Positions 1-64,000 of a stretch of 64,000 bases of DNA are shown here, piece after piece. Each line of letters opens with the position of its first letter. Within the stretch, counting starts at the first letter, position 1. The stretch comes from Limonium bicolor (lineage: Eukaryota > Streptophyta > Magnoliopsida > Caryophyllales > Plumbaginaceae), in assembly GCA_023374045.1 (NCBI GenBank), contig CM041777.1:464037827-464101826 (forward strand), given 5' to 3'. Made by a program: the position numbers and the translations under genes. The notes under the pieces were generated by a model. That model ran no database searches. It saw only the letters and a list, made by a program, of their open reading frames with translations, and had not been told where the DNA came from.

Positions 1-2918
1 TTGGGGTAACATGTTTGCTTAACGTTTAAAGCGCCCATAGTTTACCCCGTCATTCCCGTTACACTTAACTTACTCTTGTGATATTAAGTTTACAACTCTC
101 ACATCAAACCCAACACTTGTTTACACATTTTAAGGCCTTTATTTGCCACCAAACAAGGCCTAAACATCACCTAAAACCATTACCATTCAATTCCCCATGA
201 TTAGAAGCCTTTAAAACAGATTTTGCAACACTTTTGACCTGGTCCGGGACTTGGTCCGGACCCAAGGTCCCGGACCACTTGTAGAATGTACTCTCGGCCT
301 TATTTTACCCTTGGTCCGGGTCTTGGTCCTGGACTAAGGACCCGGACCACTTCTAAACTTCACTCTCGGCTCTTTTTAAGGGGTGGTCCGGGTACCTATA
401 CAAGGGCTAGGTCCCGGACCATGTTATTAACTTGTCAAAACATCATTTTTCAACCCCTAAACCAACCTTAAACCTTACCTAATCATTCCATAAACTTTCC
501 ACATGTTTCCTACATGTTTAAACACCTTAAAACAAGCACTAAACTTTCCTAAATCATCACTAACTGGTTACTCAATTCCTTACAACAATTCCTAGCACTT
601 ATAACATTTTTCTTAGATTTCTAAGTGGTATATCATGCCTACTACCTCAACTAACCAAAGTGTTGTCTCACAAACATTACCACCACTCCAAAAGCAATAT
701 TTCTCATACACACCTCCTTTGCACAATTGCTTATAATTTCCACAAGTTTTCACTTAGACCTTCACTAGGCATTTCTTTTCCTTTGTTTACCAAATCTTGA
801 ACAAGACTTAACACTTCACATAACAATTCCTTGGTGTGTTCAAAACACCCATTTGAGTTCTAAATCCTCTAAGACAATGCCCATGGCACCTTAACACCTA
901 AGAACACCATGATTCACCTTCTTCCACCATCTAAACACTTAACAAGTTCCTAGTACCTTCTAGGTCTTAAAATCTCATTTCATCACATAAACTCCTTTGT
1001 TTATCAACTAAATTTTGCCATAGCTTCTCTTGTAACTCTCACACCCAAACACTTAGGTTTTCACCTTTAGACAACCAAGAACACTTAATCACTTAATACA
1101 CATTCCTTACACACAAACATATTGTTTTTCATCCTTTAACCATTCAAGACATTCATCTTTACAAGAAATGCCCTTTACACACAACTAAGCCTTTAACTAC
1201 ACTACATCACAATATAGTGCATAAACTTAAATTGCTTGGCTCTTAGGCCCTTAAATTGCATAAACCTTAAACACTGAATTTCCCACATAAGTAATGCCTT
1301 TGACCTGCAAATACACCCAACAATACATATGCCCTTAATAAACTCCTTGAGAGCATTTCTCTAGGTCATTCACCATTGGCTCCTTAGGTATTTTATTAAG
1401 CAAATCAAGCTCATTTTCCTAAGGCATTTAAACTACATTGAGATAGCTTGTTTACCTCTTTTTCCTCACAAACTTCTTTCTTGTTTCCTTGTAAAACCGG
1501 TGGGGTGTTTGGTTGTTTGTCAACTTCTAAACAATGTACAAATAATAGAATGAGTATTCAAGCATTATGCTTCATCTCATTGTAAACCCTAGTTACACAT
1601 ATTGTTTTAACACATTAAGGTAATTGTTTTACCTTGGAATTGGAAGAGAACTTGAATAAGTATCAAGAGAGGACTCCTCTTAGCCCTTGGAAGATTCAAA
1701 TGAAGCTAAAATAAGCAAGGTGAAAACACCATTGTGAGGTGAATTTTCGGACATCACATAAACATAGAGGAAACATGGATTTTCTTTGAGTTTCCTTACC
1801 TTGAAGCAAAGGAGAACAATAATATGTGAAAAGGTGAGCTCAAGCTCCTTCAATGGTGAATCCTCTTGGCACCGAAATGGAGCTTTTGGGATTTTGAAAG
1901 GATAGAATTGAAGAGCTTGATGAGAGGAAGAGAATGGTGGTCTTAGAATTTAATTTGGCCAAATGAGCTAGGAGATACAAGTGGTCAAAGGTGGAAAATA
2001 ATGGTGATGTTGGTGTTGCTGTAGCAGGCCGTGAATGGAGAGCAAGAAGAGATAGAAGAGAGGTTGAAGACGTGTGGAAGGAGAGAAATGAGAGAAATGA
2101 GATTGGTTTTGCTTTTTGAAGATATTTATATCTTAAAGCAAATAGTAACCATTAGTCATCACTTATTACTTAATAAACTTACATGTGTGGTGACTCACAC
2201 CTTGAAAAACCGGCCCCCATTTAATAGAAGGGTATAATGGTCTTTGTTGACCAATTTAATTACTTATAACAACATATGTTACAAACTAGCTTATAAAAGT
2301 TACTATTCATCAAAACAAGGCACATAGAAGTGAAATTTTTGATTTCCCATTGATATAGACTTCCAAATGTGATACTATATAGTACACATGTTAATTAAAG
2401 AGTAATGATGGACATTTAGCCATTCAAAACTCATTTACAAGACAATTTTTCAAAAACGTGCTTTAAGACTCCTTAAAGCACATTTTGTGTTTTAACTTGT
2501 TTTCAAGCTTGGTTTTCTTTGGTAATTGATTTAATATTTTCATTAACATATTTATAAAGTATAGGTATGACCATTAGGTCTTATACACATTTATCCCAAG
2601 CTTAGAGCACATTTTTGCTCATATTGACTTTAAGGTATTTTCTTGTGTTTTATTTGGTTTAACTGTCCACCAAAATTTCCTAAGGACTTATTTAGCCCTA
2701 TCAAATCATAATTAAATGTTATCAAGTCTTGGTAGGCTCTTTGGGTCCTAACCAAGTTCACTCATAGCTTAGAGCATGTTTTTGCTCAAACTGTGTCTTA
2801 ATGCTTTATTGCATTTATTATGGTCTAAATTGTTCACTGATGTTACTAAGGCACTTTTTTAGCCTTTACATACCATAGTTTGATATTTAAACCACATATC
2901 AAGGTTTGGGGTATTTCA
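1..2918 (-). mobile_element. LARD-1 left (3') LTR, partial
   Basis: This is the distal part of a giant LTR. It repeats 9391-12284 almost perfectly, so about 1680 bp of it lies before the window. It ends GGGGTATTTCA at 2918 and is followed by a polypurine tract on the minus strand, which sets the element's orientation. It has no coding capacity. Three palindromic GGTCCGGG units occur at 241-420. Differences from the right LTR are nearly all 1-4 nt indels, which implies a recent insertion, or sequencing indels on top of near-identity. Confidence 0.88.
241..420. repeat. Palindromic GGTCCGGG tandem units (LARD-1 left LTR)
   Basis: There are three units at about 72-bp spacing. Each is a GC-rich dyad (a GGTCCGGG arm facing CCCGGACC) followed by an AT-rich spacer that contains ACTCTCGGC. 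The same array is at 9631-9810, and a diverged one is at 24113-24296. Confidence 0.85.
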
Positions 2919-2931
2919 ATCTACCCCTTAA
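2919..2931 (-). other. LARD-1 polypurine tract
   Basis: On the minus strand this reads TTAAGGGGTAGAT, directly adjoining the LTR start TGAAATACCCC. It is the expected primer for plus-strand DNA synthesis. Confidence 0.8.
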
Positions 2932-4256
2932 AAGAACTTCGTCCTCGAAGTTCACACTTTCCCACACATCATTAAATCAGAATACGGGGATTACTTGGAA
3001 ATAAACTTCCATAACCAAACACACTTTACATCACAACCTCGGACTTAATGGTCCGGGCAACACATTCACATCCACACATAACATAACATATCCACATGAT
3101 AACCTCGGACTCTATGGTCCGGGTATCTTAACAACACTTACACATACATAACAACCCCTTGGACTCACTGGTCTCGGGTAACATCACAACATTTGGACAC
3201 ATAGGTCCCGATAACATAACAGTCTTTAGACACATAGGTCTATGTAACACCACACATTTAGACTCATAGGTCTTGATAACATACACTTTAGGAACTCAAG
3301 GTCAAAATAATATTTATTACACATACCACACAACATGTCAGAGCATGTATAGCAATCAAAAATATCTTTTACATACACACTGTGATCCCGCAGAACCCGG
3401 TCGCGATGGACACCTTCCGTCCCCGTGCCTTTGGGAGATTAAAACAATTACATAAATTTGAAATTTTTCCTTGTGAGGTTAAGTAAGAAGACTTTAATTA
3501 TGCAAAGTATCCATCAACGTTTTATAAATACCAATTGAAAATCCTTTTGAAAACACACACAACTCCAAGTCCAACTTAAGCTCTTTGCTTCTTTTATTAG
3601 CGTGGTTATTTGTGACCACTTATAGGGAGCTTCAAGAATCATCCAACCCTGATGTGATCAGCATCAGTGTAGAACTATCCTTCCACTCCAATTTGTGTTC
3701 GGCTTCCCTTGATCACATGCAAATCAAGTTCCACCTCCCACTTCATTTTCAAGCATCAAATAAATCACTCATTTCCAATTTTCTATCTTCCAAATCATTC
3801 TAATCATGATCATAACATCTCCAAAGGATAGAACTCCGTCTATCAGTTACCTCCATTCGCTTTAATCATGTTGCCTAGGGAATCTTATTCTCACTAGGTT
3901 CTATGTCGGTTTCATCTGCATGCATCACTATATATATATATATATATACACATATATTTTATCAAAATACAACACCTGGTTTTACATTTATACACTGTCG
4001 GGGCTTTTGTTCCCCCGGGAGTTTCTCTACTCCCCACACTTGTACTATCACACACAACTGTTAACAAACACACACTTATCACAATGGTATTCGCATCTTC
4101 TGTGCGCAATTACCACAATTAAACCATGAATGAATGTGTATGTTTACGTAACACACACACCAATCATCAAAACAATAATATAATTTTGTGCTATGCACAA
4201 TATAAGTCACATACACTACGTACACTTGTACGGTAATATACACTAAGTGGTTTTGC

Positions 4257-4276
4257 GCTCTACCCCCCTTAAAAGG
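4257..4276 (-). other. Secondary polypurine-like tract (LARD-1)
   Basis: On the minus strand it reads CCTTTTAAGGGGGGTAGAGC. This duplicates the core of the LTR-adjacent polypurine tract about 1.34 kb inside the element. The same motif is at 14659-14678 and 47027-47046, and in slightly altered form at 57321-57340. Confidence 0.6.
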
Positions 4277-7200
4277 GATTACGCCCACGTAATCAATCAC
4301 TAAACATTAGCTTAAAATGTTTTGCCGTCGTGAAGTATCTTAACTTCCACGCGGTCCATTACACAATGGATTCTGATTAGAGGATCTTAACCATATTGGC
4401 GGTTTAGTTCCTAAACCAAGAATTATCATTGGAGTTTGCTTAAACTCTTAGTTGGTTTCGATTTTGGCCTGTTAGGCTTCTAGGCGTTAATAATTAGCCA
4501 TTCACTCGTGTTCACCATGTACATTCAACACTTGAATCACTGGCTCACTAGTTTCTGCTGCGAAACTCTAATAACTGTAGAGCTTAATTGCCCCATTTGT
4601 TATTCTTACTGTATTGTACACCCCCAATATCACCTTTATCTTGGTAATAATGGTTTCTCAACCGATGTGTGGTATCTTTTACCGTTAGCGAATTCGGTGA
4701 GTTATAAACTTTCTATCCACTTCCATAACAATTTACTGTGTATACAGCTATGTATTTCACAATGATTGACTTGTTCCCTTCCGGCTTATTGTCGGTTGAG
4801 ATTGAGCTACTACCTAGTGTGTAGTGCTCTCTCAGCTATTTACAACATTTGGGGTATATTTCATACCGATATTTGGCAGTTAGTGCTACTGTAGTCACTT
4901 ACTGTTAATCATATCTCCACATTTGGTTTTGTACAAGTACTTTTTATTGGTGCGGCCTTGCATTTCCTATGCATCGGCCATTATAACATTATTGCTCCAC
5001 AATTAACATGTTTCCAATTCCTAGCTATCTCATTCGATCATTACTGCACAAGTGCAATACCAAAACACTCAGTCATACAGAGTGCAGAGGCGTAAACTCT
5101 TGACAGTAAATCCCTTATGCGATTCGCCATGGAATTCATACATAGTACCTACCACTGGCTTATTGCCCAGTCTGTTTAACATCGCTTATCTTGCATCTCT
5201 ACTAAGTTTAACTCATAACTGGTCTTATCTGTTACATTATCGTTTAACAACACTTATACAACAGTCGCTTGTTGCGCACCGTGCTCTTACTCCCTGTATA
5301 ACATCAGCTTATATCGTATCTACTGTCACCTCAACTTCCACACATAAACTTACATTATTCACATTATGGTTCATCCCTCCTTTGGATGACTACTAAATGC
5401 TCCTTGAGCATCGATCATTCGAGTCACAAGCCGGCATTATTCAGCCAGGTGCTTCACTTTATACACACGTACTACTAAGCTAACTGCTCTCTTTCAATAA
5501 TAACGTTGTCCATCCTTAACATATTTCTTGAACTTGATTTACATAACTACCGCTCCTGCGGTCTCACAATATCGAGAGGTATCCCCACTCTTAATGCAGT
5601 GGTTCGTTTACCACTCTCTTTACTTGTATTACATAAACTTCTATAATTAACTCAAATTTTCATAGCATATCTTGCTTATGGCTTATAAGCCTTGCTGCCT
5701 TGAGCTCCATGACAAGGTCGTTGCATTCCGTTTCCTTTCATGGAATGCCCCTTAGGATTGTCAGTCCGTTCCCTGACAACTTATGTCTAAACTGGGTGTT
5801 AGTTTCTACCCTTGTGTTTCTATCATGCATTTCGTTCAACAATTGTTGATGCGAACACCCCTCAAGGATTGCTCCTGGGTGTGCTACGTTATGCCTTACA
5901 TTTGTTTCACACTTATTGGTACATTCCATTAGCCACGCCGTTTGCGTTCTTAACTGACTTATTATCCTCTTCTGTGAAGATCAACATTTCCCGTTAGTGT
6001 AGGTACTCATTCTGGGAGTTTCATCCCGTTCTTTGCACATTAATGTGTCCACATTAGGCATCTGCCTTGCCATGCATAGGCTGGGTCACCATTCCAGCTA
6101 TCATGTTTATCCCTGAGGATCCTTAAGATATATATACGATGTCTTTACATAACAGTCAGTGTACTTCGCATTTCCTGACTCTTAAACATTTCCTTGAAAG
6201 GAATTCACCAATTCCTTTAGTCTCGTTAACTTAACTGAGTTCCTTAACTTCAACCATTCCTGTAATCTCTAGCTCTCGTTTGATTTATACTGCTGACCGT
6301 AGACGGAGTCAACTACCTCCCGTGTTTCGGACTCCACTCGTATACATATGTGGGGCACCATACTGATACATTGCTACTTACCCAACTAACCCATAAGTAG
6401 GTCTGTCAGGCCCACAAGCTCCTATCGGAGTGCGGTCGTCCCGCAATTCAGTTGGTACACTCGTAGTGTCCGTCACACGCCTAGGTGAAGTATTCTGTTG
6501 TCAACTCCCTTATATTGTCCCGTGACAATATTCATTCCATGCTTCCCGAACTTAATCGAGGGAAAGTTTATCCATTGTTGTATCCTTGTCAACTGTCCTT
6601 GGTTTTACTGGTTTGGTTTAAAAGGAGGTTGGAAAGAAGTGTTGGTTTGAAAGAAAATCTGGTTTGAAAAGAAAAGGGTTTGTATAAATCTGGGTTTAAG
6701 AAAAATTTTCATGGTTTCACAACATCTTCTTACCTTAACCGAGTCTAGCTTCTTGCTGACTGGTGTACTTCCAATTACAAAGGTCAGGCTGTTAAGCCCT
6801 TCCATGGTTATAATGTTCACACTTAACTTCGTGGTACTTTACTAAGTACTTGTAGTGGTTATAAATTTCCCGAACAGCCCTGTTATAGCAGCACTTGCTA
6901 TGGCAAGTGCGCCATGCTAACTGGCTATCGGTTTAACACATACTGGTTATGGTATTGTCTTTACCCATACTGTCAACAGTGGCCTTGTTGGCCCTCACTG
7001 ATCTTACTGCCTTGATAATAACTCTTCTAGGTGACTTCTCACTGTCTTCACATGATAATCATCAACTAGGGTGTTTCCCATTCTGGGAGACCCCTTTTCT
7101 TAGTATTGTATTCACTTTGTAGCCCGTTCCACGTATTTGGGCACTACGTTGTAGTTCCTTTTCGGTTAGTATACCGTTGGTGTATTATTTATCAACTGTG

Positions 7201-7677
7201 GTCCCGTAGGCACTCGTCTCGGGTTTTATTAATCCACTTCTTGCCTGTTGCACGGTTGGTGCGTTGCAAACTGGTTATTCTCGACTGCTCGGCATGTCGA
7301 CCCAGGTTGCCGGAAATTTCATTCTCTTTTATGTAGGATTGTCCATTCTTCACTGTTTAAATGCAGTTGACATTGTTCAGATGGAGACCGTCTCCGGGAT
7401 TTCCAGTTTTTGGGATCAACCGTATGACCGGTTCTCCGTACTCACAGAAGTACTAATTAACATCTAGATCGGGTTTCCCGAGTAAGAGAGGACTTTCATC
7501 TCTCTGGCGTTCTTTCCCAAGTTATAAAATAGGGATTGTGGAGGGCGGGAAGGATACTGTAGGTTTCCAGTATTCACTGGTAGTTCCTATCTAGCGTATC
7601 TCTCACGCTATCACTCAACCCTTAACCCAAAGTACTTAAATCCTAACTCGGTACTTCCTAAGCTCGGTAATTCAGTC

Positions 7678-7705
7678 ATCAGAGCGATACTTCGCTCTGA
7701 TACCA
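7678..7705 (-). promoter_or_regulatory. LARD-1 primer-binding site within a hairpin
   Basis: The minus strand carries TGGTATCAGAGC (7694-7705), the classic complement of the 3' end of plant initiator-Met tRNA, 5 nt from the LTR end. The interval 7678-7701 is a perfect inverted repeat (ATCAGAGCGA, 4-nt loop, TCGCTCTGAT), so most of the primer site can fold into a stem. Confidence 0.9.
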
Positions 7706-8090
7706 CTTTTTGTAACACCCCATCCAACATTAACACACTTACAATAAACTGCAGCGGAAAAACAACCTCATCACATTACTTAACTCGTTGGTGTTACACG
7801 CCGTTAGCCACCCACGTGGCTAACAAGGCTAATACATACAATTGTACCGGTCTGATGGGCTAAATTTCCGAGCGACTACACATTACTATCCCTTTTCATT
7901 AATCACAACAACAACATACACCTTCCAACTATACCGAGTATTTATAACTAATGCCGATAACAATTTCGGTCTTACTACACCTACTGTATATATACACTTA
8001 AATGATTACCCATGTACAGTGTCTACCCCGTCCTACTCTCGAACGGCTTCCAGCTCTCTGTACCTGAAATAGGAAAAGAAGAGAAAGGGT

Positions 8091-8174
8091 GGCCCCCAAG
8101 GGGCTCAGCACCTTTGCTGGTATGGTAATCCCGCAGCCCACATGCTACCGGGCCACGCACAACTAATTGTCGTC
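8091..8174 (-). promoter_or_regulatory. Conserved LTR stem-loop block (LARD-1)
   Basis: On the minus strand the block reads, in order, a GACGACAATTAGTTGT segment, CGTGGCCCGGTAGCATG with a partner GGGCTGCG, then CAGCAAAGGTGCTGAG and a CCCC...GGGG stem. The same ordered stems occur in every other LTR type in the window. It lies about 380-460 nt from the LTR 3' end, so it would be in the RNA leader. Confidence 0.65.
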
Positions 8175-9630
8175 TTAGCATGCGGTTGATTATTTTTAAA
8201 TCATGCATGCAACTGTAAACACACAACACATAATCATTTCGCCTCAACGGGCTCAACAAGCGGATAATATATCCTTACTTAATAAGTCACTCAAGGTATT
8301 CAATATCCCTAGAGTGTTCCTCCTCTAATGGAGCTACTTCCTTAACAGACGACACTTACCCTTAAATCGGGTTATCCTTAAACGCCTCTTTTCTCAAACT
8401 GGGACTCATATCCATGATCCACATACTCCACATTTTACAACATATAACATACACTACATAACAACACTTAACAACACTTTGCACGTTTCCACGTGCATAA
8501 CATAACACCGCAATAGATATTGCATCACAACAAAGATACATAACATAACGGGAATGGTCCTCTTAGGAACCGACCCAAACATTGCTAATACACTGGTGAG
8601 CCTAGAGAATGTTGCCAGTCTCATGATAAGCTCGTTACATAACTCGTTACCGTCTCGTTAAATGAACGGTTAACTTAACACAAGGTGTCTCGGATATAGT
8701 GATCCAAGCACACCGAAACAAACATAACAATAGTATGCCCCTGGCCCGACGTGAGTCAGTAATAGCCTTGGTTAAGCTAAAGGGAAGGTTGGGAACCAAA
8801 TTGGAAAACAACCATAACATACGGAGAGGATCGAACCTGCTATGACAACGACCCCCATACTCACACGCGTGGCCGGAACAGACCGGACTCCTCACTCCCC
8901 CGTTAGCACTTGTTAGAAGTTCAACTTTGAACTTTATTAAACAATCACAAACATTGGGTTAAGTCTTGTTAGACATACACAAGGGAAGAGAGAGTCATAC
9001 ATTCACATACAAACATCACACACAAACATCACATAACCAACTCACGCATAGCCGTGGTTAGAACGTTCCTTAAGTCGGAAACGTTGTTACCGGATACCGT
9101 TCTCCTACGTTTACCTAATAGTGGTTAACTAGCCCTTCAAGCGCATTCGAGGTTACCGGTATCGGCACGAAAACATACAATAACAATAACGACTGTAAAC
9201 TCGTTTCATGATTTATCTCACAACGTGGCAAACATACAGAAAAACACATTGGCATACAAGCCGGTGTAATCCGGTAGGACACAGGTTGCAAGAAAACCAT
9301 ACCTGTCACCGGAGTCCACTTATCATGTCCACTTATGTTCCTCGAGCAATTCTCGAACAACTGATAACATTACAATTACTTTTATTAATATTGGGGTAAC
9401 ATGTTTGCTTAACGTTTAAAGCGCCCATAGTTTACCCCGTCATTCCCGTTACACTTAACTTACTCTTGTGATATTAAGTTTACAACTCTCACATCAAACC
9501 CAACACTTGTTTACACATTTTAAGGCCTTTATTTGCCACCAAACAAGGCCTAAACATCACCTAAAACCATTACCATTCAATTCCCCATGATTAGAAGCCT
9601 TTAAAACAGATTTTGCAACACTTTTGACCT

Positions 9631-9810
9631 GGTCCGGGACTTGGTCCGGACCCAAGGTCCCGGACCACTTGTAGAATGTACTCTCGGCCTTATTTTACCC
9701 TTGGTCCGGGTCTTGGTCCTGGACTAAGGACCCGGACCACTTCTAAACTTCACTCTCGGCTCTTTTTAAGGGGTGGTCCGGGTACCTATACAAGGGCTAG
9801 GTCCCGGACC
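9631..9810. repeat. Palindromic GGTCCGGG tandem units (LARD-1 right LTR)
   Basis: This is the copy of the 241-420 array in the right LTR: three GC-rich dyads at about 72-bp spacing. Confidence 0.85.
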
Positions 9811-12284
9811 ATGTTATTAACTTGTCAAAACATCATTTTTCAACCCCTAAACCAACCTTAAACCTTACCTAATCATTCCATAAACTTTCCACATGTTTCC
9901 TACATGTTTAAACACCTTAAAACAAGCACTAAACTTTCCTAAATCATCACTAACTGGTTACTCAATTCCTTACAACAATTCCTAGCACTTATAACATTTT
10001 CTTAGATTTCTAAGTGGTATATCATGCCTACTACCTCAACTAACCAAAGTGTTGTCTCACAAACATTACCACCACTCCAAAAGCAATATTTCTCATACAT
10101 ACCTCCTTTGCACAATTGCTTATAATTTCCACAAGTTTTCACTTAGACCTTCACTAGGCATTTCTTTTCCTTTGTTTACCAAATCTTGAACAAGACTTAA
10201 CACTTCACATAACAATTCCTTGGTGTGTTCAAAACACCCATTTGAGTTCTAAATCCTCTAAGACAATGCCCATGGCACCTTAACACCTAAGAACACCATG
10301 ATTCACTTCTTCCACCATCTAAACACTTAACAAGTTCCTAGTACCTTCTAGGTCTTAAAATCTCATTTCATCACATAAACTCCTTTGTTTATCAACTAAA
10401 TTTTGCCATAGCTCTTGTAACTCTCACACCCAAACACTTAGGTTTTCACCTTTAGACAACCAAGAACACTTAATCACTAATACACATTCCTTACACACAC
10501 AAACATATTGTTTTCATCCTTTAACCATTCAAGACATTCATCTTTACAAGAAATGCCCTTTACACACAACTAAGCCTTTAACTACACTACATCACAATAT
10601 AGTGCATAAACTTAAATTGCTTGGCTCTTAGGCCCTTAAATTGCATAAACCTTAAACACTGAATTTCCCACATAAGTAATGCCTTTGACTGCAAATACAC
10701 CCAACAATACATATGCCCTTAATAAACTCCTTGAGAGCATTTCTCTAGGTCATTCACCATTGGCTCCTTAGGTATTTTATTAAGCAAATCAAGCTCATTT
10801 CCTAAGGCATTTAAACTACATTGAGATAGCTTGTTTACCTCTTTTTCCTCACAAACTTCTTTCTTGTTTCCTTGTAAAACCGGTGGGGTGTTTGGTTGTT
10901 TGTCAACTTCTAAACAATGTACAATAATAGAATGAGTATTCAAGCATTATGCTTCATCTCATTGTAAACCCTAGTTACACATATTGTTTTAACACATTAA
11001 GGTAATTGTTTTACCTTGGAATTGGAAGAGAACTTGAATAAGTATCAAGAGAGGACTCCTCTTAGCCCTTGGAAGATTCAAATGAAGCTAAAATAAGCAA
11101 GGTGAAAACACCATTGTGAGGTGAATTTTCGGACATCACATAAACATAGAGGAAACATGGATTTTCTTTGAGTTTCCTTACCTTGAAGCAAAGGAGAACA
11201 ATAATATGTGAAAAGGTGAGCTCAAGCTCCTTCAATGGTGAATCCTCTTGGCACCGAAATGGAGCTTTTGGGATTTTGAAAGGATAGAATTGAAGAGCTT
11301 GATGAGAGGAAGAGAATGGTGGTCTTAGAATTTAATTTGGCCAAATGAGCTAGGAGATACAAGTGGTCAAAGGTGGAAAATAATGGTGATGTTGGTGTTG
11401 CTGTAGCAGGCCGTGAATGGAGAGCAAGAAGAGATAGAAGAGAGGTTGAAGACGTGTGGAAGGAGAGAAATGAGAGAAATGAGATTGGTTTTGCTTTTTG
11501 AAGATATTTATATCTTAAAGCAAATAGTAACCATTAGTCATCACTTATTACTTAATAAACTTACATGTGTGGTGACTCACACCTTGAAAAACCGGCCCCC
11601 ATTTAATAGAAGGGTATAATGGTCTTTGTTGACCAATTTAATTACTTATACAACATATGTTACAAACTAGCTTATAAAAGTTACTATTCATCAAAACAAG
11701 GCACATAGAAGTGAAATTTTTGATTTCCCATTGATATAGACTTCCAAATGTGATACTATATAGTACACATGTTAATTAAAGAGTAATGATGGACATTTAG
11801 CCATTCAAAACTCATTTACAAGACAATTTTTCAAAAACGTGCTTTAAGACTCCTTAAAGCACATTTTGTTTTAACTTGTTTTCAAGCTTGGTTTTCTTTG
11901 GTAATTGATTTAATTTTCATTAACATATTTATAAAGTATAGGTATGACCATTAGGTCTTATACACATTTATCCCAAGCTTAGAGCACATTTTTGCTCATA
12001 TTGACTTTAAGGTATTTTTTGTTTTATTTGGTTTAACTGTCCACCAAATTTCCTAAGGACTTATTTAGCCCTATCAAATCATAATTAAATGTTATCAAGT
12101 CTTGGTAGGCTTTGGGTCCTAACCAAGTTCACTATAGCTTAGAGCATTTTTGCTCAAACTGTGTCTTAATGCTTTATTGCATTTATTATGGTCTAAATTG
12201 TTCACTGATTTACTAAGGCACTTTTTAGCCTTTACATACCATAGTTTGATATTTAAACCACATATCAAGGTTTGGGTTATTTCA

Positions 12285-13329
12285 GGAACTCCTAAGCCTT
12301 TGAGACTGGATGAGCTATGGAAGAACAAGAGAGACACCAACACTTGGTAATTTCGGCCAACAAAAACAAGAGGGAATGGATTTTTCTTTGATTTTCCTTA
12401 CCTTGAGCAAATGGAGATGATATGGGAAAGATGAGCTCAAGCTCTTCATGGAGATTCCTCTTGGCACAAAAATGGAGCTCTGAAGATTTGAAAGGACCAA
12501 GTTGAAGAGTTGATGAGACTAATAGATTGTCTTAGTGTTTGATTTGGCAAAGAGAGATAGGAGTGAAAGGATTGAAGATGGCATATGGTGGTGAGCTGCT
12601 TCAACCGTGAAAGAGAGCAAGGAAGGAGATGGGATACGGTGAGAATGAGGGAGATGAAGAGAATGATTGATTGTCATTGCCTTTAGTAGATATTAGTTGT
12701 TACTTAAAGTAAATAGTAATTTAGCTATATTACTTATTTATTTGCTCAATAAGTTAGCAAGAGTGGTGACTCACCACATGTAAAAACCGGCCCCCATTTA
12801 AACATAAGGGGTTACTTAGTCATTATTGATCAATTAAATTACTTATGTTGACATATGTTACAAACTAGCTTATTTAGTTACTATTCATAAAAGCAAGACA
12901 CAAAGAAGTGAAATTTTTGATTTCCCATTGATTTATGATTCCTAATGTGATACTAAGTAGTACACATGTTAATTAAAGAGTAATGATGGACATCTAGCCA
13001 TTCAAAACCCATTTACAAGACAATTTTTCAAAAATGTGCTTTAAGGCTCCTTAAAGCACATTTTGTGTTTAAACTTGTTTTCAAGCTTGGTTTTCTTTGG
13101 TAATTGGTTTAATATGTCCATTAACATATAGATAAGGTCTGGGTAAGCTCATTAGGTCTTAACCAAGATTATCCCAAGCTTAGAGCACATTTTTGCCCTT
13201 ATCGACTTTAAGGTAATTAATTGTGTTTTATATGGTTAAAATTGTTCACTAATATTTCTAAGGCACTTTTTAGCCTTATTATACCATATCTTAACATTTA
13301 AACAACATATCAAGGTTTGGGGTATTTCA
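12285..13329 (-). mobile_element. LARD-2 left (3') LTR fragment
   Basis: This 1.05-kb segment matches about 25456-26526, the end of LARD-2's right LTR, and ends GGGGTATTTCA at 13329. Its missing part was displaced by the LARD-1 insertion and should lie upstream of the window. The first ~300 bp differ from the right LTR by many single-base deletions, while the remaining ~750 bp are nearly identical. Confidence 0.85.
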
Positions 13330-13331
13330 AT

Positions 13332-13342
13332 CTACCCCCCTT
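13332..13342 (-). other. LARD-2 polypurine tract
   Basis: The minus strand reads AAGGGGGGTAGA just inside the LTR end at 13329. The same tract marks LARD-1 and both Tekay-like copies. Confidence 0.8.
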
Positions 13343-14658
13343 AAAAGAACTTCGTCCCCGAAGTTCACACTTCCCACATAACATTGGATTAGAATACGGG
13401 GATTACTTGTATAATAAAACACTTCCGTAACCAAACATACTTTACATCACAGTCCCGGAATTAACGGTCCGAGTAACATATCCACATCCATACATAACAT
13501 AACATACTTACATAGTAACCTCAGACTTAATGGTCCGGGTACCTTAACAACATTTGCACATACATAACAACCCTTAGACTCTCACGTCTGGGCAACATAA
13601 CAACATTTAGACCCATAGGTCTTGATAACATAACATCCTTTAGACACATAGGTCTTGATAACACAACACTTTCGGAACTTAACCACATTAGGACTCAAGT
13701 TCCAAATAATAATATTTTTTTTCCTTACACATTCCACACAACATGTCTTGGCATGTATAGCAACTAAAAATTCCTTTTACATACACTGTGCTCCCGTAGA
13801 ACTCGGTCGTGATGGACACATATTGTCCCCGTTCCTTTGGGAGGTCAAAACAATCACTTAAATTTAAAATTTCCTTTGTGAGGTTAAGCAAGAGAACTTA
13901 ACTATGTAAGGTATCTATCGACGTTTTATAAATACCGGTTCAAAACCCTTTTGAAAACACATACAACTCCAAGTCCAACTTATGCTCTTTATTCCCTTTT
14001 TCCAGCGTGGTTATTTGTGACCACTTGTAGGGAGCTTCAAGAATCATCCAACCCTGATGTGATCAGCATCAATGTTGAACTATCCTTCCACCCCAATTTG
14101 TGTTCGGCTTCCCTTGATCGCATGCAAATCAAGTTCCACCTTCCACTTCATTTTCAAGCATCAACTAATACACTCATTTGCAATTTTCTATCTTTTGTCT
14201 TTCTAGTCATAATCATTACATCTCCAAAGGATAGAACTCCGTCTATCAGTTATCTCCATTCACTTTAATCCAGTTACCTAGGGAATCTTATTCTCACTAG
14301 GTTCTATGTCGGTTTCATACCCTTTCATAGATCACTATATTGTACATATACGCATATTTTATCAAAGTACAACACACAGTTTTATATTTAGTATCATATG
14401 AACATATACTGTCGGGGTTTTAGTTCCCCAGGAGTTTCTTTACTCCCACACTTGTACCCTCACACACAACTGTTACCAAAATAAACACATTCATCACAAT
14501 GGTATTCGCATCTTCTATGCGTAATTACCACAATTAAACCATGAATGTATGCGTATGTTTATGTAACACACACACCAATCATCAAAACAAATTATTTCGT
14601 GCTATGCACAACATAGTTCACGTACACTTGTACGGTAATAGACACTAAGTGGCTTTGC

Positions 14659-14678
14659 GCTCTACCCCCCTTAAAAGG
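14659..14678 (-). other. Secondary polypurine-like tract (LARD-2)
   Basis: The motif and the distance from the LTR (about 1.33 kb) are the same as in LARD-1: minus-strand CCTTTTAAGGGGGGTAGAGC. Confidence 0.6.
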
Positions 14679-15195
14679 GATTACGCCCACGTAACCAATC
14701 ACTTACTCACTGTAACACCCCAACCGCTTATTCTTTCTTTATCCTCTAATCATGCTCATAATTACCAGATTCGCAGCGGAATACTTACCTACCTACATAC
14801 TCCCGGCGGGTGATACAACGCCGTTAACCCTCCAAGGTTAACAAGGCTACTACTACTTACCGTATCGGTCTGACGATTAGAATAAATGCATACATACTAC
14901 TTACTTTACAATACCGAATACTTACATACATTTGATTACCGAGTATCCAAGTTATACGAATTACATTCCCCTACTACTTCCCAAAAGTTAAGAGTTTGTA
15001 CATCCTCTCCTTACTATCCAATCATAATTCAATATCCCAAAAAGGTGTACCACATGGTACACCGGCTACTCAAAAAGGCCTTAGCCGTGTACAACTCAGT
15101 ACACCATTCCAATCTTACTAACTATCCAAAAGATATTCACATTCAATCCTTACTCTACCTTCACGCCTCGCGGGTACCTGTAGAATAAAAACATT

Positions 15196-15276
15196 CCCCC
15201 TAGGGGGTCAGCTTACGCTGCATATGATAACCGCATACCCCGCGTACTAGCGAGGGTACGCCAACTACTTGGTCGA
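15196..15276 (-). promoter_or_regulatory. Conserved LTR stem-loop block (solo LTR)
   Basis: The minus strand carries CAGCGTAAGCTG followed by CCCCCTAGGGGG. These are the same twin hairpins as in the LARD and Tekay LTRs, with different loop and stem bases. The CGACCAAGTAGTTGGCG-like segment lies on the 5' side. Confidence 0.6.
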
Positions 15277-16296
15277 GTACATGCGGTTCGTTTCATTCAT
15301 ACATACATACATGCTTTATACAATACAATTCAATACATTCATTCCCCAAGCATACATACATACAATACATACAAGGAAGACAATTCAAGTCAACCGTTCA
15401 TACTTACCCATACTCACCGCATCACGGAGGTACAATTCTCCAATACATACAAAGGTCTTGTTAGCCTTATTACACACCCGGGTTAATCGGGCGTTCAATA
15501 CTCTTTTACTCCGGGTCAATGACTTACAATAGTCAAGACCAATACAATACAATACTTACATTCTTACATACTTTTACTTCCAGTCAAGTCGGTGTGACCT
15601 CCGGGCAGGGAGTACTACCTCCCACCACCGGGCTTTAGGGTGGCCCACTAATCCAGGATGCTACCCATTCAAGGGAATTGGTCCAAGGAAAAGATTATAG
15701 CCAGGATTCGGATCCAACCTCTTGTGTTTCCTTATCCTCACGCGTGGCCGAAACTATATCGGGCTTCTACTCATTCCATTACTCATTACTCATGTTAGGA
15801 GTTAGATTGTTAGGAATTAGTAGAAGTCCATACTTACTTTCCATACATCAATACAATACACAATTACTCATACTTACACATACACTTCATTCTCATTCAT
15901 ACATTTCATGAATTATACAAACTAAATGTTCAAGAGATACACAAGAACAAAATAGTTCAAACACAACTAAGTGCAATATAAGTCCGATTCGTGCATTTGT
16001 CTTATTGGCGATCACATAAGCACACAAATCGGGGTAACCAAGTTAGGATACAGGGCATGAAGAAATCATACCGTTCACCGTCGTATACGTACTACCGGGT
16101 TCCTTCGATGTTCAACTACTTGCTTCCTATACATACATGAAGTTGTATGATCAATATTCTATTATTGATTCAACTTACCCCTTCATTAATATTTTCCATG
16201 TATACTTACTACTCTATTACTTTCTTACTTGATTATTAAACCCATTCTTTTCTCATTACTCTTATTTTTACTTTCTTACCTTTACTATTTCATTTA

Positions 16297-16395
16297 TAGT
16301 GTACTACTACATATATATGCATATATGTATATAGGCATATATATATATATATAATATAATAATATATATATATCTATTATATACATATACATATG
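16297..16395 (-). promoter_or_regulatory. AT-rich tract, candidate LTR promoter region
   Basis: A run of TATATA motifs lies just downstream, in element orientation, of the palindromic array, as it does in the Tekay LTR at 54660-54735. Placing a TATA box here is an inference, because no transcription start can be read from sequence alone. Confidence 0.35.
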
Positions 16396-16448
16396 ATTGC
16401 TAATCATATTATAAAATACTCTTTTTTTTTCTTTTTTTTTTTAAAAGA

Positions 16449-16826
16449 CCCGACCGAACTTGCAAGTCCGGTCGCAAGTCCGGTCCAAGTCAGTAAGCTA
16501 CCGACCGACCTTGCAAGTCCGGTCCCAAGGTCGGTCCATTCCAGTAAGTTTCTTTCGTGAAAATTTTAGCCCGACCGACCTTGCAAGTCTGGTCGCAAGG
16601 TCAGTCCATTCCAGTAGCTTGCATTACGGGAATTTTTCTGGCCGACCGGACTTGCAAGTCCGGTCGCAAGTCCGGTCCATTCCAGAAGGTTTCAGACGGG
16701 AGAATTTTCTGGTCCGACCGAACTTGCATGTCCGGTCGCAAGTGGTCGATTCCAGAAGGTTTCCCGTCTTTGTAAATCTGGGCTCGACCGAACTTGCAAG
16801 TCCGGTCGCAAGTCGGTCTGGCCCAG
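16449..16826. repeat. Palindromic GACCGG tandem array (solo LTR)
   Basis: There are six units at about 70-bp spacing. Each has an arm like GACCGGACTTGC facing GCAAGTCCGGTC, followed by CATTCCAGTA and an AT-rich spacer. It is the counterpart of 54752-55076. Confidence 0.88.
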
Positions 16827-18763
16827 TACTTCAGTTTTAAAATCTGTTTTTGGGTGTTTTCTTTACCCATTGTTTCCCCAATCTTTACTAATACTTCCCA
16901 CATGATTTAGCACTAATTAAACCCTCTAAATCACCTTGGTTCATCCACCAAACTTACTACTCAAACCTTACATTCCCTTACACATTTTTCCTCATTTCAT
17001 TTCGACACTTATACTAGTTTTCTTCACACTAATGCTACAGATTTTTGTTTTCCTTCCTATGCTACAGATTTTTACCTTAGCCCGTATACTCCAATACTCC
17101 CTCAACTAATGCTACTCTTAGCATCTTAAGTACATTAACTCTCAACCTAACTCCATCCCATTTACAACTCATACTAAAATCTGTTACAAGCTACTAAACA
17201 TCCCTTTTAAACTCTCCAAATACTTCCTCTTCTTAACAACTTAAGTCTTCTCATTTCTACACAAAATTCGACATGGTCTCCCCTATATTTCTAACATTCT
17301 CCACACACTATTTCAGCTCACAAGTTCACATTCTCACAACCTGTTTATACAATACATTATTCTCACAATCCGACACTACTACAACACATAAAATTCCTGC
17401 ACACATACACATTCACTACTCAATGTTTTCCCAAGTTTCAAACATCATTTAAAACTTCAAAAACTGTTACATTCTCTTCTCCAATACACTAATACATTGC
17501 TACTACTCATTACTCAAATACATTACTCATTTTACTACTTAAAATCTGTTACACTTCTACATACAAAACTAGTTCAAGGTAAGAGCAATTACCTTGTCTT
17601 GCTAGTTTTTCTTTCTTTCTTTTCCTCTTCTTCTTTTCCTCTTTCTTTCTCCTTGTTCTCGGTTTCAATGGGGTTCACACACCAATGCTACAACCCATAT
17701 CAATATACACAACTACTTAGGAACTATCTTCATCAATCTAGGGTTTATGCTTGTTTAAGATTTAGAATGAAGCATTACCTTCCACTGAATGGGTGGAGTG
17801 GTGGACAGCGACCAAAGCAAGATTCCAACACCCAAAGATGGAGCCAAAATCGGCTAGAGCAAAAGACACCAACAAGGTTTAGTTGAATTTTCGTTTTGCC
17901 CACAAGGCCTAGAAAAAGATAGATTTTCAAGAATGTTTTTACCTCAAAATGACAAGGAGGTGAAGGTGCTTCCAATGGTGGACTTGAATCTTCAAATGGA
18001 GAATACCCACCGAAATGAAAGTTGAGCTTTCGGATTTTTGAAAGGAGGGAAATGTTCTCCTTTGCAAGGGGATTCCAATGGTACTAATTTTATAATTTTT
18101 GGAGCAAGATTAATGGGTTAACAAGAGGAGAGAAGGTGAGAGTTGGGTGAGTTTTCTCATTTCTCCATGGGAGCTCGGTGAGGAGGAAAAGAAAATCAGA
18201 GAAGGAGAAGGAGGGAGGGGAGTGCCAACGTGAGAGCAAGGGGGAGTAGGAGAGAGACTCCCTTTCTTTTCTTTCTTGTCTTTATTTAGTTTGTTTGTCT
18301 TTTAGCACATAAGAGAAAAATAAAGAGAGGGGGAGGGCTTATAAAATCGGCCCACACATGCCCATCCTACAGATTTTTAACTTTTATTTACAAAAGTGGA
18401 CACACTAAGTTTCCTTATTTGCATTCTCACCCCACAACTTACCGGTTGTTACAGTTCTTACTAACCGGTACCCGTTTTCCGGAATTTTCTCGTTTAATTA
18501 ATTTTATTGGTTCTAAAGCTTAACTAACATTTATTAGTGACTATTTAGTTAACCAAAATTGTTACGAGTCTATTTGACCCGCTTAAAGTCGCGTTTTCCC
18601 GGTTTCCTCGAAAAACGCGCTTTAAGGTTCGTTTATGCTTTTAACCCGTTTTAAAGGTCCGTTTTCTTCGGGATTTGTTCCCTCATATTTATTTAAGTGT
18701 AATTAAGCCTTTAAAAATATAATTGGCCTAATTAATCACTGTTTTTAATTACGGGGTATTTCA

Positions 18764-21700
18764 CTCACTGTGTTATAACATTCTACCGTCGTGAAGTGTT
18801 TAATCCCCACGCGGTTTATTATGCAATGTATTCTGGTTTGGGGATCTTAGCCATATCGGCGGTTTTGTCCCTAACCAAGAATTATCTTTAGAGTTTATTT
18901 AATTCATAACCAGTTTCGATTCTGGCCTGTGAAACTTCTAGGCGTTACTAATTAGCCACTCACTCATATTCACAACGCACATCCAACACTTGAATCGCTG
19001 GCTCACTAGTTTCTGCTATGCGATTCTTGGTAATTTAGAACTTAGTTGTTCATACATTATTCCTACTGTATTGTACATTCCCGATTATCACCCTTATCTA
19101 GGTAATAACGGTTTCTCAACCGACGCGTGGTATTTCTTACCCTGAGCGAACTCGGTGAGTTTCAACTTTCTATCCATTTCCATGATAACTTACTGTGTTC
19201 ACCATGATTTACTTGATTTCTCCCGACTTACTGTCGGTTGAATTTGAGCTACCACCTAATATGTAGTATTCTCTCCGTCATTTCCAACAACTGAGGTATA
19301 TTCTATACCAATATTTAACATACTGTGTAACTATAGTCACTTTTTGTGAATCAAGTATCCTTCCATTGATACGACCTTGCATTTCCTATGCCTCGGTCCT
19401 TATCGCGTTATAATACTCTTTATACTTCTACCACAATTGACATCTCCCGAATTTCTAGCTATCCCACTCGATCATTACTGTACAAGAGCAATACCAAAAC
19501 GCTTAGTCATACAGAGTGCAGAGGCGTAAACTCTTGACAGTAAATCTCTTATGCGATTGCAAGGGATTCACACTGTATTGCTTATCACATAGTATCAAGT
19601 ACTGGCTTGTTGCCCAGTCTGTATGTCATCACCTATCTTACATGTTCATTGTGTCTAACTCATAACTGTGCTTGTTGGCCGTTTTATTATTTAACAATAC
19701 CAATGCAACGGTCGCTTACTGCGCACCGTGCGGTTGCTCATTGTATAACATCAACTCACACTGCATCTGCTATTATAGTAGCTTCCGCCATTACACTGTG
19801 TTTCGCCATTTATTTGGCTGATTACTGAATACTCTATTCTTCGAGTCTTTATGCTCCTTGAGCGTTGTTCATTACACTTTTAGCATCACACACCTCTAGT
19901 GGTTGCTATTCGACTTATTACTCATCCGTCTCCACAACTGGTACAAACACTCATTTTCGTATTATTCCTACTCATATCATTCCTGAGTAATAACAATATG
20001 GTCAACCCTCAACATATTCCCTAGACATAATCCATACCACTACCGCTCCGGCGGTTTCACAATACTAAGAGGTGTCCCCACCCTTTAAGTAGTGGTTCGT
20101 TATCCGCTTTATTTACTTATATAACATAAACTTTCGTAGTCAACACAATTCACTTATGACATTTTACTTGTGGCTTATAAGCCCTATTGCCTCGAGCTCC
20201 GCTCATTGTAGGCTGTTCACAGTCATTTACTCCTTCGAACAATATTACACGGTTTACAGGTTGTATTGGGCTCCACGACAAGGTCGTTATTCCTTTCATG
20301 GAATGTCCCTTCAAGGATGTCAGACTTCCTCCTGACGCCTTATGATTAAACTGGGTGTTAGTTTCAACCCCCGCGTTTCTGTCACGTTATTCCGTTCAAC
20401 CACTATTGATCCAAACACCCTTTTAAGGACAGCTCCTGGGTGTTACTAGGTTATGCCATTACATCTGGCTTTCACTTATGAGTACATTTAATTAACTACA
20501 TTTCCTTGTGTTCTTGACTGGGTTAAATATTCTCTTTAGTGAGATTGATATCTCTAGTGATCATCTCGGGAGTCTTATCCCGATCATTGTACATTAAGGT
20601 ATCCATAGTAGGCATCTGCCTCACTATATTTAGGCTGGGTACTCTCCAGCTATTACATTCATCCCTCAGGATTCTTAAGACATGCACGATGTCTTTACTT
20701 ACTAGTTAGTGCATTTCACACCTCCAGATTCTTAAACATCTCCTCTAAATAACTCACTAATCCCTTAGTCCTCTTAACTTAACTGGGTTCCTTTACTTCA
20801 ACCATTCTTGGTAATTCCTTACTTTGTCTGACTTTTACTTCGGTCCGTAGTATGGAGTCGACTACTTCCCGTGTTCCAGACTCCACTCGTATACATATGT
20901 GGGGTATCCTACTGATACATTGCTACTTACCCGGTTAACCTAGAAGAAGGTCTGTCAGGCCCACAAGCTCCTATCGGAGTGCGGTCGTCCCACAATTCAG
21001 TTGGTACACTCGTAGTGTCCGTCACGCGCCTTGGTGAAGTATTCTGTTGTCAACTCCCTTATATTATCCTGTGATAATATGCATTCCGTCACTCGGGTTG
21101 TTACCCTTGGGTTTACCGGTTTCCGTCCGGTTATTTAAAGTCACTGGGTGTAACTTACCTACCATGTGGCACTGAGGCCGGTGTAGGTCTTCTGGCTTGG
21201 TTTCAAAGAAAGTTGGAAATTAATTGGATTTGGAAGAAAATTTGGTATGAAAAAGGTTTCGAAAATGAATTTAGGTCTAAAAGAAAAATTCTCGTGGCTT
21301 CACAACATTTCCTTGCTTTAACCAAGTCTAGCTTCTTGCTGACTGGTGTACTTCCAATTGCAGAGGTCAGGCTGCTAAGCCCTTCCATAACTATGTTGAT
21401 CTCACTTATCTTCACGGTACTTTACTAAGTACTTTGTAGTTGTAAAAATTTTCCCTGTACCTCCTTGTTATAGCAGCACTTGCCATGGTAAGTGTGCCAT
21501 GCTGACTGGCTGTCAGTTCGACACACATCGGTTGGGTATTGCTTTCACCCGCACTGGCATCAGTGGCCTTGTTGGCCCTTACTTTATCTTAGAGCCTTAA
21601 CAATAAATCTTCTGGGTACTTCTCACTATTTTCACATGGTGACCATTAACTAGGGTGTTTCCCATTCTGGGAGACCCCTTTTACTTAGTATTGCATCCTC

Positions 21701-22273
21701 CTCGTACTACGTTGTAGTTCCTTAATCGGTTGGTATACCGTTGGTGTATTAGTTAGCATTCGTAGTCCCGGAGACACTCGTCTCGGATTCCATTACCTCA
21801 CTTCTTGCCTGTTGCACGCTTGGTGCGTTGCAAGCTGGTTGTTCTCGACTGCTCGGCATGTCGATCCAGGTTGCTGGAAATTCTATTCTCTTATGCACAT
21901 GATTCTTCCCTTTTCGCTACCTTATGCGGCAGACATTGTTAAAATGGGAACCGTCTTCGGGATTCACACCTTTCGGGATCTACCGTGTGACAGGTTCTCC
22001 GTACTTATAAGGACACTTAATAATAGCCAGATCGGGTATTCCCGAGTAAGAGAGGACTTCCATCTCTCTGGCGTTCTTTCCCAAGTTGTAACCAGGGATT
22101 GTGGAGGGTGGGATGTATATGGTAGGTTTCCAATATTCACTGGTTCTCCTAACTAGCGTATCTCTCACGCTATCACTCATCCCTTAACCCACATGTACTG
22201 AAATCCTAACTCGGTACTTCCTAAGCTCGGTAATTCAGTCATCAGAGCGACACTTCGCTCTGATACCACTTTT
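18764..22273 (-). mobile_element. LARD-2 internal domain, part 2
   Basis: This continues LARD-2 after the nested solo LTR and is homologous to LARD-1 4300-7710. With part 1 the internal domain is about 4.9 kb. No recognisable coding domain is present: open frames are short and are not shared with LARD-1 as proteins. Its end holds the leader and primer-binding site. Confidence 0.8.
22241..22268 (-). promoter_or_regulatory. LARD-2 primer-binding site within a hairpin
   Basis: The TGGTATCAGAGC complement is at 22257-22268 on the minus strand, 5 nt from the LTR. Positions 22241-22264 form a perfect inverted repeat with loop CACT, where LARD-1 has TACT. Confidence 0.9.
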
Positions 22274-22654
22274 TGTAACACCCCAACTAACAACAACATA
22301 CTTAACAACAAACTGCAGCGGAAAGTATACCTCATCACGTTACTTAACTCATTGGTGTTACACGCCGTTAACCCACGTGGCAACAAGCTAACATTTACAA
22401 CAATTGTATCGGTCTGATGGACTAGATCCCCGAGAACTACACATTACCGACTCCTTTAGGATACCCAACATTCATTAAAACAAACACCTTCCAACTGTAC
22501 GAGTATTTACAACTAATGCCGAGAACAATTTCGGTCTTACTACACCTACAGATTACAAGTAGTTACATCAACTACCCGTATACAACAACTACCCCGTCCT
22601 ACTCTCGAACGGCTCCAGCTCCTTGTACCTGAAATAGAAAAGGAAAGAAAGGGT

Positions 22655-22739
22655 GGCCCCCCAGGGGGCTCAGCACCTTTGCTGGTATGGTAATCCCGCA
22701 GCCCACATGCTACCGGGCCACGCACAACTATTTGTCGTC
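22655..22739 (-). promoter_or_regulatory. Conserved LTR stem-loop block (LARD-2)
   Basis: It is colinear with 8091-8174. The distal stem is GCCCCCTGGGGGGC, where LARD-1 has GCCCCTTGGGGGC; pairing is kept although the bases differ. Confidence 0.65.
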
Positions 22740-24112
22740 TTAGCATGCGGTTGATTATATTTAAATCAAGCATGTACACTGTAAACACACAACACATAAC
22801 ATTCCACAATAATGGGCTCAACAACAGACAATACGTTTATACTTAACAAATCACTCCTTGAGTTCTTCAACCCTAGAGTATTGCTCCTCTAATGGAGCTA
22901 TTACCTTAATAGACGACACTTACCCACTATCGGGTTTCCACAAACGTCTCTTTTACATACTAGGAATCATATCCATGATCCTCATATTTCACATCTAAGC
23001 AACATATAACATCACATCGCAATAACTTTGCAGTACATCAATAACACATACATAACGGGTACGGATCTCTTAGGAACCGGCCCAAATATAGTTAGCACAC
23101 TGGGAGAGCCTAGAGGATGCTGTCGACCTCATGCTAAGCTCGTTTACATAACTCATCACCGTCCTGTTAGGCTAACGGATGACTTAACATAAAGATGGAT
23201 CGGATTTGGTGATCCGAACTCATCATACATAATCCCCAACAGACGTGAGTCAAGAGCCTTGGTTAAGCTCAGGGGTGATTGAAGACCAATGAAGGAAGAC
23301 AACCAACAGAATGGAAGCTGAAGAAACTGTATAAAACAACTCCCAAACACCGCGCGACCGGAACTACCGGATTCCTCACTCCCCCCATAATATATATATA
23401 TATATTCACAGACAAAGACTCCGCAGTGGAACCTATCACATCAACACACTATGTAGTATTGCAACTGAATTAAAACATACAAAGGAGGTTCATACCACTA
23501 CAACAATCATCACACACAACATCACACAACTAACTCACACATAGCCGTGGTTAGTACGCCCCCATGGTTCGGGTCGTTGAATCCGAATACCGATCTCTTA
23601 TGTGATCCTAGGCACAGTTAACTAAGGTTTAACACCTTCAAGGTTAAACGGTATCGGAACTAGGTGCGCCACATATATGAATTACTATAAACTCATTACA
23701 TGTTTTATCTTACAAGGTGGCAAACACATAGAAAAACACATTGGCATACAAGCCGGTGTAATCCGGTAGGACACAGGTTGCAAGAAAACCATACCTGTCA
23801 CCGGAGTGCACTCCATCATGTCCACTTATGTCCCTCAAACAATTCTCAGACAACTGGTAACATTAAGTTGCTTTCATTAACATTGGGGCAACATGATTGT
23901 TTAAAATCTATTGCTCATAACTTACCCTCGTTAACTAGTTAAATAACTTGACACTTTTAACTTGTTTTACTTTCACATTTTATTACAACTTTTCACCCAC
24001 TTGGTTGTCTTTATTACACACCTAACATGTCCTTAACATCTTTATAACATCATTACTTATCAATCCCCATCATTACACATCATTTTCATACCTTAGACAA
24101 CATTTTTAGAGT

Positions 24113-24296
24113 GGTCTGGGACTTGGTCCTTACCTTAAGTCCCGGACCAACACTTAAGCAACTCTCGGCTACATTTAATAGGGTGGTCCGGGACCTTGTA
24201 CTCACCCCAAGTCCCGGACCAAGACAGTCTTCCAACTCTCGGCCCGTTTTTCATATATGGTCCGAGACATCATCCAAAACCTAGGTCCCGGACCAC
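24113..24296. repeat. Palindromic GGTCCGGG tandem units (LARD-2 LTR)
   Basis: Three diverged units at about 70-bp spacing keep the GGTCCGGG / CCCGGACC arms and the CTCTCGGC spacer word, while the loop sequences are replaced. Confidence 0.8.
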
Positions 24297-27200
24297 TGTA
24301 ACAGAATTCCCAAATTGACATTTTCAAGTCTTGTTTCATCTATTCTCTTCATCCATTGATTACCCAACCTTCACACATGAACTTAGGCATATTCTAATAC
24401 CAAAATATCACTTTGATTCACCTTAAAGCATTGTCCAACTTGTCACTCATTTTTCTTACAAAATCTCTTAACACTTGTAACATTTCTCATTTGGTTTTCT
24501 AAGTGGTGTTTCACCTATAATGACCACTATACCAAAATGTTTCCTTACCATCACAACATCATCTCCCAAACATCTTCTCTTACTAGCCAAACCTTCTTTT
24601 TCACCACTCCTTACAACTCCTTTCTCAAATCCTTCAAGACAACAACCATGACACTTTAATACCTAAGAACACCTTAATTCACTTTCTTTCACCAATCTAT
24701 ACCTTAACCATTCCTAGATCTTCCTAGGTCACCATTCATCTTTTAAACACTTAAAACTTCTTGTTCATTAACCAAATTTCGCCATAGCTTCCTTTGTATC
24801 ACCTCACACCAAAACTTACAGTTTTTCACCTTAATACAACCCAAGAACACTTAATCACTCAATACACATCCTTGTACACAACACATGGTTTTTCACCCAT
24901 TATTCTCCAAAGACATACACCTTCACCAAAGACACCTTCATTACACACAACTAAACCTCAAGCTACACTACATCACAATATAGTGTATAAACTTAAATTG
25001 CTTGGCACTTAGGCCCTTAAATAACATAAACCTTAAACACTGAATTTCCACATAATAATTGCCTTTGACCTGCAAATACACCCAACATCACATATGCCTT
25101 TAATAAACTCTTTGAGAGCATCTTACTAACTCATTTCCCATTGGCTCTTTAGGTATTTTATTAAGCAATCTCAAGCTCAATTTTCCTAAGGCATTTAAAC
25201 CACATTAGGTTAACACATTTACCTCTTTTCTTTCAAGATTTTTACTTGAACACTCTTGTTCTTCCTTGGTTGGAAATCGGCAAGAGGACTTGGCTACTTG
25301 TCAATGTTCTAGCCAATACACAAATAAACCAATGAGCATTCAAGCTTCATGCTTAAACTCATTTACAAACCCTAGGTTAACATAAGTGTTTTAATACACT
25401 AGAACTTGATGATTACCTTTGGAATTTGAAAGAGAACTTGAACAAGTGGCAAGATAGGAATCCTCCTAGCCCTTTGAAGACTGGAATGGAGCTATGGAAG
25501 AACAAGAGAAGACACCAACACTTGGTGAATTTTCGGCCAACACAAAACAAGAGGGAATGGAGTTTTTCTTTGATTTTCCTTACCTTGAAGCAAAGGAGAA
25601 TGATAATATGTGAAAAGATGAGCTCAAGCTCCTTCCATGGAGATTCCTCTTGGCACCAAAATGGAGCTCTTGAAGATTTGAAAGGACCAAGTTGAAGAGC
25701 TTGATGAGACTAAGAGATTGGTGGTCTTAGTTTTTGATTTGGCAAAGAGAGCTAGGAGTTACAAGGATTTGAAGATGGCATATGGTGGTGAGCTGCTTCA
25801 ACCGTGAAAGAGAGCAAGGAAGGAGATGGGATACGGTGAGAATGAGGGAGATGAAGAGAATGATTGATTGTCATTGCCTTTAGTAGATATTAGTTGTTAC
25901 TTAAAGTAAATAGTAATTTAGCTATATTACTTATTTATTTGCTCAATAAGTTAGCAAGAGTGGTGACTCACCACATGTAAAAACCGGCCCCCATTTAAAC
26001 ATAAGGGGTTACTTAGTCATTATTGATCAATTAAATTACTTATGTTGACATATGTTACAAACTAGCTTATTTAGTTACTATTCATAAAAGCAAGGCACAT
26101 AGAAGTGAAATTTTTGATTTCCCATTGATTTATGATTCCTAATGTGATACTAAGTAGTACACATGTTAATTAAAGAGTAATGATGGACATCTAGCCATTC
26201 AAAACCCATTTACAAGACAATTTTTCAAAAATGTGCTTTAAGGCTCCTTAAAGCACATTTTGTGTTTAAACTTGTTTTCAAGCTTGGTTTTCTTTGGTAA
26301 TTGGTTTAATATGTCCATTAACATATAGATAAGGTCTGGGTAAGCTCATTAGGTCTTAACCAAGATTATCCCAAGCTTAGAGCACATTTTTGCCCTTATC
26401 GACTTTAAGGTAAATAATTGTGTTTTATATGGTTAAAATTGTTCACTAATATTTCTAAGGCACTTTTTAGCCTTATTATACCATATCTTTACATTTAAAC
26501 AACATATCAAGGTTTGGGGTATTTCAAGCACCATCGGTTTCACTTTGTTTTCAGTAAAAGTAATGCAAATGACAGAAGGTGCGCATAAGAGTTCGTTCCT
26601 CCTCAAACTTCCACTAATCCTCTCTTGAAACTTTCACCCAGTAACAGGTTAATCTATTTCCTGCATTCAGTCTTCTCTTGCCCCTGTCTGTTGATTAATA
26701 TAATTGCTCAGTCTATTTTTTTTCTCCTCCTCACTTGCATGCTCACGCCGGAAGCAATTCAGGAGTCTCTGCTACTTTGTTCTCCATGCGTGAAGGTAAG
26801 CCAAGCCTCCATGGCTGTGCTCCTATTCTACCTGAAATCTTCTTCCCTGATCGAAACCCGTTCTTGAGTCACTCTTGTCTGGTTGTTTTCTGTTCGAAAA
26901 GGAACTGGCACTTTGCTCTTGCATTTTTCCCGATTAATCAGTGAACTCATCCTCCTTGGTCCCTCTTTCTGTCTAATAGATTAAGCGCCTCAAATCCTGG
27001 AGACTGACAAGCAATCCAGTAGTGAAAGGGAAAAAAACACAGTGAAGTAAACTGCTACTGCAACAGTACTCAATCATCTTCATTCCCTTGTGTTTTCCTA
27101 CTTTTTTCTGCTCTCTGGTTATAACAAAAATCTATTGATCGACCACTCTTCTCAGATTGTTGCCGAGAGTGTAAGTGTTGGAAGTCTTGTTTTGTGCCAA

Positions 27201-27299
27201 AGATCAACCAAGGGAAGACTTGCTAAGCTACTTGAGTGGTGAGTTATTTCTAAACTAGTTTCATGATCTGAAAACAAAGCAATCTGTCAAGTTTCACCG

Positions 27300-30200
27300 G
27301 TTAAGTAGATTTGTGTTTTTCTGTATCTTAACTATCAAGTCTATCTCAACAAACAGCTTGATTTTCCCTAGCTATACTTGGGCCTATGAGGTGGACGGGA
27401 CTTATTAAACTCATAAACTTAATACTCCAATATCTATGTGTGTAGATGAGTTGAGGAAACTATAGAACGGGTTGAGAAACGGATGAGAAAGATAGAAGGC
27501 GACAAATCTGTAGTATTCCAAGTTCAGTTCTTCCAGTTTCTGTTTTTTCATTTCTCAGAGACGTGTCCCTAGTTGCCTTGGGTATTTTGGGGATAAAACT
27601 ATACAAACCATTCAATTACATGGATTGAGAATGAGGGAGAATCTAGAAGACAGATTAGTAGAGCAAGAAGGAAAACAACAGAAGAAGAAAGGAATATCGG
27701 TTTTAGGTTTCAGAATTCTCAGTGTGTGTTTCAGTTCTGTAAAACTGATTAGAGGAGGTATCAAAATATTGCTGTAGCTTGCTAATACACCCAACATCTA
27801 GTTAATGCATCTAAATAACTCTGCAACACAAAACTAGGTGGGATGAGAAACTGTTAAATGAGCTAAAAGGAAGAGATGAGGCAATAAGGCACTGATGTAG
27901 ATTCAGATTCTTTTTTTATATATATAACTGTTGGTCCTGTATAACCGACTTACAGAGATAATGAGTGAGTTGCAATAGCTTAAGAATGGAACCCAAGGCA
28001 TGCTAAAGGAGAGAGTTAATTGAGTGTCTTCCTTTGGAAGAGTAGAAGACAGTTTAACAAACCAAGACAAATAAGAAGTACGTAACAGATTTTGTGTTTC
28101 TGATTCCCAGTTTTCCTATAACCGGTATGGTCTGTATAACATTGTTACAGAGGGGCACTCCCTGTTGGTTTGGGTCTGGTTTGAAGCTAAGAATTTAACC
28201 AAAACCCTTAACTGAGTAAATAGGTGCGTTGGGAGGAATTGACAGCCAAAACGTGAACACAGACAAGGAAGAGAGTATATCAAAATACCAGATTTGAGCT
28301 TCAGAGTTTCGGTTTTGGGTTCAGTTCTAGGTCCTAAAATCTTTGTGCTTCTGCACAACTCTGTTACAGAGAATAAGAGAGTTGTAAGGGTTGTTAAGAG
28401 CTTAAAACTGTATTGTGACACACAAAGGAATCACTACACAAGTTGGGAAGATAGGAGGTGGGTTAGTTAACAGAAACAAAACACCAAGAAGAAAATTATA
28501 ACAGTTTCATGATTCAGGTTTACAGGTTATGTTTCAGCCTTCGATTTCAGTTTTCATTTACAGATTCTGATTTTTGGGTAATGAGTGGTTTAAGAGTTTA
28601 AAACATTGTTAATTCAATTAACTAAAAGTGCAAGCGTGTTGGGAAACAAAAAAAATTTGTAAGTCAGATTAGGTAGCAGAAACAAACTATAGCAATGAAC
28701 ATACTTCAGTCCAAGACTTCAGTTTTAGTTTCAGTTCGGTGTAAAGAGGATTCATGGATGTATTCCTTGTGATTCTAGGTCTGTGTTGAAGTTAAAACTC
28801 AGACAAAACATTTTACTACTTGGGGAGAGATTTGGGAATTCAGGATTTATAAACAAACAGGAAGAAAATAGAAGAAAAAACATATCAGACTTATACTTCT
28901 GTTTTGCATTTCTGTTTCAGTTTCTTTTCCGAAATTCTTGCTTCGGTGTAGCTGAATTACAAGTGAAGTAGAAGTGTGTAGTACCTGCTTAAAAGCCCAA
29001 GACCTAGCCAATGCACCTAAGTAATCTGTAAAAAAAGAAATTTGGGTGGAATTAGGGACTGATCAATGAACTATAAGGAAGGAGTAATGCACTGTTGTGT
29101 TTCAGATTTTGGATAAGCCTTGTTGCTGTATAACTGTGTACAGAGGGAGTAGGAAGAGTGTGTTGAATTAATGATGGTCCTGAAACATTCCTAATACATT
29201 TACCTAAGTTGGTACACACGTTGGGAAGGTTATAAGCCTGCTAAATTGAACAAAAACTGAAACTAGATGAAGGAGAACACAGGAAGGGTATTTCAGATTT
29301 TGGTTAAGTCTTGCTTCTGTTTTCTGTTTTGTGTTTCAGTTAGTAGTTAGTACGGGGACGTTTTAATAGCTTTAAGGATGTTGTTTAGGGCATGTTCTTG
29401 AAGTTGAAATCGTGGTCAAACACCTAATGAATGAGAAGACAAACAAAGGAGATAGAAGGTGAGGTAGCAGTTTCAGTTTCTATCAGTTCTGATTTCTGAT
29501 CTTCAGTTTTCAGGCCTGTGTAAGAATTTTCAGGAGTGTAGTCCTTGATTCCTTTGGGCTGTTTTGGGAGTTAAAACTACACTAAGAAGTTAACTACACA
29601 ACTTAACCAATTGAGGGAAAACCAAGAGTCTGAACTGGGGATAAACAGAAAGAAATCAAAGAGGTGATACTAGTTAGTTACAGTTTTGCTTCAGTTTCTG
29701 AAACTCACGTTTCAGTAGGGTCAACTCTCAGAGGTGGTATAAGTGTGTGTTGGTTTAATAATAGAGCCAAGTCAGTACTAACACACTACCTAAGTTAGTG
29801 TATTCATTTGAAAGATTGGGAGACAGTTTAACAACTAAAAGAAGGGATTAAGAGGAAATGTATGGATTGCTGTCTCAGTTTCGGCAAACTATAGTTCTGT
29901 CTAACTGTTGTACAGAGGTGAAAGAGCGTGATGTTGTTCTGTTAGTGAACCCAAAACCCTCCTAATACATCTAGCTAAATTTACAAAACAACTTGGGAAG
30001 TTTGGACATCGTTAGACACATTAAATGGGTGATAGGATAAGATTATATATAAGAACTTTATTTCAGTTTTTTTGAAACATTTAAGCTTCAGTATAAGGGA
30101 GTTCTTGAAGGGATTGAGGAGTACTATTGGGTAAATAAGGGGCTTAAAACATAACTATTTATCTAAGGAAAGAATACCTCTTAGGCAAATAAATGTCCAT
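27300..30200 (+). repeat. Degenerate ~195-bp tandem array in LTR-A
   Basis: A recurring pattern (TTCAGTTTC, then TTCTGTATAAC, then TACAGAG, then TTAAAAC or CCTAATACAC) repeats with landmarks near 27555, 27745, 27945, 28140, 28370, 28550, 28745, 28945, 29140, 29345, 29520, 29715, 29905 and 30095. That gives about fourteen units at 175-230 bp spacing. Units are strongly diverged from one another. Confidence 0.65.
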
Positions 30201-31124
30201 CTTGAATAAACATGTTACGTGTTAGTGCTTATAATACTCTAAAGCATTAACTAGAGGAAAATGACTTAGTTAACGTTGTGAATGTCCTAGGAGCAAGATA
30301 AGCCTAGGATTAATACTTGGGAAGTTCTAAGGTTTAAAATAAACCGTACATTCAACGACTCGCGTAGGGAATAACCCCCGGTATAAATAAGATAAACTAG
30401 AATAAAAATGTCGTCACATGAAATCATGGACTGACACATTGTTTTTAATCAGCGTTAGGGTCGTAACGAACGCCGACAAGGAACCCGTGTGTGAGACGAC
30501 ATTTGCCTCTGAATAAGGTATGGACATGTGTGGTTCGTATGTTGCCGTGTTACACGGCTTGTGTGCTGTGTGCTTGTTTGACAATGACTATAAGACTATA
30601 GCATGAAGTGGGATTGTTTCTTGTGGCTTGCTTATACGCTTGTTATATATCCTTGTGGCATATTACTTGCGCGCACACAGTAGTTTAGTCCCTTTCTCGT
30701 TTACGGAACTCGAGATGAACCACAACGAACTATGAAAACAAAGAAAACTCTATAAGGGGAAACTCCTCTCTAAACCACTGAGGACGTACCATGACACCCA
30801 CTCTGGTGTCTATTCATTAATGATAATGAAGAGCAAATCTCAATTGGTGGGACATGACGAACCACGTAGACAAAACAAAAGAACTATACAAAGAGACAAC
30901 TCCTCTCTAACTTTAGAGGACCGCTAATGACACCCACTATGGTGTCGAGATTATAATGATAATGAAACGAAAAGTACCAACTGTGAAATACGAGAACAAC
31001 CCGGGAAGACAACAGCTCGGGCCGCGCGGTATGGATGATCGGGAGTTGGCATCTGCATCAGATCCTTCGACCGTCTATGGTGGAATATATTTTGGGGATC
31101 CCTGGGTGACCCCACCTTCTCAGC

Positions 31125-31263
31125 ACATCCTGGAGTCTAGAGGTGACTCCGCTTTCTCGACCCTGGGTGTCGGGAATGGGGGAGTGACAAATTGGTGGAG
31201 CTTATCCTGGAGTCTAGAGGTGACTACGCTTTCTCGACCCTGGGTGTCGGGAATGGGGGACTA
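31125..31263 (+). repeat. ~78-bp tandem repeat in LTR-A
   Basis: Two near-identical units each contain TTTCTCGACCCTGGGTGTCGG. Related 75-bp units occur three times in LTR-B at 44688-44895. Confidence 0.8.
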
Positions 31264-31833
31264 GCTATGGAGGAGACGTCCTCCAACGTGCGGTGATAAA
31301 AGAATTCACAAATAATCCTTAAAGAAACAAGGAACGATTAGCACCTACATAATGAAGTCTCGGGATCTAATCTATATCCCCTGACTCGGTGCCAGAGAAT
31401 GAAGGAAAAATTGTGTAATGAGACCAAGCAAACAAGAGAAAGTCCCGAATGTGATCCTTTAAGAAACAAGTAATGAATAGCACCTACATAACAAGTCTCG
31501 GGATCTAACCTATATCCCCGATTCGGTGCAAGAGAAGAAAGGAAAATATGTGTAATGAGAACAAGAAAACAATACGTAATCTCTTGAATGATCCTATAGT
31601 GAGGATCGACGGTATAATATACCTACGCACACGTCCTATAAATTACTTGATTGTTGTTGCTACATTAGCAGCTTATTGTGTTGGGTTGCGTGTTGACATT
31701 GCTATGCTGCTTGCAAGTTGTGCTTGGTTGCTTTTTGATATTGCTATGCTACCGATGAGTGTGTATGGTATCATGATGTGCTGATGTGTGCTTTACTGCT
31801 TTATCATGGCTTGTAAATTGACGTAATAATATT

Positions 31834-31903
31834 CGACCAAGTAGTCGTGTGGCCCGGTAACATGCGGGCTTCACACGTTTATACTCGGCATAGTTTTGCT
31901 GAG
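31834..31903 (+). promoter_or_regulatory. Conserved LTR stem-loop block (LTR-A)
   Basis: The order is CGACCAAGTAGTCG, then GTGGCCCGGTAACATGCGGG, then CTCGGCATAGTTTTGCTGAG, each able to form a stem. The block lies about 410 nt from the LTR end and is nearly identical to 45360-45428 in LTR-B. Confidence 0.65.
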
Positions 31904-32314
31904 TCCTTTATTTTTACAGGTGATCATCTGGAACGTGACGGAGCGTAGGGGGTATGACTACCATGGGGGTTGTCCATTTGGGCAAGACTTTTAAGTAGTA
32001 TGTTTTCTTATGTATGGGTGGTGACTATGTGTCACTAGACCCTTGTTGTAAGTTTCGGGTTGTGTTGTTTAAGTTATTAACTATACTGTAGACGCTCGGT
32101 ACTTGGGTTGTACTTTATGTTGTATTTGGACTTCGTTAAGGTTGGACTTCCAGTCATACAGACCGTAACTTGGAGTTGGTATTGTGGTGGAGTCAACCAC
32201 GTGGGTGGTTGGCGTCTGTGACACCCGGATGGAGGTTATACCGCTGCAAGCTAGTTTACATTTGCGTCGGGCGTTTTCATTTAACCTATGGATGTTTTAT
32301 TCGGGGGTGTTACA

Positions 32315-34110
32315 TAGATGAACAATGATATAATTTGTTTTCATTTTGGACATATATTAAAAGTTATAACCATTCAAAGTTAATATAATAAAAATACAGC
32401 CTAATCAGCAAAAATAATCCAGTCAGCAGCTGACTAAGCTGCCAAATGGTTAGACCGTACAAAGTATCGGTGCGACCAGCCCGTTACTTCGAATTTGCCT
32501 TAATTGACATCAAAATACCTCCAAATAAAATACTAGTTCACGGCTTTGTACAAATTTTTACATTTCGTCACATAAATTTATTTTTCTTCCACGTTTAATT
32601 TACAACATAATTTTCATAGGTCATCATACTTATGTACACCAACTAAACTTATCACCATAATTATTTACACATTTTTAGGATTTAAACTACACCCATGTAC
32701 ATACATGCTCTCTGTCCATTTTATTTTCCAAACTAATTTACTTAAAACATTATCAAGAGTTTAAGAACACTTACTTGAATTTAATCACCAAGAATTTCTC
32801 CACCAGCCACACCACACTTCACGGCTATATTTTTAGATTTTGTATTATAATTCTCTTAAATTAATAATAAGGCTCTTAGCTCTTAAAGGGGCATTTACCT
32901 TCCAATAATTGATTTTCTTCTTGTAATCCAACTCCACAACTCACGGCTATACCACACCCCTTCCGGTTTACATATAGCCAAGGAAAAGAGCTTAGTTAAC
33001 ACCCTCTTAAAGTAGCTAGATTGTGGGGGTTTCAAAGACAGAATTTGTGAACTTAAGAGATAGTTCTTTACCTTGGATTTGAAGAGGTTTTAGGAGTTTC
33101 TTTCAGTCATCTAAAAACAGAAAGGACCACCTCAGTTTTTGGGTTAAATCAACCAGAAAAGACAAGGGCTTAATAGCCATGGATTCTCTAGATTTTTACC
33201 TTGTTGTTGTACCCTTTTCTTGGTGCTCCTTGGTTGCAGTTTTGGGTCCAAAACAGGGCTGGGAATGGCCTTATATAAGAGCATGAAGGAGCAGGAAAAA
33301 GGGTGGTGTCAGGTAGTATCTTCGGACTGCTATAAGGAAGAAAGGAGAAGTGAGTCCTCACCTTGTTTCAGCTCTCGGTTATTGCTGGAACCAGAGAAGT
33401 GGTGTAGTCCTTTTTGTTGTTGTTATGAATCAGGAATGGAACTCAAGCTGGTTTGTTTGCTGGTGTTGTTGCAACAAGGAAGGGAGGCTGGGATGAAGTA
33501 TGGTCGTAGCAGAAAAAGGAGCTGGAAGAAGAGAAATCCGTGAAAAAAATGAAAGAGAGGGAGCTTGTTTACCTTGCTGATTAATGGAACTCAAGCTTGG
33601 AAGTTTGTTGTTATCTTATGGAGAGGCAAGAGGATGAACGGTTTGGAGTTTTTCCTCTGTTGCAGTCGAGTGTGTAACAGGAGCAGGGTGGTCTTGTTGT
33701 TGCTGCTGTTTGGTCGCAGCTTGGAATCAAGAGGGGAGGAGATGGAGTTTTCTGTACAGGTTTACCTAGGAAAATAAATGAGAGAAGGAAAGAGGGATAG
33801 GAGAGGAAGCTACCGTTGAACAAGTAGTATTAGTAGTAGTACTGGAATGCGCATGGAATGGAGTAGGGGGGACTGTTCTCTGTTATGAAATGATGGGAGT
33901 TGCTGTCTATGTTGAGAAAACCGAGAAGCATGGGAAGGTAAAGGTAAGTCTTGTACTTTATTTGTATTTTTAATACTTACTTATGTACCTCTAATAATGT
34001 CTGATTTGTCTTTGTTTTTTTTTTCTAAACAGATTGCCGGCTGAAACAAAATTGGAGGGAGTTCAAAATATTTTCATTAGCTTATATGTGTCACAAATTG
34101 TACAAGTAAT
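32315..34110. other. Unclassified AT-rich non-coding DNA, left of the Tat-like element
   Basis: No protein domain is recognised here. Open frames such as 33220-33543 are unsupported. A donor-like AAAGGTAAGT near 33942 and an acceptor-like TTTCTAAACAG near 34031 look like an intron, but the flanking frames do not give a known protein. The stretch continues at 39787 after the Tat-like insertion and may be an old LTR interrupted by younger insertions. Confidence 0.35.
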
Positions 34111-35731
34111 TGCAGACGTTATAAAGTGAGTGGTTAAACTGGTGTAAAATTAAAAGAAAAGAAATTAAAACTCAAATTAAACGTCGGGCTGCAAACAAAT
34201 CCCGGTCGCAGTAGTATAGTGAAAATGTAAGCAACCGGATGTCGAACCGTGGGACTAATATACATATAATAGTTCCTAAGCGTGTCACAGGAGGGGGGAT
34301 TAATTGACTTGTAAAATAAAAAGAAAAGATAAAATAAACTAAGTTGACAGACAAATAAAATGGAACTCTGGGTCAGGTTAATATGATCTGATTAACTATG
34401 CTATCTCTACTGGTTTAATTATAATTGTTTGGCAAAATTCCTCTTATTATCTTAAGGACTAAATCATAGACTCATAAGAACTCGTTACCAGAAAATGCTT
34501 GGTCTAATCAAGGTTCAAGCACCTCACATGTAACGGACGGTTTAGTTATCAGGAATTATATATGCATCTGAAAATACTAACTCATTAAATCATAATAAAG
34601 CTTTCTCCAGATTTACGGCTTAATCAACCTATCTATTTATCACCTGGTCTGATCAAAATAGACTTAGCAAGCATATTAATAAATTCGCGAGATTTATTAG
34701 AAAGGCGAGAGATAAACTTTAAGCGTAACAAACTGCATATAAATAAAACCAGTAAATATATTGCAAAATTAATACAGATACATAATAACTATTCCCAGAG
34801 TAAACGTAAACTAGCCTAACATATTAAATAGATAGATAGAGACGAGAGTAATAGAAATCATCCGTAATCACTCCGTCTCACTCTACTATTTTGTGTACGT
34901 AGGGCTAGAGGTGAATTTGTGGAATGTAAAATAAATAAAATGGAGAATACGGGAGAAGAGAAATGGGATGAATGTGTGAAGTGGTGAAGTTGGGTCGTGG
35001 ATGGATTGAATGGGTGGTGGTTGAATGAAAGGAGAAGACTCGTGGGTTTTTATAGAGAAAGGAAGAGGCAAAGGCAGCAGATAAGTAACGCGTGAATTGA
35101 TTGAGGCGGTGCAGCTCATTGATTGCTCATTTATTGCTTGCTTCATTGATTGCAGGGGGACAGAGCGTGCAGAGTAGATGGATAAATTGAAGACAGTGGA
35201 CGAGTTGCAGACAGTCGGCGGAGGCAAGTTGCAGACGATGACGAGCGAAGAAGAAAACTGTTAGCGCGACTGAAATTAGTCGCGTCCGCCTCTGCGTCCG
35301 CTTTAGTCAGGCGCGGACGTCTCTGTTGTCCTCTCTCGCGTCCGCTCAGCAACCTCATGCATGTCCGCCTATTTATGAGGCGGTTGCCTCATCCTCTTCT
35401 TGCAAGTCTCTTGTCCGCTTTGTGTCCTCTTGTGTGTCCTCCTGTGTTTTGGGCGGACACAAGTGAGGTACTCATGCGGACAAACTTTGACCGGCTCTAG
35501 ATTCTTCGTTTGGACTCCGTTTTTCGAGCCGTCTGCGCCTATGCGTTCGTCTCTTCGTGTACTTTGCTCCTAGCTTGGTGTTTCCTCATGTTTAAATCAA
35601 TAAATTTGTGAGATAATCAATAAAACATAAACTAGAGGAAAAACATAACCGAAGTGGAGAAATGAGCAAGAAAAGTGCTAATATAATAAATGAAATACAC
35701 CTATAAAACATGCTCATTTGGACACTTATCA
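34111..35731 (-). repeat. Tat-like element, left (3') LTR
   Basis: A 1621-bp LTR nearly identical to 38163-39781. It contains a cluster of GTCCGC/GCGGAC words at about 35275-35475. Confidence 0.93.
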
Positions 35732-35770
35732 CACCCCCACACTTATCTTTTTGCTTGTCCTCAAGCAAAA
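35732..35770 (-). other. Tat-like polypurine tract and adjacent hairpin
   Basis: The minus strand reads AAGTGTGGGGGTG directly before the LTR start TGATAAGTG. Just inside, 35749-35770 is a perfect 9-bp stem, TTTTGCTTG/CAAGCAAAA, with a 4-nt loop. Confidence 0.75.
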
Positions 35771-36929
35771 TCACGTAACCAAGTAAGTAGGGAATGCTCA
35801 ATACTAACAAATATTATTATGAAGGGTAGGATAAACATGATCTTTAAACTTATTGAGGAGTGTGAAAAATTAACTGCTGGTGGCATAGGTGTGCTCAGGG
35901 TAGAAATAAAATATAGAGTTTCGGGGTATGATCTAAGGTACTACAATGTTTCTTTTGGGTGACTCTGAGAACTTTTACCATGGCCAACTTCTCTCAAGAA
36001 TGGGCATTGAGAAGAAAACAAAAGGAAAAATAGATTCATGCATTTGTTTCACTTTTGCATAAGGGATGAGAAAATGTAGGCATAACACCTTTGTTTTTAA
36101 GAACACTCAACTCTCTTTTGTTGGTTACCAATGGTGTCTCGCAAGTCCTTTATATTTTTTTTGTATTCTTTCTTTTTTAAACAGAGAAGTACCCCTTAGC
36201 AATCCCTAAGAGAGAAGACAGAAAGAAACCCTGAACAATAAAATCCAACCATTTGCAGATTATTTGGTCACACCGCATATAAAATGCTCCTCAAAAGTAA
36301 TCAAAATTTTAAAATTTTGTACAATTTATCCCACAATTCATAATAGTATTTATTCTTAAAGAGAACAACCTACATAAAAGGGTCCATAATATTTGAATTG
36401 GACAAACGCATGATAAGGAGAGAGATTAAACATTTAAGCACAAAATGTCACCGAAAAGGGCACACTCCCCCACACTTAAATTGAACAATGTCCGCATTGT
36501 TCACCAGAAAAAACAAGGGAAGGTTTAAGAAGACCTTTTCGGTAAGTAGATAAAATAGAGATAACACAAAGATCACAAATAAACATTTAAGCACATAAAC
36601 GCTTCTCTGCAGTTTTATTTAAATAAAAGCATAATTAAAGAAACTGGTACTCCCCTGATATTATTTTTGCTTGCGTTTATAGGAGTTCCCCCACACTTGA
36701 GCTTCAGCCTCAAGTAGCGTAGCTTGGTTGCAGTGTGGATATGAAGGTGCACCTGCATAAGACACTAGAAGCAACCATACTAAAAACTGGGTTAAAAGTT
36801 AGCAAAAATAAAATTCAAAGAGAACCTGAAAATTAAAAAGAGCATAAAAGCAAAATAAAATAAAATTCATCCGGGTTGCCTCCCGGGAAGCTGCCCTTCT
36901 TTAACGTCTTTGGCTAGACGCCTGCTTCG

Positions 36930-37445
36930 TTATCCTGGATCAAAACAAAACGTTACCTCGGCATATAAAATGGGAAAATTAATACTCCACAAAATCTGAT
37001 GTTTGAGGAGGTAATGCCGGGAACGTAGTTCTAATAGAAGACCTGGTGGAGATGGTTTTTCTTCCTCAAATTGGAGGATGTAAACATCATCCTCTTTTAG
37101 GTGAGGCTCGTAGAAAGAACGCCGTTTGATATCATCTTCAGAGAAAGTTAATTCTTTGAAGGTGATAGTGGCGTTTTGTTTGGATATAATGGCGGGAGGT
37201 GATGGCAATTCCTTCTCTTCTTTTTCGAGGATAAAAGTATCCTCATTGTCTGGGTATATTATAGAGAAGGAGGGAAAATAGCGGTAATTGATTTGACAGG
37301 GAGGGGTTTCTATGAGTGGCTCGTCTGTAGTGGGGTGTTCTACCTCTTGAACTGTTTCGCTCATTGATTGCTCTAGTAGTTGAGCGATTCTCTCCAGGTA
37401 GTCTGGTTGATCTTTAACCAGAGTTGCTCTTGGGACTAGAGACAA
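36930..37445 (-). CDS. Uncharacterised 171-aa ORF of the Tat-like element
   Basis: This is an open frame in element orientation inside the internal domain, with an ATG at 37445. I do not recognise the product. It is acidic and proline-bearing, and holds two similar EEK...PSPP segments at about residues 75-85 and 128-134, the second followed by GLLLELRSRHY. No catalytic motif, zinc knuckle or membrane segment is seen. It may be a remnant of a Tat polyprotein or an element-specific accessory ORF. It is the only long frame of the element with a non-repetitive composition, and it ends about 1.2 kb from the polypurine tract. Confidence 0.4.
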   Translation of the reverse strand: MSLVPRATLVKDQPDYLERIAQLLEQSMSETVQEVEHPTTDEPLIETPPCQINYRYFPSFSIIYPDNEDTFILEKEEKELPSPPAIISKQNATITFKELTFSEDDIKRRSFYEPHLKEDDVYILQFEEEKPSPPGLLLELRSRHYLLKHQILWSINFPILYAEVTFCFDPG

Positions 37446-37689
37446 TCCTCAAAATCATGAGCTCCCCCACATTCGGAGCAGTATAAATCCTGCCAATATT
37501 CAAACGTTTCTTCCATTTGCCGTGTACATATATATTTTTTTTTGTGTTTTTGTATATAAAACAAAATTACTGAAACAGATTAGAAAATAAAAGGATTATA
37601 AACAAACAGAATAATAATATAAGTAATACATAAAATGAAACTAGTGATTTGGGGAAGAAAGAAACGCAGCGTTTTTTTTTTAAGGGAAT

Positions 37690-37915
37690 AGGGACGTCCG
37701 CCTGGACGTCCGCCTGGGGAGAGGCGGTAACGGGGGCGGTTGCGAGGCGGTCACGGGGGCGGACGTGGCTGGGCGGAGCGCATGCGTGTCCGCGTGGACA
37801 ACCGCACAGGACAAGGGCGGACAAGAGTGGGGTGTCCGCTTGGACAACCGCCTGGAGGCGGGGCGGACACGCTCTATCTGTCCGCGTGTCTGTCCGCTTG
37901 GACTGGGGCGGACAC
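37690..37915. repeat. GC-rich GCGGAC/GTCCGC cluster
   Basis: A GC island within AT-rich DNA is built from repeated GGCGG, GCGGAC and GTCCGC words, many in opposing orientation. Open frames across it on both strands (for example 37567-38067) are compositional and are not supported as genes. Confidence 0.7.
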
Positions 37916-38140
37916 AGCTCTGCTCTTTTTTTTTTCGCTACGTACCTACTGAAACAGAATAAAAACAAACATACTAATAATATAAACAAAATATTAAAGA
38001 TTATTAATAAAAACAACAAACAAAATAAAATAGACAAAATATAAAAGACAATTAATATAAACAACAAATAAAAATAAAATAGATAAAATATTCTAATTAA
38101 ACAAGTTAATAATCCGGGGCTTAGGGACTAGAATAAACTA

Positions 38141-38159
38141 GTCCCCGGCAACGGCGCCA
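38141..38159 (-). promoter_or_regulatory. Tat-like primer-binding site
   Basis: The minus strand reads TGGCGCCGTTGCCGGGGAC, 3 nt from the 5' LTR (38163). This primer site is familiar from Tat/Ogre-type elements and is usually assigned to an Arg tRNA. The tRNA identity is from memory and was not checked. Confidence 0.75.
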
Positions 38160-38162
38160 TTT

Positions 38163-39781
38163 TGCAGACGTTATAAAGTGAGTGGTTAAACTGGTGTAAA
38201 ATTAAAAGAAAAGAAATTAAAACTCAAATTAAACGTCGGGCTGCAAACAAATCCCGGTCGCAGTAGTATAGTGAAAATGTAAGCAACCGGATGTCGAACC
38301 GTGGGACTAATATACATATAATAGTTCCTAAGCGTGTCACAGGAGGGGGGATTAATTGACTTGTAAAATAAAAAAGAAAAGATAAAATAAACTAAGTTGA
38401 CAGACAAATAAAATGGAACTCTGGGTCAGGTTAATATGATCTGATTAACTATGCTATCTCTACTGGTTTAATTATAATTGTTTGGCAAAATTCCTCTTAT
38501 TATCTTAAGGACTAAATCATAGACTCATAAGAACTCGTTACCAGAAAATGCTTGGTCTAATCAAGGTTCAAGCACCTCACATGTAACGGACGGTTTAGTT
38601 ATCAGGAATTATATGCATCTGAAAATACTAACTCATTAAATCATAATAAAGCTTTCTCCAGATTTACGGCTTAATCAACCTATCTATTTATCACCTGGTC
38701 TGATCAAAATAGACTTAGCAAGCAATTTAATAAATTCGCGAGATTTATTAGAAAGGCGAGAGATAACTTTAAGCGTAACAAACTGCATATAAATAAAACC
38801 AGTAAATATATTGCAAAATTAATACAGATACATAATAACTATTCCCAGAGTAAACGTAAACTAGCCTAACATATTAAATAGATAGATAGAGACGAGAGTA
38901 ATAGAAATCATCCGTAATCACTCCGTCTCACTCTGCTATTTTGTGTACGTAGGGCTAGAGGTGAATTTGTGGAATGTAAAATAAATAAAATGGAGAATAC
39001 GGGAGAAGAGAAATGGGATGAATGTGTGAAGTGGTGAAGTTGGGTCGTGGATGGATTGAATGGGTGGTGGTTGAATGAAAGGAGAAGACTCGTGGGTTTT
39101 TATAGAGAAAGGAAGAGGCAAAGGCAGCAGATAAGTAACGCGTGAATTGATTGAGGCGGTGCAGCTCATTGATTGCTCATTTATTGCTTGCTTCATTGAT
39201 TGCAGGGGGACAGAGCGTGCAGAGTAGATGGATAAATTGAAGACAGTGGACGAGTTGCAGACAGTCGGCGGAGGCAAGTTGCAGACGATGACGAGCGAAG
39301 AAGAAAACTGTTAGCGCGACTGAAATTAGTCGCGTCCGCCTCTGCGTCCGCTTTAGTCAGGCGCGGACGTCTCTGTTGTCCTCTCTCGCGTCCGCTCAGC
39401 AACCTCATGCATGTCCGCCTATTTATGAGGCGGTTGCCTCATCCTCTTCTTGCAAGTCTCTTGTCCGCTTTGTGTCCTCTTGTGTGTCCTCCTGTGTTTT
39501 GGGCGGACACAAGTGAGGTACTCATGCGGACAAACTTTGACCGGCTCTAGATTCTTCGTTTGGACTCCGTTTTTCGAGCCGTCTGCGCCTATGCGTTCGT
39601 CTCTTCGTGTACTTTGCTCCTAGCTTGGTGTTTCCTCATGTTTAAATCAATAAATTTGTGAGATAATCAATAAAACATAAACTAGAGGAAAAACATAACC
39701 GAAGTGGAGAAATGAGCAAGAAAAGTGCTAATATAATAAATGAAATACACCTATAAAACATGCTCATTTGGACACTTATCA
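38163..39781 (-). repeat. Tat-like element, right (5') LTR
   Basis: A 1619-bp LTR paired with 34111-35731. The few differences include a TA-dinucleotide deletion near 38612 and a substitution near 38936. Confidence 0.93.
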
Positions 39782-39786
39782 GTAAT

Positions 39787-40084
39787 ATTATGGTTATGTA
39801 TCACCAAATGACTTATAATATTTTGGTTTTTCAAATGCATATACATGAATATTTATATTGTAACTATAATTGTTTAGACTATATAAAGTATCTATGTAAT
39901 TTATAGAGTCATATTTGTGGTATTTAGCACATGTACTTGTTTTTACTTTATTGTTTATTTATTTTACTAACATTGTTTTTTTTTCCCTCCTTTTAGCATA
40001 TGCAGCCGGTCAATGGAGATATTTGGGGGGGGGGGGGGGGTTTTTTTAATTTCCTTTCTTAATAATGTAATATACAATTTGATA

Positions 40085-40130
<46 letters not shown>

Positions 40131-40748
40131 GTGTTAAATGGTGACTTATGGTATTTTGTTTTAAATGTATATATGTATGGATATATATATATATTGTATA
40201 TATATGATTTGCTTAGACTATATAAATATATATGTAGCTAAATGTGTGCTATAAGTGATATTTAATACATGTACTAATATGTTACATGTAATATTAAATT
40301 TGGGAGTTGATTTCTCCTTAATGACATTCTCCTTGGTTAGAGATTTAGTGTATAATTTAATGTCCATTTTAGACTATATATTTATGCAATAACATTTATA
40401 GCAACTAGTGCTCATGGTTTAATTTAATCCTTATTAATTAAGGTAATAATTCTTTGGGGTATTTCACTAATAAAGTGTAGAGATATTCACCCTGAAACTT
40501 TGTCCCTTCATGACTTATGGATGGATAAAGACCCATGAAAATGAACTGCATTATCTTTCATTGATTAAACATGTATTCCAGATCATATATTCCTGCACAA
40601 TACTTATTGCTATCTATTTCACAGGTGTTCATTAAAGTTCGGGGCACATTATGTTTGTCAATCCATATTTCCTCAATTGTTCAAGGTCTTTCTACATGTA
40701 GTAGTGATTAATAGCACTAATTACGAAACCACACTTTGCTAATATATG
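39787..40748. other. Unclassified AT-rich DNA, right of the Tat-like element
   Basis: No gene is seen. It contains a G16 run followed by T7 (40025-40047), a (TA)n tract at about 40085-40125, and a diverged tandem duplication in which about 39795-39935 resembles 40125-40285. A GGGGTATTTCA end at 40466 could be the end of an old minus-strand LTR. 40467-40748 is unrecognised. Confidence 0.4.
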
Positions 40749-43700
40749 GTGACTGAAATATCCCTAAGATTTATTAAATAAATAAAGCTTAAATTAATAA
40801 TAAATTAAGCTAAAATAATTAATTAAGGTTAAGAATGTTATTGAGATGAATTAGTCAATTCATACACTTAAGGGATTAATTTTATAAACGATCGTAAGAA
40901 TTAAAGAGGCTAATAAGCCTCATATAAAATAATGAAATAAAAGAATATAACGAGAGACATAATTAAATAATAAAATAAAGTGTACAATACTTATATGCAG
41001 GTGAATAACAGAAATTCACCGATAGGTTTGATATAAATAATAAAAATAGAATTAACAAGTATTGGGTTGTATAACCTAAAGTTCGTTACATGAAATAACG
41101 AAATAGTAAACGTTACTAAAGGATGAAATTAAATAATAAAAATTAATACAATCTATCATACATAATAAGTCATAAAATAATGTTATACATTAAAGTATAA
41201 TATTTCGGGATTTAATAACAATCCAAACAACTTACGGAATTAACTAGCGGGTTGAAGCCACCAAATAAGTCAATCGGACAAAATTTTACTCTCGTTGGCC
41301 CATTGGACTGATTCAGAGAACATTTAGGAAAAAAAAAGTAGGGGGCCGACCAGCCCAAAAAGAGCCAGCCGGCCCTTTCTCCTTCTCGGTCCAGTCACGG
41401 TAATTCTCTCAACCCTAGTTACTAACTTCTTCCCCTAAACTCATCAAGCCCTAACATTTCTAATCCTTCTACCATCTTCTTCTCTGAAAGCCGCCGCACC
41501 AACTTCCCCTTCCTGCGCACGATTCCCTTCTCTTCCTCCGTAAGCCTCTTCTTCTCTTACCGATTAAGCTAAGAATGGTTGATTTCTTCTGGTGAAACAA
41601 CCGAAAACCCCCCTCCTCTCTTCGTCCTTCTTCCGCCGCAACTCCATCTCCTTCTCTGTCTTCTCGTCTTCATCTTTGCTCAAATTTTCTCTGGTTCCAG
41701 TACTAAGTTCGAAAAAATCTACAAACCGGTAAGTGTTCTATGTTTTACTTATTCTGGTCGAACATTTTGAAACTCTCACTTACCTCCCTCTCTTGTTTCT
41801 GTATAACAAAAAAAATAACGGGGACAGAGCCCCCAGATCTGGGCGAGAACGAGGCTAAGAGAAAAAGAGAGTGGGATCCAGAGGCTAAAGCCATGTTTGG
41901 TCAACACTGGTGGAGGTAAGGAAGTAGAAACTTCCCACCGTGATTCTTCTGTCGATTTCAGCAAGAATGAGGAACCGAAATTAGGAAATCCTTACTTCTT
42001 CTTCTCTGTAAATCGAATTCGATTTTTCCTTGTTAAAAGCTTGTGAAATCTTTGCTAGTCCTGAGAGCGAATAATGAACTGGTAAAAACTAGGGTGGATC
42101 TGCAAAATTTCCTTGCACATGGACATTTAAATTATGGTTTTAGTTTCTGGCGAATCCAAATTTATGGGATTATGTTAATGTGTGTTCTGGCTGTGAAATT
42201 GAAACTTTAAAATTGGTTAGGGTTTCGAGATGATTAGAAGATAAATGGTCGGTGTTGAAACCGTAAAAACATCAGTGAGAATGATTAAGGATTCGAAATT
42301 AGGAGAATGGAAAAATTAGGGATTGGTTATTGTTTCGGAATTGCTGAAATTATCCACTCAAAATTTGTGGTTCAAACTAGTGATGATGTGGTTAATCGAT
42401 TGTATAAGAGTTTGATTTAAAATTAAGGTTCCAAAACTATCTACTTAATTTTGAAGTCTAAATGTTGATATTAGAGTTAATTGCTGCTTAAGTGTTTCGA
42501 TTAGGAACTAGGGTTCCGAATCTATGAGTTAGGATTTTGAATTTTTTGTAATTAGGTTTTCAACTGAAAACTTGAGTTCTGAATCTAGAAATTTAGGGTT
42601 TATAATTGATTTGGGAAATCTAGAAAAAATTTAGGGTTGAAAAGTCAGGGTTTAAAAATTGGGGCAAATCAGCAGATTTAGGTTCTGTATAGGAAACTAG
42701 AGGTTTTCAGAAATAATGTAGGCTTAGGGATAAAACCGTAATTATAAGGAGAATTGGGGTAAAGATTTTAATTAAGCTCATCTGGGTCTTAAATGTAAAA
42801 TATGAAGAAAGTCAAGGCGTAAGCATAAATACGGGAAGTCTAGGGCGTAAATGTCATTTCGAAAAGGTTAGGGGTGAAAAAGAATTTTGGAATAAATTTG
42901 GGGCCGAAATAGTATATTAGATAAGATAGGACGTATTAGTAATTCTAGAAAACTCTAGGGGTGTTTTAGTAATTTTCGAATATGTAAGTGTTTAAACGTA
43001 AATCTGGAAATAAATGGGCTGAGATTGGTCTGAGTTGAATAACTCAAACTAGGGAAAAAAACGAATTGGGCTATATTAAATGGAATGGTTTTGGGCCTTA
43101 AACTAATCAGAGAATAGAAATGGGGTTTTTGTAGGGCTTTTGGAAAAATAATTTAACTGAACTAGGCTTTAGGAAAGTAAACAAACTAAAATGGTATTAG
43201 GCTTAATTTAAAGTTGGGCTTGAATGAATCCGAAACTTAGGAAATAAAATTGGGCTCTTGGGTTTAGAAAATTTGAAGTCGATCTAATACACTCAATAGT
43301 CCAAATCTGTAAAATTAAGATAGGGAATTTAGAGCTAAATTAATCCTAACCCAATTAAGATAGTGGATAAGTTAGAGTAAATTAGGGTCAACCCTAAATA
43401 ACCAAACATAGTCTTAATTATGTTGGTAAAATTAAATTAGCTAATTAAGATGAGAAGGTGAGACAAAGTTAGTGGATTTATAACTTAGTAAATTATTATT
43501 TAGTGAAATTGGGCAAACATCTAAGTTAAGGTCCAACCTCAACTTACCTCACTTAAATAAAATAAAATAGGTCTTGGATAAATTGTGCTCTAGGCCGAAG
43601 TAAATAAAACCCTTAAGGAAATAAGCATACTAAAGTGGGATTTTGTAAACAATAAATTTTAAGAAAGATATATACAAACGAAACCTAAAGCATTACACAA

Positions 43701-44687
43701 GTGAAAGGCGCTACAAAATTCGATTAACCTTCAACTTAGAGAATGACCCCGAGGTACGAGCAAGGGTCAAGTACCGGTAAATGGAAGGTTTTAAATTGTC
43801 TAAACTTTGATATAAATTTTGAATAGAGTATGGGAGAGAAAGTTAATTATTGATGAAAGATTATTCTGTTCAAATAAATTGGGCTTTTAGTTGGATCAAA
43901 TTAAATACTTTTCCAGGTAGATAAAATTCAATTACAGAACGCATGTATCTTATTAAATCAATTACACATGAACTAAATTATAAAATATAACTTATGATTC
44001 AATATTTGTAAGGGGATCTCAGTAGTAATAATTATAGATTCTTTATCACTAGTTTGGTGGAACACGCAAGTAAAAGGGCTAGATTACTTTAAGTAGGAAG
44101 GATAAACAAGGAATAATGATGTGGAAGATTTGAAATTAACAATGGGTTTCTTCCCTCATACTCTAGGATTCCGGAGAATGAGAACGCTCATGGCAAGATG
44201 TCGATGGTGGTATACTCATGGTTAGGATATTTTATAATGCTGCACTTTCCAGGTATGGACATGTGTGGTTCGTATGTTGCCGTGTTACACGGCTTGTGTG
44301 CTGTATGCTCTGTGTGAAAAAGACCTTAAGATTAAAGCATGAAATTGGTTTGCCTGCTTATTGTGTTATATGATTTCTATATCATTGTTGGAAATTATTT
44401 GTACGCACACAGTAGTTTAGTTCCTTCTCGTTGATGAAACTTGAGATGAGATAACGTGAACTATGAAAACAAAGAAAATTCTATTGAGGGGAACTCCTCC
44501 CTAACCATGGAGGACGTACCATGGCACCCACTATGGTGTCTATTCATTAATGAGAATAAAGAGTAAATATCAACTGGAGGAACATGAAGATAACCCGGGA
44601 AGACAACATCTCGGGCCGCGCGGTATTGAATATATTCGGGAGTTGGTATCTGCATCAGGTCCTTCAACCGACCATTGTGGAGCACAT

Positions 44688-44895
44688 CTTGGGGTCTAAA
44701 GACGACCCCTCTTTCTCGACGAACGACGCCGGGATTAGAAGATTGGCAACTTGAGAAGCATGACCTGGGGTCTAGAGATGACCCCTCTTTCTCGACTTGA
44801 CGTCGGGACTGGAGGATCAGCTAATTGGAGAGCATAACCTGGGGTATAAAGGCGACCCCTCTTTCTCGACGTACGACGCCGGGAATGGAGGTATG
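44688..44895 (+). repeat. ~75-bp tandem repeats in LTR-B
   Basis: Three units each contain GGGGTCTA or GGGGTATA, then CGACCCCTCTTTCTCGAC and a GACGCCGGGA or GACGTCGGGA word. Confidence 0.82.
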
Positions 44896-45172
44896 AACTA
44901 TGGAGGAAACGTCCTCTAACGTGCGGTGATAAGAGAACTCACAATTAATCCATAATGAAGTAAGAAAAGATAAGCACCTATACTATATGGTCACGGGAAC
45001 TAACCTACATTCCCCAGACCTGGTGCAAGTAAGAGAAAGCGAAGTACACATGATGGAAACAAAGGAAAAAGAAATGAAAACACTCCACGTTGAATGATCC
45101 CACAGTGAGGATCATCATTATTCAAATTCTCTTATAGCTCGACTTGTTTTACATGCTTGTGGTATTTGTTTT

Positions 45173-45310
45173 GGGTGTTGCTATGCTGATGTTGTACATT
45201 GAGTGTTGCTATGCTGATGTTGTACATTGAGTGTTGCTATGCTGATGTTGTACATTGAGTGTTGCTATGCTGATGTTGTACATTGAGTGTTGCTATGTTG
45301 ATGTTATATG
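45173..45310 (+). repeat. 28-bp minisatellite in LTR-B
   Basis: The units contain GTGTTGCTATGCTGATG followed by TTGTACATTGA and are repeated about five times with almost no divergence. A single diverged trace (TTGCTATGCT) is seen in LTR-A near 31700-31755. Confidence 0.88.
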
Positions 45311-45359
45311 TTTGGTGTTATTACTTTGTTATAGCATGCAAATTGGATTTAATCATATT

Positions 45360-45428
45360 CGACCAAGTAGTCGTGTGGCCCGGTAACATGCGGGCTACAC
45401 ACGTTCATACTCAGCATGATTTGCTGAG
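45360..45428 (+). promoter_or_regulatory. Conserved LTR stem-loop block (LTR-B)
   Basis: The order is CGACCAAGTAGTCG, then GTGGCCCGGTAACATGCGGG, then CTCAGCATGATTTGCTGAG. In LTR-A the third stem's left arm is CTCGGCA, which turns an A-T pair into a G-T wobble and keeps the stem. Confidence 0.65.
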
Positions 45429-45764
45429 TCCTTTATTTTTACAGGTATGAAACAGGAAGCAGACGGAGAGTAGGCAGGGTGACCACCATAGGGGTAGGCC
45501 ACATGGGCAGGATTTTGAGTAGTATGTTCTAATGTATGGGTTGAGATTATGTATCGCTAGACCTTGTTGTATGATTTGGGTTGTGTTATTTAAGCAAGAC
45601 TTATGATGTAGACTCTCGGTGCTCAGTTTGTAATTCCCGTTTGTACTTGGACTTGATTATGGTTTTAATTTCAGTCGTTCAGACCGCAGCTTTGTGTTGA
45701 TAGTGTTGCTGTGTCAACCACGTGGGTGGTTGGCGACTGTGGCACCCGGTTCGGGGGTGTTACA

Positions 45765-45931
45765 GTGACCCTTCAAGATGGTTGAGAGAGAAGTCATCTT
45801 TTTTGTTAAGGCAACGTTTGATTCATGTAAAAGTTGATATTAACCATAACTAGTAACTCGAACATATACACTAACAAACAATTAATAATTAAGGTTTTCG
45901 GATTAGAACCAATAGTCAGACAAGTAACTCG
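45765..45931. other. Short unassigned flank
   Basis: This is the second GTGAC target-site copy plus about 160 bp that I do not recognise, up to the point (about 45932) where identity with the Tekay-like LTR begins. Confidence 0.4.
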
Positions 45932-46638
45932 AAAATGCTTGTTTTTGGATTTTGGAAAGATGAAAATGTTGCTCTTGAGGAGAGGATTACAATGGTGTAA
46001 TTTTTATAATTTTTGGGAGAGTGTGGAGAGTTACAAAGGAGAGAAGGTGAGTTTTGTATGTGTTTTGCTCATTCTCCATTGAAATCGCATGAGGAAGGAG
46101 AAGAGGAGAAATGAGAGTGAGGAGGGAAGTGGGTACACGTGAGAGAAGAGAATGAGAGGAGGAGAGAGAGTAGAAAGGTGAGAGTGGAGTTTTTTTGTTT
46201 TGTTTTTAGTTAGGGAGGAGTGTGAGGTGTGTGAGGGGGCCTTAAAATCGGCTAGCACACAGACCCACTTGTGGTTTTGAAATTTATTTGCAATATTGGA
46301 CACACTAGTTTGTGTTTTTTATACTTCTACCCCCACTTCCCGTTTTGACAGTTTTTTTCTAATCTCTCGTTTTATTGATTTTATTGGTCCTACAGCTTCA
46401 TTAATATTTATTAGTGATTATTTAGTTGACCAAAACTGTTACGAGTCTATTTGACCCTCTTAAGACACGTTTTCCCGGTTACCTCGAAAAACGTGCTTTA
46501 AGGTTCGGTAATGTTTTTAATCCATTTTAAGGATCCGTTTTCTTCGGGATTTGTTCCCTAATAATTATTTATTCTTAATTAAGCCTCTAAATTACTTATT
46601 AGCCTAATTAATCACTATTTTTAAATACGGGTATTTCA
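45932..46638 (-). mobile_element. Tekay-like copy 1, truncated left (3') LTR
   Basis: It matches 56222-56943 of the shared middle LTR and ends GGGTATTTCA at 46638. About 3.07 kb of the LTR is missing on the left, so the array is truncated here. Confidence 0.85.
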
Positions 46639-46640
46639 AT

Positions 46641-46652
46641 CTACCCCCCTTA
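46641..46652 (-). other. Tekay-like copy 1 polypurine tract
   Basis: The minus strand reads AAGGGGGGTAGA, 2 nt from the LTR end at 46638. A second copy of the motif is at 47027-47046. Confidence 0.82.
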
Positions 46653-47026
46653 AGAAACTTTGCCCTCAAAGTTGCTCAAGGTTAATAGTTTGATTATTCT
46701 ACTCATTAGGCAAACCAATTGTCCTAATGCATCTTTCTACACCTATGAGGTGTTTACTTCATTCCACATTGCAAGCATACACAATTCAAGTACAATACGC
46801 AATTCACAATTCACATACGCAATCCATCATTCTCATTCGTACCATACCACAATACACAATACACCATTACCATTCACAATACACATTACACCAATACACC
46901 ATACATTGTACATACACATCATTCACTACTCATTACACACACATACACATTCATACCAAGTCCACTTGCACTACATGTGCCATACAAAATGCAATGCTTA
47001 CCCCGAAGCAATGCAAAAGCAAAAGG

Positions 47027-47046
47027 GCTCTACCCCCCTTAAAAGG
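47027..47046 (-). other. Secondary polypurine-like tract (copy 1)
   Basis: The minus strand reads CCTTTTAAGGGGGGTAGAGC, 386 nt inside the LTR-adjacent tract, just past the end of the coding region. It is shared with both LARDs. Confidence 0.6.
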
Positions 47047-47099
47047 GGTACGACCCGTACCCGTATATTACATGCTAGACTAACTAGTCTATGAATAAC

Positions 47100-47290
47100 T
47101 GTGGGTACTTAGCCTTCATGGCATCTTCTAGTTCCCATGCGTGCTTCTTCGACTCATGGGTTAGACCATAGGCCTTCACCATTCGTATCGACTTATGGCG
47201 AGTGTCTCTGGTCTTCCTATCCAAGATTCTCACTGGGGTTTCAACATATCTCATGTTCGGCTCAATGGAAAGTCTCTGGGCTCAACACAT
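47100..47290 (-). CDS. Chromodomain-like C-terminus of integrase, copy 1 (frameshifted)
   Basis: This is the end of the pol polyprotein. In pieces it encodes a RHKSIRMVK segment and a WELEDAM segment, the hallmark of the integrase chromodomain tail of Tekay-type chromoviruses, which directs integration to particular chromatin. Copy 2 (57293-57598) reads the same region in one frame with VKVLWSNHDVEEATWELED. Here the frame is broken by small indels around the middle. Confidence 0.6.
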
Positions 47291-48403
47291 GAGAAGGATC
47301 AGCCATATACTTCTTGAGTTGTGACACATGAAATACATCATGGACACGTCCCAAGTCCTCAGGTAATGCAACCTGTAGGCTACTGAACCAACTCTTTCGG
47401 TGATAGTGTACGGCCCTACAAACTTCGGGCTTAGCTTGCCCTTCTGACCAAAACGGAAGACACCCTTCATAGGTGAAACGCGCAAGAACACTTGGTCGCC
47501 CACGGCGAACTCAAGGTCGCGTCGTCTCACATCCGCATAGGATTTCTGTCTATCTTGGGCTGCCTTCATGTTAGCTCGGATTTGTTGCACTTCGGCTTGT
47601 ACTTGCTCAAGGTATTCCGGTCCTATTATGACCGCTTCACTTGACTCATCCCAACACAAGGGTGTACGGCAAGGTCTACCGTATAGAGCTTGGAAAGGCG
47701 ACATCTTAATCGAGGCGTGATAACTATTATTATACGAGAACTCGATAAGATGAAGCTTATCTAACCAACTCCCCTGAAAGTCCAAGGCACATGCCCGAAG
47801 CATGTCCTCCAGTGTCTGGATGGTCCTTTCTGTCTGACCGTCGGTCTGAGGATGGAAGGCGGTACTCAACTTCAATTCTGTACCCAACGCTTCCCTTGTA
47901 GCTCTCCAGTATCTCGAAAGAAATCTGGTGTCGCGGTCAGATACTATGGTCTTAGGGACTCCGTGGTGTCTGATAATCTCCTTATCAAAAAGCTCAGCTA
48001 GCTTTACTACCTTCCAGGTGTCCTTCATCGGTATGAATCGGGCAACCTTGGTAAGGCGATCTACTACAACCCAGATCATGTTGAGTCCTCCCCTAGCAGG
48101 TGGGAGTCCTACAACAAAATCCATGGAGATATCATGAAATTTCCACTCCGGAATTGGCATTGATTGTACCATTCCGCCCGGTCTACGTGTTCAAATTTAC
48201 CTTCTGCATGTTAAGCATCTATGCACAAATTCTGTCACATCTGACTTCATTCCAGACCACCAGAAGTACCTCTTCATGTCTTTGTACATCTTGGAGGCTC
48301 CCGGATGGACTGATAATGTAGAACTATGTGACTCTCGCAGGATGCGATCCCTTAGCTCTGCATTGCTTCGGGGGACGCATAGCCTGCCATTCAACCGAAT
48401 CAA
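47282..48403 (-). CDS. Integrase (zinc-binding and catalytic domains), copy 1
   Basis: Integrase joins the element cDNA to host DNA. The N-terminal HHCC zinc domain is in the frame 48197-48403 (H26, H33, C63, C66). The catalytic core and C-terminal part are in 47282-48172 (296 codons): D18 in the SMDFV segment, D79 in VSDRDTRF and E115 in DGQTERT give the D,D-35-E triad with exact spacing. [17 protein letters not shown] segment is the GPY/F module. The two frames are out of phase near 48180, and the core frame also shifts near 47375. Copy 2 covers these joins differently, so the intact product is inferable. It lies downstream of RNase H in the same polyprotein. Confidence 0.9.
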
Positions 48404-48599
48404 ACCATCTTCATGTACTTGAAGTCATACTTTTCTTTTCAAATGTACCATTTTCGATCTTTTGTCTGATTTCGGTTAGGTAAGGGTCGCTCAACTGAGC
48501 ATCTCGCACCTCGTCAACCAAGCTAGAAGAAGCGAGTAGCGAATGGAGCGAGTGTGCTCGACGGCTCAGGGCGTCGGCTACACATTAGCCTTCCCTTCC

Positions 48600-48992
48600 T
48601 TATACTGCAGATTGATGTCGTAGTCTGAGAGAACTCCATCCATCTTCTTGTCTCAAGTTGAGTTCTTTCTGAGTGAATACATACTGTAAGCTCTTATGAT
48701 CGGAGTAGATGGTGATGCTTACCCCATAGAGATAGTGTCGCCATATCTTCAAGGCGAAGACAATGGCTCCTAACTCTAAGTCGTGAGTCGGGTAATTCTC
48801 CTCATGTTTCTTCAGCTGGCGGGAGGCATAAGCAACAACCTTGCCATGCTGCATGAGTACGCATCCCATTCCTTTGCCTGATGCATCACAGTATACCTCA
48901 AATCCCTCTGTGCCCTCTGGAAGAGTAAGGATGGGCGCTGAGGTCAATGAGTCTTTAAGGCTCTGAATGATACTTCGCACTCGTCTGTCCAT
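48600..48992 (-). CDS. RNase H domain, copy 1
   Basis: This degrades the RNA of the RNA-DNA hybrid during reverse transcription. The frame shows [10 protein letters not shown] (D36), the [11 protein letters not shown] segment with its catalytic Glu (E73) and [12 protein letters not shown] (D98), the conserved acidic residues of Ty3/gypsy RNase H. It is connected to the reverse transcriptase frame by a shift near 48965, where copy 1 lacks one A present in copy 2, and is broken again near 48640. Confidence 0.9.
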
Positions 48993-49843
48993 ACAAACGG
49001 TGCATCCTTTTTCATCAATGTAGTCATGGGCTTAGCGACTTTTGAGAAGTCCTTTACGAATCTCCGGTAGTAACCGGCTAGACCAAGAAAGCTCCGAATG
49101 TCGGTAACAGTCTTGGGTCTAGGCCATGATCGTACAACTTCTATTTTAGAAGGGTCAACTGAGATACCTGCGCTCGAGATGACATGTCCAAGGAATGATA
49201 CCTGATCAAGCCAAAACTCGCATTTGGAGAACTTCGCATAAAGCTGGTTCTCGCGCAGTGTCTCAAGCACTTTCCTCAAGTGAATTTCATGTTCCTCTGG
49301 TGATTTAGAATATACAAGGATGTCGTCGATGAAGACCACAACCGAAGTGTCCAACTGCTCACTGAATAAACGATTCATGAGGTCCATGAATTTTGCCGGT
49401 GCGTTTGACAAACCGAATGGCATCACTGTGAATTCGTAGTGGCCATATCTGGTACGGAATGCCGTTTTCTCGATGTCTTGCTCTTTGATTGCAATCTGAT
49501 GATACCCAGAACGGAGGTCAATCTTGGAAAAGACCGATGCTCCTTTCAACTGGTCAAATAGGTCGTCGATGCGTGGCAATGGGTATTTGTTTTTGACTGT
49601 GACCGCATTCAGCTCGCGGTAGTCAATACAAAGGCGGAGACTACCGTCCTTCTTCTTCACGAAGAGGACCGGTGCTCCCCAGGGTGATACGCTCGGGCGT
49701 ATAAACCCTTTGTCTAGAAGATCTCTCAATTGTTCTTTCAGTTCAGTCATTTCAGCAGGTGCCATGCGGTACGGTGCCCTAGCAATGGGACCGGTACCTG
49801 GCAATAAATCAATCTCAAATTCCACTGCTCTCGGTGGTGGCAT
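48944..49843 (-). CDS. Reverse transcriptase, copy 1
   Basis: A 299-codon frame contains the complete Ty3/gypsy reverse transcriptase core: [19 protein letters not shown], then [11 protein letters not shown] with catalytic D109, the [10 protein letters not shown] segment and the active site [10 protein letters not shown] (D173, D174). The connection to RNase H begins with [13 protein letters not shown]. It converts the genomic RNA to cDNA in the Gag particle. This is the longest open pol segment in the window. It is preceded by a linker and protease in another frame and followed by RNase H after a one-base shift. Confidence 0.95.
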
Positions 49844-49884
49844 GCCGGGTAGCTCCTTAGGGAATACATCGGGATACTCAGATA

Positions 49885-50536
49885 CTATCGGTACATCATC
49901 ACTGAACTCTGGATCTCTCTCCAGGTCTTGTACATAAACAGATACACTTCGTGGCCCTTTCTGAGCTCCCGGTACATAGCCATAGCAGATATAAGGGTGG
50001 TCGAAGGCTCTCTCGGTCTCTGGCGGTAAGATACGGTAACCCCAGAAGGACTCTTGAGCAGCAGTCGATGCTCGGCGCAGAGGATTCTACCCTTGTGCCG
50101 CTCCAACCAATTCATTCCAATGATTAGGTCGAATCCCAATCCATTGAATTCGATGAAGGAAATGGGAAACGCCTCCTTTTTAATTTCGATGGTGGCTGAT
50201 TGGTAGTATTTGGTACACTTTACTCGCTCCTTCGATGGGAGAGTAACCATGAATTCGGTATCTCATCCGCATCTAGCTTCAACCTCTTCACGAAAGATGG
50301 TGATACGAAGGTGTGAGAGGCGCCGGAGTCGAATACACATTGGCATCAATGCCATTTACTGGGAAGGTTCCCGTTAGAATGGTGCCGCTTCTGCCGGCTT
50401 GTGCTTCGGTGAGGATGCTCAGGTTACCTTCGGTACCGAGTCCACAACCTATTGGATTCACAATTGGATAAGTATTGATGGTGGACACAAGTGGAATTAA
50501 ATCAACACTGCTCTTTATTGATAAACCAACCATCAT
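49885..50536 (-). CDS. Aspartic protease, copy 1 (frameshifted)
   Basis: This cleaves the Gag-Pol polyprotein. Two frames are involved: 50288-50536 starts [10 protein letters not shown] and carries the N-terminal half, and 49885-50250 carries the second half with the flap-proximal [15 protein letters not shown]. The catalytic [10 protein letters not shown] segment is disrupted in copy 1 by loss of one base near 50333 but is intact in copy 2 (60404-60817). The region from 50449 downward is in frame with gag exon 3 if the intervening ~1.03 kb is spliced out. Confidence 0.85.
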
Positions 50537-51475
50537 ACATGTCGTGTCTCTAATACACGTTACTAATAGATTACATGATACTATGAATTTAATACTTCCT
50601 AAAGGTAAGGTTCAGGCGTCCTGGTTTCATGTGTGTGGCATTGATTATTGCCGGCGGTGCCGTATTCAACTTGATCTTGTTGATCCCGTGATACAGCATC
50701 CGTGAGTTTCCACCCATGATGAGGACATCTCCTGATCTCAATACCAATTTCTCTGCGAGGTCCACACGCTTCTGCTCGCTATACAGGAATATGGCGTCAT
50801 CACCAATGGACCAAGACACTACGGGCACTCCTTGTTCAAGAGATTCCGCTGTCTCGTCCTTGTCTTGGTGTAACCCAAGTCGTCCTTCTTTTTCATAGAA
50901 GTTGACGATACAAAGGTCCGCTTCAAGTGCGGGGATTGGTTCAGGTTCACATTGCTGTGCAAGTTCTACTGCTTGAGTGATGAGGGTCTGAAACTCTGGT
51001 GGTATTGTCGGTGGCGTCGCTCCATCGTGTTGTCGTGTCTCCTGGTATGTCTTGGTATAAGGATTCCAGTCCTTTCCCAAGCACATCATCTTCAGCTTCA
51101 TCTTCGCTCCACCGGGGAATTCGGGTGTGTAAAATCCACCTTGACCCGTTCCTAGCTCGTTGCATCGTCGAATAATTGAGATTTGCGCTTCGGGTGTCAG
51201 GTATCCCCTTAATAAGATCATACCTGGGCGGATGACCTGACACTGTTTGTTGGTGTAGTCGGTTGGTGATGTCGATCTCTCTTGATTCAAGGTTACCGGT
51301 ATTGGGTAACAGATACTAAAGCTTCCTATGGTACAATTTCATCTACGGTGAGTACTAGTTTTAACTACCATTTCATGTAATACACTTCAATTCATTCATT
51401 TACTCATGCATTCAATCATACAATTACTCTGCTACTAGGCATGCTATTTCAAGGATTAAAGGTTTAGGTGATTAC
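50450..51475 (-). other. Putative alternative intron containing AlkB, copy 1
   Basis: The donor AAG|GTAATC (G at 51475) follows the zinc-knuckle exon. The acceptor CCAATAG|GTTGTGG (exon from 50449) precedes the protease. Exon 3 ends after the first base of a codon and the protease exon resumes at the second base, so removing 1026 nt joins gag to protease in frame. A nearer acceptor, ACCGTAG|ATG at 51343, would place the AlkB ATG at the exon edge but out of the gag frame. The sites are seen; their use is inferred. Confidence 0.5.
50589..51342 (-). CDS. AlkB-family Fe(II)/2-oxoglutarate dioxygenase, copy 1
   Basis: This ORF lies between gag and protease, in the same sense as the element. The frame 50589-51290 is open for 233 codons; the probable start is the ATG at 51342, from which copy 2 is open, while copy 1 has a small indel near the start. 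Counted from the 51290 start, HQDKDE supplies Fe ligands H141 and D143, LYHGI supplies H201, and RLNLTFR supplies the 2-oxoglutarate arginines R225 and R231. N130 and Y132 fit the NxY position. The nucleotide-recognition region has KMMCLGKDWNPYTKTY. The protein ends two residues after the last motif, as in stand-alone AlkB proteins. AlkB enzymes remove methyl groups from nucleic acids by oxidation. The CLGxxW...Y pattern suggests a plant ALKBH1-type ancestor (from recalled motifs). The substrate is unknown. Confidence 0.93.
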
Positions 51476-51808
51476 CTTGGCCGGATTTCGAACCGGGCCC
51501 ATCGCGGTCAATCACATGCAGAACAGGCTGCCTCTGAGGTGCGCCCTCTGAGGGCCCCGGGATCCCTGTCCCTGAGGTGCCTGCTGGGCCGGTGCATCGC
51601 CAGATGCCACCTCCTTGCCCTCTCTGCTTATAGTTCTGGAAGTTTCCTTTGGGCTTCCATTCTCCGGGCATGTTAGCTGGTGTCCCAGCTTCTGGCAGTT
51701 GTAGCACTTGATCTCCCTCCCCAATCCTTACCAGGGTGGTCCTGGTTGCACTTCTGCACACATAGGTGCGGCCGTCGGAGAAGGTTTTGGCGGCTCCGGA
51801 GCTAGAAC
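51476..51808 (-). CDS. gag exon 3: zinc knuckles, copy 1
   Basis: This encodes the nucleic-acid-binding end of Gag. Two CCHC knuckles are expected, the CRKCNQDHPGKDC type and the CYNCQKLGH...C type; both are clear in copy 2. In copy 1 one or more deleted bases shift the frame between and after them (frames 51456-51761 and 51512-51724 each read part). After the knuckles comes a Q/G/P-rich tail ending VIDRDGPGSKSGQ. The exon starts after acceptor CCTCAG at 51809 and ends at donor 51475. Confidence 0.8.
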
Positions 51809-51887
51809 CTGAGGTTAGAGGGTTAGCACATGTGTGCGTGGGTATACTAGAAATGATACTTATATGAAAATTGGAAGTAGAATTTAC
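51809..51887 (-). other. Putative gag intron 2, copy 1
   Basis: This 79-nt interval has donor G|GTAAATTC and acceptor CTAACCTCAG|GTT. Removing it joins a Lys-rich gag segment (...SHPPK) to GSSSGAAKTFSDGR and the knuckles in frame (phase 1). It is present in both copies with the same ends. Confidence 0.65.
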
Positions 51888-52158
51888 CCTTAGGAGGGTG
51901 TGATCTCAGTGGCTTAGCTGCCACCGGTGCAGAATAACCAAGCTGAAGGATCTCAGCTGGTTTGCCCTGCTCAGCATGGGCACTGCTCTCACTTGGGGAC
52001 TTCTTCTGAGAAAAGAAGTTCCCTTTCTTCTTCTTCCAGCTTTTACCCTGGTTCTGCTCCTCGGTGCTGGTATTTTTGTTATTGGCCTTGCGCTTCAGCG
52101 CGGTTTCTCATCCCTAATGGCAAGTGATCTCAACGCGGGAGGCCGCGTGATAACACTC
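51888..52158 (-). CDS. gag exon 2, copy 1
   Basis: This is the middle of Gag. It begins ECYHAASRVEITC, a typical end of a retrotransposon Gag helical domain, then becomes basic (KRKANN, SWKKKKG) and low-complexity. The first part reads cleanly in copy 2, the following part in copy 1; small indels break each. It lies between two putative introns and has no ATG of its own, so it is readable only by splicing or as a non-coding gap. Confidence 0.7.
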
Positions 52159-52271
52159 CTGAAGTTTCAGGTATTAGCCGGGATGAGTTTAAGAAAGAAT
52201 AAGGAAAAGATTCAAGGAATTCAAGGAATTGAAATGAATTGAATTGATACTAAGGGTCAACCGATATTTAC
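52159..52271 (-). other. Putative gag intron 1, copy 1
   Basis: This 113-nt interval has donor CAG|GTAAATATC and acceptor AACTTCAG|GAG. Read through, gag stops four codons after the donor. Spliced, TSLQ joins ECYHAA in phase 0. The same 113 nt interval is in copy 2 (62461-62573). Confidence 0.68.
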
Positions 52272-52929
52272 CTGAAGGGAGGTAAATCTGGTATAGCCCA
52301 TACCGTACCGAAGGCGATGGCTCAGACCGCCATAGAAGCGATCGACCAACACCTGGCCGGTGTATCCAAGATCGGGGAGGAGACGGAGAATGGAGGTGAA
52401 GGTGCGGTAGTACTCATCCACAGACATCTTGTCTGTCATCTTTAAGGCGTCTAGCTCTAGCCTTCTTCTTTTTACATGCTCCGGATAGTACTTGGATCGG
52501 AGGAGAGATGCGAAGGAATCCCAATCGAAGGTGGGGTCGCTGACGTGCTCGTGCTTCACCAGTTTCCACCAATCCATGGCCGCATCCTTCAAGTAGTAGG
52601 CGGCTACTCTGACTCGAACTCCAGCAGGAGCTTCGAGTGTTTCAAAAGCGGTCTCCATTTCGGAGATGTATGCTTCTAGCTTAGCCGGATCACTCTCGCC
52701 CCTAAAGCAAGGAGGGCGGAGTTCCGCTACAGCTTTGACCCAGTTAGCTTCTCTGGGTGGAGGGGGAGGGTTGGTCCCGTTGAGTTGTTGGTTTGCTGGT
52801 TTGTTGTACAGCTTGTATAACTTGTGGTAGCATCTGTGCTACCGTGGCGGCGACGATCTCAGCTATCGTCTGCGCGCCGGTTCCATCTGAGGCTTCGCCT
52901 CTAGGTCGGCCTCGGCCTCTTCCTGACAT
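52272..52929 (-). CDS. gag exon 1 (retrotransposon Gag domain), copy 1
   Basis: This is the structural protein of the virus-like particle. ATG at 52929 starts MSGRGRGRPRGEAS, a basic, AT-hook-like N-terminus. The core shows KDAAMDWWKLVKHE, FASLLRSKYYP, MSVDEYYRTF and ILRLLPDLG, the conserved Trp and Phe/Tyr pattern of the Ty3 Gag domain. A one-base loss near 52790 separates the N-terminal frame (52744-52929) from the rest (52257-52658). It is the first ORF after the primer site, with a 210-nt leader. Confidence 0.88.
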
Positions 52930-53123
52930 CTGAATGTTTAACAGTTACATTAGGCTCCGCAAGAATGACTCAAAGGTCTTGGAATTAAAACATGGTATCG
53001 TTCTTAAGAACGTCAAGGGTATCCGTTTGTAACAACGGTAGTTCCTAGTTAGGTTTCTAAGTATCCGTCTTATGACGGTTGAAATCCTAACTCGGTAATC
53101 TCCTATGCTCGGTACTTTAGGAC

Positions 53124-53151
53124 ATCAGAGCGTAACTACGCTCTGATACCA
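53124..53151 (-). promoter_or_regulatory. Tekay-like copy 1 primer-binding site within a hairpin
   Basis: The TGGTATCAGAGC complement is at 53140-53151 on the minus strand, 5 nt from the LTR. Positions 53124-53147 form an 11-bp perfect stem, ATCAGAGCGTA/TACGCTCTGAT, with a 2-nt loop. The stem differs from the LARD version at paired positions. Confidence 0.9.
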
Positions 53152-53632
53152 CTTTTTGTAACACCCCAACCGTTAATCCTATGCTTACCGTCTAATCGTC
53201 CTGTTAATTCAATGAGTTCGCAGCGGAAGAATACTACTTACTACTTCGGCGGGGGTGAAACAATGCCGCTAACCGCCCATACGGCTAGCAAGGCTACTAA
53301 TACTTACAGTGACGGTCTGATGGCCAATAGATACCGAGCTACTAAAACAAACTTACCAATTACAAATATTCACTACCAAAGGATTACCGAGTATTCGAAG
53401 TATTCATTACAACCTTCCAAGTTTACCCAAAAGAATGAGTATACCTACTCATCTATACCAATCTCCTTCACAATATCCAAAAAGGTGTACCCCATGGTAC
53501 ACCGGCTATTCAAAATCAGCCATGTACTACTAGTACACCATCTCAAATTCATGTTTACATCCAAAAAGAAGAAAAAGAAATAAGTTGATCTTCACATCTT
53601 CATCATCTCGCACCTGCGTGTAGTAAAATGGT

Positions 53633-53712
53633 GCCCCAAGGGGCTCAGCAAATTGCTGCGCATAAACTCCGCATATACCGATTGCTAGCAAGGGTACGCC
53701 GACTAATTGGCG
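53633..53712 (-). promoter_or_regulatory. Conserved LTR stem-loop block (Tekay middle LTR)
   Basis: The minus strand has CGCCAATTAGTCGGCG, a middle stem, then CAGCAATTTGCTGAGCCCC and TTGGGGC, giving twin hairpins. The counterpart in the right LTR is cut by the window end (from about 63955). Confidence 0.65.
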
Positions 53713-54659
53713 ACCGCTAAACATGCTTGTTCATTACTCATACATACATGCTTTACACAATCATACATACATTAATACATCATTCACTTCAAGGCAACAA
53801 TACAATAGAGTTCACAATACTTACCTTCACAAGGTTAGCCAAATTGTGCATCCGGGTTAATCGGAATGCATATTACTCTTTTACTCATTACTTACTTCTT
53901 CTTACTTACAATTACTTACTTCCTTTTTACTTTACTTACTCATTCTTACTTACTTACTTATACTCAAGTCAAGTCGTCGGGACCTCCGGCCTTGGGGACT
54001 ACTCCGTCCCACATCCGGGATTTACTTGACTCACTAATCCGGGATGCTACCCACTTAAGGGATTTGGGCCGCGGACCAGTTTAAGAGTCAGGAATTGGAG
54101 CCAACCTCTCGTGACTCCGCATCCTCACGCGTGGCCGAAACTATATCGGACTTCTACTCATTCCAATTTATTTACCAATTTAAGTTAGGAGTTAGCTTGT
54201 TAGGAACAAGTTAGAAGTCCAATAATAAATAGCAATAATCGGTCACAGTACAATACAACATACATACACACATTCATATCATCCATACGTTTCATGAATT
54301 ATACAAACTAAGATTTAAGAAATACACATCATACAACACTACATATTCACAAGTAAGCATATTAACTCCGATTCGTGCATTTATCTTTATTGGTGATCAA
54401 TTAGCACACAACACACAAATCAGAGTAGCCATGATAGCATTCGGGGCATGAGGAATTCATACCGTTCACCGTTGTACGTACTTCCAAACGTCCTTCCGGT
54501 GTCACAAATCAAATCCTATTATACATACAATTAAATGATTAATAACTATCATTACTTAACACATACTCACTATGTCCTTATACTTCTTACATTGCTTTAC
54601 TTACTTACTTTTCCTTTACTTAGGTTTTACTTCCTTACTTAACTTTGGCATGCTTTCAT

Positions 54660-54735
54660 CCATGTACATATACTATATGTATGGGTATACATATACATAA
54701 TATATACAATTACTATTTAAATTAAAATAATTTTT
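54660..54735 (-). promoter_or_regulatory. AT-rich tract, candidate promoter of the Tekay-like LTR
   Basis: TATATA-type motifs and a T-run lie immediately downstream, in element orientation, of the palindromic array. The arrangement suggests array plus TATA as a U3 promoter; this is inference. Confidence 0.38.
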
Positions 54736-54751
54736 TTTTTTTTTTTTGTCA

Positions 54752-55076
54752 GGACCGGACTTGCGACCGACCTTGGGCAAGTCCGGTCCATTCCAGTAGG
54801 TTTCTTCGGGAAAATTTTTGGTCCGACCGGACTTGCATGTCCGGTCGCAAGTCCGGTCGATTCCAGTAACATTCTGCCGGGAAATTTTTCTGCTCGACCG
54901 GACTTGCAAGTCCGGTCGCAAGTCCGGTCGATTCCAGTAGCATACCGAGGGGAAATTTTTCTGCTCGACCGGACTTGCAGGTCCGGTCGCAAGTCCGGTC
55001 GATTCCAGTGCTTATTGACGGGAAAATTTTCTGCTCGACCGGACTTGCAGGTCCGGTCGCAAGTCCGGTCGATCCC
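54752..55076. repeat. Palindromic GACCGG tandem array (Tekay middle LTR)
   Basis: Five units at about 72-bp spacing. The dyad arms are GACCGGACTTGC and GCAAGTCCGGTC, and the spacer has ATTCCAGTA and GGGAAAATTTTT. Frames running through the array on both strands are repeat artefacts. Confidence 0.9.
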
Positions 55077-56945
55077 ATGTTTACATTTTACTTTCTGTTT
55101 TCAGTCCTCTCTTTCACCCATTACTTCCCCATTGTTCCTACACTTATTCCCACATGTTATAACACTAATTAAACCTCCTAATACACCCTAGTTCATTTCC
55201 TAATTCCTTACACAATTTTATACTCATTCACTCATATAATTTCCCAAGTTTCACTCAACACTTGCACTAGTTATGTCCTAGTTGTGTTATGCTACAGATT
55301 TTAGCATTTACACTCCCCTTCTATATCCCCTCTTCTATTGTCATTCTAACACTCCTAATGCATCTAGAATCCATTACCTAGCTCTCTCCACTTACCCTCT
55401 ATTTTCCTTAATTCAAAATCTGTTACAACACTCTTCATTCACCTAGTTTAAATTCACTAAGTGTTCTAATCCTAGGTAAATTTTGCCATAGTCTCTCTTG
55501 TATTTCTATGCACTCACCACATGGTCTAGTTCATATTTTAACCCTTATCTCACCTGTTACAATAACATCAAAACACAAGCTCCCATACACAACTACTAAT
55601 ACCAAATACACTACAAAATTTCCTGCACATTACTCCTCATTTCCCAATCTGTTTAACAAGTTTTAAAATGTTCTTTAAGGTTTAAAACCTTGTTTTCTCT
55701 TTACACATTACACTACTACCACATTGCCATTTTCATTACCAAATTCAAACTTATAAAAATCTGTTACATACATATATACTCAAGACTACACAATGAGAGT
55801 TCTCACCTTGTTTTCCCTTCTAGGTTTCTTTCTTTTCTTTCTTTCCCCTTCCTCTCTCTCTCGGTTTTGGTACTTCAATCCACTAACACTACAACCATTC
55901 ACATACATATCTCAATACAACATACTAACCCTAACCATTCCTTAAAGCTTAAATGTACATTTTAGGGTTTAGGAATTTATATTACCTTCCACTAGAGCAA
56001 GTGCTGTTTGGAGTGGCTCAACAACAAAATTCCAACTCCACCAATAAGCCAAAATCGGCTAGAACAAGAGGAAGAACAAGGGTTTAGTTCTAGATTTTCG
56101 TTTTGCCCATAAGGGGTAGAAAAAGATGGAGTTTTCGAAATATCTTTACCTTAGAAGAACAAGGAGAACAAGGGCCTTCCAATGGTGGTGTTGAAGCTTC
56201 AAATGGGGAATACCCTCAAAATCGAAAATGCTTGTTTTTGGATTTTGGAAAGATGAAAATGTTGCTCTTGAGGAGAGGATTACAATGGTGTAATTTTTAT
56301 AATTTTTGGGAGAGTGTGGAGGGAGTTACAAAGGAGAGAAGGTGGGTTTTGTATGTGTTTTGCTCATTCTCCATTGAAATCGCATGAGGAAGGAGAAGAG
56401 GAGAAATGAGAGTGAGGAGGGAAGTGGGTACACGTGAGAGAAGAGAATGAGAGGAGGAGAGAGAGTAGAAAGGTGAGAGTGAGAGTTTTTAATTGTTTTG
56501 TTTTTAGTTAATAAGGGAGGAGTGTGAGGTGTGTGAGGGGGGCCTTAAAATCGGCTAGCACACAGACCCACTTGTGGGTTTTGAAATTTATTTGCAATAT
56601 TGGACACACTAGTTTGTGTTATTTATACTTCTACCCCACAACTTCCCGTTTTTGACAGTTTTTCTAATCTCTGTTTTATTGATTTTATTGGTCCTACAGC
56701 TTCATTAATATTTATTAGTGATTATTTAGTTGACCAAAACTGTTACGAGTCTATTTGACCCGCTTAAAGACACGTTTTCCCGGTTACCTCGAAAAACGTG
56801 CTTTAAGGTTCGGTAATGTTTTTAATCCATTTTAAGGATCGTTTTCTTCGGGATTTGTTCCCTAATAATTATTTATTCTTAACTAAGCCTCTAAATTACT
56901 TATTAGCCTAATTAATCACTATTTTTAAATACGGGGTATTTCAAT

Positions 56946-56956
56946 CTACCCCCCTT
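56946..56956 (-). other. Tekay-like copy 2 polypurine tract
   Basis: The minus strand reads AAGGGGGGTAG, 2 nt from the middle LTR end at 56943. Confidence 0.82.
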
Positions 56957-57292
56957 AAGAAACTTTGCCCTAAAGTTGCTCAAGGTTAATAGTTTGATTA
57001 TCTACTCATTAGCAAACCAATTGTCCTAATGCATCTTTCTACACCTATGAGGTGTTTACTTCTTCCACATTGCAAGCATACACAATTCAGTACAATACGC
57101 AATTCACAATTCACATACGCAATCCATCTTCTCATTCGTACCAACCACAATACACAAATACACCATTACCATTCACAATAACACATTACACCAATACACC
57201 ATTCATTGTACATACCCATTCACTACTCATTACACACACATACACATTCATACCAAGTCCACTTGCACTACATGTGCCATAAAATGCAATGC

Positions 57293-57598
57293 TTACCCCG
57301 AAGCAATGCAAAAGCAAAGGGCTCCCCCCTTTAAAAAGGGTACGACCCGTACCCGTATATTACATGCTAGACTAACTAGTCTATGAATAATGTGGGTACT
57401 TAGCCTCATGGCATCTTCTAGTTCCCATGTCGCTTCTTCGACATCATGGTTAGACCATAGGACCTTCACCATTCGTATCGACTTATGGCGAGTGTCTCTG
57501 GTCTTCCTATCCAAGATTCTCACTGGGGTTTCAACATATCTCATGTTCGGCTCAATGGATAGTCTCTCGGGCTCCAACACATGAGAAGGATCAGCCAA
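57293..57598 (-). CDS. Chromodomain-like C-terminus of integrase, copy 2
   Basis: A single frame reads [15 protein letters not shown], then VKVLWSNHDVEEATWELED. Aromatic and acidic residues at these positions are the signature of the chromodomain-like tail of plant chromovirus integrases. Known family members bind modified histones and guide insertion into heterochromatin. The upstream part (YVETPVRI) joins the integrase C-terminal module after a frame break near 57598. Confidence 0.8.
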   Translation of the reverse strand: MADPSHVLEPERLSIEPNMRYVETPVRILDRKTRDTRHKSIRMVKVLWSNHDVEEATWELEDAMRLSTHIIHRLVSLACNIRVRVVPFLKGGALCFCIASG

Positions 57599-58686
57599 TA
57601 CTTCTTGAGTTGTGACACATGAAATACATCATGGACACGTCCAAGTCCTCAGGTAATGCCAACCTGTAGGCTACTGAACCAACTCTTTCGGTGATAGTGT
57701 ACGGCCCTACAAACTTCGGGCTTAGCTTGCCCTTCTGACCAAAACGGAAGACACCCTTCATAGGTGAAACGCGCAAGAACACTTGGTCGCCCACGGCGAA
57801 CTCAGGTCGCGTCGTCTCACATCCGCATAGGATTTCTGTCTATCTTGGGCTGCCTTCATGTTAGCTCGGATTGTTGCACTTCGGCTTGTACTTGCTCAAG
57901 GTATTCCGGTCCTATTATGACCGCTTCGCTTGACTCATCCCAACACAAGGGTGTACGGCAAGGTCTACCGTATAGAGCTTGGAAAGGCGACATCTTAAGG
58001 CGTGATAACTATTATTATACGAGAACTCGATAAGATGAAGCTTATCTAACCAACTCCCCTGAAAGTCCAAGGCACATGCCCGAAGCATGTCCTCCAGTGT
58101 CTGGATGGTCCTTTCTGTCTGACCGTCGGTTGAGGATGGAAGGCGGTACTCAACTTCAATTCTGTACCCAGCGCTTCCCTTGTAGCTCTCCAGTATCTCG
58201 AAAGAAATCTGGTGTCGCGGTCAGATACTATGGTCTTAGGGACTCCGTGTCTGATAATCTCCTTATCAAAAAGCTCAGCTAGCTTTACTACCTTCCAGGT
58301 GTCCTTCATCGGTATGAATCGGGCAACCTTGGTAAGGCGATCAACTACAACCCAGATCATGTTGAGTCCTCCCCTAGCAGGTGGGAGTCCTACAACAAAA
58401 TCCATGGAGATATCATGAAATTTCCACTCCGGAATTGGCATTGATTGTACCATTCCGCCCGGTCTACGGTGTTCGAATTTACCTTCTGGCATGTTAAGCA
58501 TCTCAATACAAATTCTGTCACATCTGACTTCATTCCAGACCACCAGAAGTACCTCTTCATGTCTTTGTACATCTTGGAGGCTCCCGGATGGACTGATAAT
58601 GTAGAACTATGTGACTCTCGCAGGATGCGATCCCTTAGCTCAGCATTGCTTCGGGGGACGCATAGCCTGCCATTCAACCGAATCAA
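57591..58686 (-). CDS. Integrase, copy 2 (frameshifted)
   Basis: Three frames cover the protein: 58390-58686 (HHCC zinc domain, ending [11 protein letters not shown]), 58046-58543 (core, with [18 protein letters not shown] and then a shift before the Glu segment) and 57591-57794 ([16 protein letters not shown]). The core frame shift near 58130 is a lost base relative to copy 1, and one His codon of the RHHGVPK segment is also missing near 58250. Together with copy 1 a complete integrase is implied. Confidence 0.85.
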
Positions 58687-58861
58687 ACCATCTTCATGTA
58701 GCTTGAAGTCATACTTTTCTTTTCAAATGTACCATTTTCGATCTTTTGTCTGATTTCGGTTAGGTAAGGGTCGCTCAACTGAGCATCTCGCACCTCGTCA
58801 ACCAAGCTAGAAGAAGCGAGTAGCGAATGGAGCGAGTGTGCTCGACGGCTCAGGGCGTCGG

Positions 58862-59233
58862 CTACAACGTTAGCCTTCCCTTCCTTATACTGCAGATTGA
58901 TGTCATAGTCTGAGAGAAATTCCATCCATCTTCTTGTCTCAAGTTGAGTTCTTTCTGAGTGAATACATACTGTAAGCTCTTATGATCGGAGTAGATGGTG
59001 ATGCTTACCCCATAGAGATAGTGTCGCCATATCTTCAAGGCGAAGACAATGGCTCCTAACTCTAAGTCGTGAGTCGGGTAATTCTCCTCATGTTTCTTCA
59101 GCTGGCGGGAGGCATAAGCAACAACCTTGCCATGCTGCATGAGTACGCATCCCATTCCTTTGCCTGATGCATCACAGTATACCTCAAATCCCTCTGTGCC
59201 CTCTGGAAGAGTAAGGATGGGCGCTGAGGTCAA
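58862..59233 (-). CDS. RNase H domain, copy 2
   Basis: It has the same catalytic segments as copy 1 ([33 protein letters not shown]). Downstream, 58683-58925 reads [28 protein letters not shown], the conserved end of gypsy RNase H. Here that end is open, while copy 1 is broken. Confidence 0.9.
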
Positions 59234-60125
59234 TGAGTCTTTAAGGCTCTGAAATGATACTTCGCACTCGTCTGTCCATACAAACGGTGCATCTTTTTCA
59301 TCAATGTAGTCATGGGCTTAGCGACTTTTGAGAAGTCCTTTACGAATCTCCGGTAGTAACCGGCTAGACCAAGAAAGCTCCGAATGTCGGTAACAGTCTT
59401 AGGTCTAGGCCATGATCGTACAGCTTCTATCTTTGAAGGGTCAACTGAGATACCTGCGCTCGAGATGACATGTCCAAGGAATGATACCTGATCTAGCCAG
59501 AACTCGCATTTGGAGAACTTCGCATACAGCTGGTTCTCGCGCAGTGTCTCAAGCACTTTCCTCAAGTGAATTTCATGTTCCTCTGGTGATTTGGAATATA
59601 CAAGGATGTCGTCGATGAAGACCACAACCGAAGTGTCCAACTGCTCACTGAATAAACGGTTCATGAGGTCCATGAATTTTGCCGGTGCGTTTGACAAACC
59701 GAATGGCATCACTGTGAATTCGTAGTGGCCATATCTGGTACGGAATGCCGTTTTCTCAATGTCTTGCTCTTTGATTGCAATTGATGTACCCAGAACGGAG
59801 GTCAATCTTGGAAAAGACCGATGCTCCTTTCAACTGGTCAAATAGGTCGTCGATGCGTGGCAGTGGGTATTTGTTTTTGACTGTGACCGCATTCAGCTCG
59901 CGGTAGTCAATACAAAGGCGGAGACTACCGTCCTTCTTCTTCACGAAGAGGACCGGTGCTCCCCAGGGTGATACGCTCGGGCGTATAAACCCTTTGTCTA
60001 GTAAATCACAATTGCTCTTTCAATTCAGTCATTTCAGCAGGTGCCATGCGGTACGGTGCCCTAGCAATGGGACCGGTACCTGGTAATAAATCAATCTCAA
60101 ATTCCACTGCTCTCGGTGGTGGCAT
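59230..60125 (-). CDS. Reverse transcriptase, copy 2 (frameshifted)
   Basis: It is readable in three overlapping frames: the N-terminal lead-in at the end of 60006-60419, [11 protein letters not shown] in 59756-59944, and the active-site [10 protein letters not shown] half in 59230-59805. Breaks near 60005, 59785 and 59290 are 1-3 base losses relative to copy 1. Catalytic residues are all present. Confidence 0.9.
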
Positions 60126-60817
60126 GCCGGGTAGCTCCTTAGGGAATACATCGGGATACTCAGATACTATCGGTACATCGTCACTGAACTCTGGATCCTC
60201 TCCAGGTCTTGTACATAACACAGATACTTCTTGGCCCTTTCTGAGCTCCCGGTACATAGCCATAGCAGATATAAGGGTGGTCGAAGGCTCTCTCGGTCTC
60301 TGGCGGTAAGATACGGTAACCCCAGAAGGACTCTTGAGCAGCAGTCGATGCTCGGCGCAGAGGATTCTACCCTTGTGCCGCTCCAACCAATTCATTCCAA
60401 TGATTAGGTCGAATCCCAATCCATTGAATTCGATGAAGGAAATGGGAAACGCCTCCTTTTTAATTTCGATGGTGGCTGATTGGTAGTATTTGGTACACTT
60501 ACTCGCTCCTTCGATGGGAGAGTAACCATGAAATTCGGTATCTCATCCGCATCTAGCTTCAACCTCTTCACGAAAGATGGTGATACGAAGGTGTGAGAGG
60601 CGCCGGAGTCGAATAACACATTGGCATCAATGCCATTTACTGGGAAGGTTCCCGTTAGAATGGTGCCGCTTCTGCCGGCTTGTGCTTCGGTGAGGATGCT
60701 CAGGTTACCTTCGGTACCGAGTCCACAACCTATTGGATTCACAATTGGATAAGTATTGATGGTGGACACAAGTGGAATTAAATCAACACTGCTCTTTATT
60801 GATAAACCAACCATCAT
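60006..60817 (-). CDS. Aspartic protease and linker, copy 2
   Basis: The frame 60404-60817 contains [18 protein letters not shown], an intact DSGA active site, and 60006-60419 continues with [15 protein letters not shown] and the protease-RT linker. The nominal ATG ATG at 60817 lies after the AlkB stop; splicing to the acceptor at 60730 would instead join it to gag. The frame joint near 60410 is a small indel. Confidence 0.88.
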
Positions 60818-61759
60818 ACATGTCGTGTCTCTAATACACGTTACTAATAGATTACATGATACTATGAATTTAATACTTCCTAAAGGTAAGGTTCAGGCGT
60901 CCTGGTTTCATGTGTGTGGCATTGATTATTGCCGGCGGTGCCGTATTCAACTTGATCTTGTTGATCCCGTGATACAGCATCCGTGAGTTTCCACCCATGA
61001 TGAGGACATCTCCTGATCTCAATACCAATTTCTCTGCGAGGTCCACACGCTTCTGCTCGCTATACAGGAATATGGCGTCATCACCAATGGACCAAGACAC
61101 TACGGGCACTCCTTGTTCAAGAGATTCCGCTGTCTCGTCCTTGTCTTGGTGTAACCCAAGTCGTCCTTCTTTTCATAGAAGTTGACGACAAAGGTCCGCT
61201 TCAAGTGCGGGGATTGGTTCAGGTTCACATTGCTGTGCAATTCTACTGCTTGAGTGATGAGGGTCTGAAATCTGGGGTATTGTCGGTGGCGTCGCTCCAT
61301 CGTGTGTCGTGTCTCCTGGTATGTCTTGGTATAAGGATTCCAGTCCTTTCCCAAGCACATCATCTTCAGCTTCATCTTCGCTCCACCGGGGAATTCGGGT
61401 GTGTAAAATCCACCTTGACCCGTTCCTAGCTCGTTGCATCGTCGAATAATTGAGATTTGCGCTTCGGGTGTCAGGTATCCCCTTAATAAGATCATACCTG
61501 GTCGGATGACCTGACACTGATTGTTGGTGTAGTCGCGGTTGGTGATGTCGATCTCTTCTTGATTCGAGGTTACCGGTATTGGGTAACAAATACTAAAGCT
61601 TCCTATGGGTACAATTTGCATCTACGGTGAGTACTAGTTTTAACTACTCCATTTCATGCGTAATACACACTTCAATTCATTCATTTACTCATGCATTCAA
61701 TCATACAATTACTCTGCTACTAGGCATGCTATTTCAAGGATTAAAGTTTAGGTGATTAC
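60730..61759 (-). other. Putative alternative intron containing AlkB, copy 2
   Basis: The donor (G at 61759) and acceptor (exon from 60729) are the same as in copy 1. From the gag frame, exon 3 ends on codon base 1, and from the protease frame 60729 is codon base 2, so removing 1030 nt is in frame here as well. Confidence 0.5.
60870..61621 (-). CDS. AlkB-family Fe(II)/2-oxoglutarate dioxygenase, copy 2 (frameshifted)
   Basis: ATG at 61621 begins MQIVPIGSFS, immediately after an in-frame TAG, so this is the natural start. The ORF reads through RPGMILLRGYLTPEAQ and KMMCLGKDWNPYTKTY. Small losses near 61305 and 61250 and a lost T in a T-run near 61172 break the frame, and the HQD segment is reached only in another frame. 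The C-terminal part with YHGI and RLNLTFR is in 60870-61109. The same position and orientation as in copy 1 show that the gene is an integral part of the element and not a chance neighbour. Confidence 0.9.
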
Positions 61760-62104
61760 CTTGGCCGGATTTCGAACCGGGCCCATCTCGGTCAATCACA
61801 TGCAGAACAGGCTGCCTCTGAGGTGCGCCTCTCTGAGGGCCCCGGGATCCCTGTCCCTGAGGTGCCTGCTGGGCCGGTGCATCGCCAGATGCCACCTCCT
61901 TGCCCTCTCTCTGCTTGTAGTTCTGGAAGTTCCCCTTCTGCTTTCCACTCTCCGGGCACTTGTTAGCTGTGTGTCCCAGCTTCTGGCAGTTGTAGCACTT
62001 GATCTCCCTCCCGTAGCAATCCTTACCAGGGTGGTCCTGGTTGCACTTTCTGCACACATAGGTGCGGCCGTCGGAGAAGGTTTTGGCGGCTCCGGAGCTA
62101 GAAC
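61760..62104 (-). CDS. gag exon 3: zinc knuckles, copy 2
   Basis: This is readable in one frame (61734-62057 for most of it). Two knuckles are seen: C-X2-C-X3-H-X4-C (CRKCNQDHPGKDC) and C-X2-C-X4-H-X4-C (CYNCQKLGHTANKC). The first has one residue fewer than the classic CCHC spacing. A Q/G/P-rich tail follows. Unspliced, the frame stops about eight codons after the donor at 61759. Confidence 0.9.
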
Positions 62105-62185
62105 CTGAGGTTAGAGGGTTAGCACATGTGTGCGTGGGTATACTAGAAATGATTTATATGAATACGAATGGGAAGTAGAATTTAC
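62105..62185 (-). other. Putative gag intron 2, copy 2
   Basis: An 81-nt interval with the same GTAAATTC donor and CTAACCTCAG acceptor as copy 1; the interior varies, the ends do not. Confidence 0.65.
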
Positions 62186-62460
62186 CCTTAGGAGGGTGTG
62201 ATCTCAGTGGCTTAGCTGCCACCGGTGCAGAATAACCAAGCTGAAGGATCTCAGCTGGTTTGCCCTGCTCAGCATGGGCACTGCTCTCACTTGGGGACTT
62301 CTTCTGAGAAAGAAGTTCCCTTTCTTCTTCTTCTTCCAGCTTTTACCCTGGTTCTGCTCCTCGGTGCTGGTATTTTGTTATTGGCCTTGCGCTTCAGCGC
62401 GGTTTCTTCATCCCTCAGTTGGCAAGTGATCTCAACGCGGGAGGCCGCGTGATAACACTC
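62186..62460 (-). CDS. gag exon 2, copy 2
   Basis: The first 28 codons read ECYHAASRVEITCQLRDEE and KRKANN in the frame set by exon 1, which is strong support for the splice junction. One lost A near 62372 then shifts the frame relative to copy 1. Confidence 0.72.
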
Positions 62461-62573
62461 CTGAAGTTTCAGGTATTAGCCGGGATGAGGTTTAAGAAAG
62501 AATAAGGAAAAGATTCAAGGAATCAAGGAATTGAAATGAATTGAATTGATACTAAGGGTCAACCGATATTTAC
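62461..62573 (-). other. Putative gag intron 1, copy 2
   Basis: 113 nt, with the same splice-site sequences and phase as copy 1. Confidence 0.68.
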
Positions 62574-63233
62574 CTGAAGGGAGGTAAATCTGGTATAGCC
62601 CATACCGTACCGAAGGCGATGGCTCAGACCGCCATAGAAGCGATCGACCAACACCTGGCCGGTGTATCCAAGATCGGGGAGGAGACGGAGAATGGAGGTG
62701 AAGGTGCGGTAGTACTCATCCACAGACATCTTGTCTGTCATCTTTAAGGCGTCTAGCTCTAGCCTTTTCTTCGTTTTTACATGCTCCGGATAGTACTTGG
62801 ATCGGAGGAGAGATGCGAAGGAATCCCAATCGAAGGTGGGGTCGCTGACGTGCTCGTGCTTCACCAGTTTCCACCAATCCATGGCCGCATCCTTCAAGTA
62901 GTAGGCGGCTACCTGACTCGAACTCCAGCAGGAGCTTCGAGTGTTTCAAAAGCAGTCTCCATCTCGGAGATGTATGCTTCTAGCTTAGCCGGATCACTCT
63001 CGCCCCTAAAGCAAGGAGGGCGGAGTTCCGCTACAGCTTTCACCCAATTGGCTTCTCTGGGAGGAGGGGGAGGGATTGGCCCCGTTGGTTGTGGTTCTGT
63101 GGGTTTGTTGTACAGCTTGTATAACTTGTGGTAGCATCTGTGCTACCGTGGCGGCGACGATCTCAGCTATCGTCTGCGCGCCGGTTCCATCTGAGGCTTC
63201 GCCTCTAGGTCGGCCTCGGCCTCTTCCTGACAT
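62574..63233 (-). CDS. gag exon 1, copy 2 (frameshifted)
   Basis: ATG at 63233 gives the same MSGRGRGRPRG start. The Gag core (KDAAMDWWKLVKHE, FASLLRSKYYP) is in 62559-62897. Frame breaks near 63075 (an extra C in a C-rich run) and near 62912 differ from the copy 1 break, so an intact exon is implied. Confidence 0.87.
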
Positions 63234-63426
63234 CTGAATGTTTAACAGTTACATTAGGCTCCGCAAGAATGACTCAAAGGTCTTGGAATTAAAACATGGT
63301 ATCGTTTTAAGAACGTCAAGGGTATCCGTTTGTAACAACGGTAGTTCCTAGTTAGGTTTCTAAGTATCCGTCTTATGACGATTGAAATCCTAACTCGGTA
63401 ATCTCCTATGCTCGGTACTTTAGGAC

Positions 63427-63454
63427 ATCAGAGCGTAACTACGCTCTGATACCA
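63427..63454 (-). promoter_or_regulatory. Tekay-like copy 2 primer-binding site within a hairpin
   Basis: The complement of TGGTATCAGAGC is at 63443-63454, with the same 11-bp stem (63427-63450) as copy 1. Confidence 0.9.
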
Positions 63455-63459
63455 CTTTT

Positions 63460-64000
63460 TGTAACACCCCAACCGTTAATCCTATGCTTACCGTCTAATC
63501 GTCCTGTTAATTCAATGAGTTCGCAGCGGAAGAATACTACTTACCTACTTCGGCGGGGTGAAACAATGCCGCTAACCGCCCATACGGCTAGCAAGGCTAC
63601 TAATACTTACAGTGACGGTCTGATGGCCAATAGATACCGAGCTACTAAAACAAACTTACCAATTACAAATACGTTCACTACCAAAGGATTACCGAGTATT
63701 CAAAATGTATTCAATACAACCTTCCAAGTTTACCCAAAAGAATGAGCTCCTATCCTATGCTCATCTATACCAATGCTCCATTTATCGATATCCAAAAAGG
63801 TGTACCCCATGGTACACCGGCTATTCAAAACTACAGCCATGTACTTAGTACACCCATCATAAATTCAATGTTTACATCCCAAAAAGAAGAAAAGAAATGG
63901 AAGTTGATCTTCACATCTTCATCAATCTCGAGTACCTGCGTGTAGTAAAAATGGTGCCCCAAGGGGCTCAGCAAATTGCTGCGCATAAACTCCGCATATA
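63460..64000 (-). mobile_element. Tekay-like copy 2 right (5') LTR, partial
   Basis: It starts TGTAACACCCC and matches 53157 onward; the rest lies beyond the window. The stem-loop block begins at about 63955. Confidence 0.9.

Follow-up and report, generated by a model that had tools for sequence, protein, structure and literature searches.

The closest described system is Gypsy_Pa_2799 of the orchid Phalaenopsis, an Ogre/Tat element with a paALKBH5-like ORF2 that was published in 2022 (PMC9289625). In the accessible part of that article, the element is 25.5 kb long, belongs to the Tat family as the sister group of Ogre, and has a tRNA-Arg primer binding site. Its gag and pol form a single ORF, and its enzyme is encoded by a separate ORF2 of 565 amino acids, is of the ALKBH5/9/10 type, and has m6A activity in vitro. 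No such AlkB domain was found in the other genomes screened there. The article also cites AlkB domains in plant RNA viruses of the Alphaflexiviridae, Betaflexiviridae, and Closteroviridae. Plant LTR elements generally lack introns, and the accessible text of a 2025 review gives Ogre and EVADE as exceptions (PMC12786077). In rice, loss of ALKBH1 is reported to raise 6mA in R-loop regions, and ALKBH1 to impair PRC2 binding (PMC10469495).

The Limonium bicolor element resembles Gypsy_Pa_2799, as far as the orchid element is described there, in being a high-copy Ty3/gypsy element with a complete AlkB-type 2OG-Fe(II) dioxygenase whose cofactor residues are kept. However, it does not have the orchid combination of an ALKBH5-type 2-ODD, a separate ORF, and gag-pol in one ORF. 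Its putative enzyme is of the ALKBH1B/C/D type, its AlkB lies inside a predicted gag-protease intron, and its gag comprises several predicted exons. AlkB in Ty3/gypsy elements is thus already known from orchids, while the enzyme class, the position, and the predicted expression route differ here. The preliminary description of this DNA was not aware of any described retrotransposon with AlkB at this position; that no retrotransposon with AlkB is described is not supported, given the orchid Ogre/Tat elements, whose AlkB is of another class and in a separate ORF (PMC9289625). Among the papers listed in a literature search that mostly left subscription papers outside, the orchid element was the sole description found of AlkB in an LTR retrotransposon, and none was seen to place an enzyme of the ALKBH1 type between gag and protease. 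Spliced plant LTR elements of the Ogre/EVADE type are similar in that splicing balances Gag and Pol, which in the Limonium element is predicted. They have one intron or a short-GAG isoform, whereas the Limonium element has three predicted introns up to AlkB and a predicted alternative exon that codes for an enzyme, and other families of its lineage have one more intron before the protease. The plant viruses with AlkB, likened here by description and not by sequence, are likewise mobile RNA-based parasites with a captured AlkB, but they are RNA viruses and the Limonium element is a retroelement.

The window, meaning the whole analysed stretch of 64,000 nucleotides, contains the element on the minus strand, to which all features below belong. 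The 5′ LTR (53157–56943), delimited by LTR ends and self-alignment, is common to the element and its tandem copy. The primer binding site TGGTATCAGAGC (53140–53151, by pattern match) is followed by gag exon 1, which encodes the capsid (52272–52838; PF03732, E 2.3e-15; PF19259, E 1.3e-11; the domain matches span 52257–52838). We take this primer binding site to be of the initiator tRNA-Met type, in contrast to the tRNA-Arg site of the orchid element. The protease exon (49885–50448) is frame-broken in the window copy, and PF08284 is found here, at 49885–50262, and in L002. The reverse transcriptase frame (48944–50086; PF00078, E 2.1e-38), the single RNase H region seen in the Pfam search (48600–49031; PF17917, PF17919), and the integrase core with SH3_Tf2-1 (47282–48190; PF00665 below cut-off, PF24626 at E 9.2e-14) follow. 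For the C-terminal chromodomain expected of a Tekay-like chromovirus, a Pfam search gave no match at 47087–47269, and SH3_Tf2-1 is present in the element. An incomplete 3′ LTR (45926–46638) is 96.4% identical to the 5′ LTR over 729 columns. Gag, protease, reverse transcriptase, RNase H, and integrase thus flank AlkB in element order and common orientation, and together with LTRs, primer binding site, and polypurine tract they identify a Ty3/gypsy element.

Self-alignment reveals a tandem duplication, with 45926–53677 and 56219–64000 being 97% identical. The LTR copies at 45926–46638 and 56219–56943 differ by only 6 mismatches but by 13 gap openings over 729 columns, so some frame breaks among the copies may be assembly errors. 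Within the LTR, 54742–55077 contains units that recur both directly and inverted, and CCGGACTTGC is seen in them. Elsewhere in the window, 14711–18766 is LTR-like and 67–73% identical to the LTR of the AlkB element in two aligned parts; a search of the window found no AlkB or reverse transcriptase match of that element there. A direct repeat of 1.6 kb (34110–35731 and 38162–39781, 99.6% identical) may represent the two LTRs of a recently inserted element.

The complete AlkB-type frame has 249 amino acids at 50589–51338, in the orientation of gag-pol. It matches PF13532 over the full profile (194 of 194 positions, E 5.7e-45), and this whole-domain match with HxD...H and RxxxxxR places the frame in that family. 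The preliminary description had reported an AlkB dioxygenase with HQD, a distal His, and RLNLTFR between zinc knuckles and protease, and all three motifs are present in the translation. That AlkB sits between the gag and protease of a Ty3/gypsy element is confirmed; the zinc knuckle itself is scrambled in the window copy and intact in L021 (PF00098, E 2.4e-6). The span given earlier, 50589–51342, has to be corrected. The predicted introns and the exon-like nature of AlkB were missed: the AlkB exon with its stop codon, a 2OG-Fe(II) dioxygenase, would occupy 50589–51325, and 51326–51342 would be the tail of an intron. Both AlkB copies noticed earlier exist, but the second one, in the tandem copy of the element (60873–61606), is split by tblastn into two frames, so only the first is complete. 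AlkB is intact in the window copy, in which gag exon 2, the zinc knuckle, and the protease frame are all damaged. The seven cofactor positions examined are unchanged in all 52 intact ORFs of the AlkB-chosen set, which were picked for intact ends from 60 AlkB loci.

The ALKBH1-type kinship assumed at the outset is supported by structure and phylogeny. In the PDB sequence search the closest solved chain is rice OsALKBH1 (E 7.8e-73), followed by E. coli AlkB, and all 21 sequences at E up to 1e-3 are AlkB or ALKBH1 and not ALKBH5/9/10. A fold model from a 54-row alignment has a pLDDT of 92.9, and its best Foldseek match is OsALKBH1 (5xeg, 5xoi; TMt 0.92–0.93, 49–50% identity). A single-sequence model, with a pLDDT of 33.8, was discarded. 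The tree comprises 19 TE-type rows as one group (90/91, below the tool's star), 24 angiosperm host genes as a second (95/94), and 5 bacterial AlkB as a third. The TE rows are nearest to plant ALKBH1B/C/D as a separate group and do not fall inside the angiosperm host-gene clade, a placement in which long-branch effects are possible. Seven of the TE-type rows (P0001-4, 34, 35, 40) come from other contigs; their TE-type label is based on the tree and, for two of them, on an LG-xxDICYP start. Host ALKBH1B/C/D share with the element AlkB the whole fold and the stretch from FDIC to RLNLTFR; in contrast, they have a long N-terminal part that the TE exon lacks. The separate grouping would suggest either that the AlkB capture is old or that TE copies evolve fast. 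A host ALKBH1D gene was sought in the genome and not identified; judging from their open frames, the matches listed seem to be TE copies. Gag-AlkB proteins were sought in public data with the predicted spliced piece. None of the 120 matches listed out of 651 had a gag or zinc-knuckle Pfam domain, the top one, P0121, seems to be a host-like ALKBH1 protein in tandem form, and no named plant with such a fusion turned up among them. A scan of viral contigs gave 5 pattern matches, none of them a relative.

AlkB is abundant in the 2.92 Gb assembly. A piece of matK matches Limonium carolinianum at 96% identity across 92% of the query, which suggests a host in the Plumbaginaceae; Ranunculus, considered at first, was given up on this ground. 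The window AlkB has at least 150 places at 93–100% identity, these being the ones scored among 52,761 first-look candidates. P0002 as query finds at least 141 places that are 68–74% identical to it, and 30 loci fetched from that search are 55–61% identical to the window AlkB and form several groups in the tree. With up to 3 mismatches, a 30-mer of AlkB has 6,243 genome matches, one of gag 4,295, and one of the protease 2,186, each reversed control giving 0; the three counts are no copy ratio, since each depends on the variability of its 30-mer. Among the 90 exact gag matches listed, which cover the first 94 Mb of C1, 55 have an exact AlkB match 1.37–1.53 kb downstream. The identity of so many places, the motif matches against none for the reversed control, and the frame-specific selection described below exclude chance.

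A sample chosen by reverse transcriptase (RT) gives the same picture. It consists of 20 loci hand-picked from 108 listed RT matches, 13 of them from the first 22 rows, and 1,081 bases were fetched at the expected AlkB place of each. AlkB occurs at that place in 19 of the 20 copies, in L075 as its last third only. The exception, L064, has a flank that resembles nothing in the window, which points to unrelated DNA rather than to an empty site. AlkB is stop-free to its natural end in only 2 of the 19 copies, and the other 17 have stops or broken ends.

Parsimony substitution counts were made on 18 of the RT-chosen copies, with L075 excluded. Internal branches have N56:S78 (omega about 0.30) and terminal branches N130:S134 (omega about 0.41), with binomial P values of 7e-12 and 6e-13, respectively, if changes are independent. 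Omega is 0.21 internally and 0.17 terminally in AlkB-chosen copies, and 0.41 and 0.39 in 49 pooled copies; only the RT-chosen set has a lower value on internal branches. The AlkB-chosen samples are biased towards intact ORFs (52 of 60 loci). Their pairwise omega is 0.06–0.16 across bins of 65–100% protein identity, including 0.06–0.09 for 97 pairs that are 65–85% identical and have dS above 2; synonymous sites are saturated in pairs below 65%. In the 49 copies, the true frame has an omega of 0.42 with a third-position excess, while the two wrong frames have 1.41 and 1.63. These substitution patterns indicate that AlkB is under purifying selection. The preliminary description had held that absence of AlkB from other family members, or a dN/dS near 1 across copies, would point to a one-off passenger insertion; the RT-chosen copies contradict both. 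AlkB is no passenger: it resides in a Ty3/gypsy lineage of several families and is maintained there by selection.

Three GT-AG introns are predicted between gag and AlkB, with a further acceptor before the protease. Predicted intron 1 (52159–52271) is followed by gag exon 2 (51888–52158, frame-broken in the window copy), intron 2 (51809–51887), gag exon 3 with the zinc knuckle (51476–51808), and intron 3 (51326–51475; donor at 51475, acceptor at 51326). All seven splice dinucleotides, among them the GT donor of gag exon 1 and the GT and AG of intron 3, are retained in 30 of 30 AlkB-chosen copies, which are all close kin. The predicted frame is open in 16 of these copies for exon 2 (other frames 1 and 0), in 17 for exon 3 (other frames 6 and 0), and in 21 for the protease exon. 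Even the best frame of the introns is open in only 1, 7, and 0 of the 30, in the order of the introns. Read without introns, gag joined to AlkB is free of stops in 2 of the 30 copies; with all or any one of the introns retained, it is so in none. Among the RT-chosen copies, GT is present in 14 of 15 (4 more are gapped), and the two AG sites are present in 16 and 17 of 18, with 1 copy gapped at each. The remaining dinucleotides of intron 3 have a mean retention of 0.64, and several GT and AG inside it reach the level of the splice sites. Splice-site conservation in the window family thus appears only modestly above background.

The best evidence for splicing is exact intron loss, since reverse transcription of spliced RNA would leave such a precise loss. 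Intron 1 is exactly missing in L031. The protease linker contains one extra intron in L033, L036, L044, L053, and L057 (with CGG instead of CAG at the acceptor of L057); the window family and L031 lack this intron precisely. L031, in which both of these introns are absent, retains the AlkB exon together with its acceptor. Of 30 other-family loci, 24 could be matched at the FDI motif, and in all 24 the AlkB exon is immediately preceded by TAG. The zinc-knuckle donor is known from the window family alone, in which both acceptors after the zinc-knuckle exon, that of AlkB and that of the protease, are phase 1.

The maintained AlkB is probably an alternative, stop-bearing exon, and a Gag-AlkB fusion made by splicing would likely demethylate the RNA or single-stranded cDNA of the element itself. 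The exon would lie within the intron between gag and protease. A single donor, where the exon with the zinc knuckle ends, would join the AlkB acceptor and give Gag-AlkB, ending at the AlkB stop; the same donor would skip AlkB and join the protease acceptor in identical phase to give Gag-Pol. The splice choice would set the ratio of Gag to Gag-Pol, and an eraser tethered by the zinc knuckle would thereby be placed on the packaged genome. Candidate substrates would be RNA with m6A or m1A, or single-stranded DNA with 6mA or alkyl damage, and the ALKBH1-type kinship would favour methyl-adenine in unpaired nucleic acid. The chances are about even for the fuller picture of a splice-switched ALKBH1-type exon, in which one donor would both set the polyprotein ratio and load a particle eraser, in an old lineage with families that are 55–61% identical and an enzyme that lies outside the sampled angiosperm genes.

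Gag-AlkB-Pol could also arise with no splice choice, by a +1 frameshift at the overlap of AlkB stop and Pol or by Pol reinitiation after AlkB. In L002 and L005, the protease frame extends back, at a shift of +1, to a point 22 nt ahead of where the AlkB stop ends; in the window family it stays open back across the stop in 28 of 30 copies, which also have the Pol frame open over the following 140 bases, and in L031 it is open across the AlkB-protease gap. However, these 140 bases (50449–50588) have flat codon positions (37/35/35) and an omega of 0.87 in the Pol frame. In L032 and L034, the first 106 nt past the AlkB stop are closed in the protease frame, and in L033 and L044 this frame opens only at 268–270 nt, past a further intron; these loci have a CAG acceptor instead, and acceptors corresponding to that of the protease occur in other families. 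Such a route is rather improbable. The stretch has a mean dinucleotide retention of 0.89 in the window family, compared to 0.85 in AlkB and 0.64 in intron 3, lacks a codon pattern, and bears at its 3′ end the alternative AG acceptor for the protease; it is possibly an RNA signal for splicing or packaging and not coding. It is unlikely that AlkB is made as its own protein from its own start or by internal entry, acting in trans, as has been proposed for the orchid ORF2, with an incidental Gag fusion. The orchid precedent has a separate ORF in the accessible description (PMC9289625), and a Met in RPGMILL stands shortly before the fold core, but no Met of the window exon precedes this one, and conservation begins well upstream of it, at the acceptor (SFSICYP/FDICYP), in a phase that agrees with the gag donor in the window family.

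The predicted fusion to a zinc-knuckle capsid protein points to the particle and makes quite improbable a host-side role in which the enzyme would bind chromatin like rice ALKBH1 and counter silencing of the element instead of editing RNA or cDNA. In favour of that role, the nearest characterised relative is rice ALKBH1, whose loss raises 6mA in R-loop regions (PMC10469495). A functionless passenger gene would agree with the stops or broken ends of most RT-chosen copies, but not with the retention of AlkB in nearly all of them, nor with selection confined to the true frame and the low omega among AlkB-chosen copies; this reading is highly improbable.

With the splice-switched exon as the favoured reading, the family looks like a multi-intron LTR retrotransposon that would tie an accessory enzyme to splicing and packaging. 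With so many natural copies, the splice model could be tested by ordinary RNA sequencing. Plant Ty3/gypsy elements would then have captured AlkB twice independently, in orchids and here, and from different ALKBH classes. Such recurrent capture would be an argument that plant retrotransposons are indeed limited by methyl marks on their RNA or DNA.
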